The position numbers and the translations under genes are program-made. From contig NZ_AQQX01000002.1 of assembly GCF_000768315.1 (NCBI RefSeq), positions 372,001 through 436,000 on the forward strand: 64,000 bases of DNA, in the 5' to 3' direction. Numbering within the stretch: position 1 is the stretch's first letter; every line of letters starts with the position of its first letter. The stretch is from Pseudooceanicola atlanticus (GTDB lineage Bacteria > Pseudomonadota > Alphaproteobacteria > Rhodobacterales > Rhodobacteraceae). Of the stretch, positions 1 to 64,000 are shown piece by piece. The notes below the pieces were generated by a model. It was not told the DNA's origin. It saw only the letters and a list, made by a program, of their open reading frames with translations, and ran no database searches.

Positions 1-1
1 C

Positions 2-109
2 CGGGTGCAGGGCGAACGGCCCTGGTCCGCCTGGAAGATCGCCCTGGCCGTGATCGCCGGCCTCATCGTGGCCGGGGTCGTCGGCTACGTGATCGCAATG
101 AACCAATAG
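2..109 (+). CDS. C-terminal end of a membrane-anchored protein (partial)
   Basis: Only the last 35 codons are in the window, and the frame is open at the left edge. The visible part is a basic, aromatic linker (around ERPWSAWK) followed by one strongly hydrophobic segment rich in Val, Ile, Ala and Gly, ending in MNQ and a TAG stop. This looks like a C-terminal transmembrane anchor or the last helix of a membrane protein. It ends 9 bases before the nitroreductase gene, so the two are probably co-transcribed. The family cannot be named from this fragment. Confidence 0.6.
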   Translation, partial: RVQGERPWSAWKIALAVIAGLIVAGVVGYVIAMNQ

Positions 110-118
110 GATACACGC

Positions 119-790
119 ATGAGCCGTTTTGACACCCTGACCGAGTTGCTGATGGAGCGTCACTCCTGCCGCGCTTTCCGCCCCGATGCGGTAGCCGATG
201 ACGTGATCGCCCGGATCGTCACCGCCGCCGGGCGCGCACCGTCGTGGTGCAATGCCCAGCCCTGGCAGGTGATCGTCACCCGTGGCGCGGAAACCGACCG
301 CTTCCGCGAGGCGCTGATGCAGGCCGCGCAGACCACCCCGGAAAACCCCGACCTGCCGGGACCGGAGGCCTATACAGGCGAACATCAGCAGCGCCGCCGC
401 ACCTGTGGCTGGCAGCTTTACGAAGCCGTGGGCGTGACCAAGGGCGACCGGGCGGCCTCCATGAAGCAGGCCTTCGAGAACTTCCGCCTCTTTGGTGCGC
501 CGCACACGGCGATCATCACCTCGGGGCGGGAACTGGGCAGCTATGGCGCGCTGGATACCGGCGGTTTCATCACGACCTTCTGCCTGGCCGCCCAGGCGCT
601 TGGCGTGGCGACCGTGCCGCAGGCCGCGGTGGCGTTCCAGTCGCCCGCCGTGCGCGATTTCTTCGACATCCCCGAGGACCGGCTGATCCTTGCGGCAATA
701 TCCTTCGGTTACGAAGACCCGGATCACCCGGCCAACGCCTTTCGCACCGAACGGGCGGACCTGTCTGAAATCATGGAGATCCGGGGCTGA
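119..790 (+). CDS. Nitroreductase-family FMN oxidoreductase
   Basis: A 223-residue protein with features of the FMN-dependent nitroreductase fold. Near the N terminus, [12 protein letters not shown] matches the R-x-S-x-R-x-F phosphate-binding segment, and [10 protein letters not shown] matches the usual PS-x-x-N-x-QPW FMN contact. [21 protein letters not shown] helix matches the conserved D-x-G-x-x-x-x-x-L-x-A segment. Such enzymes reduce nitroaromatics, quinones or other acceptors with NAD(P)H in the cytoplasm; the natural substrate cannot be read here. The ATG at 119 is the first in-frame start after the upstream gene. Only one base separates it from dtd, which indicates co-transcription. 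Confidence 0.85.
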
Positions 791-791
791 G

Positions 792-1229
792 ATGCGGGCG
801 CTATTGCAACGTGTGACCGACGCGCAGGTGCGTGTCGACGGTGAGGTGATCGGCCAGTGCGGCCGGGGCCTGATGATCCTGGTCTGCGCCATGCGCGGCG
901 ACGAGGAATCCCAGGCCGAGGCGCTGGCCGCCAAGGCCGCGAAATGCCGTATCTTTCCTGACGAGGCGGGCAAGATGAACCGCTCGCTCCTCGACATCGG
1001 AGGAGAGGCGCTGGTGGTCAGCCAGTTCACCCTGGCCGCCGATACCCGTTCGGGCAATCGGCCGGGCTTTTCCACCGCCGCCGCGCCGGAGGACGGGCGC
1101 CGGCTATACGAACATTTCGCCGCGCATCTGGGCAGCCTTGGCGTGAAGGTCGAGACCGGACAATTCTCCGCCGACATGAAGGTGTCGCTGACCAATGACG
1201 GCCCGATCACCATCTGGATGGAGATCTGA
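792..1229 (+). CDS. dtd: D-aminoacyl-tRNA deacylase
   Basis: A 145-residue protein, the usual size for DTD. It carries both hallmark motifs: [17 protein letters not shown] (SQ-x-T-L active-site motif) and [10 protein letters not shown] near the C terminus (Gly-cis-Pro substrate-selection motif). The enzyme hydrolyses D-amino acids, and also glycine, from mischarged tRNA in the cytoplasm. The ATG at 792 lies one base after the nitroreductase stop, so translation is probably coupled. Longer upstream reading in this frame overlaps the nitroreductase and is not the real start. Confidence 0.95.
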
Positions 1230-1315
1230 TCCCGCCGGTCTTCGGGCGGTGAAGGCAACTATTCCGGCTGTCACCCGTTATCCCTCCAGATCATCACAAG
1301 ATTTGGAGAGAGACA

Positions 1316-1390
1316 GTGAACCGCATCATCTACCTCGTAGGCCTCGTCGTCTTCGTCATCGCGATCCTCAGCTTCCTGGGGTTTGCCTGA
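1316..1390 (+). CDS. 24-residue single-span membrane peptide
   Basis: A GTG-initiated 24-codon frame preceded by a GGAGAG ribosome-binding site about 6 bases upstream. The product starts MNRIIYLVG and is almost entirely hydrophobic (Val, Ile, Leu, Phe), so it would form one membrane helix. From memory, very similar tiny peptides occur in other Rhodobacteraceae, but this was not checked. It sits 86 bases after dtd, just before a set of inverted repeats. Function unknown. Confidence 0.6.
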   Translation: MNRIIYLVGLVVFVIAILSFLGFA

Positions 1391-1395
1391 GTTCG

Positions 1396-1468
1396 AGCCC
1401 TTCCTGAGAGACAAGGGCTACATAGACCCACGGGGTGGCGCCAAAGCGCCGCCCCATCTGGGTGGGTC
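1396..1468. terminator. Two successive hairpins between convergent genes
   Basis: AGCCCTT and AAGGGCT (1396-1419) form a 7-bp stem. It is followed at 1425-1468 by a longer nested hairpin with outer arms GACCCA/TGGGTC and an inner arm pair GGGGTGGCGC/GCGCCGCCCC around CAAA (one G-U pair). They sit between the tiny membrane peptide on the plus strand and urtE on the minus strand. No T-tract follows on either strand, so intrinsic termination is uncertain; a structured small RNA is the alternative. Confidence 0.5.
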
Positions 1469-1541
1469 AGAAGCTTAAGGCACTACCTTGGTGGAACCGA
1501 CAAACAACGCCTCGGATGACGTTTGAGGATAGTGTGATCCC

Positions 1542-2237
1542 TCAGACAGACACTTCCGCCATCAGCTGATCCTTGGTCAGGTCGGCCTTCGTGCCCGAGG
1601 TCGTGACCTCGCCCCGGCGCATCACGTAGAACGTGTCGGCCAGGCCGTAGGCGAACTCGAAATACTGCTCCACCAGGATGATCGCCATGTCGCCCTTGTC
1701 GCGCAGGTATTCGATCACGCGGCCGATCTGCTGGATGATGTTGGGCTGGATGCCCTCGGTCGGTTCGTCCAGCAACAGCAGCTTGGGCTGAGTGATCATC
1801 GCCCGGGCAATCGCCAATTGCTGCTGCTGCCCCCCCGACAGGTCACCCCCGCGACGATGCAGGAAGTCCTTGAGGATCGGGAACAATTCGAAGATCTCGT
1901 CGGGGATCTTGTGTTCGCTCCGCGGCAGGCAGGCAAAGGCCGTTTCCATGTTCTCCTGCACCGTGAGCAGCGGGAAGATCATCCGCCCCTGCGGCACGTA
2001 GCCTATCCCCTTCTGTGCCAGTTGATGCGCGGGCAACCGACCCAGGTCCTCGCCATCCAGCGACATGTCCCCGCCGGACCGTGGATGCGTGCCCGAAATC
2101 GCGTTCAGAAGCGACGTCTTGCCCACACCGTTCGTACCCATGATGCAGGTGACCTTGCCCGTCTGGGCCTCCAGGTCGATGCCGTGCAGGATCTGGCTCT
2201 GGCCGTAATGCAGGGTGAGGTTTTGAACATTCAGCAT
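1542..2237 (-). CDS. urtE: Urea ABC transporter ATP-binding subunit UrtE
   Basis: A 231-residue ATPase of the branched-chain amino acid/urea (LivF-like) class. Visible motifs are Walker A GTNGVGKTS near residue 36, signature LSGGQQQQLAIARA, Walker B LLLLDEPTEG followed by IQPNII, and a final Val-Glu-Gln switch region. GIQPNII after Walker B is typical of UrtE and helps separate it from LivF. It is the last gene of the minus-strand urt operon, three bases after urtD. With UrtD it powers urea import at the cytoplasmic face. Confidence 0.93.
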   Translation of the reverse strand: MLNVQNLTLHYGQSQILHGIDLEAQTGKVTCIMGTNGVGKTSLLNAISGTHPRSGGDMSLDGEDLGRLPAHQLAQKGIGYVPQGRMIFPLLTVQENMETAFACLPRSEHKIPDEIFELFPILKDFLHRRGGDLSGGQQQQLAIARAMITQPKLLLLDEPTEGIQPNIIQQIGRVIEYLRDKGDMAIILVEQYFEFAYGLADTFYVMRRGEVTTSGTKADLTKDQLMAEVSV

Positions 2238-2240
2238 GGC

Positions 2241-2977
<737 letters not shown>

Positions 2978-2981
<4 letters not shown>

Positions 2982-4207
2982 TTCCGGCCCTCCTCTTCCA
3001 TGAGCGACCCCTTGTCCGGGCCGTAATCCGCGCCGTGGCGGTTGGGGGTCAGGCGGCCGGTGACGATGTCGACCAGCCCGCCGATGCCCTTGGGCGCGAA
3101 GAGCGTGACGAGGACGAAGCTGAGGCCCAGCAGGACAAGCCACCAATCGACCCAGTCGACCGTGTAGAAGCCCAGCGGCAGCGAGGGCACCAGGCCGCCG
3201 GTGAACCAGGTGGAGATGAGCGAGACCAGCGCGGCCCCGATCACGGCACCGTAGAGCCGGCCACGGCCCCCGATGGCCACCCAGACCGCCAGGTAGATCG
3301 AGGCGATCGGGGCGATCTCGCCCGGGTTGATGATGCCCGCCTGCGGATAGTAGAGGGCACCGGCGATGGCGGCGATGATCGCGGTGAAGGTGAAGATGAA
3401 AAGCTTGTAGCCTTCAACGGAGTAGCCCAGGAACCGAACCCGCGCCTCGTCATCGCGGATGCCGCGCACGACCGAGCCGAACTTGCCCGACACGACCCAG
3501 GCGCAGACCACGTATCCGATGGCCAGGGCGAGGGCGGAGGCCCAGAGGAACCAGACCGACACGACCGCCTGCGAGGCGGTGACACCGGGGAGATTCTGCA
3601 GCCCTGACAGGCCGTTATTGCCGCGCAGACCGGATTCGTTCTGGAAGAGGTAGAGCGACAGCGCCAGCGTCATGGCCTGGGTCAGGATCGACAGGTAGAC
3701 GCCGGTCACGCGTGAGCGGAAGGCGAGCCAGCCGAAGACCAGCGCCAGCAGCCCGGGCACCAGCAGCACCATCAGGAGCTGCAACGGCAGGGAATGCGCG
3801 AAGGCCCAGATCGGCGGGAAATCGGAGGAGCCGACAACGCCGAAGATCTGCGTGCCGATGGCATCCACGACCTCCTGATCGGTGGGCGGGATCGCGGCGT
3901 TAGACATTGATTCCGCAACAATAAGTTCGGTCCGCGCATACATCAGCCACATGCCGATCATGTAGCCGCCCAGCCCGAAGAAGGCGAAGTGACCGAGGCT
4001 GAGGATACCGCAATAGCCCCAGACCAGATCCATCGCGAGCGCCACCAGGCAGAGGCAGAGCGTCTTGCCCAGGGTCTTGATGAAGGAGGTCGAAATCAGG
4101 CTGGCGCCGAAGGCTTCGGACATCAGCGTGACCGCGATGGTGAAGACCGCGAGCAGGGCCAGGAAGACCAGGATCGAGGGGTTCCGGACGAGGAAGGTAC
4201 GGCTCAT
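2978..4207 (-). CDS. urtC: Urea ABC transporter permease UrtC
   Basis: A 409-residue LivM-type inner-membrane permease with about ten hydrophobic segments. The DLVWGYCGILSLGHFAFFGL segment is diagnostic of LivM/UrtC. The C-terminal part has the GRGRLYGAVIGA loop seen in this family. A strong AGGAGG site lies just upstream of the ATG. The gene follows urtB after an unusually long 333-base gap holding a dispersed repeat and a short tandem repeat. A hydrophilic loop near residues 95-130 is typical of UrtC. Confidence 0.93.
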
Positions 4208-4245
4208 GCGCGGCCTCCTTTGCGGGAGGTTAAGGGCCCGGACGG

Positions 4246-4289
4246 CACGTCGGTATCACGTCGGTATTGCGTCGGTATTGCGTCGGTGC
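4246..4289. repeat. Four tandem 11-bp repeats upstream of urtC
   Basis: Four consecutive 11-base units differing at a few positions (CACGTCGGTAT twice, TGCGTCGGTAT, TGCGTCGGTGC) end-to-end at 4246-4289. They lie 39 bases before the urtC start on the urtB-urtC spacer. Such units can change copy number by slippage. The motif is not a known operator to my knowledge. Confidence 0.85.
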
Positions 4290-4334
4290 CGCGCGCCGTT
4301 TTCCCGGACCCGGCTTTTTCGCTTGCGGCGGGCG

Positions 4335-4406
4335 GGGCTGGGGGCTCTGCCCCCGTCGCCCTGCGGGCGCCTCCCCCGGAGTATTTCCGGCAAGATGAAG
4401 AGGGGG
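4335..4406 (+). repeat. Dispersed intergenic repeat, copy A
   Basis: Contains the conserved core CGGAGTATTTCCGGCAAGAT followed by GAAGAGGGGG. Before it stand two small self-complementary modules, GGGGGCTCTGCCCCC and GCCCTGCGGGC. It is in the spacer between urtB and urtC, inside the operon, in the orientation opposite to urt transcription. The rest of the 4208-4540 gap holds the 11-bp tandem repeat and otherwise nothing recognisable. Confidence 0.85.
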
Positions 4407-4540
4407 CGTCGAGCGCGGAAGGCGACGGCACCGCACGGGGCCCCGGGGCGGCCGGATGGGTGCGGCGCAGATGTTCGATCAGCAGCAGCGCGGCGGGGGC
4501 GGCGTTGGTATTGGCGGGGGGCGAGGTCAGGATCATGGGA

Positions 4541-6499
4541 TCAATCTCCGGCAGCGCGGCCCTTGAGGGCGATGATGCCGCGGGGGCGGAACTGGATGAA
4601 GATGATGATGAAGACGATCATGTAGGTCTGGGCCGCCAGCGTGTTGGACGGGTTGAACCATTCGATGCCCTTCTGCAGGAAGCCGATCATCGTGGCGCCC
4701 AGCAGGGTGCCCCAGATATTGCCGACCCCGCCGACCACGACGGTCATGAAGCTTTGCACGATGTAATCGGCGCCGAGTTCCGAGGTGACCTTGGCATAGA
4801 GCCCGATCGCCACACCGGCGATGCCGGCGATGCCGGAGCCGAGGCCGAAGGTCATCATGTTCACCTTGTCGGGGTTGATCCCCATGGAGGCGGCCATTTT
4901 CGGGTTCTGGGTCACGGCGCGGGTTTCGAGGCCGAGGCGGGTCTTCTTCATGATGAAGAGGAAGATGCCGAGGAAACAGAGCGCCAGGACGAAGATCGCG
5001 ATCCGGATATAGGAGATCGAGACGACGTCGTTGAGGATCCATGCCCCGTCGAGCCAGCCCGGGGAGGTCAGCGGACGGGCCTGGGTGCCGAAGATGTTCT
5101 TGGCCAGCTGTTGCAGCGCGATGGAAATGCCGAAGGTGGCCAGCAGGGTTTCCAGCGGGCGCGAATAGAGGTGGCGGATCACCAGCCGTTCCATCGCGAC
5201 GCCGGCGCCGAAGGTCACCGCGAAGGCCACGGGGATCGCGACCAGGATCGACACGGTGTAATTGGGGATGATCTGCTGGATCACGTAGCCGGTATAGGCG
5301 CCCATCATGATGAATTCGCCATGCGCCATGTTGATGACCCGCATCACGCCGAAGGTGATGGCGAGGCCGATGGCGGCGAGGAAATAGATCGAGGCCAGCG
5401 ACAGCGCGTCGAGCGACAGGTCGAAGAATTGGTTGAGCGAGACCGAAAGCTCGATCGAGTTCAACACGTCCTCGGCCGCGTCGGTGACCGCCTGGTTCGG
5501 TTCGAGATAGGTCTCGTAGAAGACATGGTCGTCGATGGCCTGGGCGACCTCGGCATTGGTGGCGGCGGCTTCGGCGAGGCCGGCCTCGACCAGGGCGGCA
5601 TAGGCGCGGTCGCGGGCCTCGGGCGAGGACAGCGAGGCGACGGGCACGCCGCCGACATTGTCGCCGTCGATATTGTCCTGCAGGGTGCGGCGCTGCATGT
5701 CGTCGGTCAGGCGGGCCGGCGCGAGACCTTCGGAAACGAGGAGTTCGTAGGCCTCGACCTCGGTCAGGTCCTCACCGGGCTCCAGTTCGCGGGCGATGTT
5801 CACGCCGTCGGGCAGCGCGGTGCCGGCGGAGGTACGGGTGGCGAGGATCGGGTTCAGCTTGGCCCGGACATCGACCGAGAGATCGCCGCGAAAGGCATCC
5901 ATCGCCTCGATCCGCGCCTCGGGCGTGGCGCCGAAGGAGATCGTGAGCAGCCGTTCCAGCCGTTCCTTGCGGGTCTTGATCTCGGGATCGGTTTCGTCCT
6001 CGATCGAAGCGCGCAGCACCGGCAGGTGACTTTCATTGCCGTTGCGGGCCAGGCTGTCGAGCGCGTCGATCCGGGCGGCGGGATCGGGATCGGAGAGCTG
6101 GAATTTCACCAACGCGGAACCGATCATGCCACGGATGCCGGAATTGGGCTTCAGCTGGTCATAATTTTCGTCGGAGACCTCGCCGATTTCCTCGGCGGTG
6201 GCGAAATCGAAGATGCGCAGCGTGTCGCGGTCGATCTCTTCGGCATAGACGAAAAGGCCGGTTTCCTCGTCGAGCCACATCTCGCGGGCGGCCCAGCGTT
6301 CGAGGACCAGCTGCGCTTCGGGCAGGCCGGAATCGCGGATCGCGTCGATGGCGGGTCCGATGGTCCGGCGGGAGCTGTCCTGGATGATCTCGCTATGCTC
6401 CTGGAGCAATTGCTGGATCGGAGCGTCGGCATCCTGGGCGTGGCCGGGCGCGGCGAAGGCAAGCACAAGGGCCGCAGCCGAGAGGAAGCGTGAGATCAT
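4541..6499 (-). CDS. urtB: Urea ABC transporter permease UrtB (long form)
   Basis: A 652-residue protein with three parts. Residues 1-22 are a signal peptide ending GHAQ. Roughly 25-360 form a soluble, presumably periplasmic, helical region. The C-terminal third is a LivH-type permease beginning around SLASIYFLAAIGLAITFG and containing INMAHGEFIMMGAYTGYV, diagnostic of LivH/UrtB. The long N-terminal extension is found in many proteobacterial UrtB proteins and is absent from LivH. Its first in-frame ATG at 6499 gives a clear signal peptide. With UrtC it forms the urea channel. Confidence 0.92.
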   Translation of the reverse strand: MISRFLSAAALVLAFAAPGHAQDADAPIQQLLQEHSEIIQDSSRRTIGPAIDAIRDSGLPEAQLVLERWAAREMWLDEETGLFVYAEEIDRDTLRIFDFATAEEIGEVSDENYDQLKPNSGIRGMIGSALVKFQLSDPDPAARIDALDSLARNGNESHLPVLRASIEDETDPEIKTRKERLERLLTISFGATPEARIEAMDAFRGDLSVDVRAKLNPILATRTSAGTALPDGVNIARELEPGEDLTEVEAYELLVSEGLAPARLTDDMQRRTLQDNIDGDNVGGVPVASLSSPEARDRAYAALVEAGLAEAAATNAEVAQAIDDHVFYETYLEPNQAVTDAAEDVLNSIELSVSLNQFFDLSLDALSLASIYFLAAIGLAITFGVMRVINMAHGEFIMMGAYTGYVIQQIIPNYTVSILVAIPVAFAVTFGAGVAMERLVIRHLYSRPLETLLATFGISIALQQLAKNIFGTQARPLTSPGWLDGAWILNDVVSISYIRIAIFVLALCFLGIFLFIMKKTRLGLETRAVTQNPKMAASMGINPDKVNMMTFGLGSGIAGIAGVAIGLYAKVTSELGADYIVQSFMTVVVGGVGNIWGTLLGATMIGFLQKGIEWFNPSNTLAAQTYMIVFIIIFIQFRPRGIIALKGRAAGD

Positions 6500-6576
6500 C
6501 GAAGCCTACCGGATGGAATTGGGAGAGAGTTTGCATGGCGGGGCCGCCAGGGCCGCCCCGACCGGGGGTAGAACGC

Positions 6577-6597
6577 GGGGCCGGCCAGGCCGGCCCC
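6577..6597 (-). terminator. Strong hairpin between urtA and urtB
   Basis: GGGGCCGGCC and GGCCGGCCCC form a perfect 10-bp stem around a single A, 8 bases after the urtA stop. A second GC-rich inverted repeat (around GGGGCCGCC) lies just beyond. There is no T-tract. In binding-protein operons such hairpins commonly act as attenuators or protect the upstream messenger, so that the binding protein is made in excess; that role is inferred here. Confidence 0.6.
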
Positions 6598-6604
6598 TGT
6601 CCTA

Positions 6605-7888
6605 TCAGTAGTTGGATTCCAGCTGGACGCAGGTTTCCGTGTCGGTGTTGTACATACCGCATTCCAGCTCTTTCCAGTCGGACTTGAGCACGGCGGATTC
6701 CGGCAGGAAGTCGGTCCATGCATCGCCCGGAACCGGATCGGTTTCGGAGATGATGTCGAACTGGCCGTCTTCCAGGATTTCACCGATCAGCACCGGCTTG
6801 GCCAGGTGGTGGTTGGTGCCCATCACGGCGGTGCCGCCGGTCAGGTTCGGGAATTCCTGGCCCCACATGGCTTCGCGCACGGCGTCCACGTCGGTGGTTC
6901 CGGCCGCTTCGACCGCGTTCACCCACATGTTGAAGCCGATGTAATGCGCTTCCATCGGATCGTTGGTCACGCGGTCTTCGCCGGCGAAGGCCTTCCACTT
7001 CTCGATGAACTCGGCGTTGACGTCGGTGTCTGCGGACTGGAAGTAGTTCCAGGCAGCCAGGTGGCCGACGAGGTTGGAGGTGTCGAGGCCCGAGAGCTCT
7101 TCTTCACCCACGGAGAAGGCGACGACGGGGATGTCCTCTGCGGAGATGCCCTGGGCAGCCAGTTCCTTGTAGAAGCCGATGTTCGCGTCACCGTTGATGG
7201 TGGAGATCACGCCGACCTTCTTGCCGTCTGCGCCCAGTGCCACGACGTCGGAGACGATCTTGGACCAGTCGGAATGGCCGAAGGGGGTGTAGTTGACGAA
7301 GATGTCTTCCTCGGCGATGCCTTTATCCTTGAGGTAGGATTCCAGGATGTTGTTGGTCGTGCGCGGGTAGACGTAGTCGGTGCCGAGCAGGGCGAACTTC
7401 TCGACGCCCAGTTCTTCGAGGTAGTAATCGGTGGCCGGGATCGCCTGCTGGTTCGGCGCGGCGCCGGTGTAGAAGACGTTCTTGGAAGATTCCTCACCCT
7501 CGTACTGCACCGGGTAGAACAGCAGGCCGTTCAGTTCCTCGATGACGGGCAGGACGGATTTCCGGGACACGGAGGTCCAGCAGCCGAACATCACGTCGAC
7601 CTCGGACACGGTCAGCAGTTCACGCGCCTTTTCGGCGAAGAGCGGCCAGTCGGAGGCCGGGTCGACAACGACCGCTTCCAGCTGCTTGCCCATGACACCG
7701 CCCTTGGCGTTCTGCTCTTCGATGAGCATCAGCATGGTGTCTTTCAGCGTGGTTTCGGAAATCGCCATCGTGCCGGAGAGCGAATGCAGGATGCCCACCT
7801 TGATGGTATCGTCCTGAGCGATCGCGGCGGTGCTGATCATCAGCGAGCCGGCGGCGGCGCCCAGCATCTTTTTCAGAAATTGCGACAT
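6605..7888 (-). CDS. urtA: Urea-binding periplasmic protein UrtA
   Basis: A 427-residue type I periplasmic binding protein of the Leu/Ile/Val/amide class. Residues 1-25 are a Sec signal peptide ending ISTAAIAQ. The mature part starts DDTIKVGILHSLSGTMAISE, close to known UrtA/FmdD proteins, and contains the VMFGCWTSVSRKSV and LFYPVQYEGEESS segments typical of urea/short-amide binders. It is the first gene of the urt operon and presumably carries its promoter upstream. Nitrogen (NtrC) control is usual for urt operons, but no convincing promoter was found. Confidence 0.95.
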   Translation of the reverse strand: MSQFLKKMLGAAAGSLMISTAAIAQDDTIKVGILHSLSGTMAISETTLKDTMLMLIEEQNAKGGVMGKQLEAVVVDPASDWPLFAEKARELLTVSEVDVMFGCWTSVSRKSVLPVIEELNGLLFYPVQYEGEESSKNVFYTGAAPNQQAIPATDYYLEELGVEKFALLGTDYVYPRTTNNILESYLKDKGIAEEDIFVNYTPFGHSDWSKIVSDVVALGADGKKVGVISTINGDANIGFYKELAAQGISAEDIPVVAFSVGEEELSGLDTSNLVGHLAAWNYFQSADTDVNAEFIEKWKAFAGEDRVTNDPMEAHYIGFNMWVNAVEAAGTTDVDAVREAMWGQEFPNLTGGTAVMGTNHHLAKPVLIGEILEDGQFDIISETDPVPGDAWTDFLPESAVLKSDWKELECGMYNTDTETCVQLESNY

Positions 7889-8215
7889 GACGTTGTAGTC
7901 CCCTCTGTCGTCCGTCGCCGGTGGAGCGATTGAAACATCGCCAACACGTTATATGTAAACACCAGCGACAAATTGTTGCTTGCGTGCGGCGGTGACCGGA
8001 CTGGCGAATGGTGCGCCGTCGCACGTTTCAATGCCTCCCCCCATAGGGATGCGGGGCTACAAAATCCGCTTTGCCGTGACTTGGGAACGACTCGTGATCC
8101 GTTCGGGACCGGATTGGGGTGAGCGATGAATTAATGGGCGCATAAACGCGGTTAATGCCCGATTGTTAGGCGAAATGACCCCGGGTCATGCCGGAATTGA
8201 GGCCGGAACGGTCGC
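7889..8215. other. urtA upstream region with a candidate dyad
   Basis: No gene seen in the gap between urtA and the small gene at 8507. A dyad GTGCG-CCGT-CGCAC occurs at 8011-8024, about 120 bases upstream of urtA, where an activator such as NtrC would bind. It does not match the enteric NtrC consensus exactly, and no sigma-54 -24/-12 element was found on the minus strand. The stretch near 7940-7985 is AT-rich compared with its surroundings. Confidence 0.3.
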
Positions 8216-8255
8216 AAAAACGGGCCCGGGCGCTGGATTGCCACGCGCCCGGGCC
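8216..8255 (-). terminator. Rho-independent terminator for the minus-strand small gene
   Basis: Arms GGCCCGGGCGC (8223-8233) and GCGCCCGGGCC (8245-8255) form a perfect 11-bp stem with an 11-base loop. Read on the minus strand, the stem is followed by CG and then TTTTT (8216-8220), the form of an intrinsic terminator. It would end transcription from the gene at 8507-8797, about 250 bases after its stop. A second perfect hairpin, ACGGCGGTGC/GCACCGCCGT at 8286-8312, lies between. No gene is evident in 8256-8506. Confidence 0.7.
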
Positions 8256-8506
8256 AAAGCGGCCACCCGGAGGGCGGCGGCAGAGACGGCGGTGCGAGAG
8301 CTGCACCGCCGTTCATGAAAGGCGAAATGGAAAACGTTAGGGGCCGATCAGGGACCCGGACGCACCGGGCCGTCGGCAGGGCTGTCACATCCGGGGATGC
8401 GCACAGGGTATCGGGACGGTGACGCACCTCCCGACCCGACCACGCCCACCATTAACCAACAGAACAACACCATTGGCAGACGCGGTCAGGCGAACCAGAG
8501 TAATCG

Positions 8507-8797
8507 TTAACAGAAATCCCCTGCGGCCATGCGGGTCGGCCCCGCGGCCACGAAGGGGAGGACATTGCCCGCACCGGCAGCGCTGGCTGCCTGTTCCGCG
8601 CGGCGCATGCGCTCGATTTCGTTTGCGAGAAGGAAGAGACGGGTGGAAGATTTGACCACGCCGGTGCGTGCGGCTTCATAACCGCTGAATTCCACAAAGC
8701 TCGATGCGATCTGGAGTGCGAGGTCAGCGCGTTCGCTTTCCGGAGCGTTCATGATTTCGTCTGCGATCCGGGCGCTGAGTTCGTCGAGCTTATCCAT
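8507..8797 (-). CDS. Small helical protein of unknown function
   Basis: A 96-residue soluble protein starting MDKLDELSARIADE. It is predicted mostly helical and acidic in the first half, with a run of hydrophobic heptads (LALQIASSFVEF, RLFLLANEIERM), and ends in a glycine/alanine-rich tail. The family is not recognised. The ATG at 8797 has AAAGG nine bases upstream; an in-frame ATG at 8815 would add six residues. It is isolated from its neighbours by an AT-rich upstream region with several dyads and by a terminator downstream, so it probably forms its own transcription unit. Confidence 0.65.
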   Translation of the reverse strand: MDKLDELSARIADEIMNAPESERADLALQIASSFVEFSGYEAARTGVVKSSTRLFLLANEIERMRRAEQAASAAGAGNVLPFVAAGPTRMAAGDFC

Positions 8798-8876
8798 ACC
8801 TACGTTACCTTTCATAACTTCGTGTCGCCGCTTTCTTAGCCCCGACACCTGGGGTCACGCCGTTTTCCTTCGGCTG

Positions 8877-9089
8877 TATACAAATGTACGTGAAAAAAGG
8901 CGGAACTTGGGCAGCGCTCGGACCCGTAAAAGACATTGTTACGAAATCACGAACAATGTGTTCGGAAAGTCACGCTTTCTTCCCCTGCGTCACCTGTCGA
9001 CTATCCCAAAGGTTAGGGGATTCTAAAGGTTGATTACGGAATCCTTTTTTGACGCGCGCAAAACCTCTCAACCTGTATACCTTTGTATA
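8877..9089. promoter_or_regulatory. AT-rich region with three dyads upstream of the small gene
   Basis: The 357-base gap 8798-9154 holds no convincing gene. It contains TATAC-AAAT-GTAC at 8877-8889 and a closely related perfect palindrome TATAC-CTTT-GTATA at 9076-9089. Between them is a third dyad, CGAACA-ATG-TGTTCG, at 8950-8964. The first two look like two sites for one dimeric regulator; the core resembles sites of some GntR-family regulators, but that assignment is a guess. They lie 80-290 bases upstream of the gene starting at 8797. Confidence 0.45.
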
Positions 9090-9154
9090 GGATCGATTCG
9101 GGGTTCGATTCGGAGCCGTCCGGAAATCCCATTTTTTTCAGCAAATCCAGAAAG

Positions 9155-10081
9155 TTAAGAAGACATTGCCCGCGCGAGTGCCGCAAAGTAGCCACTTTCG
9201 AATAGCCGTGTTTGCCTGGCATCGGGCGCCTGGCGCTGGAATGCATGATAGGCACCGGGGATAACCCTTATTTCACAGGGAATTTGACGCGCGATAAGCC
9301 TCATTGCAAAATCCACATCCTCTGCCACAAAAAGGTCAATATCTCCGGATCCGATCCATGCGGGCGGCAAATCCGACAGATTCGCGGCCCTTGCGGGCGC
9401 TGCGAGGTAGGAAACGCCCTCTCCGCCGGGTACGTGACCCAGATAGGCGGTCCAACCGGCGACATTGGACGCGGCCGTCCAGACATGGTGGCGCGGCCCG
9501 GTCCATGGATTGGCGGGAGATCCGGTGCGATCGTCGATCATCGGGTAGATCAGGCACTGAAAGACGGGCTGCACCCCGCCCGCATCGCGCAAGGCCAGTG
9601 CCAGCGCGGCGGCCAGCCCACCGCCTGCGCTTTCCCCCAGCAGGGCGATCCGGCCGGGAACGAACCGATCCCCCTGCCCCTGCATCCAGTGCCATGCTGC
9701 GATCATGTCGTTCAGGGCGGCGGGATAGGGATGCTCCGGCGCCTTGCGATAATCCACGCTGAGCACCGCCACCCCAAGGTCCAGCGCCAGCGCCCCGTTG
9801 CGACGATGCGATTGCTCGGGCAGACCGAACATGTAGCCGCCCCCATGGCTGTGCAGCACGCCAGGCAGCGGACCCTGCGCGCCTTCGGGGCGATACAACA
9901 GGGCGCGCGGGCCATCGGGCGTGATCCAGAGCTCTTCGACCGTGACCCCGGCCAGCGGCGCGCGCGGCAGATGCGTCGCCCGTGCCTCCTCCCGTCGGCG
10001 GGCGATGGTGTCGGGGCCCTGGTCTTCGGTCACGTAATCCCGCAGGCCGATTTCCATTTCCGGATCGACGATGAATGTCAT
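9155..10081 (-). CDS. Alpha/beta hydrolase, hormone-sensitive-lipase type esterase
   Basis: A 308-residue cytoplasmic esterase/lipase of the HSL (family IV) group. The oxyanion-hole motif HSHGGGYMFG lies near residues 77-86 and the nucleophile elbow GESAGGG places Ser151. The remaining triad members are probably the Asp in SGDIDLFVAEDV and the His in GAYHAF. The GGAGG site 9 bases upstream selects the ATG at 10081 over a TTG 18 bases earlier. The substrate is probably a short-chain ester and cannot be specified. It is transcribed away from the M24 gene. Confidence 0.88.
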   Translation of the reverse strand: MTFIVDPEMEIGLRDYVTEDQGPDTIARRREEARATHLPRAPLAGVTVEELWITPDGPRALLYRPEGAQGPLPGVLHSHGGGYMFGLPEQSHRRNGALALDLGVAVLSVDYRKAPEHPYPAALNDMIAAWHWMQGQGDRFVPGRIALLGESAGGGLAAALALALRDAGGVQPVFQCLIYPMIDDRTGSPANPWTGPRHHVWTAASNVAGWTAYLGHVPGGEGVSYLAAPARAANLSDLPPAWIGSGDIDLFVAEDVDFAMRLIARQIPCEIRVIPGAYHAFQRQAPDARQTRLFESGYFAALARAMSS

Positions 10082-10300
10082 GCGGGTCCTCCTCCCCAAG
10101 CATCACGTTGCAGCAAAGGGGAGGCCAACGGGACGGGGCTGTCAATCTTGCCACCTGCAGAGACCTGCCCATTGATATAGCAGATATTTGCCCGGATGTC
10201 GGAAACAGACCCCCCGGGGACGCTGCGGCACATGGCGACGCCATTGCAATGCGACCAGACTGACCGAAGAGTAAGTCAAAAGACGGACCGGAGGTATAAT

Positions 10301-11605
10301 ATGTCCATTGTCGTTTTCGACCCCGACAGCACCGATGATGTGGATTGGAGGGATCGGATGCGGCATCCGATGGCCGACGACCCCGCGGGCGGCATGTTCC
10401 TGTCGGATACGGAGCCGTCCTTCATCGACGCCCCCAAGCTGCGCGCCGAACGGCTGAACAAGCTGCGCCGCTGGATGAAGGAGGCGGGATTTGGCGCCGT
10501 GCTTCTGTTCGATCCCTACAACCAGCGCTACGCCACCGGGTCGCGCAACATGCACGGTTATTTCCTGCGCAATTCCTCGCGGTACTTCTTTGTCCCGCAT
10601 GAGGGGCCGATCACGCTCTTCGAATATCCGCAGACCTACCACCTGTCCCTGTCGCTGGAGACGGTGGACGAGGCGCGCCCCTCGAAACTGGTCTGGTCCT
10701 CCGTCTCGGGCGCCGACGAGGAAACCGCCGGACCCTTCGCCAGCGAAATCGCCGAGCTGATGCGCGAACGCGGCGGCGGGTCGCTGAAGATCGGCATGGA
10801 CCGCTGTTCCCACCTTCAGGCGCTGGAGCTGGAAAAGGCCGGGCTGGAGGTGCACGACATCATGGGCGACATCCTGTGGGTGCGCGCCGTGAAGACCCCC
10901 GAAGAGGTGAAATGCCTGCAGGCCTCCATGGCGGGGGCAGAAGCCGCGGTGGCCGCCGTGCGCGAGGCGATCAAGCCCGGCGTGTCGGAAAACGAGCTGT
11001 TCGCGGTGATGTATCACGAGGTGATCCGCCAGGGCGGCGAATTCATCGAAACCCGCCTGATCAATTCCGGCCAGCGCACCAACCCCTGGTTCAACGAGGC
11101 CTCGGGCCGCAAGGTCCGCCCCGGGGAACTCGTGGCGCTCGATACCGACACGATCGGCTGCTACGGCTATTATTCCGACTTCTCGCGCACCTTCCGCTGC
11201 GGGCCTGGATCGCCCACGAAGTACCAGAAGGAACTCTACCGGATGGCCTGGGACCAGGTGCAGTACAACATGGACATCCTGCGCCCCGGCATGGAGTTCC
11301 GCGAGATCGCCGAGAAGGCCTGGAAGATCCCCGACCGCTTCGTGGAAAACCGCTATACCTCGGTGATGCACGGGGTGGGGATGCATGGCGAAACGCCGTT
11401 TATCGCCCATTCGATGGATTACGACACCTATGGCCGCGATGGCATCCTCGAACCCGGCATGGTCGTGTCGGTGGAAAGCTATATCGGCGAAAAGGGCGGC
11501 AACGAGGGCGTCAAGCTGGAGGACGAGGTGCTGATCACCGATACCGGCATCGAACTGCTGTCCCGCTTCCCCTACGAGGAAGAGTTCCTGGACGGACATG
11601 TCTGA
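10301..11605 (+). CDS. M24-family metallohydrolase related to DMSP lyase DddP
   Basis: A 434-residue creatinase/prolidase-fold protein. GGEFIETRLINSGQRTNPWF closely resembles DddP of roseobacters. Five metal ligands can be placed by alignment from memory: DTD and a third Asp ten residues on (in YYSDFSRTF), the His of MHGVG, and Glu in VESYIGEKGG; the last ligand is Glu in KLEDEVLI. However, the Asp reported as catalytic in DddP, six residues after that His, is Gly here (HGVGMHGE). So it may be a DddP relative with another substrate. GGAGG eight bases before the ATG at 10301 sets the start. Confidence 0.75.
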   Translation: MSIVVFDPDSTDDVDWRDRMRHPMADDPAGGMFLSDTEPSFIDAPKLRAERLNKLRRWMKEAGFGAVLLFDPYNQRYATGSRNMHGYFLRNSSRYFFVPHEGPITLFEYPQTYHLSLSLETVDEARPSKLVWSSVSGADEETAGPFASEIAELMRERGGGSLKIGMDRCSHLQALELEKAGLEVHDIMGDILWVRAVKTPEEVKCLQASMAGAEAAVAAVREAIKPGVSENELFAVMYHEVIRQGGEFIETRLINSGQRTNPWFNEASGRKVRPGELVALDTDTIGCYGYYSDFSRTFRCGPGSPTKYQKELYRMAWDQVQYNMDILRPGMEFREIAEKAWKIPDRFVENRYTSVMHGVGMHGETPFIAHSMDYDTYGRDGILEPGMVVSVESYIGEKGGNEGVKLEDEVLITDTGIELLSRFPYEEEFLDGHV

Positions 11606-12282
11606 TGCATGAAGACCTGAGCCTGCCGTTGGGGCGGACAATGCTCCTGCCCATCGACATGCAGGAGGAACACCGCATTGATGCGCGCTACCTGGTCGAG
11701 GGCTATGACCGCGTCCTGGCCAATGCCGCCACGCTTCTGGACGCGGCCCGCTCGTCCGGCGTCCGGGTCCTGCATGCGGGGTTCCGGCGCGATTTCACCC
11801 GCGTGCCGCCCCGCCCCTTCGAACCCGTCGCCTCGGACGGCACGCCGATCTTTTCGGACCCCGACCTGCCCGGCTGCGCCATCTGCCCCGAGGTCGCCCC
11901 GCATCCCGGAGAGGACGTGCTGTGGAAGAACGACCTCAGCTGCTTCTCCGAGCCCGGCTTTGACCAGATGCTGGACCACCCCGACTGGCTGGTCATCTGC
12001 GGTGTCTGGGCCGAGGCCTGCGTGGCCGCCACCATCCGCGACGCGGTGGCCCGGGGCATCCACGTGCTGCTGGTCAAGGATGCCGTCGGCTCGGGCACGA
12101 CCGACATGCAGAAAAGCGCCGTGATCAACCTGGCCAACCGCCTCTATGGCGGGGCCGTCTGCGACACCCAGACCGCCGCCGCGCTGCTGTCGGGCGAAAC
12201 CCGCCCCGCCTGGCACCTCGTCGGCTCAGCCCCCCTGCGCTATACCGGCGACACGATCGCCCCGGTCTACGACGCCCTTTGA
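11605..12282 (+). CDS. Isochorismatase-family cysteine hydrolase
   Basis: A 225-residue protein with the catalytic triad of the family: Asp18 in LLPIDMQ, Lys108 in VLWKNDLS, and Cys139 in GVWAEACVAATIRDA. Members hydrolyse amides or N-carbamoyl compounds (nicotinamidase, N-carbamoylsarcosine amidase, ureidoacrylate hydrolase) as well as isochorismate. The start ATG shares one base with the upstream stop (TGATG), so it is translationally coupled to the M24 protein and probably acts in the same pathway. Creatinase and N-carbamoylsarcosine amidase are a known pair from these same two folds, but the actual substrate here is unknown. Confidence 0.85.
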   Translation: MHEDLSLPLGRTMLLPIDMQEEHRIDARYLVEGYDRVLANAATLLDAARSSGVRVLHAGFRRDFTRVPPRPFEPVASDGTPIFSDPDLPGCAICPEVAPHPGEDVLWKNDLSCFSEPGFDQMLDHPDWLVICGVWAEACVAATIRDAVARGIHVLLVKDAVGSGTTDMQKSAVINLANRLYGGAVCDTQTAAALLSGETRPAWHLVGSAPLRYTGDTIAPVYDAL

Positions 12283-12325
12283 CCCGGCACACCGCCCGAA
12301 AGGTGCGCGCCACGGACCAGCCAGG

Positions 12326-12396
12326 CCCCCTTCCGCTTCATCTTGCCGGAAATACTCCGGGGTGAGGCCGCAGGCCGAGGGGCAGAGCCCCTCAAA
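12326..12396 (-). repeat. Dispersed intergenic repeat, copy B
   Basis: On the minus strand it reads GGGGCTCTGCCCC, then GGCCTGCGGCC, then core CCGGAGTATTTCCGGCAAGA and TGAAG. It lies between the convergent 3' ends of the isochorismatase-family gene and the AHSA1-type gene. It is nearly identical to copy F at 39461-39523. Confidence 0.85.
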
Positions 12397-12480
12397 CATC
12401 ATGGATGGAATGCGCGTGAAACGCGCGCCTTTGGATCAGGTCTCCGGATCCCGAAGGCGCGCGGGCAAGGAAGGACCGGC

Positions 12481-12942
12481 TCAGGCGGCGGTCGGCAGGC
12501 GCAGGCAGTCGCTTGCGCCGCTGGTGACGGAGCCGCGCTCAAGAAGGCCCTTTAGATCGGAGAGCATATTGGCGGCGGCACGGGTCGCCTCGGCGACCTC
12601 TTCGGGGTCCGGGGAGGCCCCGAAACCGCATTGGCAGAAATGCACAACCGTGCCGCCTTCCTCGAACCGGTCGAGGGTCAGCATGATCCGGGTGCCGTTC
12701 GACAGCGACAGGCGGATCAGGCAATCGGGGACCAGTTCGTCGCATTCCACGCGCAGCTGCGCGCCCGTCTCGGACATGCGCCAGTAGCAGACGGCACCGG
12801 GCTCGAGCGGGGTTTCCCCGGCGCAATCGGGCCAGAACTCGGCCAGCAGGTCCGGATCGGTGAAGGCTTGGAACACTTCGCGACGAGGCCGGCGGATCGG
12901 CAGCGATACACGGGCAACGGCGACAGGCTTGGCATGGATCAT
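12481..12942 (-). CDS. SRPBCC/AHSA1-type ligand-binding protein
   Basis: A 153-residue protein with the start of an AHSA1 (activator of Hsp90 ATPase-like) START fold: RRPRREVFQAFTDPDLLAEFWPD resembles the usual V-F-x-A-x-T-D-P-x-x-x-x-x-W-x-P pattern. Later beta strands are visible (GAVCYWRM, GTRIMLTLDRFEEGGTVVHFCQCG). The C terminus has a helix (ATRAAANMLSDLKGLLERG), as in other family members. Function is not predictable; these proteins bind small hydrophobic ligands. GGGAGG upstream selects the ATG at 12942. Confidence 0.8.
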   Translation of the reverse strand: MIHAKPVAVARVSLPIRRPRREVFQAFTDPDLLAEFWPDCAGETPLEPGAVCYWRMSETGAQLRVECDELVPDCLIRLSLSNGTRIMLTLDRFEEGGTVVHFCQCGFGASPDPEEVAEATRAAANMLSDLKGLLERGSVTSGASDCLRLPTAA

Positions 12943-13121
12943 GAAGGGTCCCTCCCAGGGTCTGCCGGTCAACGCGCGGGGGATGACACGGTTCCGGCCC
13001 GTGGTCAAAAACAGATCACCTTCGGGGCCGTTCCGCCGATGGACTTGGCAAGAACCCGCGCATAGGGTCAACTGGTATTCAAACGGGGGACCAACCCCGG
13101 ACTTTTCGACAGGAGAGACAG

Positions 13122-14357
13122 ATGGCCCTTTTGCTGCGCTGGACGCCGCAGATCATTCTGATCCTTGCCATTGCCGCCCTCGTTCTGGTGGCGAACCCGA
13201 CCGAAGACCTTCTGACCGTGGGCGCGATCTATGCCGGGCTTCTGGCCTTCGCCTCGATGTCGCTGAACCTGCTGCTGGGCGCCCGCCTGCCGCCGCTGGA
13301 GCGGCTTTTCAACGGCATGGACAAGATGTTCCTGCAGCACCGGCAATTCGGCTACCTGGCGCTGGCCGCCGCGGTGGCGCACTGGCTGTCGCCGCCGTCC
13401 TTCCCACAATTCCTGGCCGCCTGCGACGATGTCTGCAAGACCGCGATCGAGGCCGGCGAGATCGGATTCAACCTTCTGGCCATTCTCGGCATCGCATCGA
13501 TCATCCGGCGCCGGTCCTTCCGTGGGTTCCGCATCCCCTATCACTGGTGGAAGCTGACCCATTACCTGCTGCTGGCCGCCTGGGCGCTGGCCTGTTTCCA
13601 CCTGATGTTCAACCGCAAGATGCCTGCCACCTACCAGGGCCTGGCGGAAACCCTGGGCGTCATCGGCATCCTGTGCCTGATCCTCTACGTTATCGGCTGG
13701 GGTCTGCGCATGGCCCGCACCAAGACCTACCTCGTCGAGGAGGTCAGCACCGGCGGCGGCGTGGTCGGTATCCGCGCCCATCCCAAGGGCAAGGGCATCC
13801 GCCACCGCGCCGGGCAATTCGCCTTCATCCGCGCCAAGAAACCGGGCCTGCGCGAGGCGCATCCCTTCACCATCTCGGGCGGCGAGGATCGCGACGGCGT
13901 GGTGCAGTTCAACATCAAGGGGCTGGGCGATTTCACCAAACGTCTGCATGACGATCTGAAACAGGGCGACGAGCTGATCGTCGAAGGCCCCTATGGCGAT
14001 TTCAGCTATCCCGACCGCGAGGGCAAGCAGGTCTGGGTGGCCGCCGGCATCGGCATCACCCCGTTCCTGTCCTTCGTGCGCTCCATGCCTGACCAGATCC
14101 GCGGCCAGGTCGACATGGTCTACCTGGTGCGCACCCCGGACGAGGCCGTGGGCCTTGCCGAATTCGAAGCCGCCGCGAAACGGGTCGACAATTTCAACTT
14201 CACCCTGCACCCGTCCGAGGAAAAGGGCCGCTGGCCCGGCATCCAGGACAGCACGGGCGACCTGAAGGCGGTGCTGTTCTGCGGCCCGCCGGTGCTGCGC
14301 GATATCCTGAAGGCAAAATACGGCCGGAAGCTGCGGTTCGAGTATTTCGAGTTCTGA
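13122..14357 (+). CDS. Ferric-reductase-like membrane flavocytochrome
   Basis: A 411-residue protein with an N-terminal ferric-reductase-like membrane domain (about 1-205) and a C-terminal ferredoxin-reductase domain (about 210-411). In the membrane part, His73/His87 and His147/His160 are paired at 14- and 13-residue spacing, as expected for two b-type hemes. The flavin domain has HPFTISGG (FAD), GPYGDFSYP, and AAGIGITPFLSF (NAD(P)H), plus the terminal FCGPPVLRDIL. It likely transfers electrons from cytoplasmic NAD(P)H across the inner membrane. The acceptor is unknown. Confidence 0.85.
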   Translation: MALLLRWTPQIILILAIAALVLVANPTEDLLTVGAIYAGLLAFASMSLNLLLGARLPPLERLFNGMDKMFLQHRQFGYLALAAAVAHWLSPPSFPQFLAACDDVCKTAIEAGEIGFNLLAILGIASIIRRRSFRGFRIPYHWWKLTHYLLLAAWALACFHLMFNRKMPATYQGLAETLGVIGILCLILYVIGWGLRMARTKTYLVEEVSTGGGVVGIRAHPKGKGIRHRAGQFAFIRAKKPGLREAHPFTISGGEDRDGVVQFNIKGLGDFTKRLHDDLKQGDELIVEGPYGDFSYPDREGKQVWVAAGIGITPFLSFVRSMPDQIRGQVDMVYLVRTPDEAVGLAEFEAAAKRVDNFNFTLHPSEEKGRWPGIQDSTGDLKAVLFCGPPVLRDILKAKYGRKLRFEYFEF

Positions 14358-14387
14358 TCGGCACATCTGACCGGCACGCCCGGTTGC

Positions 14388-14437
14388 GCCGTCGGATGCC
14401 TCCGGCGGGGATATTTACGGCCAGATGAAAGGGGGGC
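14388..14437 (+). repeat. Dispersed intergenic repeat, copy C
   Basis: GCCTCCGGCGGGGATATTTA followed by CGGCCAGATGAAAGGGGGG. This is the second sequence subtype (GATATTT and GGCCAGATGAA). It lies 31 bases after the flavocytochrome stop, between convergent genes. Confidence 0.8.
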
Positions 14438-14528
14438 GTCGGGAGGACCGGCGCCCCCTGTGCCTGTGACCAGTCTGGCAAGGCATGGCTTGGCGCTGCT
14501 GCGCAATGGCGCGCCGGTGGAGAGCGCG

Positions 14529-14570
14529 GACGCCTCCGGCGGGAGTATTTTGGCAAGGTGAAGCGGGGGC
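14529..14570 (+). repeat. Dispersed intergenic repeat, copy D
   Basis: GCCTCCGGCGGGAGTATTTT followed by GGCAAGGTGAAGCGGGGG, with one change (AGGTGAAG for AGATGAAG) from the main core. With copy C it fills most of the 240-base gap between the flavocytochrome and the M14-like gene. Nothing else is recognisable there. Confidence 0.8.
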
Positions 14571-14597
14571 GGGGCGCCCCTGCCCCAACCGCTGCGG

Positions 14598-15857
14598 TCA
14601 GTACAGTGGGCGCGCGCCGATATAGTTCATCAGCGCGTCGAGGATCGCCTTCTGGGCCTCGACCCGGCCGTGTTCGACCTCGATATTATAGTAATCCCCC
14701 ATCTTGTTCAGCAGCGTGTGGAACGAGAAGGAGCAATCGTTCTTCTGCGGTCGGACATGTTCGTAGATCACGTTGATGCCCAGCGGGCTGAAATGCTGCA
14801 CCAGGCGCTGCGCCTTGGCTTCGCTTTCATAGGGGTTCAAGCCGGCGGTGAGGATCGCGTTGTCCTCGTCCGACAAGCCGCGCTTGGGGTTCGTCGACAT
14901 GAAGCCGCGCATCGTGGCCGAAGACCGCGCTGCAGAGATATGGCCCGAGCCGCCATTGCCCGCATAGCCGTTGTCGTTCGAATGCATCGTCATCACCGGG
15001 AAGCGGCGGTTGAAATGCTTGGAGATCGCCTGGGTGAATTTCGGCGAGGGCTTGGGGCTCATGTCGAGGCAGGGGCCGGTGATGTTCGCCGACTTGCCGA
15101 AATTGCGGTTCGGATCCTGACCCTTGAAGCTGCGCTGTTCGCCGGCTTCGACCGCCACCATGGAGCCGCCGTAACGGGACACGGAATAAAGCCCGGCATC
15201 GAAGGCCGAATCCTCGTTGTCATGGAGCGCCGCCCAGACCGGCCCGCGCTTGCGGCCCTTGTTGGTGACGATCACCAGGTGCCATTGGCGGCCATGTTCG
15301 GTGAACACCTCCTGCGTGATGCAGAGGTCGGGATCGGCGGCGAAGGCCGCCATGTTGCGCGCCACGTCCCGGTCGCGCACGGCGGCGGGATCGGTGCATT
15401 TGCCGCCTGCGACCTCGGTCGGGGTGAGAACCAGCCCCTCGGGCCGGGCACGGGGGCGGATATGGGTGGTCAGCGATGCGACCTGGACCTGTTCGTCCTG
15501 CGGCGCGGGGGGCGGCGTGATGCCCGCAGGCTCTGCCATCGGCTGGTCAGGGTCGGCGCTGGCGGGTTCGTCGCCGATCGTGTCGGCAAGCGCGGTCGGT
15601 TCCGGCACGGGGGCGACCGCCGCGCCGGACGGGCCGCCGAGCGAGGCCGGGCGGCGCGGGAAGAGCGAGGCGCCGGCGCTGTCGCGCGCCTCTGACCCCG
15701 GGGCGGCAGGGGCTGGTTCCGGTGTCGCGGCAGTTTCGGCCAGGGGGCGCGCCTTCGGGCGGATCAGGCCGAGATCCTCGGCCATCAGCGCGGCGGGCAC
15801 CGTCAGGGCGGCCAGCGCAAGAGCCGCGGTCGCGTGGCAGGCAAAGTGGTTCTTCAT
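14598..15857 (-). CDS. Exported M14-like zinc carboxypeptidase/amidase
   Basis: A 419-residue protein: signal peptide 1-26, a proline/alanine-rich low-complexity linker to about 145, then a catalytic domain. Several features match the M14 scaffold: HDNE (His212, Glu215) as the H-x-x-E zinc motif, DPNRNF (Asn250-Arg251) as the substrate-carboxylate contact, MTMHSND (His292) as the third ligand, and a glutamate in NIEVEHGR as the candidate general base. The assignment is by motif only. The substrate may be a peptide, including a peptidoglycan stem peptide. It is last in the caspase operon, 25 bases after the second caspase gene. RPKARP and RPRARP recur in the linker. Confidence 0.65.
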   Translation of the reverse strand: MKNHFACHATAALALAALTVPAALMAEDLGLIRPKARPLAETAATPEPAPAAPGSEARDSAGASLFPRRPASLGGPSGAAVAPVPEPTALADTIGDEPASADPDQPMAEPAGITPPPAPQDEQVQVASLTTHIRPRARPEGLVLTPTEVAGGKCTDPAAVRDRDVARNMAAFAADPDLCITQEVFTEHGRQWHLVIVTNKGRKRGPVWAALHDNEDSAFDAGLYSVSRYGGSMVAVEAGEQRSFKGQDPNRNFGKSANITGPCLDMSPKPSPKFTQAISKHFNRRFPVMTMHSNDNGYAGNGGSGHISAARSSATMRGFMSTNPKRGLSDEDNAILTAGLNPYESEAKAQRLVQHFSPLGINVIYEHVRPQKNDCSFSFHTLLNKMGDYYNIEVEHGRVEAQKAILDALMNYIGARPLY

Positions 15858-15882
15858 AGTCGTCCTGTCCTGTACCGGGCGG

Positions 15883-18426
15883 TTACAGCTGAAGCTTGAA
15901 ATAGCCGTTTCCGCAATAGCCCGAATACATTCGCGCATTATTAAGCGGACCTTCGATCGAGAAGGCGGTCTTGGAGCTGGGCGAGAGGCCGGAGCGGTCG
16001 ATCCGGACAAAGCCGTTGCTGTCCACCGAGCCGGAGAAGGTGCGCCCATCGGACCAGAAGCGGATCGTGCCGTTATTGATCTCGGCGGTGAAGTTGTAGC
16101 GGCCCAGGCATTCCTTGTTCGGCGACCGGCGCCCGCCATCGGTATAGCCGCGCCAGCCCGACCAGGACCCGTTGAACCGCGCCGCCGGATGCGCCTGCGG
16201 CACCGGTGTGGGCGTCGGTGTCGGGGAGCTGTTGGTGGCGCCGTAGGCCGCCAGTTCGGCCTGCACCTCGGTCAGGTATTCCTCGGCATCGGCGCGGCCG
16301 GGCGCGGACATGGAGGCGCGGCCCAGATAGGAGGTCAGGCAGCTTTCGCTTTCCTCGAGCCGGCGGCGCGGGGACAGCTGCCGTTCCGCATCGTCGAGAC
16401 AGCCCAGCAGCGTGTCGTAGGCGGCAGAGGTGCTGCCCAGGCTGGTGCCGCTGGAGCTGACGGTGGACAATTTAGCATCGGCGGGGCCGTAATTCAGGTT
16501 CTTGGCCCGTTCGTACCATTGCTGCGCCTTCTTGACGTTCGGCACGCCATGGGCGCCTTCTTCCCAGGCTTCGCCGATCTGGAAGGCGACCTGCCCCTCG
16601 TTCCACTTGTTGAAGACGAGATCGTAGAGGTCATCGGGCGGCATCCGGCCCTGCCGGCCTTCGGGGATGGTGCGGGCATGGTCCAGCAGGTCGCGCGGGT
16701 TGCGCTCGATCTGGACGATCCGGCGATAGGCATCGGTGGCGAGATGGGCCGAGCCGAGCTCGTCATAGAGCGACGCGATATTGTAGAGGCTCTTGACCAT
16801 GTCGGGGGCCGAGATGTTCTGCATCTTGGTGGCCCGTTCGTACCAGGTGAGCGCCTGGTTCAGGTCGCGGGTCAGGAAGCCCGCGTCGTCGGCGGAGTAA
16901 TAGTCACCCAGGCGGATCGCGGCCTTGGGGTAATCCGAGATCGCGGCGGAGGACAGCAATTCGACCGCCTGCTGCCAGTCGCTGTCACGGCCGGTGGCCA
17001 GCAGCAACTCGGCCCGCTTGAAGCCCAGCTCGTAATCGGTGGGGCGCGCGTTGGAGGCCGCCTTGCAGCTTTCGGTGGCGCGGGTCAGGTCGTTCTCGGG
17101 GATCTGGGTGCCGAAGGTGATGTTGCGATAGACGCTTTCGCAGACGCCGATGTGGTGGGCCAGTTCGGCGGGCGAGAGGACCTTGCACAGCTCTGCCTCT
17201 TTCTCCTGTGCCTTGGCGGCGTGGGCGGAGCTGGGGAAGTTGCGCAGGTAGGTTCGGTAGGCGTTGCAGCTGTCGGTGGCGACGGTGCTGTCCCAGTTCA
17301 CGGTGGCGATACGCGCGTCGATGGCACCGCGCAGGGCAGCGCACTGGAAATAGGTGTCGCGTTCACGGCGCAGCTGCGCCAGGTCGGTGATGCCCGACAG
17401 GGTGCCGCGGATGGGGGCGGCTTCGCAGAAGGCCGCCGAGGCCTCGGACGAGGAGGCGGAGATCTGTTGCAGCCCTTCGCGCCCGGTGCAGCGCGGCGCG
17501 CCGTTCACCACCACGGTCGACAGGCAGAATTCGTTGTGATCGGAGCGGGAATAATCCAGCTCGTCCTCGAAGACGGGATGCTGGCGGTGGCCGCCTGCCT
17601 TTTCGCGGGCCAGCTGCGAGACCTCGGATTGCACGACGGCGTGCAGGTCCGACAGGCGCATCGTCGGGTTTTCGGCCAGCTTCGACACCAGCACGCGGGT
17701 ATAGACCGACAGGTTGGCATCCTTTTCGCTGTTCAGCGAGGCCAGCGAGGTCTGGCCGGGGCGTGCGGAATAGAACATCGCGGTGCCCTGGATCTTGGCC
17801 GGAACGAAGGACGCGGCAGAGCCCACGGATTTGGTGCTGTCATCGCCGCCCAGCGGAGAGTTCCGGCAGGCATCGTAGAAGACGACAACGCCCTTGGGAC
17901 CGGCGAACTTGATGACCTCGAGCACCTCTTCGTTGAAGTTGAGCGAGCGGTCCTTGAAGATCCGTTCCTTCAGCTCGCGGGCAGAGCCGGGCACGACCGG
18001 GTCGAGGTCGACCGGCACGATGTAATTGTTGTTGTCCGACGGGAACGAGATCCCGTGGCCGGAATAATAGATGACGACAGAGCTGTCCGAGGTCAGCTTG
18101 CCTGCGAATTCGTAGACCGCGTTCTTGGCCGCCGATTTGCTGGCGTTTTCGACCAGGGTGATGTTGCCGGAGGGATAGCCCATCCCTTCCAGCAGCTTGC
18201 GCACGGCCTTGGCGTCGTTTTCGGTCACCGGCAGGTCCGAGATGCCTTCGTGCTCGTATTGCGAGTTGTACATGATGAGCGCGTAATTGTCCTGGCTCAG
18301 CTCCCGGGACACGGCGCCGGTCACCGTGACTTCGGAGAAGTTCTTGAACAGGACTTTCTGGGCCATGGCCGGGACGGCCGACAGCGCCAGGAGCATTGCG
18401 AGGGCGAGCGTGCGAATTGCGGTCAT
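15883..18426 (-). CDS. Exported caspase-like (C14) protein with helical repeats
   Basis: An 847-residue protein: signal peptide 1-22 (ending AMAQ), caspase-like domain about 35-310, a Cys-containing helical region about 330-720 with Sel1/TPR-like units (LGDYYSADDAG...LTWYERATK; AQQWYERAKNLNYG), a Pro/Thr linker, and a C-terminal beta domain about 748-847. The catalytic dyad is intact: His124 in YYSGHGISF and Cys187 in FYDACRNSP. The mature protein would begin KVLFKNFSEV. The caspase domain is roughly 80% identical to that of the next upstream gene, with no length change. It is third in the operon. Whether it is an Arg/Lys-specific protease, as other bacterial caspase relatives are, is inferred. 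Confidence 0.85.
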   Translation of the reverse strand: MTAIRTLALAMLLALSAVPAMAQKVLFKNFSEVTVTGAVSRELSQDNYALIMYNSQYEHEGISDLPVTENDAKAVRKLLEGMGYPSGNITLVENASKSAAKNAVYEFAGKLTSDSSVVIYYSGHGISFPSDNNNYIVPVDLDPVVPGSARELKERIFKDRSLNFNEEVLEVIKFAGPKGVVVFYDACRNSPLGGDDSTKSVGSAASFVPAKIQGTAMFYSARPGQTSLASLNSEKDANLSVYTRVLVSKLAENPTMRLSDLHAVVQSEVSQLAREKAGGHRQHPVFEDELDYSRSDHNEFCLSTVVVNGAPRCTGREGLQQISASSSEASAAFCEAAPIRGTLSGITDLAQLRRERDTYFQCAALRGAIDARIATVNWDSTVATDSCNAYRTYLRNFPSSAHAAKAQEKEAELCKVLSPAELAHHIGVCESVYRNITFGTQIPENDLTRATESCKAASNARPTDYELGFKRAELLLATGRDSDWQQAVELLSSAAISDYPKAAIRLGDYYSADDAGFLTRDLNQALTWYERATKMQNISAPDMVKSLYNIASLYDELGSAHLATDAYRRIVQIERNPRDLLDHARTIPEGRQGRMPPDDLYDLVFNKWNEGQVAFQIGEAWEEGAHGVPNVKKAQQWYERAKNLNYGPADAKLSTVSSSGTSLGSTSAAYDTLLGCLDDAERQLSPRRRLEESESCLTSYLGRASMSAPGRADAEEYLTEVQAELAAYGATNSSPTPTPTPVPQAHPAARFNGSWSGWRGYTDGGRRSPNKECLGRYNFTAEINNGTIRFWSDGRTFSGSVDSNGFVRIDRSGLSPSSKTAFSIEGPLNNARMYSGYCGNGYFKLQL

Positions 18427-18452
18427 CTTCTGTCTTCTCCGGGCGGAGGCCG

Positions 18453-20765
18453 TCAGAACGGCTTCTCGCCCCATTGGTTTGCAAGGTATTGGCCATAGGC
18501 CCAGCCGATCGTGCCGGTGGAATGTTCCACCGTGCACCAGCGCATTTTCCAGCCCTTCACCTTCTGGCAGTCGCGGACGCGGATATTGGTGGCGTCCGGG
18601 GCCAGTTCGCCGACGATCGGGAAGGTCGTGCCGGGGCCGGAGCGCACGTTGAGCAGGGAATCGCGGGGGTGGTCGACGACGCGGTAGATGCCTGCCAGGG
18701 CGCCATCGGGGTTCGATCCGCCACGGCCCAGGTAATTGCCGAAGGCCCAGCCCGAGGTGCAGCCGTACTGGACCCGGCACCAGCCGTTGGACTGGCAGTT
18801 GGCCACCGACACGCCGGTGGCGTTGAAGGACATGGCGCCCAGGATACTGGCCGAGGATTGCGGCGCGCTGCGCACGTTCAGCCAGTCGCCGGTGGACACC
18901 CCCTGCACCTTCCAGGCGCCGTTGGTCGGCGGGCAGGACGCGTAGCTGCTGCGCAGTGACGAGGACGGGCGCGAGGCGGCGCGCTGCGCGATCGTCTCAA
19001 GCTCGGAAATGCGTTCCTGCATAACGCGGCTGTGGCAGAAGGTGTTGCTGCCGCAGGCATCGCGCTTGAACACGCGCCAGTCGCGCTGTTCGCCCGCGGT
19101 GACATTGTTTCCGGCCTGTCTGAACGCGACGTTGAGCCGGTCGTCGAGGCGGCCAAGCTCGTAATGGTCGCAGATCGTGCGTTCGGCGAGGTTCAGGCTG
19201 GCCGAGCCGCGGCACCAGGACGGCTGGTAGAGCGACTGCATCCGCGCCAGGTGGTTGCGCACGGCAGAGGCATGTTCGCCGTTGGGATAGAGGTTCAGGT
19301 AGTTCTCGTAAGGCGCCTGCTGGTCGGACCGCTGGGCGTCTTCGTAAGTCTGCTGGGCGCGGGCGCGTTCGGCATCGACGGCAACGTTTTCCAGTTGCGC
19401 GATCCGGGCCTCGGCCAGGGCGCGGAATTTTCCATCGGGGTACTGGGTGATGTAGAGGCGGATCATCTCTGCATCATCCATGTCCTTGACGGAATTCCAG
19501 AACGCGGCCTCGGCGGCGGTTTCGCTGGAGGCCTGGGCGGCCTTTTGCAGGCGTTCGATGCGCAGGCGGGCGATCGGGGCGAAGGCGCCGTTGGGATAGA
19601 GGTCGAGGTAGCTTTGCACCTCGCGCGCATCCTGGCTGTTCATCACCGATTCCCAGTAGAGCCGTTCGGTATCCGCCTTGCCGCCCGCCACGACACCCGC
19701 CGTGCCGAGATTGGTGCCGCTTTCGCTGGCGGCGGCGTTCTGGACCACGGCCCCGCCGGTTTCGGTGCCGCCGACCAGGATCTCGTCCCGGCCGGTGCAA
19801 CGGGCGACACCGTTCACGGCAACGGTGGCCAGGCAGAATTCGTTATGGTCGGAGCGGGAATAATCCAGCTCGTCCTCGAAGACGGGATGCTGGCGGTGGC
19901 CACTGGCCTTTTCGCGGGCCAGCTTGGACACGTCCGATTGCACGACGGCGTGCAGGTCCGACAGGCGCATCGTCGGGTTTTCGGCCAGTTTCGACACCAG
20001 AACGCGGGTATAGACCGACAGGTTGGCATCGGCTTCGCTGTCGAGCGAGGCCAGAGAGGTCTGGCCGGGGCGCGCGGAATAGAACATCGCGGTGCCCTGG
20101 ATCTTGGCCGGCACGAAAGAAGCAACGTCGCCCACAGCCTTGGTGCTGTCGTCGCTGGCGATCGGAGAGTTCCGGCAGGCATCGTAGAAGACGACAACGC
20201 CCTTGGGACCGGCCAGCTTGATCGTGCCCAGCACATCCTCGTTGAAGCTGACGGAGCGGTCCTTGAAGATGCGTTCGCGCAGCTGCCGCGCCCCGCCGGG
20301 CACCGCCGGGTCGAGGTCCACCGGGACGATGTAATTGTGGCTGTCGCCCTGGAAGGAAATCCCGTGGCCGGAATAGTAGATGACGACGGTGCTGTCCTTG
20401 TCGAGCTTCGCGGTGAAGTCGAACACCGCCCGCTTCATCGCCGACTGGCCGGCATTTTCCACCAGCGTGATATTGGCGGAAGGGTAGCCCATCCCTTCGA
20501 ACAGCCGCTTGACCGCCTTCGCATCGTTGGCCGTCACCGGCAGGTCGGAAATGCCGGGATGGTCATATTCCGAATTGTACATGATGAGCGCGTGGGAATT
20601 CGCGCTTGCCGCCGCACTGACCGCGCCGGTGACCTGCACCTCGGAGAAGTTCTTGAACAGGACCTGCGCCGAAGCCGCCCCCGGAAGGACGGCTGGCAGG
20701 GCCAGGGCCAGAGACAAGGACAGGGCGAATGGCAGCGCCCGGAACATCTTGCGCAGACGGGTCAT
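18453..20765 (-). CDS. Exported caspase-like (C14) protein with LprI and two SH3 domains
   Basis: A 770-residue protein: signal peptide 1-33; caspase-like domain about 45-320 with His134 (YYSGHGISF) and Cys197 (FYDACRNSP). Three repeats of about 37 residues centred on Y-P-x-G-x-x-x-x-x-A-x-x-R/H-x-x-x-x follow (about 369-510). Next comes an LprI-like domain (about 513-590; CRGSASLNLAERTICDH, WRVFKRDACG), then two SH3b domains (about 620-680 and 695-760; WLNVRSAPQS, LLNVRSGPG). SH3b and LprI domains suggest contact with the cell wall. It is second in the operon, 67 bases after the cytochrome gene and 26 before the next caspase. The ATG at 20765 gives a good signal peptide. Confidence 0.87.
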   Translation of the reverse strand: MTRLRKMFRALPFALSLSLALALPAVLPGAASAQVLFKNFSEVQVTGAVSAAASANSHALIMYNSEYDHPGISDLPVTANDAKAVKRLFEGMGYPSANITLVENAGQSAMKRAVFDFTAKLDKDSTVVIYYSGHGISFQGDSHNYIVPVDLDPAVPGGARQLRERIFKDRSVSFNEDVLGTIKLAGPKGVVVFYDACRNSPIASDDSTKAVGDVASFVPAKIQGTAMFYSARPGQTSLASLDSEADANLSVYTRVLVSKLAENPTMRLSDLHAVVQSDVSKLAREKASGHRQHPVFEDELDYSRSDHNEFCLATVAVNGVARCTGRDEILVGGTETGGAVVQNAAASESGTNLGTAGVVAGGKADTERLYWESVMNSQDAREVQSYLDLYPNGAFAPIARLRIERLQKAAQASSETAAEAAFWNSVKDMDDAEMIRLYITQYPDGKFRALAEARIAQLENVAVDAERARAQQTYEDAQRSDQQAPYENYLNLYPNGEHASAVRNHLARMQSLYQPSWCRGSASLNLAERTICDHYELGRLDDRLNVAFRQAGNNVTAGEQRDWRVFKRDACGSNTFCHSRVMQERISELETIAQRAASRPSSSLRSSYASCPPTNGAWKVQGVSTGDWLNVRSAPQSSASILGAMSFNATGVSVANCQSNGWCRVQYGCTSGWAFGNYLGRGGSNPDGALAGIYRVVDHPRDSLLNVRSGPGTTFPIVGELAPDATNIRVRDCQKVKGWKMRWCTVEHSTGTIGWAYGQYLANQWGEKPF

Positions 20766-20832
20766 GGCGCGGCTCTCCTCATTCGCTCATCCCCTGTCAT
20801 GTGCACCGGGCCTGTCATATGCTCCGGGCCCC

Positions 20833-23800
20833 TCACTTGCACTGGCCGTTGGCATCGAGCGCCGACCGGTCCTCGGAGATCGAGAAGCGCACCGTCGAGG
20901 TGATCGGCGCCTGCGGATCGGTGGCGACCTGGGTCGGGTTCTGGTTCTGCTGGAACGTCTCTTCGGTGACGGTGGACACCACTTCGGAGAAGTTCTTGGT
21001 CTGGCCCCGGCTGGATTGGTATTCCTCCAGCGTCTTCAGCAGATCGCGGCCCAGCTGGTCATAGCTGGTCAGGCCCGGATAGCAGTTGATCGCGATATCC
21101 ACGCCCGAGGTCGGGGTGTGCGACTGCAATTCGCGGCCCGGCTGCGGGATCTGGCGGACTTCGCCCGGTTGCAGGATCGGGTTGCCGATCGCGGCCGGCG
21201 ACAGGCGGAAGAACGTGCCGGCGCGGGTGTCGGGATAGATCACGTCAAGCAGGCAGGCCCGGTCGGTGGACACGGTGAACCGCGCGCCTTCGCAGACCTT
21301 GAGGTCGGATTTCTCGACCCGGACGGTCAGGCCGTGGCGTTGCGGCTGGGTCGCGCCCGGTGTCACCTCGACCGTGCGCTGCTGCGGGACGTGAACCGGG
21401 GCCGAGACGGGGGCCGGCACATGGCTGGCAACCGGGGCGCTGGCCGCGACATGGGTCGGCTGGTAGCTGACCTGCTGCACGTGCTGACCGGCGGTGGTGT
21501 GGTCGCGCGGCGTCGTCAGGTAGAGCGCGGCCGCCACGATCTGGTAGCTTTCCTCGACCTCGTAACGTTCCACCAGCCCACGGCCGTCGATATCGGCGAA
21601 CCAGGAATAGAGCCGGTCCTTGGCCGCCGAGAAGGGCAGCGTGCGGGCGCGGTCCTGCAATTCCTCGTAGGTCAGGCCGAATTCGGCCGCCAGCAGGTCC
21701 TTGTCGAGCTCGTCGAAATACTTGGCGACGGTGTTGGTGACCGGTTCGTGGTGATAGCGGCCGGGGCCTTCCATCACGGTATAGTCACCGCCCGCCGCGG
21801 CCAGCGCGTCGAGATAACGGTTGGTGTCTTCGGCATAGGCCTTTTGCAGGTCTTCGTCATCGGCATAGATCTCGCGCACCTTTTCCAGGGTCACGCGGTC
21901 GGTGCCGGTGGATTCGACCGATTCCTTGATCTGGTCATAGCCTTCGATGGGGCCGTTCAGGTGACAGGTCATGCAGGCCGACCCGTTGGAAATCGTGGCG
22001 CCGGAGACCGGGCTTTCGCCCTTGAAGAACACCACGGAGGTTGGGCCATCGGGGATGAAATTGCCCGGACCGTCCGTCAGGTAATACCCCTGCATGCCGT
22101 TGGGCAGGGAGAAGATCATCTCTCCGCCATCGCCTTCGAAGACCTGCTGATGCGCGGGGAAGGCCTCTTCGGGGCCCAGCGGGCTTTGCTTGAGGCGCTT
22201 GGAGGCGTCGATGGCGCGGTCGAAATCGTAGGAGATCCAGTAGTAGCCACCGGTCGGTTGCACCATGCGTTCGATCAGGCGGTTGTTCTGCGACACGCCG
22301 GAGCCACCTTCGAGGAACCCGGCGCGCATCACGTCGCCATCCTGGATTTCCTTGATCCGATCGACCCGCATCAGGTGACGTTCGAAATCGTGCAGGTTGT
22401 CGGGCAGGTTCAGCATGAACTTGTAGTAGAACGGTTCCCCGGCCACGGCGACGAACCAGTCGCCGCGCATGATCGGCACGGTGGTGCCGGTGATCCGCGC
22501 GATCTGGGTCAGGTTCTCGTTCCGCTCGGCGCCGAAGGGATCAAGGCCGTAGGGATAGGGCAGCGCCTCGTCCTCGCCCGGGATCTCGCCCGAGATCAGC
22601 GCCTCCCACTGGCGGGGGGTCCAGCCGTAATCGCGGATGTCGATGGCGTAGATGCCCATGCCGTCCGAAATCGGTTCGACCTGCTTGATCCGCGGCTCCC
22701 ACGACATGGAGTTCACCAGCTTGTTCAGACCGGCAAGGTAGCCCGCCATGTGCTGTTCGAAGAAATCGTCCATCGACTGGCAGGGCAGCAGGCCGTTCTG
22801 CAGGTGGCGGAAGCTGAAGTAGCGCATGAAGGGCCGCTTGCTGTCGTCCTGCTGCACCAGGTGTTCCTGCACGGCGCGGTACTGGTCGTCGAAGGCCATG
22901 TGCATGCGGCTGTCGTCGCGCGGCGGCTCCTTCTTCTCGGCGGTCAGGAATTCCTTGTCGACGGCGAGGCCGGCAATCCAGTCCTCGACCAGCTTCTTGT
23001 CGGCGTCGGAGGCCGAGTTGCCCGGCGGCATCGTGTTCAGCGACCGGTAAAGCGCGGAGGTCGACGGATCGCCCGGCGTCACCAGAGAGGTGTCGGACGC
23101 CACGCGCGAGGCGGAGGCCAGCACGGCCTTGGACGCGGCAGAGGCGCCGCGGACGTGGCAGGATTTGCACTGGGCCGAGAAGAAGCTGTCGACCGCTGCC
23201 GTCAGCTCGGGCGCGGGTTCGGAAACGGGCGAGCGGGGCGCCTCGCAGGACATTTCGACCACCGGCTTGGGCAGTTCCTTGAGGTCGGCCAGGTATTGGT
23301 AAACAGCGGTCTGGTCGCTTTCGGGCGCCTGGGCCAGCTGGGCCGAGACACGCTGCATCGTACCCTTGACCGGGGTCGACCCGTCAAGGCCCGTGCCCGC
23401 CGCCAGCATGTCGGTGAACCCGTCGGGACCGAGGCCCGACACGGCGGATTTGGAGATATCGCCGGCCACCTCGCCCAGCGGGCTGATACCGCCCTTGTGG
23501 GTCTGGCTGTCCTCGAGGATGAAGGCCGAATTGCGGGGTGTGTGGCAGGCGCCACAGGCCGCGACGCTTTCCGTCAGATACTTGCCCCAGGCGATCGGGT
23601 CGTTTTCGTTGTCGCCCGCACCGTCATAGGCGGCCGGTTCGAAGCTGAAGCGCCAGGGGTTCTTGCCGAAGATGCGCCGGGTCAGCAGCATGGAATGCTT
23701 TTCCGAGGCGCGGTCGGATTTCGGCGCGCTCTGCTTGATGTATTCGAACAGGTCGACGACGTGTTCGGGCTTCATCTTGGCGTAGAATTCGTAGGGAAAC

Positions 23801-24156
23801 AGAGGGGTATAGCTGCCGCCATCGGGCGAGGTGCCGTGCAGCATCGCGTTCAGGAAATCGCCGCGCGACCAGTCACCGATCCCGGCCGAGGACCCGGTGA
23901 TGTTGGGCACACGAACGATGCCGAAGGTGGGGCTGTCGATCTCCATCCCGCCGCCGAGCAGCGGGGCCGAGGCATCGAGCGCCGTTCCCTTCTCCTGATG
24001 GCAGGACGCGCATGAACCGACATGAAACAGCCGCTCGCCACGGGCGAGGTTCGGCGAATAGCTGGTGAAGCTGCTGTCGTCGAAGGCCTGGGCGATCGCC
24101 GGGCCCCCGGCAACAAAGGAAAACGCGGCAGCAGCAGCAAAGAGCAAATGTTTCAT
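20833..24156 (-). CDS. Tetraheme c-type cytochrome with C-terminal DUF4384-like domain
   Basis: A 1107-residue exported protein, first gene of the operon. Signal peptide 1-22. Four C-x-x-C-H motifs: CASCH (49-53), CGACH (201-205), CKSCH (330-334) and CMTCH (728-732). The first two sit in a diheme region like alcohol-dehydrogenase or thiosulfate-dehydrogenase cytochromes; the third is in a short PSCyt-like unit (LNTMPPGN). The large middle region (about 400-880) around the fourth heme is not recognised. A Pro/Val/His-rich linker leads to a DUF4384-like domain (about 942-1050), a family often fused to bacterial caspases. KNFSEV at 1054-1059 repeats a segment found at the mature N terminus of both caspases. 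ATG 24156 was chosen for its clean signal peptide. Confidence 0.8.
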   Translation of the reverse strand: MKHLLFAAAAAFSFVAGGPAIAQAFDDSSFTSYSPNLARGERLFHVGSCASCHQEKGTALDASAPLLGGGMEIDSPTFGIVRVPNITGSSAGIGDWSRGDFLNAMLHGTSPDGGSYTPLFPYEFYAKMKPEHVVDLFEYIKQSAPKSDRASEKHSMLLTRRIFGKNPWRFSFEPAAYDGAGDNENDPIAWGKYLTESVAACGACHTPRNSAFILEDSQTHKGGISPLGEVAGDISKSAVSGLGPDGFTDMLAAGTGLDGSTPVKGTMQRVSAQLAQAPESDQTAVYQYLADLKELPKPVVEMSCEAPRSPVSEPAPELTAAVDSFFSAQCKSCHVRGASAASKAVLASASRVASDTSLVTPGDPSTSALYRSLNTMPPGNSASDADKKLVEDWIAGLAVDKEFLTAEKKEPPRDDSRMHMAFDDQYRAVQEHLVQQDDSKRPFMRYFSFRHLQNGLLPCQSMDDFFEQHMAGYLAGLNKLVNSMSWEPRIKQVEPISDGMGIYAIDIRDYGWTPRQWEALISGEIPGEDEALPYPYGLDPFGAERNENLTQIARITGTTVPIMRGDWFVAVAGEPFYYKFMLNLPDNLHDFERHLMRVDRIKEIQDGDVMRAGFLEGGSGVSQNNRLIERMVQPTGGYYWISYDFDRAIDASKRLKQSPLGPEEAFPAHQQVFEGDGGEMIFSLPNGMQGYYLTDGPGNFIPDGPTSVVFFKGESPVSGATISNGSACMTCHLNGPIEGYDQIKESVESTGTDRVTLEKVREIYADDEDLQKAYAEDTNRYLDALAAAGGDYTVMEGPGRYHHEPVTNTVAKYFDELDKDLLAAEFGLTYEELQDRARTLPFSAAKDRLYSWFADIDGRGLVERYEVEESYQIVAAALYLTTPRDHTTAGQHVQQVSYQPTHVAASAPVASHVPAPVSAPVHVPQQRTVEVTPGATQPQRHGLTVRVEKSDLKVCEGARFTVSTDRACLLDVIYPDTRAGTFFRLSPAAIGNPILQPGEVRQIPQPGRELQSHTPTSGVDIAINCYPGLTSYDQLGRDLLKTLEEYQSSRGQTKNFSEVVSTVTEETFQQNQNPTQVATDPQAPITSTVRFSISEDRSALDANGQCK

Positions 24157-24249
24157 GGTCAATCCACAGTATGTAACGACTCGAACAATAGAAAAAATAC
24201 ATGCAGCAAGCAAAACACTTTAGGCGGGATTTCCTTACCTGGGGACAGG

Positions 24250-24264
24250 TGACACAAATTGTCA
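24250..24264. promoter_or_regulatory. Dyad in the divergent region between the caspase operon and tamA
   Basis: TGACA-CAAAT-TGTCA is a perfect 5-bp inverted repeat 94 bases upstream of the cytochrome start and 134 bases upstream of tamA. It is the only clear dyad in the 241-base divergent spacer, so it is a candidate operator for either gene. No -35/-10 pair could be assigned with confidence. Confidence 0.35.
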
Positions 24265-24397
24265 TGTTGGCGGGGGCCGCCGCCGATCACGGCAAATTGC
24301 TGCGACTTCGGCGCCGGGACGGCGAATCCGCTGGAACTCACCCCTTGGTGTATTACCCTTGTCATCAGCGAACACTTTTTCCGGGACTTTCTGGCCA

Positions 24398-26197
24398 ATG
24401 CCTTTTTCCTTCCGCGCTGCGCTGCACGGACCCACACTGGCCGGTATCCTCGCTCTCAGCCTCGGTTTGACGCCCACATGGGCGGCCGAGGTGGTCGTGC
24501 GGGTGCCGGGTGCCGAGGATCTGGCGGACGGGGTGCGCGGCGCGTCCCTGTCCCAGACCGCCGTCGACGAGGGACGTACTGCCCCGCAAGACCTGATCGC
24601 TGCCGCCCGTGCCGATTACCGGCGCGTTCTGGCCGCGCTGTATGAACAGGGCTATTTCGACGCCGAGGTGAATATCCGTGTCGACGGGCGCGAGGCGGCC
24701 AACCTGTCCGCGCTGAACGCCCCCACGCAGGTCGGCCAGATCGAGATCGCGGTGATCCCCGGCCCCCGATTCGCCTTTGGCCGGGCCGAGGTGACCCCCC
24801 TGCCCCAGGGCGTACGCCCGATCGAAGGATTTGCCACCGGCGCGCCGGCGGGCACAGCGATCATGCGCGACGCGGCCAATGGCGGCGTGAATGCCTGGCG
24901 CAATGTCGGCCATGCCAAGGCCGAGGTCGCCAGCCAGGATATCGTCGCCGATCACGCGGCCAACACCGTGTCGGCCCGGTTCGGGATCGCCCCCGGCCCG
25001 CGCCTGACCTTCGGCCGCGCCCGCGTATCGCCCGACAGTGCCGACAGCGCCGTGCGCCCCGACCGGATCCGCGCCATCGCGGGCGTGCCCGAGGGCCGTA
25101 CATATTCGCCCGAGGAAATCACCCGGGCCGAGCGCCGCCTGCGCCGCACCGGGGCCTTCCGCGCCGCCAACATCACCGAGGACGAGGCAATCGGGCCCGG
25201 GAACACCCTGGGCACCGAGATCTCGGTCGAGGATGCCAAGCCGCGCCGCTTTGGCGTGGGGGCCGAGATTTCCACGGTCGAGGGGCTGCGCCTGTCCGGG
25301 TTCTGGCTGCATCGCAACGCCTTTGGCGGAGCCGAACGGCTGCGCTTTGACGCGGAGGTCGCCGGGATCGGGGGCCAGACCGGCGGCATCGACTACAGCC
25401 TTGGCGCGACCCTGACGCGGCCCGCCTTCCGCCACCCCGATGCGCAGCTGAGCTATGGTGTCCTGCTGGAACGCGAGGACGAACCGACCTACCTGAGCGA
25501 TCGGTTCCACATCTTCGCCGGCGTCGAGCGGATCCTCGACGACAAGACCACCGTGACCGGGGAAATCGGGTTCCGCGCCGCGCGCACCAAGGACCCGTTC
25601 GGCACCCGCAATTTCCGCCATGTCCTGCTGAATGCCGGCGGGGTCTGGGACAATCGCGACAGCACGACGAACCCGACCACGGGCGCCTATGTCGAGATCG
25701 ACCTGATGCCCTTCATCGGGGTCAGCGGATCGGCCAGCGGCGTGCGGGCCACCACCGATGTGCGGGGCTACCTGCCGCTGGGCGACAGTGTCGTTCTGGC
25801 CGGGCGGACGCAGCTGGGATCGCTGATGGGTGCCTCCATCGCGTCGACCCCGCCGGATTTCCTGTTCTTCTCGGGCGGTGGCGGCACGGTGCGCGGCCAG
25901 GGCTACCAATCGCTGGGCGTGGGCACCGGACCGGGCCGCACCGGCGGGCGCAGCTTTGCCGCGCTGTCGGCTGAACTGCGCACGGATATCACGGACAAGA
26001 TCGGAGCCGTCGCCTTTGTCGATTACGGCTACGTCGCCGCCAGCAGCACCTTTGACGGTGGGCAATGGCATGGCGGTGCCGGGCTGGGCATCCGTTACCA
26101 GACCGGGCTGGGCCCGATCCGCGCCGACATCGCGATGCCGGTGACGGGGGGTGGCAACTCGGTGAACCTTTATGTCGGAATTGGACAATCGTTTTGA
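24398..26197 (+). CDS. tamA: Translocation and assembly module protein TamA (Omp85 family)
   Basis: A 599-residue outer-membrane protein: signal peptide ending TWAAE, POTRA-like repeats in the first half (DYRRVLAALYEQGYFDAEVNI; ITRAERRLRRTGAFRAANI), and a C-terminal beta-barrel with the Omp85 signature GGGGTVRGQGYQSLG and terminal phenylalanine (VGIGQSF). The start was set at 24398, which gives the best signal peptide; a TTG 39 bases upstream is possible. The gene overlaps or touches tamB. TamA with TamB helps insert autotransporters and moves phospholipid to the outer membrane. Confidence 0.92.
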   Translation: MPFSFRAALHGPTLAGILALSLGLTPTWAAEVVVRVPGAEDLADGVRGASLSQTAVDEGRTAPQDLIAAARADYRRVLAALYEQGYFDAEVNIRVDGREAANLSALNAPTQVGQIEIAVIPGPRFAFGRAEVTPLPQGVRPIEGFATGAPAGTAIMRDAANGGVNAWRNVGHAKAEVASQDIVADHAANTVSARFGIAPGPRLTFGRARVSPDSADSAVRPDRIRAIAGVPEGRTYSPEEITRAERRLRRTGAFRAANITEDEAIGPGNTLGTEISVEDAKPRRFGVGAEISTVEGLRLSGFWLHRNAFGGAERLRFDAEVAGIGGQTGGIDYSLGATLTRPAFRHPDAQLSYGVLLEREDEPTYLSDRFHIFAGVERILDDKTTVTGEIGFRAARTKDPFGTRNFRHVLLNAGGVWDNRDSTTNPTTGAYVEIDLMPFIGVSGSASGVRATTDVRGYLPLGDSVVLAGRTQLGSLMGASIASTPPDFLFFSGGGGTVRGQGYQSLGVGTGPGRTGGRSFAALSAELRTDITDKIGAVAFVDYGYVAASSTFDGGQWHGGAGLGIRYQTGLGPIRADIAMPVTGGGNSVNLYVGIGQSF

Positions 26198-26211
26198 CCG
26201 GACTGCCCCGC

Positions 26212-29200
26212 ATGCTGGCCCGCCTTCTTTCCCGATTTCTGCTGTGCCTGACCCTGGTCGCCCTGCCCGTCACCGCCTGGTCGCAGGATGACGATGGCGA
26301 GGGCTACCTGACCCGCCTGTTGCAGGACACCCTGTCCCAGGCCGGGCGATCGGTCGACATCACCGGCTTCCGCGGCGCGCTGTCGTCGCGGGCGACGCTG
26401 GACAGCCTGACCATCGCCGATGACGAGGGCGTCTGGCTGGAGATGACCGGCGCGGTGCTGGAATGGAACCGCTCTGCCCTGTTGCGCGGGCGGCTGGACG
26501 TGACGGAATTGTCGGCGGAAACGCTGGTGATCTCGCGCCTGCCGGCGGGCGATGACAGCGCCGATACCGAAGCGTCTGGCTTTGCCATCCCGGACCTGCC
26601 CGTGTCGATCGACGTGGAGCGTCTGGCCATCGGGCGGCTGGTCCTGGCGGAACCGGTGATCGGCGAGGCGGCGGAGTTCACCTTCGACGGCGCCGTGGCG
26701 CTGGATGACAGCCTGAACGCCGCACTGTCGCTGAACCGGCTGGACCGCGCGGGCCAGATCGGGGTCAACGTCGCGCTGGCCCCCGAGGCGAACACGCTGA
26801 CGCTGGATATCACCGCCGAAGAACCCGAGAACGGCATCGCCGCGACCCTGCTGGATCTGCCCGGCCGCCCGGCGCTGAATCTGTCGGTCAAGGGCGACGG
26901 CCCGCTGGACGATTTCACCGCCGATGTGCTGCTGGCCTCTGACGGGGTGGAGCGACTGGCCGGCCAGGTCACCCTACGTGGCCAGAGCGACGGGGCGCAG
27001 GCCTTTGCCGCCGATATCGGGGGCGACCTGACGGCGCTGCTGCTGCCGCAGGCCCGCGACTTCCTGGGGGATGACGTGCAGCTGGTGGTCGAGGGCGAAA
27101 GCGGCGCTGACGGATCGCTGACCCTGGACGCGCTGTCGGTGCGCGCGGCGGCGGTGCGGCTGAACGGGTCGCTGGCGCTTGGTCCCGATGGCCGGCCCGA
27201 CCGCTTCGACCTGAGCGGCGATATCGCCGATCCCGAGGGCGAGCCGGTCACCCTGCCCTTCGGCGACGCGATCCGCCTGCAGGAGGCCACGATCAGCGCC
27301 CGGTTCGACGCCGCCGAAAGCGATGGCGTATCGGCCGAGGTCCTGATGACCGGTTTCGCGCAGCCCGGCCTTGCGCTGGAACGTGCGCGCCTTGGCATCA
27401 GCGGCGATATCGTGACCGAGGGCACGCCGTCCGTCGATATTCGCCTGCAATCGGATCTGGGCGGCCTGACGGTCGACGATCCGGGCCTGCAGGAGGCGCT
27501 CGGCACCGAGGTGACGGCCAGCGCCCAAGTCGATTGGATCAGCGGCGGAGAGGTCAATCTGCGCGACCTGAACCTTGAGGGCAGCAATTACAACGCGCAG
27601 ATGGATGCGACCCTGACCCCGGGTGGCGGCACCTCGATCCTGACGGCGGCCGGGCGCGCGGCCTTCGAGGATCTGTCGCGGCTGGCGCAGCTGTCGGGGC
27701 TGGACCTGTCGGGCAGCGCCGATCTGGGCTTCGACGTGTCGATGGACCTGCTGGGCGGGTCTTTTGCCGTCAGCGCAGAGGGCGGCACCACCGACCTCGC
27801 CCTCGGGATCGAGGCGCTGGACCCGGTGCTGGGCGGCGATGCGCGGCTGGCCGTGGCGGCAAGCCGGGGGCCCAACGGCATCACGCTGGACCAGTTCGAC
27901 CTGACCAATGGCCAGATCGGGCTGGAGGCAAGCGGCGCGGTCTCGGATACCGGCGGACGGTTCGATTATGCCGCGCGGCTGGCCAATTCCGGCGCCTTCA
28001 CCGGCACCAGCGGCGGGCCGCTGGCGCTGGAAGGCGTGGTGCTGATCCAGGACGACGAAACCCAGGTCACGCTGGATGGCGGCGGGTCCGACCTGCGCGT
28101 GGGCATCGAGCAGGTGGACCGGCTGCTGGCCGGGGAGACAACCCTGTCGGCCGAGCTGAACCTGGGCCAGCGGATGGAACTGACCCGCGCCGAGATCGCC
28201 ACGGATGCCTTCAGCGCGCAGGCCAGCGGCGACCTGACCGCCGGGCAGCGCGACGTGGCCCTGCGGCTGCGCCTGCCCGATAGCGGCGTCGTTCTCGACG
28301 GCGGCGGCGGTCCGCTGGACGCGGTGATCAACGCCGTGCAGGACGGTGAGGCCTACCTGCTGGACCTGACCGCGACGGGGCAGAATATCGGCACCGGGAT
28401 CGACCAGGTCGACGCCCTGCTGGCCGGTCAGACCGACGTGACCGCCAAGGCCCGGCTGCTGGGGTCCGACCTGTTCCTGGAAAGCGCCGATATCAGCAAC
28501 GCCGCGCTGCGCGCGCAGGCGGACGGCCTGATCTCGGCCGCGCTGATCGAGCTGGATTTCAACGCCCGGCTGAACCGTCTGCGCGATGTGGTGGCCCAGG
28601 CCCCCGCGCAGCCCTTGACCGCCACCGGCATGGTGCGCCGCAGTGACGGTGCGCTGACGCTGGATGTCGATATCGAAGGCGCCGGGATCACCGCCAGCGC
28701 CGAGGGCGTGGTGGCCGATGGACGAACCGATGTTGGCTTTGACGCGCGTGTCGCCGATCTGCGCAGCTATGTGCCGCAGGCGCCCGCGGGTCCGGTCACC
28801 GCGACCGGCAGCCTGCAACAGGCGGGTGGCGCGCTGTCGCTGGACGTGGACGTTTTGGGCTCCGGCCTGTCGGCGCAGGCCGATGGCACCGTGGCGGGCG
28901 GGCGCACCGACGTGACCTTCAACGCGCGCGTCGCCGACCTCAGCCGCTTTGTCCCGCAGGCCCCGGCCGGCACGCTTTCGGCCCGCGGCACGGTGCGGCA
29001 GGAAAACGGGCAACTGGCGCTGAACATCGACGCCGACGGCGCGGGCGGCACGGCGGCGCAAGTGTCGGGCCGCGTAGGCCTGCCGGGCGGCGCGGTCGAT
29101 CTGGACATCACCGGGACCGCACCGCTGGCGCTGGCCAACCCCTATATCGCGCCGCAGGCCGTGACCGGGCAGGCCAGCTTTGATCTGTCGATGAACGGCC

Positions 29201-30387
29201 AGCCGGGGCCCGAGGCGCTGTCGGGCCGCGTGACCCTGTCGGGCGCCCGCGCCACCGCACCGGAGCTTGGCCTGGCGATCGACAACCTGGGCGGCGGGGT
29301 CGTCCTGTCCTCCGGCCGGGCCAACGTGGAAATCGGCGGCACGGTCAATGGCGGCCAGGTGGGCGTGCGCGGCTCTGTCGGGCTGTCGGGCAATTTCCCC
29401 GCCGACCTCGTGGTCAACCTGAACAACGTCCCGGTCGAGAAGCCGGGGCTGGTGACGACCCGCGCCAATGGCCAGATCACCGTCAGCGGCGGGCTGACCG
29501 CCGGCGGCACGGTCGCGGGCCGGATCGGCCTGCGCGACACCGAACTGCGCATCCCCGCCGGCGGCTTTGGTGGCGTGACCGAGATCCCCGAAATGCGGCA
29601 CATCAACGAAAGCGCCGGGTCCCGGGCGACGCGCGCCAAAGCCGGGCTGATCGGCGATGGCAATGGCGCAGGCGGCAGCGGCGGGTCATCGGGGCTGAAC
29701 CTGAACCTCGCCGTGCAGGCCGAAACCCCGATCTTCCTGCGCGGCCGTGGCATCGACGCGGAATTGCAGGGCGGGCTGATCCTTGAAGGCACCACCAACG
29801 ACATCCGTCCCGTTGGCCAGTTCGACCTGGCGCGCGGCCGGATCGACATACTGACCAAGCGGCTGGACCTGACCGAGGGCCGGATCCGGCTGGCAGGCGC
29901 CTTTGACCCGATCATCCGGCTGGTGGCCGAAAGCCAGTCGGGCGAATACGTGATCCAGATCGTGCTGGAAGGGGCTGCGGCCCAGCCCGAGGTGGTGTTC
30001 ACCTCGCGCCCCGAATTGCCCGAGGACGAGGTGCTGTCGCAGCTCTTCTTCGAGCGCGACATCGCCTCTCTGTCGCCGTTCCAGGCGGCGCGGCTGGCGC
30101 TGGCGGTGGCCGAACTGACCGGACGCGGCAATGGCGGCGTGGTCGGGTCGCTTCGCGAAGGCGCGGGACTGGACGACCTGGATGTGAGCCAGACCGCGGA
30201 GGGCGAGACCTCGCTGAGCGCGGGCAAGTACATCTCGGACAATGTCTATACGGAGGTCGAGGCGACGAGTTCGGGCAAGACCAGCCTGTCGATCAACCTC
30301 GACGTGACGGACAGCCTGACCGCGAAGGGCAAGGTCGGGTCGGACGGGGACAGCAGCCTCGGGATCTTCTTCGAGAAGGATTATTGA
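26212..30387 (+). CDS. tamB: Translocation and assembly module protein TamB
   Basis: A 1391-residue protein anchored by an N-terminal hydrophobic segment (RLLSRFLLCLTLVALPVTAW) and built of repeated beta-rich units typical of AsmA/TamB bridging proteins. At least four internal units share V-x-Q-A-P-A-x-P-x-T-A-x-G (about 28,590-28,990). The C-terminal TamB domain is clear: DLARGRIDILTKRLDLTEGR, then PELPEDEVLSQLFFERD, ending GSDGDSSLGIFFEKDY. ATG 26212 is used; a TTG at 26194 overlapping the tamA stop is an alternative. It forms the inner- to outer-membrane bridge of the TAM system. Confidence 0.93.
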   Translation: MLARLLSRFLLCLTLVALPVTAWSQDDDGEGYLTRLLQDTLSQAGRSVDITGFRGALSSRATLDSLTIADDEGVWLEMTGAVLEWNRSALLRGRLDVTELSAETLVISRLPAGDDSADTEASGFAIPDLPVSIDVERLAIGRLVLAEPVIGEAAEFTFDGAVALDDSLNAALSLNRLDRAGQIGVNVALAPEANTLTLDITAEEPENGIAATLLDLPGRPALNLSVKGDGPLDDFTADVLLASDGVERLAGQVTLRGQSDGAQAFAADIGGDLTALLLPQARDFLGDDVQLVVEGESGADGSLTLDALSVRAAAVRLNGSLALGPDGRPDRFDLSGDIADPEGEPVTLPFGDAIRLQEATISARFDAAESDGVSAEVLMTGFAQPGLALERARLGISGDIVTEGTPSVDIRLQSDLGGLTVDDPGLQEALGTEVTASAQVDWISGGEVNLRDLNLEGSNYNAQMDATLTPGGGTSILTAAGRAAFEDLSRLAQLSGLDLSGSADLGFDVSMDLLGGSFAVSAEGGTTDLALGIEALDPVLGGDARLAVAASRGPNGITLDQFDLTNGQIGLEASGAVSDTGGRFDYAARLANSGAFTGTSGGPLALEGVVLIQDDETQVTLDGGGSDLRVGIEQVDRLLAGETTLSAELNLGQRMELTRAEIATDAFSAQASGDLTAGQRDVALRLRLPDSGVVLDGGGGPLDAVINAVQDGEAYLLDLTATGQNIGTGIDQVDALLAGQTDVTAKARLLGSDLFLESADISNAALRAQADGLISAALIELDFNARLNRLRDVVAQAPAQPLTATGMVRRSDGALTLDVDIEGAGITASAEGVVADGRTDVGFDARVADLRSYVPQAPAGPVTATGSLQQAGGALSLDVDVLGSGLSAQADGTVAGGRTDVTFNARVADLSRFVPQAPAGTLSARGTVRQENGQLALNIDADGAGGTAAQVSGRVGLPGGAVDLDITGTAPLALANPYIAPQAVTGQASFDLSMNGQPGPEALSGRVTLSGARATAPELGLAIDNLGGGVVLSSGRANVEIGGTVNGGQVGVRGSVGLSGNFPADLVVNLNNVPVEKPGLVTTRANGQITVSGGLTAGGTVAGRIGLRDTELRIPAGGFGGVTEIPEMRHINESAGSRATRAKAGLIGDGNGAGGSGGSSGLNLNLAVQAETPIFLRGRGIDAELQGGLILEGTTNDIRPVGQFDLARGRIDILTKRLDLTEGRIRLAGAFDPIIRLVAESQSGEYVIQIVLEGAAAQPEVVFTSRPELPEDEVLSQLFFERDIASLSPFQAARLALAVAELTGRGNGGVVGSLREGAGLDDLDVSQTAEGETSLSAGKYISDNVYTEVEATSSGKTSLSINLDVTDSLTAKGKVGSDGDSSLGIFFEKDY

Positions 30388-30417
30388 GGGGCGGCGCTTG
30401 TCAGCCCTTCAGCCCGG

Positions 30418-31221
30418 TCACGCGGGCATTGCCGCGCCCTCGGCCGGCCCGTTCCCATAGGCCACCTGATCGTAAAGATGCCAGGTCGCATGGCCCAGCA
30501 GCGGCAGCGTCAGGAAGAGGCCCAGGAACCCCGGCAGCATCGCCACGAAGGTCATGAGCGCGATGAAGCCTGCCCAGGCCAGCATCGGCACCGGGCTGTC
30601 CGTGACCGTCTGGAACGACGTGATCATCGCGGTAACAAAATCGATCTCGCGATCCAGCAGCAGCGGCAGGGCCATCACCGTGATCATGTAGAGCAGCAGC
30701 GCGAAGCCCGCCCCGACCACGCTGCCCACGCCCAGCATGGTCAGGCCGTTCGCGGTCAGGAACACCTCGTAGGAGGTCGAGACATTGGTCATCGTCGACA
30801 ACCCCATGAACAGCGCAAAGATCATGTGGGCGATGAAGAACCAGAACAGGAACAGGAAGATCACGATGGCGCAGATCGACGGCAACTGGCGTCGGGACTG
30901 GCGCGCGATGACGGTCAGGATCTCCTTCGCGTTGAGCGGTCGGCCCTGTTCGATCCTGCGCGACACATCATATAGCCCGACCGCCGCGAAGGGGCCGATC
31001 AGCGGAAAGGACACTGCTGCGAAGATCAGCCAGTAGCTCTGCCCCGTGGCGAGCGTGATCCAGGCAAGGATCCAGCCGATCAGCACGTAGGTGAAGGCAA
31101 AGAACAGCCCCCAGAGCGGCGCGCGGCGCATGTCGCGGCCGGCGCGGCGCAGGGCCTCGCCCAGCATGGCAAAGGTGACGGGCCGCATCTGCGGCAGGCC
31201 GGGTTTGGGCGTATCGGGCAT
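30418..31221 (-). CDS. DUF2189 integral membrane protein
   Basis: A 267-residue protein with about six hydrophobic helices and the DUF2189 layout: a short cytoplasmic N terminus, LGEALRRAGRDMRRAPLWGL before the first helix, GPFAAVGLYDVSRRIEQG after the second, and GHATWHLYDQVAYG near the end. Function unknown; homologues are sometimes annotated as cytochrome c oxidase subunit I-like without evidence. It is convergent with tamB, 30 bases away. Confidence 0.85.
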   Translation of the reverse strand: MPDTPKPGLPQMRPVTFAMLGEALRRAGRDMRRAPLWGLFFAFTYVLIGWILAWITLATGQSYWLIFAAVSFPLIGPFAAVGLYDVSRRIEQGRPLNAKEILTVIARQSRRQLPSICAIVIFLFLFWFFIAHMIFALFMGLSTMTNVSTSYEVFLTANGLTMLGVGSVVGAGFALLLYMITVMALPLLLDREIDFVTAMITSFQTVTDSPVPMLAWAGFIALMTFVAMLPGFLGLFLTLPLLGHATWHLYDQVAYGNGPAEGAAMPA

Positions 31222-31325
31222 TCGGGTCTCCTCCTGTCAGGAAGAAGAGCCGCAAAAGCCCGCGCCGATCAAGTTTATCCCCGGCACATCTTTTGGTGCC
31301 GTTGCTGTTGCCGTCGTTGCGGCCG

Positions 31326-32744
31326 TCAGGACGTCCCGCGCAGGGCGGGGGCACGGGAGGGCCAGTCGGTCGCGTGATGCCAGCCCTGGGCCAGTTGCAG
31401 CACGCCCAGATCGCCATGCAGCGGCCCGGTGATCTGCACCCCCATGGGCAGCCCATCAGGTCCCAGCCCCGCCGGCACCCCGGCCGAGGGCAGACCGATC
31501 AACGAGGCGGGGATCACGCATTCCATCCAGCGGTGATAGGTATCCATCTGCTGCCCGGCGATCTGCGTCGGATGCGCCTGGTCCACCGGGAAGGGCCAGC
31601 ATTGCGCCGTGGGGCTGAGCACTGCATCCACCTTGCCGAACATGGCGACGCTGGCCTGGAACCAGCGCGACCGGATCGTGCTGGCGCGCTGGATCTCCGG
31701 CGCGGTGAAGGCGCGGCCGCGCTCGACCTCCCAAATCGCGTCGTCACGCAGCAATGCGCGCTTTGCCGGATCGTCGTAGAGCGGCCCGACCCGTGCGGCC
31801 ACGGCGAAGGAGCGCAGGGTGATCCACGCCTCCCACAGCTCTTCCGCCGGGAAAGGCGGATCGAGGGGGATGACCTCGCACCCCATGTCCTCGAAGCCGC
31901 GCAGCGCGGTTTCGCAATGAGCGATCACGCCGTCCTCCATCGGCCAGGCACCGCCCCAATCGCCCAGCCAGCCCAGCTTGCGCCCCGTCAGGTCGGTCTC
32001 GAGGCTGCCGGCCAGAGCGGGGGCCGGGGTCGAGAGCGGCAGGCGCGGATCGGGGCCGGACAGGATGTCCAGCAGATGTGCCAGATCGGACGGGCTGCGC
32101 CCCATCGGGCCCGAGGTCGACAGCGGATGCAGGTAGACATCGCCCGCCGGTTCGCCCGGCACGCGGCCCCAGGACGGACGGAAGCCGTAGACATTGTTCC
32201 ACCCCGCCGGGTTGCGCAACGATCCCATCATGTCCGACCCGTCGCAGACCCATTGCATCCCCGCAGCCAGCGCCGCCGCCGCCCCGCCCGAGGACCCGCC
32301 GGCACTGCGCGTCGCGTCATAGGGGTTGCGCGTCGGGCCATGGACCGGGTTCACCGTGTGACTGCCCAGCCCGAATTCCGGCGTGTTGGTCTTGCCGATG
32401 AAGATCGCGCCCGCCGCCCGCATCCGGCTGACGAACAGGTCGTCCTGGCGCGGCACGAAGCCCGCAACGGCCGGGGACCCCATCGAAGTCGGCAGCCCCG
32501 CCGCATTCGCCAGGTCTTTGACCGTCACCGGGATCCCGTGAAGCCAGCCCTTGCGGGGCGCGGCATCGGCGGCGCGGGCCTCGGCCATCAGGTCATCCGC
32601 GTCGCGCAGGGCGACGATGGCATTGACCTGGCCGTTGACCTCTTCGATCCGGTCGAGGCAGGCGCGCATCGCCTCCTCCGCCGTGGTGGTGCCGCTGGCG
32701 ATCTGAGCGCTCAGCGTGGTGGCGTCGATATCGATGAGGGTCAT
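31326..32744 (-). CDS. Amidase (amidase-signature family)
   Basis: A 472-residue enzyme with the amidase-signature core. Lys76 lies in PVTVKDLANAAG, the Gly/Ser-rich loop is SAGGSSGG (149-154), and the nucleophile Ser175 is in DMMGSLRNPAG. The usual D-T-G-G-S oxyanion segment is D-M-M-G-S here, a variant I believe occurs in a known subgroup. It hydrolyses a carboxamide to acid and ammonia; the substrate is unknown. It could act on amides made by the nitrile hydratase about 9 kb away, but is not linked to it. A GGAG site before the ATG at 32744 sets the start. Confidence 0.88.
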   Translation of the reverse strand: MTLIDIDATTLSAQIASGTTTAEEAMRACLDRIEEVNGQVNAIVALRDADDLMAEARAADAAPRKGWLHGIPVTVKDLANAAGLPTSMGSPAVAGFVPRQDDLFVSRMRAAGAIFIGKTNTPEFGLGSHTVNPVHGPTRNPYDATRSAGGSSGGAAAALAAGMQWVCDGSDMMGSLRNPAGWNNVYGFRPSWGRVPGEPAGDVYLHPLSTSGPMGRSPSDLAHLLDILSGPDPRLPLSTPAPALAGSLETDLTGRKLGWLGDWGGAWPMEDGVIAHCETALRGFEDMGCEVIPLDPPFPAEELWEAWITLRSFAVAARVGPLYDDPAKRALLRDDAIWEVERGRAFTAPEIQRASTIRSRWFQASVAMFGKVDAVLSPTAQCWPFPVDQAHPTQIAGQQMDTYHRWMECVIPASLIGLPSAGVPAGLGPDGLPMGVQITGPLHGDLGVLQLAQGWHHATDWPSRAPALRGTS

Positions 32745-32883
32745 GGGCGTCTCCTTTGCGCGGGCACCATAAACCGGCCCCGCGCCGGGCGCATCGGCCA
32801 ATCTTGGCCCGACATGTCGGGCCGGGGGCGACAACCGCGCCCGCAACGATTAGACAGGTCCGATCATCACGAAGGGGCAGACG

Positions 32884-33630
32884 ATGACGATCACGCAACA
32901 GGACCAGCTGGACGGGCTGAAGGATATCGGGCGCATCGTGGCCAACACGATGCGGGCCATGGCCCGCGCGATGGAGCCCGGCATGACCACGGCAGAGCTG
33001 GACCGGATCGGCGCCGACCACCTGGCCGCCGCCGGTGCGCTGTCAGCCCCGCAGGCCACCTATGATTTCCCCGGTGCGACTTGCATCAGCGTGAACGAGG
33101 AAATCGCCCACGGCATCCCCGGCGACCGCATCCTGGCCGAGGGCGACATGGTCAATATCGACGTCTCGGCCTCCAAGAACGGGTATTTCGCCGATACCGG
33201 TGCGACCTACCGCCTTGGCCGCCTGCGCCCCTCGCAGGAAAAGCTGCGCCGCGACGGCAAGCGCGCGATGGAGATCGGGATCGCCCGGGTCGGTGCCGGC
33301 AAGCCGCTGGCCGGGATCGGCCAGGCCATCGGCCGCTTTGCCGAGGCGCGGGGCTATACGCTGATCCGCAACCTGGCCAGCCACGGTGTCGGGCACAGCC
33401 TGCACGAATACCCCGAGGAGATCCCCACATGGCCCTCGCAGGACAAGCGCCGCATCGACAAGGGGCTGGTCCTGACCGTGGAGCCGTTCCTGTCCCGCGG
33501 CGGGCTCTGGGCGGAAGAAGGCGATGACGGCTGGACGCTCTACAGCGACCCGGCGGCCCCGGTCGTGCAGTTCGAACACACGGTCGTGGCCACCGATCGC
33601 GGCGCCATCGTGGTGACCCTGCCCGGCTGA
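32884..33630 (+). CDS. map: Type I methionine aminopeptidase
   Basis: A 248-residue metalloprotease with all five metal ligands of the pita-bread fold: Asp in NIDVSASKNG, Asp in FADTGATYRLG, His in SHGVGHSLHEYPEEIP, Glu in LTVEPFLS and Glu in QFEHTVVAT. It also has the substrate-contact His in EIAHGIPGDR. It removes N-terminal Met from new proteins. The first Gly of the GHGIG-type motif is Ser (SHGVG). Alphaproteobacteria often have more than one copy, so this may not be the essential one. Confidence 0.92.
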   Translation: MTITQQDQLDGLKDIGRIVANTMRAMARAMEPGMTTAELDRIGADHLAAAGALSAPQATYDFPGATCISVNEEIAHGIPGDRILAEGDMVNIDVSASKNGYFADTGATYRLGRLRPSQEKLRRDGKRAMEIGIARVGAGKPLAGIGQAIGRFAEARGYTLIRNLASHGVGHSLHEYPEEIPTWPSQDKRRIDKGLVLTVEPFLSRGGLWAEEGDDGWTLYSDPAAPVVQFEHTVVATDRGAIVVTLPG

Positions 33631-33734
33631 CAGCGCGGAATCGCGCCGCCCGCGCGGCATGGGTCCAATAAAGTGGCCTGATCGCCCGGGATGAACTAGG
33701 TTTGCACCAGCCTGTTCCTGTCGGAGACCCCGCA

Positions 33735-34544
33735 ATGTTGCGTCTGATCCGGGCCAGCCTTCTGGCCCTCGCCCTGCCCCTTCCTGTCCTGAGCCTTCCC
33801 GCCCTGGCCGCGCCCTGCGGCAACACCTCTTCGGGGTTCGAAGCCTGGAAATCCGCCTTTGCCGCCGAGGCGCAGCGCGCCGGTGTCGGCCAGCGTGGCC
33901 TGCAGGCCCTGGCCGGGGTGCGCTATTCCAACGGCACCATCGCGGCGGACCGGCGCCAGACCGGCGTGCGCTATTCGCTGCCCGATTTCATGCGCATCCG
34001 CGGCGTCGATGCCATCGTCCGGATCGGCCGGCAGAAAAAGGCGGCGAACCCGCAATTCTACGCCTCTCTCGAACGCATCTACGGCGTGCCGTCGGGCATC
34101 CTGCTGGCGATCCACGGGATGGAAAGCGGCTTTGGCTCGACCTTCGGGAAATACCATGTGCTCAGCTCCAACGCGACGGTGGCCTATGATTGCCGCCGGT
34201 CGGATTTCTTCTCGGGCCACCTGATCGCGGCGCTCAAGCTGGTGGATCGCGGCTGGCTGGATCCCGGCGCGATCGGGGCCGCCCATGGCGAGATCGGACA
34301 CACGCAATTCCTGGCCGGCAACGTGCTGGAATACGGCCGCGACGGCGATGGTGACGGGCGGGTGAACCTCTACGGTCTGTCCGATGCCATGGCCTCCACC
34401 GCGAATTTCCTGCGCCAGAAGGGGTGGCGCCCCGGCCAACCCTATGCCGAGGGGACGCGCAATTTCCGGGTGCTGAACGACTGGAACGCCGCGACCGTCT
34501 ACCAGCAGGCCATCGCCATCGCGGCAGCCCGTATCGACGGCTGA
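33735..34544 (+). CDS. MltB-type lytic murein transglycosylase
   Basis: A 269-residue exported protein: signal peptide 1-26 (LPALAAPC), then an SLT_2/MltB domain. The catalytic Glu130 lies in LLAIHGMESGFGSTFG, with GHTQFLAGNVLEYGRDGDGDG and LYGLSDAMASTANFLRQKGW downstream, which match the MltB pattern. It would cleave peptidoglycan glycan strands with 1,6-anhydro product formation. Cys28 directly after the signal might be a lipobox (LAAPC is a poor match), so lipoprotein status is doubtful. Its stop touches the stop of the convergent mutarotase gene. Confidence 0.87.
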   Translation: MLRLIRASLLALALPLPVLSLPALAAPCGNTSSGFEAWKSAFAAEAQRAGVGQRGLQALAGVRYSNGTIAADRRQTGVRYSLPDFMRIRGVDAIVRIGRQKKAANPQFYASLERIYGVPSGILLAIHGMESGFGSTFGKYHVLSSNATVAYDCRRSDFFSGHLIAALKLVDRGWLDPGAIGAAHGEIGHTQFLAGNVLEYGRDGDGDGRVNLYGLSDAMASTANFLRQKGWRPGQPYAEGTRNFRVLNDWNAATVYQQAIAIAAARIDG

Positions 34545-35432
34545 TCAGGCAATGGTGACCGAATAGCCGAACCGGGCGCTGTCGCCGGGGGCCAGGGTGA
34601 CGGTGCCGGGCCGCGCCTCGATCTCGGGCCCCGCGCCCTGCCGCGCGGCCATGCCGTGCCAGGGCTCGATGCAGATGAACGGCGCGCCGGGCTTCTGCCA
34701 GATACCCAGGAACGGTGCGTTGTCGAAGGCAAAGCGCAGCGCCGGCCCGGTCTCGGCCCGGTAGGTCAGCCCCGCGCCTGCCCCTTCCGGAAAGATCATC
34801 GCATCCGCCTCGAACAGCGCCGGATCAAGCCACAGCTGCCCAAGCCGGAAGGGCGAGGGCATCCGCGCCTCCTGCAACAAACCATCTCTCAGCCGCGCCA
34901 GCGCCGGCTCGCCCCCATTGTCGAGGATCAGCCGATGCGCCCCCCCGGCCCCCGGCAGGGGCCAGCGAAAGGCCGGATGGAACCCAAAGCCGAAGGGCAG
35001 ATCCAGATCGCCGGTATTGGCCACCTGCGCGCTGACATGCAGCGTTGCCTCCGTCACTTCATGGGTCACGGTCAGGGCGAAGGCACGGGGGTAGACGGCC
35101 CGCGTCTCCGCGCTGTCGGTCAGGCGATGCACGACCCGCTGCGCGGTCGCCTCCACCAGGTCAAAGACCGCGCGGCGGGCGAAACCATGCTGCTTCATCT
35201 CGGCCTGCGCGCCGCCGACGCTGATCACGTCCTCCGGCGCGCGTCCGACGATGGGAAAGAGGATCGGCGCCCGGCCCGACCACCACGCCTCCTGCCCGTC
35301 CCACAGGAATTCGCGCCCGTCAGCGTCGGTCAGGCTCTGCATCTCGGCCCCCAGATCGGCCACGCGGACGCGCAGCGCGGCGCTGGCGATCTCGGTCATC
35401 CCTGGCGGGGTGGCATCTGGCAGGTCGGTCAT
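34545..35432 (-). CDS. Aldose 1-epimerase (mutarotase) family protein
   Basis: A 295-residue cytoplasmic protein of the galactose mutarotase fold. Typical segments are LTDADGREFLWDGQEAWWSGRAPILFPIVGR near the N terminus, FGFGFHPAFRWPLP (catalytic His) in the centre, and PFICIEPWHGMAARQG near the end. The pattern fits the YeaD/LacX-like subgroup rather than canonical GalM. The substrate sugar is unknown. It follows prfB on the same strand. Confidence 0.87.
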   Translation of the reverse strand: MTDLPDATPPGMTEIASAALRVRVADLGAEMQSLTDADGREFLWDGQEAWWSGRAPILFPIVGRAPEDVISVGGAQAEMKQHGFARRAVFDLVEATAQRVVHRLTDSAETRAVYPRAFALTVTHEVTEATLHVSAQVANTGDLDLPFGFGFHPAFRWPLPGAGGAHRLILDNGGEPALARLRDGLLQEARMPSPFRLGQLWLDPALFEADAMIFPEGAGAGLTYRAETGPALRFAFDNAPFLGIWQKPGAPFICIEPWHGMAARQGAGPEIEARPGTVTLAPGDSARFGYSVTIA

Positions 35433-35490
35433 CGCGGGTCTCTCCGGTTCACCCGGTCAATCTGACACGCGACGGCCGGGGCCAAAAGAC

Positions 35491-35525
35491 CCCTCCCCTG
35501 CTTCATCTTGCCAAAAATACTCACG
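35491..35525 (-). repeat. Dispersed intergenic repeat, copy E
   Basis: On the minus strand it reads GTGAGTATTTTTGGCAAGAT then GAAGCAGGGG. Only the core is present, without the GC hairpin modules. It lies between prfB and the mutarotase gene. Confidence 0.8.
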
Positions 35526-35584
35526 ACGCAACGCCACCGCCCGCGCAACACCGCAGACGTGGGCGCAGGCAGAATGCGGCGGGA

Positions 35585-36712
35585 TCAATCCTCCGCCGTC
35601 GCCTCCGCCCGGGTCTTGCCGGACACGTTCATGGCCAGCGTTGCCGCCATCAGCCCGTCCAGGTCACCGTCCAGCACGCCCTGCGTGTCCGAGGTCTCGT
35701 AGGCCGTGCGCAGGTCCTTCACCATCTGGTAGGGCTGCAGCACGTAGGACCGGATCTGGTTGCCCCAGCCCGCATCGCCCTTGTTCTCGTGCGCCTCGTT
35801 GATCGCCGCGTTCCGGCGATCCAGCTCCATCTGGTAGAGCCGCGATTTCAGCGCCTTCATGGCGATGTCGCGGTTCTGGTGCTGCGACTTCTCGGACGAG
35901 GTCACGACGATGCCGGTGGGATGGTGGGTGATCCGCACGGCCGAGTCGGTCGTATTCACGTGCTGACCGCCCGCCCCCGAGGACCGGTAGGTGTCGATGC
36001 GGATATCGGCGGGGTTCACCTCGATCTCGATATTGTCGTCGACCACAGGGTAGACCCAGACCGAGCTGAACGAGGTATGGCGCCGGGCCGAACTGTCATA
36101 GGGGCTGATCCGCACCAGGCGATGCACGCCCGATTCCGATTTCAGCCAGCCATAGGCATTGTGCCCGGAAATCTTGTAGGTGGCGGACTTGATCCCCGCC
36201 TCTTCGCCCGCGCTTTCGGACTGAAGCTCGACCTTGTAGCCCTTCTTTTCGGCCCAGCGGACATACATCCGCGCCAGCATCGAGGCCCAGTCGCAGCTTT
36301 CCGTGCCGCCGGCGCCGGAATTGATCTCGAGGAAGGTATCGTTGCTGTCGGCCTCGCCGTTCAGAAGCGCCTCCAGCTCCTTCTCGGCGGCGCGCGCCTT
36401 GAGCGTCTTCAGCGCGGCCTCGGCCTCGGACACGACCTCCGCGTCGTCCTCCATCTCGCCCAGTTCGATCAGCTCGACATTGTCCGACAGCTCCTGCTGG
36501 ATGCCGTCATGGGTGTCGATCGCATCGACCAGGGCCTGGCGATCGCGCATCAGCGCCTGCGCCTTTTCCGGATCGTCCCAGAGGTTCGGGTCCTCGACCC
36601 GCGCGTTGAATTCCTCCAGCCGGTGCTTCGCGGTCTCCCAGTCCATCCGCTGGCGCAACAATTCCAGCGAATTCTCGATGTCAGAGACAATGTTCTGGGT
36701 CTCGGCGCGCAT
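35585..36712 (-). CDS. prfB: Peptide chain release factor 2
   Basis: A 375-residue class I release factor with GGQ at residues 248-250 in [20 protein letters not shown]. The stop-codon recognition segment is [15 protein letters not shown], so the RF2 tripeptide is SPY rather than enteric SPF; from memory this is normal in alphaproteobacteria. The frame is uninterrupted from the first ATG, so the programmed +1 frameshift of E. coli prfB is absent. It lies 111 bases downstream of mrcA on the same strand, a conserved alphaproteobacterial order. Confidence 0.96.
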
Positions 36713-36823
36713 GGTGGCTCGGCTCCTGCTGTAAGTGCCGCGTGATACCGCGAAGGGGAAGGACGGGCAAGGGAGCGTGATCCGCCCCCCGCCTTTGTCT
36801 GTGCCCGCCCTTGTCTTTGGATG

Positions 36824-39340
36824 TCAGTAAAGACCGCCGGAACTGAGCGTGCCGAAGCTCGCCTTCGGCCCCACCGTGGCCTTGCGCCCGGTCGAGGTCG
36901 TGACCTCGCGCGCAGAACTGGTGCCGACCTCTTCGAAAAGCGGCAGGTCCGACCCCATGGCGAAACCGCCGTCGAAGCTGACACCGAAGATCGGCTCTTC
37001 GCCATCGCGGAAATATTCCGCCACGACATTCGGGCCGGAGGCATTGTCGGCCAGGCGCGCCCCGGTGAAACGGTCGATCTTGATGAAATGGCCACCCGGC
37101 GGGATCTTGAACTTGCCGCCGCCGTATTTCTTGATCGCCTCGGACATGAAGCGCTGGAAGACCGGCCCGCAGAACCCGCCGCCCGACGCACCCCGGCCCA
37201 GCGGCTCGGGATCGTCATAACCGATATAGCAGCCCGCCACGACGTTCGAAGTGAAGCCGATGAACCACACGTCCTTGGCGTCGTTGGTCGTGCCGGTCTT
37301 GCCGGCGGTCGGCACCGGCAGGTTCACCGCACTGGACGCCGTGCCTCTTTCCACAACACCCTGAAGCATCGATGTCAGCTGATAGGCGGTGATCGCATCC
37401 ATGACGCGCGCCCGGTCCGACACGATGCGCGGGGACCGCGAACGCGGGATCGTCGGGTCGTCGCAATCGACGCAGTCGCGGCGGTCATGGCGATAGATCG
37501 TCTTGCCGTAGCGGTCCTGCACCCGGTCGACCAGCGTCGGCTCCACCCGTTCGCCGCCATTGGCGAACATCGCGTAGGCCGACACCATCTTGAACAGCGT
37601 CGTTTCCTCGGACCCGAGCGCGTTGGCCAGGTACTGACCCATGTTGTCGTAGACGCCGAACCGTTCCGCGTAGGAGGCCACGACATCCATGCCGACCTCC
37701 TGCGCCAGGCGGATCGTCATCAGGTTCCGCGACCGTTCGATGCCGGTCCGCAGCGGGGTCGGCCCATAGAACTGGTGCGACGCGTTGGTCGGGCGCCACA
37801 TGCCCTGCGGCGTGTTGATCTCGATCGGGGCGTCGATGATGATCGTCGCCGGCGTGTAGCCACTGTCCAGCGCGGAGGCATAGACGAAGGGCTTGAAGCT
37901 CGACCCCGGCTGGCGACGCGCCTGTGTCGCGCGGTTGAAGACGGAGTTCTGGTACGAGAACCCGCCCTGCATCGCGATCACCCGGCCGGTATTCACGTCC
38001 ATCGCCATGAAGCCGCCCTGCACCTCGGGCACCTGGCGCAGCGACCAGCGGATGAAGTTGTCGCCCTCGGCCATGCGGCGCACATGCACCACGTCGCCAA
38101 CCTCGAAATTGTCGAAGAAGTTGCCGCGCAGCCAGCCGATATCCTTGCGCGGTACGACGAAGGGCTCCGCCTCGGTCTCTTCCACGCCTTCGATGCCCAG
38201 GCGCAACTGCTGATCCTCGATCTCCAGCACCACCGCCGGATGCCAGGGCGACTCAAGGTCGATGTCCCGTGCGACACGGGTATCGGCCAGCGCGGCGCGC
38301 CAGCTTTCCTCGGTCTTGAGCTGTGCCGGGTCGATCGTCTTGCCGGTGCCGCGCCATTCGCCCCGGCCCCGGTCATATTGCTCCAGCTGGATGCGCAGGG
38401 ATTCGGCGGCCAGAACCTGCATTTCCGGGTCGATCGTCGCCCGCACCGTGAAGCCGCCGGTAAAGAATTCACCCTCGCCGAAATCGCGCGACAGCTGGCG
38501 CCGGATCTCGTCGGTGAAGTAATCGCGGTCGGGGCGTTCGGTGCGATAGCTCTCGAAATCGCCGTTCTGAACCGATCGCAGCGGCTGGTCGACCTCCGCC
38601 TGGTAGGCGGCCTCGGTCAGGTAGCCGTTCTCCATCATCTCCTTCAGCACGAAGTTCCGGCGCTGCATCAGGCGATCCTTGCGGCGGACCGGATGATAAT
38701 CCGACGGGGCCTTGGGCAGGGAGGCGAGGAAGGCCGCCTCGTGCGGGGCCAGTTCCGACAATGCCTTGTTGAAATAGGTCTGCGCGGCCGCGGCCACCCC
38801 GTAGGAGTTCTGGCCCAGGAAGATCTCGTTCAGGTACAGTTCGAGGATCTTCTCCTTGGGCAATGTCTCTTCCAGGCGGGCGGCGAGGATGATCTCCTTG
38901 ATCTTCCGCTCCACCCGGCGATCGCCGGAGAGCAGGAAGTTCTTCATCACCTGCTGCGTGATGGTCGAGGCACCGCGCACGTTCTGGCCGCGCGACTTCA
39001 CGGCTTCGACGATGGCCGCGGCGATCCCGCGCGTGTCATAGCCCGCATGGCTGTAGAAGTTCTTGTCTTCGGCCGAGATGAAGGCCTCTTTCACCAGGTC
39101 CGGGATCTCGTCCGCGGGCGCGAACAGCCGGCGCTCCACAGCGAATTCGTCGATAATCTTGCCTTCGGAGGAATAGATCCGGCTGATCGTCTTCGGCTGG
39201 TACTGTGCCAGGCTCTCATGGCTGGGCAGATCCCGCCCGTAGACCCAGAACACCGCACCGATGGACAGCGCGATGACGGCGATGCCGAGCGTGACGAGTG
39301 AGAAAATCGCCCCGAAAAAGGATAAGACGAATCTGAGCAT
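36824..39340 (-). CDS. mrcA: Penicillin-binding protein 1A, bifunctional peptidoglycan synthase
   Basis: An 838-residue class A PBP with an N-terminal membrane anchor. The GT51 glycosyltransferase domain has catalytic Glu91 in AEDKNFYSH and the motifs RGASTITQQVMKNFLL, RKIKEII and ELYLNEIFLGQ. The transpeptidase domain has Ser480 in GSSFK, SRN about 55 residues on, and Lys681 in GKTGTTND. An OB-like insert lies between the two. It polymerises and crosslinks peptidoglycan at the inner membrane. It sits between amiC and prfB, as in many alphaproteobacteria. Confidence 0.96.
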   Translation of the reverse strand: MLRFVLSFFGAIFSLVTLGIAVIALSIGAVFWVYGRDLPSHESLAQYQPKTISRIYSSEGKIIDEFAVERRLFAPADEIPDLVKEAFISAEDKNFYSHAGYDTRGIAAAIVEAVKSRGQNVRGASTITQQVMKNFLLSGDRRVERKIKEIILAARLEETLPKEKILELYLNEIFLGQNSYGVAAAAQTYFNKALSELAPHEAAFLASLPKAPSDYHPVRRKDRLMQRRNFVLKEMMENGYLTEAAYQAEVDQPLRSVQNGDFESYRTERPDRDYFTDEIRRQLSRDFGEGEFFTGGFTVRATIDPEMQVLAAESLRIQLEQYDRGRGEWRGTGKTIDPAQLKTEESWRAALADTRVARDIDLESPWHPAVVLEIEDQQLRLGIEGVEETEAEPFVVPRKDIGWLRGNFFDNFEVGDVVHVRRMAEGDNFIRWSLRQVPEVQGGFMAMDVNTGRVIAMQGGFSYQNSVFNRATQARRQPGSSFKPFVYASALDSGYTPATIIIDAPIEINTPQGMWRPTNASHQFYGPTPLRTGIERSRNLMTIRLAQEVGMDVVASYAERFGVYDNMGQYLANALGSEETTLFKMVSAYAMFANGGERVEPTLVDRVQDRYGKTIYRHDRRDCVDCDDPTIPRSRSPRIVSDRARVMDAITAYQLTSMLQGVVERGTASSAVNLPVPTAGKTGTTNDAKDVWFIGFTSNVVAGCYIGYDDPEPLGRGASGGGFCGPVFQRFMSEAIKKYGGGKFKIPPGGHFIKIDRFTGARLADNASGPNVVAEYFRDGEEPIFGVSFDGGFAMGSDLPLFEEVGTSSAREVTTSTGRKATVGPKASFGTLSSGGLY

Positions 39341-39460
39341 GGAGTCCCCTGGCTGATAAGGCCCATATAAGCAGGCAGGGCGCGCTGGTCAAAACACGAT
39401 GGTGTTGAGATTGCGCGAGATGCCGCCAAGTCGCGCCCTTTGCCCCCCTCGCGCCCGTTC

Positions 39461-39523
39461 AGGGGCGCTGCCCCTCGGCCTGCGGCCTCACCCCGGAGTA
39501 TTTCCGGCAAGATGAAGCAGGGG
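39461..39523 (+). repeat. Dispersed intergenic repeat, copy F
   Basis: AGGGGCGCTGCCCCT and GGCCTGCGGCC modules precede CCGGAGTATTTCCGGCAAGA and TGAAGCAGGGG. It lies in the 326-base gap between amiC and mrcA, which also holds copy G and otherwise nothing recognisable. Confidence 0.85.
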
Positions 39524-39549
39524 ACCAGCACCCTTATTCATCTGGCCCT

Positions 39550-39602
39550 CATTCATCTGGCCGACAAATATCCCGGGAGGTTTGGAGGGCAGAGCCCTCC
39601 AT
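39550..39602 (-). repeat. Dispersed intergenic repeat, copy G
   Basis: On the minus strand: GGAGGGCTCTGCCCTCC, then CCTCCCGGGATATTTGTCGG and CCAGATGAATG. It is the second subtype and almost identical to copy I. It stands about 27 bases after copy F in opposite orientation. Confidence 0.85.
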
Positions 39603-39666
39603 GGCCCTTGCGGCCCGAGCAAAATCAAATCGTGTGCGCCGCAGGCGCGCTACATGGCAACGGCGG

Positions 39667-40908
39667 TCACTGGCGGATCAGCGGGCGCATCGCGGCATCG
39701 GCCTGTTGCCAGGCCAGGATCGCGTCGCGGATCGACAGGGCCATGCGGTCGATGAAAGCCGGGTCGGACAGGTTTTTCCGGTCGCGCTGCGAGGACAGGA
39801 ACCCGACCTCGATCAGCACGGACGGGATATCCGCCGCCTTCAGAACCGAGAAATCCGCGGCCCGCATCGGGTGCGAGTTGAGCGGTGCGCCCGAGGCCTC
39901 GATCGACAGTTTCAGCGCCTTTGCCAACGCCTCGGTCCGAGGGGTCGTCTCCAGCCGGGCGAGGTCCATCAGCACATCGGCGATCACGTCGTCCTTGCCG
40001 GTCAGGTCCACGCCGGACAGCAGGTCATCGCGGTCGTGACGCTCTGCCAGCTTGGCCGAGGCCTCGTCGGTGGCGGTGTCGGACAGGGTGTAGATCGTCG
40101 CCCCGTGCGCCCGCCCATAGGCCAGCACATCCGCATGGAGCGAGATGAAGAGGTCCGCCTCCACCTCGTGCGCGATGGCGACCCGCCGTTCCAGCGACAC
40201 GAAGGCATCGTCGTTGCGGGTCAGGATCACCCGAGTGTCACCTTCGCGGATCAGGGTCTCGCGTACGGCCTGGGCCAGTTGCAGCATCAGGTCCTTTTCG
40301 GTCAGCCCGCCCTGCACCGCGCCCGGGTCGATCCCGCCATGGCCCGGGTCGATCACCACCGTCAGCGGCGCATCGCCATCGCGCGGCGCGGGGCGTGGCA
40401 GGCCATCTTCTGGCAGGTCCCAGTCAGGATCGCGCGGGGCGCCGGCCTGGGCGGCGAATACCTCGGCCGAGACCTTTTCGAACCGGGCCGACAGGCGCGC
40501 CCTGCCGGTGGCCGGGTCGACCTCCATCCCCGCCCGGGACAGGGCCAGCGGTTCGGTCAGCGTCAAGACCAGCCGGGACCAGCCCGGACGATAGGTGCCG
40601 AACCGCAGGTCCGCGGCCAGATCGGAATTCAGCATCCCCAGCCGCGACAGGCCCGACCAGTCGATTTCGCGGAAATCCATCACGATCCGGTCAGGTTCCG
40701 TCAGTGAAAAGACGCGCCACGGCACGCCCTGCGACAGCGCCAGCGTCAGGTCGATCCCGCCGCTGCGATCCGACACGAGGCTGCCCGCCGGATCGACGCG
40801 CGCCAGCGCCGACAGGTCCTGCGCAGCGGCGGGCCGCGGCAACAGCGCGCCAAGCCCCACGGCCAAGGCCAGGGCAAACGCGGGTAGGATGCGTGACAGA
40901 CTGCTCAT
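39667..40908 (-). CDS. amiC: N-acetylmuramoyl-L-alanine amidase (AmiC type)
   Basis: A 413-residue exported zinc amidase: signal peptide 1-28 (PAAAQ), an AMIN domain (about 30-160) for septal or peptidoglycan targeting, and an Amidase_3 catalytic domain (about 185-405). Zinc-site motifs are visible: IDPGHGGIDPGA, SLERRVAIAHEVEADLFISL followed by HAD, and the late catalytic Glu in SVLIEVGFLSS. It cleaves the amide between MurNAc and L-Ala to separate daughter cells. ATG 40908 (MSSLSR) gives a normal signal peptide; an ATG eight codons earlier is less likely. Confidence 0.93.
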   Translation of the reverse strand: MSSLSRILPAFALALAVGLGALLPRPAAAQDLSALARVDPAGSLVSDRSGGIDLTLALSQGVPWRVFSLTEPDRIVMDFREIDWSGLSRLGMLNSDLAADLRFGTYRPGWSRLVLTLTEPLALSRAGMEVDPATGRARLSARFEKVSAEVFAAQAGAPRDPDWDLPEDGLPRPAPRDGDAPLTVVIDPGHGGIDPGAVQGGLTEKDLMLQLAQAVRETLIREGDTRVILTRNDDAFVSLERRVAIAHEVEADLFISLHADVLAYGRAHGATIYTLSDTATDEASAKLAERHDRDDLLSGVDLTGKDDVIADVLMDLARLETTPRTEALAKALKLSIEASGAPLNSHPMRAADFSVLKAADIPSVLIEVGFLSSQRDRKNLSDPAFIDRMALSIRDAILAWQQADAAMRPLIRQ

Positions 40909-40995
40909 GATCGGGCCCGGTTCTGGTGCCATTCTTCGCCTGCCAGTCTACGTCAACCGGCGGCTCTTGGAAATGGGGCGCAGCCCGGTGCCGCG

Positions 40996-41358
40996 CTATT
41001 CCTGGCCCGTCTCGTACACGATCGGCGTCCCATGCGGCGTCGCCCGCGCCGCGCGCTGCCATGTCAGGGCCATATCGCCGATCATGTCGGCCTCGGCCAG
41101 GCCCTTGGCGGCCAGCAGATCCTCAAGCGCGCCCAGCCAGTCGAGGTAGTAGCGCGTCGCGTGATCCTCAGGCGTGTCGCGCTGCGGCAGGGGGGCGCCG
41201 CCGATCCGGGCCGACAGCGCCTCGGCCCATTCGGTCCAGGCGAACAGGCCCGCCTCGTGCAGCGCGACGGTCAGGGCAAAGGCCTTGACCTGCCAGGGCG
41301 CGAAGAAATGCGGCTCTGCCCCTTCGGTGCCGGGGATCGCCAGGTCAGGCGCGGTCAA
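40996..41358 (-). CDS. Nitrile hydratase accessory (activator) protein
   Basis: About 120 residues related to the nitrile hydratase beta N-terminal domain. Typical segments are EPHFFAPWQVKAFALTVALHEAGLF and TWTEWAEALS-like FAWTEWAEALSARI, followed by YYLDWLGALEDLLAAKGL. These proteins deliver cobalt to the alpha subunit and help its maturation. No ATG fits: the best start is TTG at 41358, preceded by GGGAG, which overlaps the nthB 3' end by 14 bases. This overlap suggests translational coupling. Last gene of the nitrile hydratase operon. Confidence 0.85.
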   Translation of the reverse strand: MTAPDLAIPGTEGAEPHFFAPWQVKAFALTVALHEAGLFAWTEWAEALSARIGGAPLPQRDTPEDHATRYYLDWLGALEDLLAAKGLAEADMIGDMALTWQRAARATPHGTPIVYETGQE

Positions 41359-42001
41359 GATAGGGCTCCCACAGATCGACACAGACCTCGTCGGTTTCCC
41401 CGGCCGACGGGCCGAACAGGGCGCGCGCCGGGAACCGCACGGCATAGAGCCAATGCGCCGTGTCCCGGTCCCCCTGGGCGGAGGTGTCGGGAAAGACGTG
41501 ATAGCCATGCACCGCCTCGATCACGCCCTGCTTGTCGCGGGCATAGCCGGGCAGGCGGATATGCGACGGCCCCTGCAGGTTGCGGCTGCGCACGCTGTCA
41601 CCGGGCGCAAAGGCCGGCTGGCTGGCACCGGGATCGCGGTCGACCGGACCGCCCCTGGCCAGCACCGCATCGACCCTGTCGGCGGTCAACGGCGCGACAG
41701 AGGTCTTGCCCTCGGCCTGCCCGCTTTCCAGTTCCGAGGCCGAGACCAGCCCCTTGTGCTGCATCAACTCGGCCAGCGCGGTGACCCAGAGCTGGTAATA
41801 GCTCATGTCGTAATAGGCGCCGGGCGCGCGGTTCTCGCGGGCAAAGCGGCTTTCGTCGATCGTCCATTGTCCGGTCGCGCCAACGGCAATGGTCATCGCC
41901 ATGGCGCGGCGTTCCCAGGGGGCGTGGAACAGCGGCTCGTCCGGTTCGGGCCGGACCGGGCCAAAGCCGTGCCGCCCACCGATATCCTGCGGCCCGTTCA
42001 T
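41345..42001 (-). CDS. nthB: Nitrile hydratase beta subunit
   Basis: A 218-residue protein beginning [16 protein letters not shown], the typical NHase beta start. It also has [17 protein letters not shown], with the active-site arginines nearby, and a C-terminal SH3-like barrel ([21 protein letters not shown], then [10 protein letters not shown] and [10 protein letters not shown]). It forms the alpha-beta heterodimer that hydrates nitriles to amides. The start overlaps the nthA stop by four bases. Confidence 0.94.
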
Positions 42002-42645
42002 GCTGCCTGACCTTCGGCATCAGGCCCCGTCGTGTCAGGCACAAGGGCCAGCCCGGTGCCGATCATGCTGTCGCGGGTGACGAGGGGGACCAGTTTTTCG
42101 GCGGTCCAGCCCTCGGTCCCGGCGGGTCGCATCGGGATGACGAGGTAGCGCATCTCGGCGGTGGAATCCCAGACGCGGATCGCCGTGCCCTCGGGCAGGG
42201 TCAGCCCGAATTCGGCCAGCACGGCACGGGGTTCACTGACGGCGCGGGATCGATAGGGCATCGACTTGTACCAGACCGGCGGCAGCCCCAGCACCGACCA
42301 CGGGTAGCAGGAGCACAGCGTACACACGACCATGTTGTGCCGTTCGGGCGTGTTGAACAGCGCGGTCAGGTGTTCGCCCTGCCGCCCGCCGAAGCCCATG
42401 GAATGGATCGCCGCCGTGGCGTCCTGCTCCAGCCAGCGGGCGAAATCGGGATCGGTCCAGGCGCGGGCCACGACCTCGGCCCCGTTGCGGGGGCCGACCT
42501 GCGTCTCGTAGGTATCGAGGATGCGATCCAGCGCAGCGGGATCGACCAGGCCCTTGTCCGTCAACAGCTTTTCCAGTGCCATGACCCGCGCGGTCATGTC
42601 GTCCAGGTGACTGCCGTCGTCGTGATCGTGATGGTCATGAGGCAT
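41998..42645 (-). CDS. nthA: Nitrile hydratase alpha subunit, cobalt type
   Basis: A 215-residue metal-binding subunit. The claw motif VCTLCSC spans residues 107-113, with Cys108, Cys111 and Cys113 as ligands; Thr after the first Cys (CTLCSC) marks a cobalt enzyme, whereas iron enzymes have Ser. [15 protein letters not shown] follows as expected. The N terminus is unusually rich in His and Asp ([11 protein letters not shown]), which could bind metal. It is the first gene of a three-gene operon. Nitriles are hydrated to amides in the cytoplasm. Confidence 0.95.
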
Positions 42646-42723
42646 CGTGCTCTCCTCTCCGCCGATGCGGGCAGAGGACCATGGGCGGCGTCAAAAGACA
42701 ATCCGGGGAAAGCGGTGGCAAGA

Positions 42724-42800
42724 TGGCGATCCCTGAAGGACTCGAACCCTCAACCTGCTGATTAGAAGTCAGCTGCTCTATCCAGTTGAGCTAAGGGACC
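42724..42800 (-). tRNA. tRNA-Arg (anticodon TCT)
   Basis: A full cloverleaf on the minus strand. The acceptor stem GGTCCCT pairs with AGGGATC, followed by discriminator G and an encoded CCA. The D-arm begins TAGCTCAACTGGATAGAGC, the anticodon stem is GCTGA/TCAGC with loop CTTCTAA (anticodon TCT), and the T-arm carries GGTTCGAGTCC. It reads AGA codons. No integrated element is visible at its 3' end. Confidence 0.97.
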
Positions 42801-42894
42801 GCTGTGGGTCTTGTCTTGTATCGCAGGCGATTTGGCAAGACATGAGCCATGGGCCGGGGCCCGGATCGGGGCTGCCCGGCGCGATGGCGGGTCT

Positions 42895-43206
42895 TCAGTG
42901 GGTCCAGACCTGGCGGCGGTTGGTGGCGAAGTTGTCGCCGTAGCCGCCGTTGCGGATGTTGACCTTGCGCGAATGCGGGTCCTGCACGACTGCGTCGATG
43001 CCGTGATCGGCAGCGTATTCCAGCGCGGCTTCCTTGGTCGAGAACCGCAGACGCACCTGGGCCTGGGTGTCGGCATTCGACGTCCAGCCCATCAGCGGAT
43101 CGACCTCGCGCGCGGTTTCCGAAACATATTCAAGCACCCAATCGCGTGTCTTGGCCGTGCCGGACTGCATGGCGTTGCGGGCGGGGCGGTAGATACGTGC
43201 GGACAT
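42895..43206 (-). CDS. NDUFS4-like complex I accessory subunit
   Basis: A 103-residue protein of the ETC complex I conserved-region family (NDUFS4/18 kDa type). It starts [16 protein letters not shown] and carries [21 protein letters not shown] and then [19 protein letters not shown], both characteristic. The C terminus ends around [12 protein letters not shown]. In alphaproteobacteria this is a peripheral supernumerary subunit of NADH:quinone oxidoreductase. A longer frame extends upstream without support. It stands alone, 94 bases from the tRNA gene. Confidence 0.9.
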
Positions 43207-43755
43207 GTGGCTCTCCTTCGACGGGGTGCTTATCCGATATTGCACCCTGTCAGACAAGAGGCAAGCGGACGTCACAGGACCGGGACCGGCAATCCGCGGG
43301 AGCGAAGGGTGGGTAAGGAGCAGATCGAAGGTCGAACCGGCCTGTGACGCCAGTTTTGATGCTTCCACAACACACCTTTTCGAACAAGGTAGTTATATTT
43401 TTCCACTCGGTCAGGTTTGCCCGGCAAGAGCCAGCCTGTTCAAAGGATTACATGAATTTCTGTCAATCGCGACAAACCCGGCCTTGCCTTTCCCGCGCCC
43501 GCTTTCGCGCCTGTGGGCTGCTCACATATTCAGCAAACTTGATTCGTTTTGCGCGCGGTTTTCAGGGCGCGGGACGAGGCTCCTGACAACAGGCTGTCAG
43601 GAGGCCGGCTTGCCATGCCCGCGCCACCGCGCATGATCGGGGGGAATAGGGGTGTTGCGGGGCGCCGCCCTTGCCTCCCCCACCCATGCGCCACATGTTG
43701 TGGCGGACCAATCGCCCCGCCCTTCCGACTCCTTTCGACACACGGACGCCCAGAC
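43207..43755. other. Gap between divergent NDUFS4-like gene and uvrB, with a hairpin
   Basis: 549 bases with no convincing gene; short frames here have poor codon use. The stretch 43370-43560 is noticeably richer in A and T than the surroundings. A perfect hairpin CTCCTGACA-ACAGGC-TGTCAGGAG lies at 43580-43603, about 150 bases before uvrB. I looked for the alphaproteobacterial SOS box (GTTC-N7-GTTC) and found no good match. Confidence 0.5.
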
Positions 43756-45957
43756 ATGACCCAACAGAGCGAAACGATCTCAGGCATGCCCTCTACCGTG
43801 ACCGCGGACGAGGTGCGCCAGCGCATGAAGCTTGAGGGCGGCCAACGCCTGTCGATGAACACCAGTTTTGACCCGGCGGGCGACCAGCCCACGGCGATCA
43901 GGGAACTCAGCGGTGGCATCCTGGGCGGGGAACGCGACCAGGTGCTTCTGGGCGCGACCGGCACCGGCAAGACCTTCACCATGGCCAAGGTGATCGAGGA
44001 AACGCAGCGCCCCGCCATCATCCTGGCCCCCAACAAGACGCTGGCAGCGCAACTCTACGGCGAATTCAAGGGCTTCTTCCCCGACAACGCGGTCGAATAC
44101 TTCGTCAGCTACTACGATTACTACCAGCCAGAGGCCTACGTGCCGCGGTCGGACACGTATATCGAGAAGGAAAGCCAGATCAACGAACAGATCGACCGGA
44201 TGCGCCACTCGGCCACCCGGGCGCTGCTGGAGCGTGACGACGTGGTGATCGTCGCCTCGGTGTCCTGCATCTACGGTATCGGGTCGGTCGAAACCTACGG
44301 CGCCATGACGCAAGAGCTGAAGGCCGGCAAGACCTATGACCAGCGCCAGGTCATCGCCGATCTCGTCGCCCAGCAGTACAAGCGCAACGACCACGCGTTC
44401 CAGCGCGGCTCCTTCCGGGTGCGCGGCGACAGCCTGGAGCTATGGCCCGCCCACCTCGAAGATCGCGCCTGGCGGCTGTCCTTCTTCGGGGAAGAGCTGG
44501 AAGGCATTCAGGAATTCGACCCGCTCACGGGGCAGAAGACCAACACGTTCGACCAGATTCGCGTCTATGCGAATTCCCACTACGTGACGCCCAAGCCGAC
44601 GATGCAGCAGGCCATCATCAACATCAAGAAAGAGCTGCGCCACCGGCTCGACCAGCTGGTGGGCGAGGGCAAGCTGCTGGAGGCACAACGCCTGGAACAG
44701 CGCACCAATTTCGACCTCGAGATGCTTGAGGCCACGGGCGTCTGCAACGGGATCGAGAACTATTCGCGCTACCTGACGGGGCGCGCGCCGGGCGAACCGC
44801 CGCCCACGCTGTTCGAGTTCATTCCCGACAATGCCATTGTTTTCGCGGACGAATCCCACGTCTCGATCCCGCAGATCGGCGGCATGTACCGGGGCGACTA
44901 CCGGCGCAAGTTCACCCTGGCCGAACACGGGTTCCGCCTGCCCTCCTGCATGGACAACCGCCCGCTCAAGTTCGAGGAATGGGACGCGATGCGGCCCCAG
45001 TCGATCTATGTCTCCGCCACCCCCGGCGGGTGGGAGATGGAACAGACCGGCGGCGTCTTCACCGAACAGGTCATCCGCCCGACCGGCCTGCTGGATCCGC
45101 AGATCGAGATCCGCCCGGTGGAGATGCAGGTGGACGACCTGCTGGACGAGGTCCGCAAGGTCACCGCGGCGGGGTACCGGACGCTCTGCACCACGCTGAC
45201 CAAGCGGATGGCGGAGGATCTGACGGAATACATGCACGAGCAGGGGATCAAGGTCCGCTACATGCATTCCGACATCGACACGATCGAACGGATCGAGATC
45301 CTGCGCGACCTGCGGCTGGGCGCCTTCGACGTGCTGATCGGGATCAACCTGCTGCGAGAGGGGCTCGATATCCCCGAATGCGGGCTGGTGGCGATCCTCG
45401 ATGCCGACAAGGAGGGCTTCCTGCGTTCCGAAACCTCGCTGATCCAGACCATCGGCCGCGCCGCACGGAACGCCGAGGGCCGGGTGATCATGTATGCCGA
45501 CAAGATTACCGGGTCGATGGAGCGCGCGCTGGCCGAAACCGACCGCCGCCGCGAAAAGCAGATGGCCTATAACGAGGAGCACGGGATCACCCCCGAGACG
45601 GTCAAGAAGAACGTCGATGACATCCTCGCCGGGCTCTACCAGGGCGATGTGGACATGAACCGCGTCACCGCCCAGGTCGAAAAGCCGATACATGGCGCCA
45701 ACCTTCAGGCCCATCTGGACGGGCTGCGCGACGAGATGCGCAAGGCCGCCGAGAACCTGGAATTCGAAGAAGCCGCCCGCCTGCGGGACGAGGTCAAGCG
45801 GCTTGAGGCCGTGGACCTGGCCGTTGCTGACGACCCCATGGCCCGCCAGCAGGCGGTTCAGAAGGCCGCCGACGAGGCGACGAAATCCAAGGGCCGCTCC
45901 ACCGCCGGCCGTCCCGGCCAGCGCGGCGGCAACGTGCAGCGGCGGAAAAAACGCTAG
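43756..45957 (+). CDS. uvrB: UvrABC excinuclease subunit B
   Basis: A 733-residue DNA-repair helicase-like protein: Walker A GATGTGKT at 67-74, the beta-hairpin region around [21 protein letters not shown] (Walker B), helicase motifs SATPGGWE and [13 protein letters not shown], motif [11 protein letters not shown], and a UVR domain near the C terminus ([20 protein letters not shown]). It verifies damage and loads UvrC. The C-terminal tail after the UVR domain is basic and Arg/Lys rich. ATG 43756 was chosen; the upstream extension has no homology-like features. Confidence 0.97.
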
Positions 45958-46172
45958 ACCATCGACTGGCGGGTGTCTTTCGGGTCTGGAAAGGGCTGAA
46001 ACACACCCGGCCACCGATCGGAAACAATGCCTCACCGTTGCCGCGCAGCAGCCAGCATCCAGAAACTATTACATATAGTTAACGGCTAACTCGGCCCGCC
46101 GCGATCCCGCATCCCGCCACATTCCCGGGTTACCTTCGCCGCACTTGGCTCACGAAAGGAGAGAGTGCCGCC

Positions 46173-46538
46173 ATGGACCCTTTATTTGACCGTTTCGGTC
46201 GCCTCGTGGCCTGGCTGCGCGGCGACAACATATTTGATCCCGAAATGAACTGGGTGGCTTTCCGCTCCAGCGGGAACCTCTTTTCCAGGACCTCTGTCGC
46301 CTGGCTCGGCCCGGTCGACGGCGATACGATCTATGACCGCAAGGGGCGGCCCGTCGCCCTGACCGACGGCGCCACGCCCGACCGGCGCGACACGCCCGTT
46401 CCGCCTCCGCGCCCGGCCAGCCCTTTGATGCCGCAGCGCCCGCTTGCCACGACACAGCATCGCCGCCCGACAAGGCCGATCCCGGTCAATGCGCCATGGT
46501 CGGACCTCAGCTGGTCGCAATACGTCAACCAGCGCTAG
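46173..46538 (+). CDS. Small 4-fold beta-flower-like protein
   Basis: A 121-residue protein with an N-terminal series of short beta repeats of the form F/Y-D-x-x-G-R-x-V-A (FDRFGRLVAWLRG; FDPEMNWVAF; YDRKGRPVALTDG), a proline/arginine-rich middle, and the C-terminal motif PWSDLSWSQYVNQ. This arrangement matches what I recall as the 4-fold beta-flower family, whose members end in W-S-x-L-S-W. Cellular function unknown; no signal peptide. Confidence 0.6.
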   Translation: MDPLFDRFGRLVAWLRGDNIFDPEMNWVAFRSSGNLFSRTSVAWLGPVDGDTIYDRKGRPVALTDGATPDRRDTPVPPPRPASPLMPQRPLATTQHRRPTRPIPVNAPWSDLSWSQYVNQR

Positions 46539-46601
46539 GACCTTCACAGACCGGAATTGGGTGCTACTCTGCCGGCATTTCCCATTGTGAAAGCCCGTTT
46601 G

Positions 46602-47192
46602 ATGCGCCCATTTCCCATCCTTACCCCGATCCTCGCGCTCTGCGCCGCGCCCGTTCTGGCCGATGACTGCGCCGACCTGGCCCGGCACCTGATTGCCACC
46701 CCGCCCACCGAACACGGCCCCTATATCGTCGATGCGGCGGGGACGATGGGCGGCATGGCGACAGTCACCCGGCAGCACGTGATCGAGGATCAGCACATGC
46801 TGGCCGAAACGATCGAACCCAAGGGGATGCATGACGTGCTGCATTACAAGGGCGGCGCCTATGCCCCCGAGGTCGAGGGCTGGCGGTTGCTTTACCAAAG
46901 CGACGCGGCTGCCATGCAGGAGCAATCCACCCAAGGGCGGCAGGAACAGGCCGACGCCATCCTGACCGCCACCTGTAGCGACGATGACATGGACGGGCAG
47001 ACCCTCACCCGGGTCGAGGCGCAGCTTGGCCCCGTCCAGGTCTTCGAAAAGGGCATGACCTACATGTTCTGGGTCACCCCGGACGAAAACCGCCGTATCC
47101 GCATGGACATGGATTACGAACTGAACGGGATGCCCACGAAAGTGCGGTTCGACTTCACCTGGGTGCCGGACCTGGCGCTGCCGAGCCCTTAA
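46602..47192 (+). CDS. Periplasmic protein of unknown function
   Basis: A 196-residue protein with a signal peptide ending APVLA|DDCADLARHL. The mature part is an alpha/beta protein with the segments MATVTRQHVIEDQHML, MHDVLHYKGGAYAPEVEGWRLL, and a C-terminal beta-rich half (QLGPVQVFEKGMTYMFWVTP). Three Cys residues at most; no membrane helix after the signal. Family not recognised. It begins about 63 bases after the beta-flower-like gene and could be co-transcribed. Confidence 0.7.
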   Translation: MRPFPILTPILALCAAPVLADDCADLARHLIATPPTEHGPYIVDAAGTMGGMATVTRQHVIEDQHMLAETIEPKGMHDVLHYKGGAYAPEVEGWRLLYQSDAAAMQEQSTQGRQEQADAILTATCSDDDMDGQTLTRVEAQLGPVQVFEKGMTYMFWVTPDENRRIRMDMDYELNGMPTKVRFDFTWVPDLALPSP

Positions 47193-47476
47193 TCGAAGTC
47201 GAAGATCTCGCTCAGCAGCGATTTCCGCTTCTTCTTGCGGTAATACTTGTCCTTGTGATCGTAATACCGGCGCTCCTCGCGGCGCGGTTCGTCATAGCTT
47301 TGCGGGCGGACAGGGCGCGGCGGCGGGGTATGCGCGGTTTCCGAGACCTGGCGCTCGATGATCTTGTCCAGCTCTCCACGATCCAGCCAGACGCCCCGGC
47401 ATTGCGGGCAATAGTCGATCTCGACCCCCTGCCGTTCCGTCATCAACAATTCCGTGCCGTCCACCGGACATTTCAT
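47189..47476 (-). CDS. Zinc-ribbon (zf-TFIIB) protein
   Basis: A 95-residue protein: C-P-V-D-G-T-E-L-L near the N terminus and Y-C-P-Q-C-R-G-V-W-L-D-R-G-E-L form a zf-TFIIB zinc ribbon with two Cys pairs (the first pair is reduced to one visible Cys, in MKCPVDG). The rest is charged, with RREERRYYDHKDKYYRKKKR, and ends SLLSEIFDFD. Function unknown. Its stop codon overlaps the stop of the convergent upstream gene. Confidence 0.85.
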   Translation of the reverse strand: MKCPVDGTELLMTERQGVEIDYCPQCRGVWLDRGELDKIIERQVSETAHTPPPRPVRPQSYDEPRREERRYYDHKDKYYRKKKRKSLLSEIFDFD

Positions 47477-47735
47477 ACCGTAAATCCTCCTTCTCGGTCG
47501 CTTCCTTCCAGATGGGCGGCGTGGGGCCTGATGACAAGCGGGCGTTAACCAAACATCTGGAAACCCAGCCGAATTATCCTTTCGGAGAGGTGCGCGGTGC
47601 GGTGCCTTGAGGTATCTACACGGCATCCGCGGCGCCGAGGGGCCCGCATTCACAGACAACGACGGTGTGGGCCGGGATGCCCGCATCGCGGCGCATTCAC
47701 AGGACCGGACCGCCCAGCAAAAGGGTGACGGCACG

Positions 47736-48437
47736 ATGCGTATTCTGATGACTGACACGACCTGGACCATGGCAATTCTGGCTCACGCCCTGCGCGACGC
47801 CGGCTTCTTCGTGACCGAAGCCGCAGATGCCCACGAGATCCGCGAATTCGCCGCCAGCGCCCAGCAGGATGCGATCCTGATCGACCCGGACCTGCCGGAC
47901 GAGGATTACGCGACGCTGGTTCGCCACCTGCGCGCCCAGGACCGGCATATCCCGATCCTGATGTTCTCCCGCAAGGTCACACGCGAGGAAAAACTGCGCG
48001 CCATGGCACTTGGCGCCGACGACTTCATCGAATGGCCCAGCGAGGGCTGCGCCGACCTGCCGTCCCGGCTGCGCGCCATGGTGCGACGGGCGGCCGGGTA
48101 TTCCAGCTCCGAAGTGCGGATCGGGGATCTCTACCTGGACCTGGACCGCCAGACCGTCCGCTGCCTCGACATGCCACTGCGCCTGACCCGCCTTGAATAC
48201 GAACTGATGGAGACGATGGCCCTGCGTGGTGGAGCCCTTATCACCCGGGACGAGATCATGCTTCAGCTCTATGCCTGGGACAACGAACCCGACGCCAAGA
48301 TCATCGACGTCTACATCTGCCGCCTGCGCGCCAAGATCGCCGCCGCCGGGGCCACCCACGATGTGATTGTAACCTCCTTCGCGCAAGGCTATCGTCTGAA
48401 TACGACACCGACCGAGACGCTGCCGCAAGCTGTCTGA
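47736..48437 (+). CDS. CtrA-like OmpR-family regulator with degenerate receiver
   Basis: A 233-residue protein: a receiver-like domain (1-115) and a winged-helix DNA-binding domain (about 130-225) resembling CtrA (RLTRLEYELMETMALRGG, then DEPDAKII-like NEPDAKIIDVYICRLRAKI). Asp50 occupies the phospho-acceptor position, but the N-terminal acidic cluster is TDTT (only Asp7) and the conserved Lys is Trp101 (DDFIEWPS where CtrA has DDYMTKPF). So it is probably not regulated by normal phosphorylation. ATG 47736 gives the standard MRILM start. It ends just before an intrinsic terminator. Confidence 0.85.
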   Translation: MRILMTDTTWTMAILAHALRDAGFFVTEAADAHEIREFAASAQQDAILIDPDLPDEDYATLVRHLRAQDRHIPILMFSRKVTREEKLRAMALGADDFIEWPSEGCADLPSRLRAMVRRAAGYSSSEVRIGDLYLDLDRQTVRCLDMPLRLTRLEYELMETMALRGGALITRDEIMLQLYAWDNEPDAKIIDVYICRLRAKIAAAGATHDVIVTSFAQGYRLNTTPTETLPQAV

Positions 48438-48473
48438 TCGTCTCGCGGGGGCCACGCCCCACCCTCCAGCAAA

Positions 48474-48504
48474 GCCCGTCGGTCTCTCTCCCGGCGGGTT
48501 TTTT
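48474..48504 (+). terminator. Rho-independent terminator after the CtrA-like gene
   Basis: CCCGTCGG (48475-48482) pairs with CCGGCGGG (48491-48498) with one G-T pair and an 8-base loop, followed directly by TTTTTT. It lies 37 bases after the regulator stop. Confidence 0.85.
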
Positions 48505-48524
48505 GTTAACTGGGCCAGACCCCA

Positions 48525-48540
48525 TTAGGGTTCGGTTAAC
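48525..48540 (+). promoter_or_regulatory. Near-consensus CtrA-type site
   Basis: TTAG-GGTTCGG-TTAAC differs by one base from the CtrA consensus TTAA-N7-TTAAC. It lies about 50 bases upstream of the outer-membrane-like gene at 48589 and just after the terminator. CtrA or the CtrA-like regulator next door could bind. Single sites like this can occur by chance. Confidence 0.35.
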
Positions 48541-48588
48541 CAAGATCGATGCATGATCCCCTCACGCCACCCATTGGCCCGAGGGGAT

Positions 48589-49290
48589 ATGTGGAAAGCC
48601 GCGATCATCTGGATTTGTCTCGCCGGAACGGCTTTTGCCGGGCCATGGCCGCGCGGCAAGGGCAATCATTTCATCTCGGCCTCACTGGCCTATGACATCG
48701 GCGGCAGTGGCGTTTCGCCCTCCTATTATCATGAGATGGGCCTGTCCCCGCGCACCACGCTGATCCTAGAATACAGCAAGGCGTTTTCCGGCGGCGACCG
48801 GGTCATCGCCCGCCTGTCGCGCAGTTTCGAACTTGACCGCCTGAACCTGCTGGTCGGGCTGACCGCCGGGGCCGGCCATGTCTCCGGCGACGCCGCGGGG
48901 GTGCTTGGCCTGTCGGCCGGCCGCGACATTACCCTTCTGGGGATGAGCGGCTGGGCCAGCGGCGCCGTCATTGCCGAAGCCACCAAGGCTGAAATCGTCG
49001 GCAAGGGCGAACTCACGCTGGGCATCAACGCCAGGAACGGCGCGAAATACTATGCCCAGGTCTCCGGCACCACTTACCTGAACCCCGCGCCGACGATCTC
49101 CATCGTGCGGCCGCTCTGGTGGAGCCCGCCGATCACCTACACGATCACCCGCTACCCGCCAGAGGTGCGCCTGGGCCTGAACGCCGCCATCCCGATCGCC
49201 AAGAAGACCTGGCTGGATGTCGGCCTGTCCCGCGGCGTGCAGGAGGGCGGATCGACCCGGATCAAGCTGGGGCTCTGGCGTCAGTTCTAG
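48589..49290 (+). CDS. Exported beta-rich protein, probably outer-membrane
   Basis: A 233-residue protein with a signal peptide (MWKAAIIWICLAGTAFAG) followed by alternating hydrophobic beta strands (HFISASLAYDIGGSG, TTLILEYSKAFSGG, LNLLVGLTAGAGHV, STRIKLGLWRQF) ending in phenylalanine, as in outer-membrane barrels. GPWPRGKGN just after the signal is a motif seen in related Rhodobacteraceae proteins, as far as I recall. The ATG at 48589 has GAGGGG upstream; an ATG at 48553 would place the signal peptide internally. Function unknown. Confidence 0.65.
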   Translation: MWKAAIIWICLAGTAFAGPWPRGKGNHFISASLAYDIGGSGVSPSYYHEMGLSPRTTLILEYSKAFSGGDRVIARLSRSFELDRLNLLVGLTAGAGHVSGDAAGVLGLSAGRDITLLGMSGWASGAVIAEATKAEIVGKGELTLGINARNGAKYYAQVSGTTYLNPAPTISIVRPLWWSPPITYTITRYPPEVRLGLNAAIPIAKKTWLDVGLSRGVQEGGSTRIKLGLWRQF

Positions 49291-49331
49291 CCCCCATTGG
49301 CACCGCTGGCCCGGCACGCCATAAAGGCGCC

Positions 49332-49847
49332 ATGACAGATCCCATTCGCCCCACCGATGATGAGGCCCGCGCCCTCGCCCAGTCCCTGCTGAAAGAGGCG
49401 CGGTTCTGCGCCATCGGCGTGATCGACCCGGAAACCGGCACGCCCAGCGTCAGCCGTGTCGCCCTGGCCACCGCGCCGGATGGGCGCCCGGTCACGCTGA
49501 TCTCGACCCTGTCGGCCCACTCCCGCGCGCTTCAGGCTTGCCGCGATTGCAGCCTGCTGGTGGGCGAACCCGGCGAAACCGGCGATCCGCTGACCCATCC
49601 CCGCCTGACCATCCAGGCGAAGGCCAGCTTTGTCCGTCACGGCGATGACACCGAGGATGCAAACCACAAGGCGCTGCGCGATCATTACCTCGCACAGCGC
49701 CCCAAATCGAAACTCTATATCGACTTCGCGGATTTCTTCTTTGCCCGGTTCGACGTCACCCGCGCCTTCCTGAACGGCGGCTTCGGCAAGGCGTTCAACC
49801 TGACGCCCGCCGACCTGGCCCTGCCCGACCCCGCCGAACGGGTCTAG
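49332..49847 (+). CDS. Pyridoxamine 5'-phosphate oxidase-fold (HugZ-like) protein
   Basis: A 171-residue protein of the split-barrel FMN/heme-binding fold: ARALAQSLLKEARFCAIGVI, PSVSRVALATAPDGRPVTLI, STLSAHSRALQACRDCSLLVG and the late DFADFFFARFDVTRAFLNGGFG match the HugZ-like PNPOx group. Such proteins bind FMN, F420 or heme. It has no signal peptide. It follows the outer-membrane-like gene by 41 bases. Exact role unknown. Confidence 0.82.
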   Translation: MTDPIRPTDDEARALAQSLLKEARFCAIGVIDPETGTPSVSRVALATAPDGRPVTLISTLSAHSRALQACRDCSLLVGEPGETGDPLTHPRLTIQAKASFVRHGDDTEDANHKALRDHYLAQRPKSKLYIDFADFFFARFDVTRAFLNGGFGKAFNLTPADLALPDPAERV

Positions 49848-49874
49848 GCCCCCGGCGGCGCACAGGCAGATTGG

Positions 49875-52166
49875 TCAGATGGGATTATCCATCCGCACCC
49901 GCATCAGCACCGTCCCCTTCACCTCACCCTGCCAGCGCAGGTCGATCTCGTCCCTGTTGGACCCCTGTTCGGTCGTGACATAGGGCATGTAGAACTGCTT
50001 CACGTTGTTCGATGCCGTGATCGCGTTCCTGGCCATCAGGCTTTCCACCTGCTGCGCCCAGCCCCCGAACGGCAGTTTCGGGGCGCAGGATACGGTCCAG
50101 ACCAGCGATTCAGAGTTTTCCGTATGCTCCAGCGTCAGCGGGTTCGTCGTCGCCGTCGACACCTGGTTGAAACTGTTGTCCGAGAAGGTGATGTTCTTCA
50201 TCCGGCTGTAATCCATGTCCGCGAAGGACGTATCGATCGTCTCGACCCGGTCGATGGCCCCGGCGATGATCCGGAACGTGTTTCCGGTCAGCGACAGCCC
50301 GTTGATGAAATGCCCCGCCCCGTGTGGCCGCACCGTCAAGAAGGTGAACCAGGGCGCGACATGGCTCGCCAGGAAGATGTTGTCGCTGATATTCAAAGCC
50401 GAGAAGCTCAGCTCGGAGGCGAATTCCGGTGCCTGGTCATGTTCGTTTGCCCATTCGATATGGCAATTGTCGATGTAGTTGCCGGTGATCGTCGTGCGGC
50501 AGGACGTGGCCGTCAGGATCAGTCCCGCCGTGCGGACCGCGTTGGACGATGAATCCCCCTGGAAGAAGTGGTTGCCTGCAAACATCGACCCGGTGCCCGC
50601 CACCACACCGAAATGCCGCATGTGCATCGCGCGGTTGTCGCGGATCTTCAGGTCGTTCGCATTGGCGTTGAACCCGACGGACACGCGATCCTGCCCCAGT
50701 TTCTGGCTTTCATCCGACAGGAACTGGCACCGGTCCAGCATCATGCCCTGGCAGCCAGACCCGTGCGAGGTGATCCCCTTGTCCTTGGGCCGCGTCAGGA
50801 AACAGTCGCGCAGGTGAAAGATCGATCCGGTGGGCGCCAGCAGGATGCCGGAACAATCGCCCCAGCACTGGAACTCGATATCCGCCATCTCGAACTTGTC
50901 GAGCTTTGAGAACCCGCTGAAATCCAGCATGTGCTGGAACCGCTTGAACGTGTAATTCTGCGTTCCTGCCGCATCGTAGAGCGGGCGGGACAGGGTGATC
51001 TCGGCCGCACCGACATTCTTGTCGCGGACATAGATCTCGCGGCCCACGCCGTTCGCCTCGATCCGGGATCCGACGGGGATATTGGCGATGTTGTTGACGT
51101 TGGTCAGCTTCAGCGGGTTCGAGGTCGAATAGGTCGCCTGCCCCGTAACCGTCACCGTGTCCCAGGCCGGCCCGGCGATACACTCGAACTGGCCGTTCCG
51201 GATCAGCCGCCGCGTCGCATAGGACCCCTTGTTCGGCACGGCCGCCTGCATGTCGATGGGCGCGGTCACCCCGATCCGCCGCCCGCCCAGGTCCAGCGAT
51301 TCATGATCGGCGTTGTTCAACAGCGCCTGGAACGCCTTCTTGAAGGCCAACTCCTCGTTTCCGAAGGCGTCGATATAGGTGGGCAGGTTGAAATCCTTGG
51401 TCAGCGACAGGATCTTGTCCGTCGCCATGGTCACCGTGCCCTCGAACCGGACCCGGCTCGACAAGACCAGGCTCTCGCCCAGCAGGTAGGTCCCCGCGGG
51501 CACCATCACCAGCCGCCCGTTCGCCGCATCATCCGCCGCCTCGAAGGCCGCCACATCGTTGGTCGACCCGTCACCCTTTGCCCCGTAATCGCGCACGTCG
51601 ACCCAGGCCATCATGTCGCGCAGGAAGATGCTGGTGACGTCCTCGATGATGATATCGTCGATCCGCACGACCCCGCCATTGGCCCCGGTCAGGTCGATGC
51701 CGAAATAGCCATAATCGGGCTCGTTCCCCCAGACCATGTCGACGCCCGGCCGGTCGCCGGTGCCGACGATGGCCGCGACCTCCACGACCTCGCCATAGCT
51801 TGTCAGGGTGGTCGCCCCGGCGACCTCGGTCAGGCCGCCCACGTGGCTGTCACTGTTCTTGCCCGCCCAACCGGCGATCCGCACGCCGGGCAGCGCGCCG
51901 CTCACCGCCTTGATCCGCACCCGGACGCGCAGGTAGCAGCCCGGAATGATCGGCGTCTTCCCCATGTAGCGCAGCTTCTGGGTCGAACTGGTCTTGAGCA
52001 GCTCCAGGCAACCCCCGAAATCCTGGTCCGCCGGCACAAAGGCCGCATTGGCCGCGCCGTCATAGGTATCCGACCCCGCGGTGCCGTCCTGGCTCGACCA
52101 GACGCCCAGCCCGTCCTCGAACGCTGTCGGCATGAACTGGATGCCTTCGGTAATCGCCTTGTTCAT
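49875..52166 (-). CDS. Right-handed beta-helix protein, possible GTA head-spike (GhsB-like)
   Basis: A 763-residue protein. The N-terminal domain (about 1-185) is carbohydrate-binding-like (CYLRVRVRIKAVSGALPGVRIAGW). It is followed by a pectate-lyase-3-type beta-helix beginning WVDVRDYGAKGDGSTNDVAAF (about 187-207) and running to about 690, then a C-terminal beta domain. No signal peptide, as in phage tail spikes. From memory it resembles a conserved Rhodobacterales protein that I associate with the gene transfer agent head spike GhsB, but this needs checking. Surrounding genes are housekeeping, with no capsid or portal gene nearby. Confidence 0.7.
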   Translation of the reverse strand: MNKAITEGIQFMPTAFEDGLGVWSSQDGTAGSDTYDGAANAAFVPADQDFGGCLELLKTSSTQKLRYMGKTPIIPGCYLRVRVRIKAVSGALPGVRIAGWAGKNSDSHVGGLTEVAGATTLTSYGEVVEVAAIVGTGDRPGVDMVWGNEPDYGYFGIDLTGANGGVVRIDDIIIEDVTSIFLRDMMAWVDVRDYGAKGDGSTNDVAAFEAADDAANGRLVMVPAGTYLLGESLVLSSRVRFEGTVTMATDKILSLTKDFNLPTYIDAFGNEELAFKKAFQALLNNADHESLDLGGRRIGVTAPIDMQAAVPNKGSYATRRLIRNGQFECIAGPAWDTVTVTGQATYSTSNPLKLTNVNNIANIPVGSRIEANGVGREIYVRDKNVGAAEITLSRPLYDAAGTQNYTFKRFQHMLDFSGFSKLDKFEMADIEFQCWGDCSGILLAPTGSIFHLRDCFLTRPKDKGITSHGSGCQGMMLDRCQFLSDESQKLGQDRVSVGFNANANDLKIRDNRAMHMRHFGVVAGTGSMFAGNHFFQGDSSSNAVRTAGLILTATSCRTTITGNYIDNCHIEWANEHDQAPEFASELSFSALNISDNIFLASHVAPWFTFLTVRPHGAGHFINGLSLTGNTFRIIAGAIDRVETIDTSFADMDYSRMKNITFSDNSFNQVSTATTNPLTLEHTENSESLVWTVSCAPKLPFGGWAQQVESLMARNAITASNNVKQFYMPYVTTEQGSNRDEIDLRWQGEVKGTVLMRVRMDNPI

Positions 52167-52313
52167 CGCTATCCCCTTTTGCTCGGCCCCGGCGGGCGCG
52201 TCGCGATCCTCCGCAAGGGACAGACCCCGCGCGGCTACGGCGAAAGGGATAGGGACAGGGATTGAAGGGCAGCTTAGGCCACCGTCACGATGCCCGGCGC
52301 TGCGGGCAACGGC

Positions 52314-52727
52314 TCAGGTCGCCAGCGGCGGGCTTTCGACAAACCGGACACCGTTGATCTTCCAGCCTTCCTCGGTGCGGATCATGTCGTAATCCAGCAG
52401 GTAGAGCGTGCCCTTGCCATCGAGGATCTCGACCCGCTGAACGGTACGGCCGCCCTCTTCGCGCAGGTCCAGCATCCGCACCTGGCCGGGATCGCGCACC
52501 ATCGGATAGCCCCGCTCGACCATCATGCCGAAATTCTGCGGGTCCTGGAACTGGAACTGGATCATCGGACTGGCATAGGAAAACGCCTCGTCCAGGTTGT
52601 CGGTGCGGAAGGCATCGAATTGTCGTGTGACGATGTCGCCGGGCGCGTCCGGCCCGGCCTGCTGGGCCTGAAGCGGTGTCAGGGCAAGGCTCGTCATCAG
52701 GGCGAGTACGGTCAGGATCAGGCGCAT
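52314..52727 (-). CDS. DUF4864 exported protein
   Basis: A 137-residue protein with a signal peptide (LALTPLQAQ) and the DUF4864 pattern: TRQFDAFRTDNLDEAFSYAS, GMMVERGYPMVRDPGQVRML, and DYDMIRTEEGWKINGVRFV at the C terminus. The family is a small NTF2-like fold of unknown function. AGGAGG upstream selects the ATG at 52727; the longer frame runs past it without sense. Confidence 0.85.
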   Translation of the reverse strand: MRLILTVLALMTSLALTPLQAQQAGPDAPGDIVTRQFDAFRTDNLDEAFSYASPMIQFQFQDPQNFGMMVERGYPMVRDPGQVRMLDLREEGGRTVQRVEILDGKGTLYLLDYDMIRTEEGWKINGVRFVESPPLAT

Positions 52728-52794
52728 GGGAACTCCTCCTTGCCGGTAAGGATAGCGCATTTTCCCGACGCGGCCAAAAATCCGCAGCCCGTAT

Positions 52795-53523
52795 CTAGCC
52801 AGAGAGCCGCCGCAGCCCCTTGCGCAACCGCGCCGTGGCATCGTCCTCGTAGCAGGCCCCATGGGCGACGATCACCTTTTCCGGTGCCAGATCGAGCATC
52901 CAATCGACATGCGCCCGGACCTCGGCCCGGTGCTTGCGAAACGTCCAGGCCATGTCCGGCGGCGTCCGCCCGTCAGGGGCGACGATCCCCGCCATCCGCA
53001 CCAGCCCGGCCATCCACCACGGCAGATGCTCCGGTTCGAAATTCTCGATCAGGTCCGTCAGGATCAACACGCGTGAGGCGCGGTGATGGAACACCGCCTC
53101 CCGGTGCACGTCACTGCCGCTGACCAGCCGCGCGTCGAAGGCGCCCCAATCGGGCATCGCGCCCGCCTCCAGCACGTGATCGACCCGGATCGGCACGTCG
53201 TGACGCTCCGCCCGTTCGGCCACGCCCGGCGCCGCCCAGACCTCGATCCCCTCGCCCAGATCCTGCCATTGCCAGACGCTGGCATAATGGATCCAGTTGG
53301 GCGCCACGATGTGGCGGATCGGGCCAATCGCCTCGATCTCCTGCCACAGGGCCTCGTCCAGGGCGATCGGCGAATGCAGCCAGACGGTGCCATCCGGCAG
53401 GCGCACCACGGTCATTCGGGTGGGAAAGGGCAGGCCGTAGAACCGGATCGACGGGCCGTCCACGATCCAGATATCCGGACCGAACGGCTTGAGCGTATTC
53501 AGCGGTTCATACCCCGTCGTCAC
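52795..53523 (-). CDS. DUF4336 metallo-beta-lactamase-like protein
   Basis: A 242-residue protein matching DUF4336: PFGPDIWIVDGPSIRFYG at the N terminus, RMTVVRLPDGTVWLHSPI, then HIVAPNWIHYASVWQW and RVLILTDLIENFEP. The fold is that of metallo-beta-lactamases, but the canonical H-x-H-x-D-H motif is absent, as is usual in this family. Function unknown. Confidence 0.85.
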   Translation of the reverse strand: MTTGYEPLNTLKPFGPDIWIVDGPSIRFYGLPFPTRMTVVRLPDGTVWLHSPIALDEALWQEIEAIGPIRHIVAPNWIHYASVWQWQDLGEGIEVWAAPGVAERAERHDVPIRVDHVLEAGAMPDWGAFDARLVSGSDVHREAVFHHRASRVLILTDLIENFEPEHLPWWMAGLVRMAGIVAPDGRTPPDMAWTFRKHRAEVRAHVDWMLDLAPEKVIVAHGACYEDDATARLRKGLRRLSG

Positions 53524-53544
53524 GTCAGCCTCCCCGGCGCGAAT

Positions 53545-53583
53545 CCTTCTTCATCTTGCCGGAAATACTCCCGCCGGAGGCAA
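53545..53583 (-). repeat. Dispersed intergenic repeat, copy H
   Basis: On the minus strand: GCCTCCGGCGGGAGTATTTC then CGGCAAGATGAAGAAGG. It lies between lysK and the DUF4336 gene. Confidence 0.85.
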
Positions 53584-53612
53584 CGGCCCGCAAGGGCCGT
53601 CGCCCGAAGGAC

Positions 53613-55199
53613 TCAGCCCAGCTCTCCGGCCAGGCCCTTGTCGATCAGCGCGATGGTCTCTTCCACGCCGTAAAGCGCGATGAACCCGCCGAAACGCGGC
53701 CCCTGGGACGCGCCCAGCAGCACCTCGTACAATGCCTTGAACCAGTCGCGCATCGGGTCGAACCGGTCCCGGCCCACGTCGAACACGACCTGCTGCAACG
53801 CGTCGCCATCCACAGGCCCGTCATAGTCGGCCAGCGCGGCGCGCAGCGCTTCCAGCGCCTCGCGCTCGGCATCCGTCGGCGCGCGATAGACCTTCTCGGG
53901 CTTCACGAAGTCGTTGTAGTACCGCACCGCGTAACCGGCCGCCGCGTCGAGATCGGGATGCGTCTCCGCCGTCGCCTCGGGCGCATAGCGGCGGATGAAG
54001 CCCCACAGCGTCTCCTTGTCCTCGGCCCCAGCGACCGAGGCGAGGTTCAGCAGCATCGAGAACGGCACCACCATCTTCGATTCCGGCACATCGCCGTTGT
54101 GGATGTGGAAGACCGGGTTCGCCGCCTGCTGTTCGATCGTCTGGGTCGGATAGGCCCGGAGCTGCTGGTGATATTCGTCCATCGCCTTGGGGATGACGTC
54201 GAAATACAGCCGCTTGGCGGTCTTCGGCTTGGCGAACATGAAATAGGACAGCGACTCGGTCGAGGCATAGGTCAGCCATTCGTCGATCGAGATCCCGTTG
54301 CCGGAGGATTTCGAGATCTTCTGCCCCTTGTCGTCCAGGAACAGCTCGTAGGTGAAATGCTCGGGCTTCTTGCCGCCCAGGATCTCGCAGATGCGGTCGT
54401 AGATCGGCGTGTTGGTGCTGTGATCCTTGCCGTACATCTCGAAATCGACGTCCAGCGCGGCCCAGCGGGCGCCGAAATCGGGCTTCCACTGCAGCTTCAC
54501 CTGGCCGCCGGTGACCGGCAGGGTCCATTCCTTGCCGTCCTCGTCGTCGAAGGTGATCGTGTAATCCTGCGCGTTCACCTCCTTCATCGGGACATACAGC
54601 ACGCGGCCCGTCTCGGGATGGATCGGCAGGAAGATCGAATAGGTCTGCTGACGCTCCTCGCGCAGCGATTTCAGCATGACCTTCATGACGTCGTCGTATT
54701 TCTCGACCGCGCGCTTCAGCACCTCGTCGAACTGGCCGGACTTGTAGAATTCCGTGGCCGAGTAGAATTCGTATTCGAACCCGAACGTATCCAGGAACCG
54801 CCGCAGCATCGCGTTGTTGTGGTGGCCAAAGCTCTCATGCGTCTCGAACGGGTCATAGACGGCGGTCAGCGGCTTCTGGATATCCTCGCGCAGACGCTCC
54901 TGGTTCGGCACGTTGCCGGGGATCTTCCGCATCCCGTCCATGTCGTCGGAAAAACAGATCAGCCGGGTCGGAATGTCCGAGATCACCTCGAAGGCGCGAC
55001 GGATCATCGTCGTGCGCAGCACTTCGCCAAAGGTCCCGATATGTGGCAGACCAGACGGGCCATAGCCCGTTTCGAACAGGACATAGCCCTTTTCGGGCGG
55101 TTTTTTCTCGTACCGTTTGAGTAGACGGCGCGCTTCTTCGAAAGGCCACGCCTTGGAAGTCATCCCCGCGTCACGCAGATCGCCCATCATTCTCTCCAT
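53613..55199 (-). CDS. lysK: Class I lysyl-tRNA synthetase
   Basis: A 528-residue class I enzyme of the archaeal/alphaproteobacterial type, not the usual bacterial class II LysS. The HIGH-like motif is [10 protein letters not shown] (near residue 50) and the KMSKS-like motif is [11 protein letters not shown]. It also has the C-terminal helical region ending AGELG. It attaches lysine to tRNA-Lys. The start is uncertain: ATG 55199, or ATG 55190 preceded by GGAGAG. Confidence 0.95.
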
Positions 55200-55299
55200 A
55201 GGTTCGACCCGGGCCCTTGCCCGGCAACGTCGCCCTCTCTATTGCCCCCCTTGCAGAGCGTCAATATTCTGCACCGCAACACGATCCGTCGGAGCCACC

Positions 55300-55725
55300 A
55301 TGACAGAAACCGAATCGCACCCGCTGACGCCGCAGGACTGCCTGGTCCTGCTCATGTTCTCCGTGTCCGTCTCCGACACCAACATCCGGACCTCCGAACT
55401 CATCAAGATCGAGAACCAGGTGAACACCCTGCCGATCTTCGGCACCTTCGACATCGACCGGATCACCGTGCTGTCGAACATGGTCTTCGACCTCTTCTCG
55501 GAAGAAGACGGGCTCGATGCGCTTTTCGGCCTGGTGCACGATAACCTTCCGGAAAAGCTGAATGAAACCGCCTATGCGCTGTGTTGCGACGTGGCCGCAG
55601 CCGACGGCATCCTGCGCGAGGGCGAGATCCGCCTGCTCGAGGAAATCCGCGACCAACTGAACATCGACCGCCTGCATGCCGCCGCGATCGAACGCGGCGC
55701 GCGGGCCCGTCACATGACCGTCTGA
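55300..55725 (+). CDS. TerB-like tellurite-resistance-family protein
   Basis: A 141-residue all-helical protein with the TerB pattern: LTPQDCLVLLMFSVSVSDTN, IRTSELIKIENQVNTLPIF, and the acidic metal-binding stretch ALCCDVAAADGILREGEIRLL, followed by a helix of the form EEIRDQLNI. GGAGCC lies directly upstream of the ATG. TerB-like domains are often linked to membrane stress; its role here is unknown. Divergent from lysK. Confidence 0.85.
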   Translation: MTETESHPLTPQDCLVLLMFSVSVSDTNIRTSELIKIENQVNTLPIFGTFDIDRITVLSNMVFDLFSEEDGLDALFGLVHDNLPEKLNETAYALCCDVAAADGILREGEIRLLEEIRDQLNIDRLHAAAIERGARARHMTV

Positions 55726-55867
55726 CCTCCGCATTCCGCCGCAAAAATAATCCGCGCCGGCCCCGCCACGCGCGGATTTTCGCCCGTCCGCCCGCGAAAC
55801 CGGCGACAGCACGCCATTTTCCGCAGGTCGGGAAAGCCTGACTTGCCGTGGCGGCAATCCGGGCGCA

Positions 55868-55898
55868 GGATAATCCTTATTTAGAAAACGGATTATCC
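55868..55898. promoter_or_regulatory. Perfect inverted repeat abutting a small-gene start
   Basis: GGATAATCC (55868-55876) and GGATTATCC (55890-55898) are perfect 9-bp arms around a 13-base AT-rich loop, ending three bases before the ATG at 55902. It could be an operator or an RNA hairpin covering the ribosome-binding region. Confidence 0.55.
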
Positions 55899-55901
55899 AA
55901 G

Positions 55902-56039
55902 ATGAAGAACCGTGGCATCCTGATACTGGGACTTGTCCTCCTCTGCACCCTGCCCGTCCTCGATACCCTCCTGGACGAGAACACATCGCACCGCACCGTG
56001 CGGCTCGATACCCCCTTCTCGCAGACGCAGAACAACTGA
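55902..56039 (+). CDS. 45-residue single-span membrane protein
   Basis: The frame encodes MKNRGILILGLVLLCTLPVL followed by a polar tail (DTLLDENTSHRTVRLDTPFS) and ends QTQNN. One membrane helix or an uncleaved signal anchor. No clear Shine-Dalgarno is visible because the perfect inverted repeat occupies that position. Codon usage is in line with the neighbours. Function unknown. Confidence 0.5.
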   Translation: MKNRGILILGLVLLCTLPVLDTLLDENTSHRTVRLDTPFSQTQNN

Positions 56040-56138
56040 GCCGACCGGCCGCATAGCGGCCGGCGCGCGCTCCCAAGCCCCGCCTTTCACGACACCGGCA
56101 GGCCGCACCGGGCCGCCATGACCCGTCGTCGTGCCTGA

Positions 56139-57632
56139 TTATCCTGCGTGAATCACACCCCAGCGTTGCAGCAGCGCCTGCTGCAGCAACCGTGACCGCC
56201 GCGCCCACGCACGACCACCCGCGGGGCGTTCCCGCTCCGCCTCGCTCAGCGCGTCGCGGCGCGGTATGTCGGCGGTCAGGATGGCAAAGGCCATGTCCCG
56301 CCCGTCCGGCATCTCTGCATAGCCCGCCAGGGTCGAGACAAAGTTCAACGTCCCGGTCTTGGCCACCACATCCAGCGGATGGTCGGGCATCACCTTGTAA
56401 TCGCGGTTGCGCATGTCGATGGTCTTCAGCAGTGGCCGCAATTCCGCGCGGGCCAGCGGCGTCGACAGCGCGCGGACCAGGTCTTCCACCGTGGTCCGCG
56501 ACCGGTCGCCCAGCCCCGAATGATCCACGAAATCGGTATCCGTCAGGCCCAGCCGTTCGCGCGCCCAATCCGACATCCGCCGCGCCGAGGCCTCAAGCGT
56601 CGCCGCCCGCCCCGACAGGCCCGCCGTCGCGGCCAGCCCGACCATCTCTGCGGTGATGTTGGTGGAATAGAGCAGCATGTCCCGCAGGATGTAGCGCATC
56701 GGCTCGCTCTCGCGCTCCGCCACGACGCGGCCCTGCGGCAGGACCTGCGTCACCCGCGGCGTTTCCAGCACGATGCCATACGACCGCATCAGCGTCTGGA
56801 ACACCTCGCCGGCATAGAGTTCGGGCTTGCGCACCGGCAGCCAGCGCGACCCGCCATTGCCCAGCGCGCCCTGCGCCACGGTCCAGTCGTCGCGCCCACC
56901 CTCGTCGGCATAGGTATAGACGGGCCCGGACCGGTCCACGATCCGCATCCGCGCCATGGCAACCTCGGGCCGGTACTTGTCCGACCGCGCATCCATCGTC
57001 ACGCCCCAGCGCCCGCCATCCCGGCGCCATTCGAAATGCACCCGGTTGAAGTTCAGCGCCAGCCCCGAAACCGAGGGGTTGTAGCCCACATGCGGCGGCT
57101 GCAGCACGTCGATCACCTGCGCATAGGGCAGCGCGCCGCCCCAGACGTAGAAATGCCCCTCGACTGCGCGCAGCCCGGTGGCCTTCACCGCCGCGGCCAG
57201 TTCGGCCAGGTCATTGGTCTGCAAGGTCGGATCGCCCCCGCCCTGCAGGATCAGGTCGCCCTTCAGCACCCCATCCTCGATCGGGCCCGTGGCCGTGACC
57301 TGGGTGGCAAACCGATGCTCGGCCCCCAGCACGTCCAGCGCATAAAGCGCGGTCAGCGCCTTGGCCACGCTGGCCGGCGGCAGGGGCAACGTTGGGTTAC
57401 GCGCCTCCAGCAGCTGGGTCTGCGACAGGTCGGCCACGTGGAACGCCGCCTCGCCGGACAGACCGGCCTCGGCGATCATCTCTTCTGCGGTGACGGAGAG
57501 CGGCTTGGTCGAACCCGGACGGGCTTCGGGGCGCTTCGACGTGGCCGGCGGCTGTGCCGCAACGATGGCCGGAACCGCGACGGATGCGGTCAGGCCTGCC
57601 AGAAATAAGCGTCGATCAAAATGCCTTGTCAT
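56139..57632 (-). CDS. dacB: D-Ala-D-Ala carboxypeptidase/endopeptidase, PBP4 (S13)
   Basis: A 497-residue low-molecular-weight PBP: catalytic Ser88 and Lys91 in PPASVAKALTALYALD, S-x-N in LYSTNITAEMVG, and KTG in DVVAKTGTLNFVSTLAG. The N terminus DRRLFLAGLTASVAVPAIVA has a twin-arginine-like pattern (R-R-L-F-L), so export by Tat is possible. It trims or opens peptidoglycan crosslinks in the periplasm. Confidence 0.93.
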   Translation of the reverse strand: MTRHFDRRLFLAGLTASVAVPAIVAAQPPATSKRPEARPGSTKPLSVTAEEMIAEAGLSGEAAFHVADLSQTQLLEARNPTLPLPPASVAKALTALYALDVLGAEHRFATQVTATGPIEDGVLKGDLILQGGGDPTLQTNDLAELAAAVKATGLRAVEGHFYVWGGALPYAQVIDVLQPPHVGYNPSVSGLALNFNRVHFEWRRDGGRWGVTMDARSDKYRPEVAMARMRIVDRSGPVYTYADEGGRDDWTVAQGALGNGGSRWLPVRKPELYAGEVFQTLMRSYGIVLETPRVTQVLPQGRVVAERESEPMRYILRDMLLYSTNITAEMVGLAATAGLSGRAATLEASARRMSDWARERLGLTDTDFVDHSGLGDRSRTTVEDLVRALSTPLARAELRPLLKTIDMRNRDYKVMPDHPLDVVAKTGTLNFVSTLAGYAEMPDGRDMAFAILTADIPRRDALSEAERERPAGGRAWARRSRLLQQALLQRWGVIHAG

Positions 57633-57694
57633 GGCGACACGTTAAGCGCCAAATCCCGCTCCGCTCAAGAGGCTGCAACGCCCTATTGAACACC

Positions 57695-58297
57695 TTATCG
57701 CGACCAGTCACCCCGATTTCGCAGGATTGTAGACGAAAGCGAAACCATTGGCACGTTCACGAAACACCAGGCCGGCGTTTCGGCATGACCCAAAAGATGC
57801 GAGGACCGACCCGCCAGCCGGTACTCCCTGTAGAACCGCGCCGCCTTGGACATCCGCGCCGAGATCCGGTCGCCCGGTCGCGCCAGCACGCCCACCGGCA
57901 CGTTCTCCATGATCCAGCGCCAATCCTGCCACTGATCCAGCTGCGCCAGGTTGTCCGCCCCCATCAGCCAGACGAACCGCGTCCGCGGATACAGATGCAC
58001 GATCCGGTGCAGCGTCTCTGCGGTATAGCGCGTGCCCAGCACCGCCTCTATGCCGGTGATCTCAACCGCCGGATGGTCGATCACGTCCCGCGCCCGGGCA
58101 ATCCTGTCCGCCATCGGCGCAGGCTGTCGCGCCTTCAGCGGGTTACCGGGGCTCACCAGCCACCATACCCGGTCCAGCCCGAACAATTGCAGCGCCTCGC
58201 GGGTGATATGCGCATGACCGTCATGGGCCGGATCGAAAGACCCGCCCAGCAATCCGATCACTTGCCCGGGGGCCGCATGGGGTATCGCGTAACGCAT
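57695..58297 (-). CDS. nadD: Nicotinate-nucleotide adenylyltransferase
   Basis: A 200-residue nucleotidyltransferase: [19 protein letters not shown] (nucleotide-binding motif with H-x-x-H) at about 14-32, [16 protein letters not shown], and [11 protein letters not shown] near the C terminus (S-S-T-x-x-R). It makes nicotinate adenine dinucleotide for NAD synthesis. ATG 58297 gives the normal length; a longer frame runs into the dispersed repeat upstream. The usual partner rsfS is not adjacent. Confidence 0.95.
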
Positions 58298-58349
58298 GCC
58301 TTCGCCATATCCGAGAAAAGGAAGAACCCCAAGGCCCTGCGCGCGCGGC

Positions 58350-58403
58350 CCCTGTTTCATCTGGCCGACCAATATCCCGGGAGGTCCGGAGGGCAGAGCC
58401 CTC
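58350..58403 (-). repeat. Dispersed intergenic repeat, copy I
   Basis: On the minus strand: GGAGGGCTCTGCCCTCC, then CTCCCGGGATATTGGTCGGC and CAGATGAAACAGGGG. Nearly the same as copy G. It lies between the AI-2E-family gene and nadD. Confidence 0.85.
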
Positions 58404-58432
58404 CGCCACACCGCCCGCAACAGGCGTGGACG

Positions 58433-59587
58433 TCAAAGCCGGGGCGGCTTCTCCGCCCCCAGGAAGCGGCCCAGGAAATCCAGCGCTGGCAGGTTGTCAC
58501 AGACGACCTTCAACCCGACCAGGAAGGGCACCGCCATCAGCGCACCCGCAACGCCCCACAGCCAGGCCCAGAAGATCACCGCGACGAAAACGGCCGCCGC
58601 GTTCAGGCTCAGGTGCCGGCCGACCAGCACCGGCGTCACCATCTGCCCCTCGATCGAGGTCAGCAGCAGGTAGACCGCCGGCGGCACCAGCATCGCACCC
58701 GCCGTTTCGAAGGTGATCAGCGACACCGCCGCCACGGCCACCACGCCAATCATCGCGCCCAGGTAAGGCAGGTAGTTCAACAGGAAGGCCGCGACGCCCC
58801 AGACATGGGCATAGGGCATCCCGATCGCATGCATGCTCAGCCCGATACACAGGCCCAGCGCCGCGTTGATGACCGTGATCGCCCCCAGGTAGCGCGAGAT
58901 CTGCCGCTCGATGTCATGCGACACTCGTAACGCCCGTTTCTTGTCCTGCATCCGGGAAAAACTCTGCACCAGCTTGCGCTGGAACATGTCGCCCGAGGCC
59001 AGCAGGAACATCGCCAGGATCAGCGCGATCACCAGCGCAGTCCCCGTCCCCGCCAGGGAGGACAGCGCCGTTTCCACCATGCCCGGCTCGTCCACCAGCA
59101 CCGTGGTCACATCGTCTTCATTTTCGGGGGTCGCAGGGTCATCGCCACCGCCGCCCTTGGCCAGCTCCTGCATGTCCTCTTCGGCTTCCTGCACCTGGCG
59201 CAGCTTGTCCCGCACGTAGTCCAGCTTGCCCTCGGCCGAGGCCCGCACCTCCGGCAGGGTCTCCACCAGGTTCGAGGCCGGGCCACTCAGCATGTAAAGC
59301 CCAAAGCCCGATCCCAGCCCGATACTCGAGATCAGCACGATCGCCGCCACCCCGGCCGGCACGCCAATCTTGCGCAGCCACCGCACCAGAGGCGACAGCG
59401 TCAGCGCGATCAGGAAGCCCAGCACGATGGGCAGGATGACATCCTTGGCCATCGAAATCGACCAGAAGAAGAACAGGATCAGGATCCCGCCCAGCAGATA
59501 TTCAATCCGGTGAAGCGATTCCAGGCGGAGGGTCTCCGCCGGCTCCTCTTCGATCTCGCTGGCTTCGCTTGCTGGCTGACCGTCCAC
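58433..59587 (-). CDS. AI-2E transporter-family (PerM/UPF0118) membrane protein
   Basis: A protein of about 384 residues with the family layout: paired N-terminal helices (SISMAKDVILPIVLGFLIAL, TLSPLVRWLRKIGVP), a periplasmic loop, and a conserved C-terminal half (LNYLPYLGAMIGVV, TSIEGQMVTPVLVGR, LNAAAVFVAVIFWAWLWGV). An acidic insertion at about residues 175-200 is distinctive. No ATG fits well: GTG at 59587 preceded by AAGGGG is preferred, though ATGs at 59677 and 59722 would lengthen it. Despite the name, substrates are diverse. Confidence 0.87.
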   Translation of the reverse strand: MDGQPASEASEIEEEPAETLRLESLHRIEYLLGGILILFFFWSISMAKDVILPIVLGFLIALTLSPLVRWLRKIGVPAGVAAIVLISSIGLGSGFGLYMLSGPASNLVETLPEVRASAEGKLDYVRDKLRQVQEAEEDMQELAKGGGGDDPATPENEDDVTTVLVDEPGMVETALSSLAGTGTALVIALILAMFLLASGDMFQRKLVQSFSRMQDKKRALRVSHDIERQISRYLGAITVINAALGLCIGLSMHAIGMPYAHVWGVAAFLLNYLPYLGAMIGVVAVAAVSLITFETAGAMLVPPAVYLLLTSIEGQMVTPVLVGRHLSLNAAAVFVAVIFWAWLWGVAGALMAVPFLVGLKVVCDNLPALDFLGRFLGAEKPPRL

Positions 59588-59695
59588 GTCCGTCCCCTTT
59601 TGCACCGGGTTCAACGCCGCACCCCCGCAACGGTTCCGGAATCCCCCACCGCCGCACCGATTTTCGGCATTTCCCATCGGAAAACAGCCAAGGAC

Positions 59696-59717
59696 TGAAT
59701 TTGTAGCGATAAATTCA
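59696..59717. promoter_or_regulatory. Dyad between divergent permease genes
   Basis: TGAATTT-GTAGCGAT-AAATTCA has perfect 7-bp arms and lies in the 368-base gap between the divergent AI-2E-family gene (start 59587) and the YfcC gene (start 59956). No gene is visible in the rest of the gap (59588-59955). It is a candidate operator for either side. Confidence 0.45.
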
Positions 59718-59955
59718 ACCATGACACTTTATCAAAGGCGCATTCTTCGTGCAGGTTTAACCTAGGCATCGCCGCTTCGCCGCGCAACGGGGCCGGCTTG
59801 CCCGCCATCACTGGCAGATGGCCGAGACCGATGCGTCCCCCCCGCCGGGTCCCCTCTCCGGCGGGCAGGATCGCCTCCCCCAATCCTCCGGTCTCCCTCG
59901 AAATCGCGGCCCCTGTTCCCCCGCGACACAGCGAACTCCCGAAAGGAGCGTAACG

Positions 59956-61383
59956 ATGACTGATACGACGGACAGTGCCACCAAGCGGAAATGGCAATTC
60001 CCCGATCCGATGGTGATGATCTTCTACATCCTGCTGCTGGCCAGCCTGCTGACGCTGATCGTGCCCGCAGGGTCCTATGACCGCGAAGAGGTGAACGGCG
60101 CCACCCGCGTCGTGCCCGACAGCTTCGCCTATACCGACAGCGACGGGGCGTTCTCATTCGGCGGGGTGATCGACTTCCTGTTTTCGATCTTCGTGTCGAT
60201 CCCGCGCGGCCTGCTGGATGCCGCCCCCTACCTGTTCATCGTCTTCATCGCGGGCGGGCTGTTCCACACGATGACGAAAAGCCACGCGATGGAACATGCC
60301 ATCGGCACCATGGTGAAGCATATCGGCATGGAACGGCGCGGCCTGATCGTCTGGATCGGGACGTATCTCTACGGACTCTTCGGCATCGCCGTCGGGTTCG
60401 AGAACAACATCGCCCTCGTGCCCGTCGCCATGATCATCTCGGCCACGATCGGCTATGGCAATGTCGTCGGCGTCTGCATGGCCGTCGGCGGGATCGGCAT
60501 CGGCTTTGCCCTGTCGCCGATCAACCCCTACACGGTCGGCGTGTCCCAGACGATCGCGGAACTGCCGCTCTTCTCCGGCGCGATCTACCGCTTCATCCTG
60601 TGCATGGCCTCGCTCACCCTGCTGGCGCTCTACATCAACCACTACGTGGTCAAGCTGAAGGATGCGCAGCCCTCGTCCGAGGACGAATCCGGCCTGACCA
60701 AGGACATTTCCGAATATTACATGCGCAAGAGCGACAAGATCATCATCGGCGCCTTCGCCCTGGGGATCGTCGTCATCGCCGTCTGTTCCTACCTCTCGGG
60801 CACCGGCGCGCTTGGCCGGTCGTGGTACATCAACGAAATCGCGGCCGTCTTCCTGATCGTGTCCGTCGTCGCTGCCATCGCCAGCGGGATGAGCGCGAAC
60901 GACTATGTCGCCAACATGGTCGAAGGCGCCTCCAAGGTCACCGGCGGCGCGCTGGTCATCGGTCTGGCCGCCTCGATCAAGATCATGCTCGACGATGGCG
61001 GCATCATCGACACGATCATCTACGGGCTGAACGCAACAGCCCAGGCCGTGCCGCTGCAATTGCTGGCGCCGGTGATGAGCGTGATCCAGGGCGTCATCAA
61101 CTTCTTCGTGCCCTCCGGCTCGGGTCAGGCGCTCGTGACCATGCCGATCCTCGTGCCGCTGGCGGACCTGACCGGGATGACCCGGCAGCTGATGATCATG
61201 GCCTTCCAGGTGGGCGACGGGTTGACCAACCTGATCGTGCCGACCTCGGGCGGGACGCTGGCGATGCTGGCGCTCGGCGGGGTCAGCTACCCGCTCTGGA
61301 TCAAGGTGTTCATGCCCTTCATGATCGCCGTCTACATCCTGTGCTTCGCCTTCCTGATCATGGGCCACTACATCGGCTATTGA
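59956..61383 (+). CDS. YfcC-family membrane transporter
   Basis: A 475-residue protein with about 11-12 hydrophobic segments. The KWQFPDPMVMIFYILLLASL start, LTLIVPAGSYDRE, ENNIALVPVAMIISATIGYG, and the paired re-entrant-like segments ending NFFVPSGSGQALVTMPIL and TNLIVPTSGGTLAMLAL are typical of the YfcC/ArcD-like group of basic amino acid or peptide transporters. AAGGAG lies 7 bases before the ATG. The actual substrate is unknown. Confidence 0.88.
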   Translation: MTDTTDSATKRKWQFPDPMVMIFYILLLASLLTLIVPAGSYDREEVNGATRVVPDSFAYTDSDGAFSFGGVIDFLFSIFVSIPRGLLDAAPYLFIVFIAGGLFHTMTKSHAMEHAIGTMVKHIGMERRGLIVWIGTYLYGLFGIAVGFENNIALVPVAMIISATIGYGNVVGVCMAVGGIGIGFALSPINPYTVGVSQTIAELPLFSGAIYRFILCMASLTLLALYINHYVVKLKDAQPSSEDESGLTKDISEYYMRKSDKIIIGAFALGIVVIAVCSYLSGTGALGRSWYINEIAAVFLIVSVVAAIASGMSANDYVANMVEGASKVTGGALVIGLAASIKIMLDDGGIIDTIIYGLNATAQAVPLQLLAPVMSVIQGVINFFVPSGSGQALVTMPILVPLADLTGMTRQLMIMAFQVGDGLTNLIVPTSGGTLAMLALGGVSYPLWIKVFMPFMIAVYILCFAFLIMGHYIGY

Positions 61384-61396
61384 TCTGGCGTGCCCT

Positions 61397-61427
61397 CTGC
61401 GCGGCCCGCCACGCCCGGGCCGCGCAG
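61397..61427 (+). terminator. Hairpin after the YfcC-family gene
   Basis: CTGCGCGGCCC and GGGCCGCGCAG form a perfect 11-bp stem 13 bases after the stop. No T-tract follows, so it may be an RNA-stabilising or Rho-linked structure rather than an intrinsic terminator. Confidence 0.5.
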
Positions 61428-61536
61428 CCCCCGAATGACCCAGCATGAAAAGGCCCTGCGGCCCCTACGGCGATTGCCCCGCCCCACCGCTTTCGGTATG
61501 GGAGGCGAAACGCGTTCAAGCTGACGGAGTATCAAC

Positions 61537-63192
61537 ATGGCCGCCTATCAATATGTCTACCACATGTCCGGCGTCTCCAAGACCTACCCGGGTGGCAAGA
61601 AATGCTTTGAAAACATCAACCTGAACTTCCTCCCCGGGGTGAAGATCGGGGTCGTCGGCGTCAACGGCGCCGGTAAGTCCACCCTGCTCAAGATCATGGC
61701 CGGCTGGGACAAGGATTTCTCGGGCGAAGCCTGGCATGCCGAAGGCGCCAAGGTCGGCTACCTGCCGCAGGAACCGGAACTCGACGCCAGCCTCGACGTG
61801 CGCGGCAACGTCATGCTGGGCGTGGCCGAAAAGAAGGCCAAGCTCGATCGGTTCAACGAACTGGCGATGAACTATTCCGACGAAACCGCGGATGAGATGG
61901 CCCAGCTCCAGGACGAGATCGACAGCCAGAACCTGTGGGATCTCGACGCCCAGATCGACATCTCGATGGAGGCGCTGCGCTGCCCCCCCGACGATGCCGA
62001 CGTGACCACCCTGTCGGGCGGTGAACGCCGCCGCGTCGCCCTGTGCAAGCTGCTGCTGGAACAGCCCGACATGCTGCTGCTGGACGAACCGACCAACCAC
62101 CTGGACGCGGAAACCATCGCCTGGCTGCAACAGCACCTGATCGACTACAAGGGCACCATCCTGATCGTCACCCACGACCGCTACTTCCTGGATGACATCA
62201 CCGGCTGGATCCTCGAACTCGACCGCGGCCGCGGCATCCCCTACGAGGGCAACTACTCCTCCTGGCTGGAACAGAAGGCCAAGCGGCTGGAACGCGAAGC
62301 CAAGGAAGACAAGGCCCAGCAGAAGACGCTCCAGCGCGAGCTTGACTGGATGCGCCAGGGCGCCAAAGCCCGGCAGGCCAAGTCCAAGGCCCGTATCCAG
62401 GCCTACGAGGAACTGGCCAACCAGTCCGAACGCGAAAAGATCACCCGCGCCCAGATCGTGATCCCCGCCGGCCAGCGGCTCGGCTCCAAGGTGATCGAGG
62501 TCGAGGGCCTGAAAAAGGCCATGGGCGACAAGCTCCTGATCGAGAACCTGTCCTTCTCCCTGCCGCCGGGCGGCATCGTCGGTGTGATCGGCCCCAACGG
62601 CGCCGGCAAATCCACTCTGTTCAAGATGCTGACCGGGCAGGAACAGCCCGACGAGGGCAGCATCGAATTCGGCGACACGGTCGAACTGTCCTATGTCGAC
62701 CAGTCCCGCGACGACCTGGCCGATGGCGACACCGTCTGGGAGGCGATCACCGGCGGCGCCGAGATCATCCAGCTGGGCGACGCCCAGGTGAATTCCCGCG
62801 CCTATTGCTCGTCCTTCAACTTCAAGGGCGGCGACCAGCAGAAGAAGGTCAACCTGCTGTCGGGCGGTGAACGCAACCGCGTCCACATGGCCCGCCTGCT
62901 GAAATCCGGCGGCAACGTGCTGCTGCTCGACGAACCGACCAACGATCTCGACGTGGAAACCCTCCGCGCCCTCGAGGACGCCCTGACCGAGTTCGCCGGC
63001 TGCGCCGTGGTGATCTCCCACGACCGGTTCTTCCTCGACCGCATCTGCACGCACATCCTCGCCTTCGAGGGCGACGCCCATGTCGAATGGTTCGAAGGCA
63101 ACTTCGAGGATTACGAGGAAGACAAGAAACGCCGCCTCGGCCCCGACGCGCTGGAACCCAAGCGGATCAAGCACAAGAAATTCGTGCGCTGA
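61537..63192 (+). CDS. ettA: Energy-dependent translational throttle protein EttA (ABC-F)
   Basis: A 551-residue ABC-F ATPase with two nucleotide-binding domains: Walker A GVNGAGKST (41-49) and GPNGAGKST; signatures LSGGERRRVALCKLL and LSGGERNRVHMARLL; Walker B LLLLDEPTNHLD and LLLDEPTNDLD. The EttA arm insertion sits in the first domain, and a charged linker (EQKAKRLEREAKEDKAQQKT) joins the two. It binds the ribosomal E site and gates elongation by ATP/ADP level. Confidence 0.95.
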   Translation: MAAYQYVYHMSGVSKTYPGGKKCFENINLNFLPGVKIGVVGVNGAGKSTLLKIMAGWDKDFSGEAWHAEGAKVGYLPQEPELDASLDVRGNVMLGVAEKKAKLDRFNELAMNYSDETADEMAQLQDEIDSQNLWDLDAQIDISMEALRCPPDDADVTTLSGGERRRVALCKLLLEQPDMLLLDEPTNHLDAETIAWLQQHLIDYKGTILIVTHDRYFLDDITGWILELDRGRGIPYEGNYSSWLEQKAKRLEREAKEDKAQQKTLQRELDWMRQGAKARQAKSKARIQAYEELANQSEREKITRAQIVIPAGQRLGSKVIEVEGLKKAMGDKLLIENLSFSLPPGGIVGVIGPNGAGKSTLFKMLTGQEQPDEGSIEFGDTVELSYVDQSRDDLADGDTVWEAITGGAEIIQLGDAQVNSRAYCSSFNFKGGDQQKKVNLLSGGERNRVHMARLLKSGGNVLLLDEPTNDLDVETLRALEDALTEFAGCAVVISHDRFFLDRICTHILAFEGDAHVEWFEGNFEDYEEDKKRRLGPDALEPKRIKHKKFVR

Positions 63193-63255
63193 TCCCCTCG
63201 CGCCGATGCTGGGCGGCCCGACCGCCTGGTAAATCGCGCACGCACAGTCTCAAAC

Positions 63256-63286
63256 GCAAAAACGCCGCCCCGGATCGGGGCGGCGT
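63256..63286 (-). terminator. Intrinsic terminator for the DUF4168 gene
   Basis: AACGCCGCCCCG and CGGGGCGGCGTT form a perfect 12-bp stem with a GAT loop (63261-63287). On the minus strand it runs into a GTTTTTGCGTTTG tail, fitting termination of the gene ending at 63335. It lies about 65 bases after the ettA stop and may also serve it. Confidence 0.8.
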
Positions 63287-63334
63287 TCCTGTCCGGACGC
63301 GCTGGAGGTCGCGCCCGGCAGACGATGGGCTGGG

Positions 63335-63772
63335 TTACCCTTCGTCGTTCTGGGTGCCGGGATCCATCCCGACACGTTGCTGCACCATCGCGACCAGTTG
63401 CGCGCGCAGGGATTCGTCTTCCTGGGCGGCGCGGCCGATGGCGTTGTAGGTTTCGACGTCGATGCCTTCGGCGGCTTCGACGGCGCTGACCATCTCGGAA
63501 TTGGCCTGCTGCGCCAGCTCCTGGCGTTCGGCGTCATCCGCCGCGGCCTCGATCTGCGGCATGTAGGTCTGGCGGACCTGCTGCATCTTCACCGTCGCAT
63601 CGGCAAAGCCCGAAAGCTCCGCATCGGTGAAGGACAGTTCGCTCTGCAATTCCTCGGATGCGCCGGCTTCGGGGGCGGTGCTGTCCGCGGCCTGGGCAAA
63701 GGCTGCCACCGGGGACAGGGCCAGCCCTGCCACCATCACACCACGCAGAAGTTTCGATTTCGTATCGGTCAT
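63335..63772 (-). CDS. DUF4168 exported protein
   Basis: A 145-residue protein with a signal peptide (VAGLALSPVAAFAQ) and the DUF4168 pattern of helices: SFTDAELSGFADATVKMQQVRQ and ETYNAIGRAAQEDESLRAQL. Acidic and Ala/Gln rich. Function unknown. GGAGG lies 6 bases upstream of the ATG at 63772, rejecting a longer frame. The rest to 64000 shows no gene. Confidence 0.82.
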   Translation of the reverse strand: MTDTKSKLLRGVMVAGLALSPVAAFAQAADSTAPEAGASEELQSELSFTDAELSGFADATVKMQQVRQTYMPQIEAAADDAERQELAQQANSEMVSAVEAAEGIDVETYNAIGRAAQEDESLRAQLVAMVQQRVGMDPGTQNDEG

Positions 63773-64000
63773 CAGATCCTCCGATCTTCGGTCTGTTCCG
63801 GTCTGGCGCGGGGTCCGCGCCGCTCCCGATCGACCTAAGGGCCCGCCCGGTCTGCACAACCGCCAGCCAACCGAAACAGCGGCACCTCGCTGAAATCGCC
63901 TGCACCGGACGGCGGGGATTTGCTGATACCCACCGCCCCGTTGCCTCGCAAAACAAGCGTCAGCGCCACTTGGCCGAAAACGCACGGGCCCGAAAACATT

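Follow-up and report, generated by a model that had tools for sequence, protein, structure and literature searches.

What would caspase-like proteases with export signals do beside a multihaem cytochrome? Homologues of caspases are widespread in prokaryotes, with largely unclear roles. A 64,000-nucleotide stretch of the Pseudooceanicola atlanticus genome (NZ_AQQX01000002.1, positions 372,001 to 436,000; hereafter the window) encodes two of them in a cluster that supplies a concrete set of partners: an electron donor, a candidate haem sensor and a protease output. Our reading is that this locus is probably one form of a conserved envelope system that couples transmembrane electron transfer to exported proteases.

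Predicted exported caspases and a convergent flavocytochrome

Four genes lie on the minus strand of the window. They encode a tetrahaem c-type cytochrome (20833..24156, 1107 aa), caspase 1 (18453..20765, 770 aa), with a C14 domain, an LprI-like segment and two SH3 domains, caspase 2 (15883..18426, 847 aa), with a C14 domain, Sel1/TPR-type repeats and a C-terminal domain, and an M14-like putative zinc hydrolase named from its motifs (14598..15857, 419 aa). From cytochrome to hydrolase the gaps are 67, 26 and 25 bases and all four N-termini, judged by eye, resemble Sec signal peptides, both as the preliminary description had it; we accordingly treat the four proteins as predicted to be exported. 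From strand, spacing and conservation we infer that the genes form an operon, in which a sigma-70 promoter scan returned zero sites. All four genes are real as originally described, but that description overlooked a NOX/ferric-reductase-like flavocytochrome b on the plus strand (13122..14357, 411 aa; Ferric_reduct, FAD-binding and NAD-binding domains). Its gene converges with the operon, both here and in one relative (L013), and is therefore not co-transcribed with the four genes in either.

Both caspases match Peptidase_C14 well above the Pfam cut-off of 21.4 bits (91.1 and 90.3 bits; E 1.1e-25 and 1.9e-25). The claimed His-Cys dyad is present in each as YYSGHG and DACR, giving predicted catalytic residues His134 (20364..20366) and Cys197 (20175..20177) in caspase 1 and His124 (18055..18057) and Cys187 (17866..17868) in caspase 2, all on the minus strand. 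The caspase-LprI-SH3 architecture ascribed to caspase 1 holds for the C14 domain and for two SH3_3 stretches, but its LprI-like segment falls short of the PF07007 cut-off of 22 bits (19.4 bits, E 0.0014). The helical repeats ascribed to caspase 2 are of the Sel1/TPR type, and its C-terminal domain, which has no Pfam match, is shared with one protein in another locus, L114.

The view that bacterial caspase-like proteins are mostly cytoplasmic, with which the locus had been introduced, is not established. In the accessible part of one survey, 98 of 671 metacaspases were classed as membrane proteins, most of them having an N-terminal helix, possibly a signal peptide, and an intracellular placement was possible for only 7 (Asplund-Samuelsson et al., 2012; PMC3501461).

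The cytochrome, its haem IV domain and the flavocytochrome

The cytochrome has CxxCH motifs at residues 49, 201, 330 and 728: CASCH (I, 49-53; 23998..24012), CGACH (II, 201-205; 23542..23556), CKSCH (III, 330-334; 23155..23169) and CMTCH (IV, 728-732; 21961..21975), all on the minus strand. The cysteines and histidine of motifs III and IV are invariant in a 39-row alignment. An N-terminal module with haems I-II (about residues 37-293) is followed by a haem III domain, by a haem IV domain that serves as the marker of the system (residues 408-884; 21505..22935, minus strand) and by a DUF4384/Ig-like tail. Residues 37-293 share a homologous fold with the cytochrome subunits of alcohol, fructose and aldehyde dehydrogenases (8jej_C: structural alignment Z 21.5, rmsd 3.0, 244 residues; 7w2j_C: phmmer E 2.3e-24 for the cytochrome). 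Unlike those subunits, the window cytochrome adds the large haem IV domain and the Ig/DUF4384-like tail, and it is conserved alongside a flavocytochrome and peptidases. No dehydrogenase is found among the annotated genes of L113, the other loci being typed for seven families only.

Structure prediction for the haem IV domain is confident (AF2 model, pLDDT 83.7, pTM 0.85), and the domain appears to lack relatives in Pfam and among solved structures, which does not in itself prove a new fold. Foldseek against the PDB returned no match for the model (best E 0.53), and VIA no PDB relative (best Z 3.6, rmsd 4.6, 102 residues). Over the haem III-IV region, Pfam matches were limited to cytochrome-type models and scattered weak hits; we found no family description for the haem IV domain, which has no Pfam family of its own. 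The DUF4384-like character claimed for the tail is borne out in 15 of 15 relatives, which match PF14326 at a loose E<=0.1 (best 2e-8), but the window copy, at E 0.099, stays below the curated cut-off.

In the window flavocytochrome the predicted haem ligands are H73, H87, H147 and H160. The HX13H/HX12H pairs, which give the spacing of human NOX2 (PMC3591440, accessible text), occur in 81 of 81 flavocytochromes, and the FAD and NADPH motifs of the mBio 2017 NOX survey in 80 and 81 of the 81, respectively (HPFTI and GIGITP in the window). The window genome encodes one full-length flavocytochrome of this type. Four haem histidines, NOX2 spacing and FAD/NADPH motifs are shared with the NOX/ferric reductase superfamily, including SpNOX. 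In contrast to that superfamily, flavocytochromes of this system are encoded next to a multihaem cytochrome c of their own, and their acceptor could therefore be something other than oxygen. SpNOX itself is described as passing electrons to cytochrome c directly, without oxygen (PMC5676040, accessible text). Similar flavocytochromes elsewhere lie beside PepSY/ApbE-like genes with no caspase, which makes this a generic partner.

Conservation of the core and exchange of the peptidase

We examined 80 named alphaproteobacterial loci, the best-scoring 80 of 206 relatives selected solely by the haem III-IV region, so weaker relatives lie outside this set. Genes were typed with self-built iterated profiles for seven families, seeded from the same kind of loci and cross-checked by Pfam on selected proteins and, for one record, against its public annotation; loci truncated at contig ends still count in the denominators. 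Species with the full cluster include Shinella granuli and Rhizobium herbae. In 77 of 80 loci the flavocytochrome gene immediately precedes that of the cytochrome and shares its strand, the other three being cut by contig ends, and all 78 full-length cytochromes carry four CxxCH motifs. An OmpA-domain gene occurs in the stretch in 79 loci (within 3 kb in 75); none was found in the window or L013, though most relatives have one. C14 genes are present in 74 of the 80, and 156 of 163 C14 ORFs share the strand of the cytochrome. Among 158 full-length C14 proteins of relatives, 153 keep the His and Cys (by pattern) and 154 have a hydrophobic stretch directly before the C14 domain, as against 13 of 159 control stretches; signal peptides of relatives were judged by a hydrophobicity rule.

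Six loci lack C14: three of these have a CHAT-domain gene, contig ends truncate two, and one is a genuine exception. CHAT replaces the caspase with the core kept in L077, L092 and L091; a CHAT match in L099 comes from the self-built profile only. The cut neighbour in L097 resembles the N-terminal part of the L073 C14 protein (54% over 161 residues), which makes a caspase likely at that locus. Around the core genes of L053 (Hoeflea), no match of the C14, CHAT or trypsin type was found within ~10 kb; the one C14 gene of this genome lies elsewhere.

Among 390 genomes of the window's order, 14 contain the cytochrome region, and in every one of them the cluster includes a peptidase gene: a caspase in 6 and a trypsin-like protease in 8. 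The two samples overlap, since L027, L044 and L032 of the 80 are apparently the same records as L014, L015 and L149. Hydrophobic stretches near the N-terminus are found in 4 of 4 CHAT and 7 of 8 trypsin-type proteins, the hydrophobicity rule recognising no signal stretch in that of L145. The idea that unrelated cytochrome and caspase genes merely meet in a gene-dense region could draw on the frequency of C14 genes in the order (149 of 292 genomes; 1-7 each among the genomes listed). Yet a caspase would fall within 20 kb by chance about 1 time in 100 by a rough estimate, and for the core genes the conserved order and strand of the named loci, with the 14 of 14, led us to reject this idea, which we hold to be barely credible. 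Redox-protease coupling is therefore supported as gene organisation.

The M14-like gene fares differently. Zinc carboxypeptidases of the M14 family have an HxxE...H zinc motif and an Asn-Arg pair, and H212xxE215, N250R251 and H292 are invariant in 3 of 3 sequences of this protein. Its M14-like name comes from these motifs; neither Pfam nor the PDB sequences gave an M14 match, and we keep the label as putative. Only 3 of 292 genomes of the order have the gene; we rejected it as a core part, and it is a local, lineage-specific addition. In L114 it accompanies an exported trypsin and other exported-looking proteins, and the ORFs listed there contain no CxxCH and no caspase motif. Of the four families first described as a set, the cytochrome-caspase pair holds together in most genomes that have the cytochrome region, and rare co-occurrence elsewhere fails as a description of it but does describe the M14-like gene.

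The exchange of peptidases bears on whether the cytochrome itself could be the working enzyme, a terminal oxidoreductase for metals, peroxides or oxidised envelope proteins whose neighbouring proteases clear or process damaged substrates as envelope quality control. FRD-family MsrQ, which feeds periplasmic MsrP, follows an analogous electron logic. The large haem IV domain, with many invariant residues in the relatives' alignment, would suit an enzyme, the variable peptidase identity fits an accessory role, and enzymes of the FRD family reduce extracellular acceptors (PMC3591440, accessible text). A peptidase gene in every sampled carrier is, however, a strong association for an accessory, and we consider this explanation improbable.

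All 8 trypsin-type cytochromes are dihaem forms without haems I-II, with no flavocytochrome in the stretch read, so the haem domain can accompany a protease without the flavocytochrome. This pattern would suit a chain that only keeps the catalytic cysteines of exported caspases and CHAT proteins reduced in an oxidising periplasm, as supply and not as signal. CHAT is a cysteine peptidase, and C14 or CHAT occurs with the flavocytochrome and the tetrahaem form in every uncut long-form locus read, except L053; moreover, 3 of 3 short-form genomes have only FAD/NAD-part matches or none for the flavocytochrome. Yet the short forms are closely related (for the other seven, identity to the query across the region is 64-82%), so that the pattern may reflect one evolutionary event. 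Among five further short-form genomes, weaker full-length homologues (24-25% identity) occur in two, a close flavocytochrome beside PepSY/ApbE-like genes in one (G875) and only partial matches in two, and haems III-IV kept beside a serine-type protease are left unexplained. Thiol upkeep thus seems an unlikely account of the whole system.

A proposed redox-coupled envelope system and its possible roles

In the reading we prefer, redox coupling to exported proteases, the NOX-like flavocytochrome b would draw electrons from cytosolic NAD(P)H and carry them, by way of FAD and two b haems, to the periplasmic side. The tetrahaem cytochrome c would accept them through its dehydrogenase-cytochrome-related N-terminal module and pass them to haems III-IV, and the exported peptidases, here caspases, would be the output, perhaps tethered close to the cytochrome or to the cell wall through DUF4384-like and SH3 domains and, in other loci, OmpA-like ones. 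Most likely, the haem III-IV part would gate or serve the peptidases through its redox state, so that envelope proteolysis would track the supply of electrons or the oxidation of the envelope. The scheme assumes haem ligation, electron flow and gating, and the direction of flow, physical contact, tethering and purpose are inferred. The gene patterns suggest that some alphaproteobacteria tie protein cutting in the envelope to electron flow; if the coupling is real, this would, to the extent of our searches, be the first exported protease system to be driven by redox. A literature search, with most subscription papers outside its scope, recognised no description of this cluster.

A stronger version seems to us possible though doubtful: that the flavocytochrome and cytochrome c directly gate exported caspases, with outputs (caspase, CHAT, trypsin) swapped around one haem sensor domain. 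This would be a counterpart, outside the cytoplasm and independently assembled, of caspase activation under redox and cytochrome c control, and it might end in regulated cell lysis. A NOX-like enzyme, cytochrome c and caspases are found together in bacteria, and any resemblance to animal apoptosis would reflect convergence or common chemistry, with no descent implied.

The exchange of caspase and trypsin also invites comparison with NTP-dependent conflict systems, whose caspase and trypsin effectors are mutually exclusive around a constant core (Kaur et al., 2020; PMC7159879, accessible text). Those systems depend on NTP, whereas the conserved components of our cluster are redox proteins whose features are export-like or those of membrane proteins. 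A periplasmic sensor releasing lethal or antiviral proteolysis upon infection, competitor attack or envelope damage would agree with this parallel and with the scattered occurrence of the system (8 of 292 and 14 of 390 genomes), and the PADLOC caspase model matches the window caspases weakly (E 9e-8 and 5e-6). The four window proteins otherwise gave no notable PADLOC match, a CARF match being at chance level, and for these four we rejected membership of a known defence family. Flanking ORF families common to up to 37 loci, which suggest a stable chromosomal position there, also count against a conflict or death module, and we regard it as very unlikely.

The two-gene EACC1-caspase system (System 4 of Kaur et al., 2020, as far as its accessible text goes) shares a membrane-acting caspase with our locus; the window caspases were rejected as this type, scoring 46.1 and 46.9 bits with NCBIfam caspase_w_EACC1 against a cut-off of 140. 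Orthocaspases share the C14 domain with its His-Cys dyad, and TPR and DUF4384 kinds of partner are reported for them (PMC6426788). They differ in that the window caspases are export-like and are tied into a conserved cluster whose electron chain is transmembrane and periplasmic, a cluster we did not find for orthocaspases in the accessible portion of that work.

Genome sampling was confined to Pseudomonadota, and similar sequences presumably occur in Planctomycetes. The class (289 genomes) and phylum (299 genomes) samples contained convincing carriers only in G000 and G002, both members of the family, the other two matches in each covering the cytochrome-c-like part only. Among plasmids, one record matched at E<=1e-5. 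Cytochrome and caspase tails show weak domain sharing (hhalign probability 23%; DUF4384 matches in 15 of 15 and 11 of 19, respectively, at a loose E<=0.1). C-terminal LprI/SH3-type tails are common to caspase 1 and five of the six trypsin-type proteins compared (best E 2e-19 to 3e-9), the sixth, from L019, matching at E 0.005.

Operon, cytochrome and flavocytochrome in the window

The preliminary description had proposed an exported, redox-controlled caspase operon of four minus-strand genes. We found the four genes separated by gaps of 67, 26 and 25 bases: a tetrahaem cytochrome (20833-24156), caspase 1 (18453-20765), caspase 2 (15883-18426) and an M14-like gene (14598-15857). The claimed His-Cys dyad is kept in both caspases, each with a strong match to Peptidase_C14 (C14), and the signal peptides assigned to all four proteins are evident by eye. 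As for the "zinc peptidase" label of the fourth gene, an M14-like motif is present, but Pfam and PDB sequence searches gave no profile support for M14 identity. The observation is confirmed; the earlier interpretation is supported in part, and the results below also extend it.

The cytochrome carries CxxCH at residues 49, 201, 330 and 728. Its residues 37-293 resemble the cytochrome subunits found in membrane-bound dehydrogenases for fructose, alcohol and aldehyde (phmmer E 2e-24), and gave Z scores of 20.1-21.5 over 244-258 residues against four complete dehydrogenase cytochrome chains. The region of haems III-IV matched cytochrome-type Pfam models and nothing else apart from scattered weak single matches. 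Within it, the haem IV domain (residues 408-884) is well predicted by AlphaFold2 (pLDDT 83.7, pTM 0.85) and, taken alone, had no counterpart among solved structures. The tail is Ig-like (Z 6-7, for an arrangement that is common) and DUF4384-like.

Beyond the interval first described, and convergent with the operon, lies a flavocytochrome gene (13122-14357, plus strand), the sole full-length match within this genome. Its product has Ferric_reduct, FAD- and NAD-binding domains, four haem histidines spaced as in human NOX2, and the FAD and NADPH motifs by which bacterial NOX have been found. The arrangement is the same in a sister genome (G207, locus L013), and the haem III-IV query had no match in G855, the third genome of the genus.

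Conservation of the cluster across alphaproteobacteria

Loci were chosen without use of the caspases, by querying a 292-genome sample of Rhodobacterales with the haem IV domain, and named genomes and a 390-genome sample of the order with the haem III-IV region. The haem IV domain was present in 8 of the 292 genomes. Named genomes yielded 206 relatives; the best 80 were kept and their neighbours typed with local profiles. By organism names, all 80 are from alphaproteobacteria, among them Rhodobacteraceae, Rhizobium, Shinella, Ensifer, Hoeflea and Roseibium.

In 77 of the 80 loci, a ferric-reductase-like flavocytochrome gene immediately precedes the cytochrome gene on the same strand; in the other three, the cytochrome ORFs start at most 70 bases from contig ends. 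An OmpA-domain gene was found within the stretch at 79 loci (within 3 kb at 75). C14 genes are present at 74 of the 80, on the cytochrome's strand at 72, with two copies at 56 and a maximum of four, bearing out, for cytochrome and caspases, the co-occurrence across genomes that the preliminary description had suggested checking. The genes are most commonly arranged as flavocytochrome, cytochrome, OmpA-domain gene, caspases. The cluster is also present on a Neorhizobium petrolearium plasmid (L113, NZ_CP123001.1, 917 kb, typed non-mobilizable), where public annotation reads, in this order, caspase family protein, OmpA family protein, ferredoxin reductase family protein and c-type cytochrome.

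Six loci are without C14. Three (L077, L091 and L092) carry a CHAT-domain gene instead, divergent in L077 and L092; L036 and L097 are truncated at contig ends; and L053, a core without C14, is a true exception, with a single C14 elsewhere in its genome. L099 has both C14 and, by local profile, CHAT, the CHAT-like protein (12145-16416, plus strand) adjoining the cytochrome.

By pattern, both catalytic residues are kept in 153 of 158 full-length C14 proteins of the 80 loci. In crude tests of export, a hydrophobic stretch occurred within 45 residues before the C14 domain in 154 of 158 proteins, against 13 of 159 for control stretches after the domain, and near the N-terminus of all four CHAT proteins inspected. 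At L014 (14504-16978, plus strand), a caspase has a long C-terminal repeat resembling, by eye, a right-handed beta-helix. Between the caspase genes of L015 (13740-17249, plus strand) are two exported-looking proteins with SPGG/SAC motifs, which presumably resemble ClpP; the second has PAN domains.

Exchange of the peptidase and a proposed electron route

The haem III-IV region was found in 14 of the 390 genomes, six with the long, four-haem form and C14 neighbours, eight with a short, dihaem form without haems I-II. All eight short forms are flanked by genes for a trypsin-like protease, with a signal-like stretch ahead of it in seven, and an OmpA-domain protein; neither caspase nor flavocytochrome was found in the sequence stretch around each. 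Pfam confirmed these neighbours in L018, L019 and L148; the L146 stretch is shorter and ends at a contig end. Of six trypsin-type proteins compared with the window's caspase 1, five have LprI-like and SH3-type tails in common with it. The peptidase head thus varies, whereas the cytochrome domain and tail modules are kept. Flavocytochrome and haems I-II go with cysteine-type peptidases and are both absent with serine-type ones, a correlation that is suggestive but may reflect one single event; in addition, one short-form genome (G875) has a close flavocytochrome relative elsewhere. Two highly similar plasmid-like segments from two genera, L152 (G855) and L153 (G875), each carry such a relative, beside genes that we take to be PepSY and ApbE.

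Metacaspase operons have been described (Asplund-Samuelsson et al., 2012; PMC3501461), in an article whose main text does not contain the word "cytochrome". A 2019 Frontiers survey covers 3,826 alphaproteobacterial caspase homologues and DUF4384 and trypsin combinations inside single proteins (PMC6426788), and caspase/trypsin exclusivity is reported in NTP-dependent systems (Kaur et al., 2020; PMC7159879). The sections consulted of these three papers, and of PMC7475262, PMC4550343, PMC3591440, PMC5676040 and PMC8238504, do not describe the cluster. Its component parts are members of known families; as far as searched, their combination makes a new kind of system, known from gene organisation alone.

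We propose a redox-coupled exported protease system in which electrons would pass from NAD(P)H through flavocytochrome b to the tetrahaem cytochrome c, with the peptidase as the coupled output. The first transfer, from flavocytochrome to cytochrome c, is chemically plausible by analogy, since direct electron transfer to cytochrome c without oxygen was shown for SpNOX (PMC5676040). The electrons may gate the peptidases, hold their thiols reduced, or feed a reductase, in which case the peptidases would clear its substrates. Candidate purposes may include quality control, signalling, regulated lysis and conflict.

The M14-like gene and other neighbours

The M14-like gene was found in only 3 of the 292 genomes. 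In the third carrier (G170; L114 7530-10692, plus strand), it clusters with genes for an exported trypsin-like protease (PF00089 E 1.7e-52), a HEAAH-motif protein, by its motif a putative metallopeptidase, and a protein that matches caspase 2 in its C-terminal domain (E 2e-18, 36% over 95 residues). The ORFs listed for L114 have no CxxCH and no caspase motif, and the cluster is without the cytochrome. Because the G170 cluster has both the M14-like gene and this C-terminal domain, the window operon appears composite, its gene content pointing to a redox-caspase core joined to part of another exported-hydrolase cluster.

Divergent from the operon are neighbours (24359-30387, plus strand) that we take to resemble the TamA/TamB outer-membrane pair. 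Elsewhere in the window genome, another contig (G000:C11, L020 3934-8031, plus strand) encodes an exported-looking 1366-aa protein that contains a C14 domain (E 3e-17), and a partial, weak C14 match (E 2e-4) lies about 75 kb away on the operon's contig (G000:C12:470191-470472, L004).
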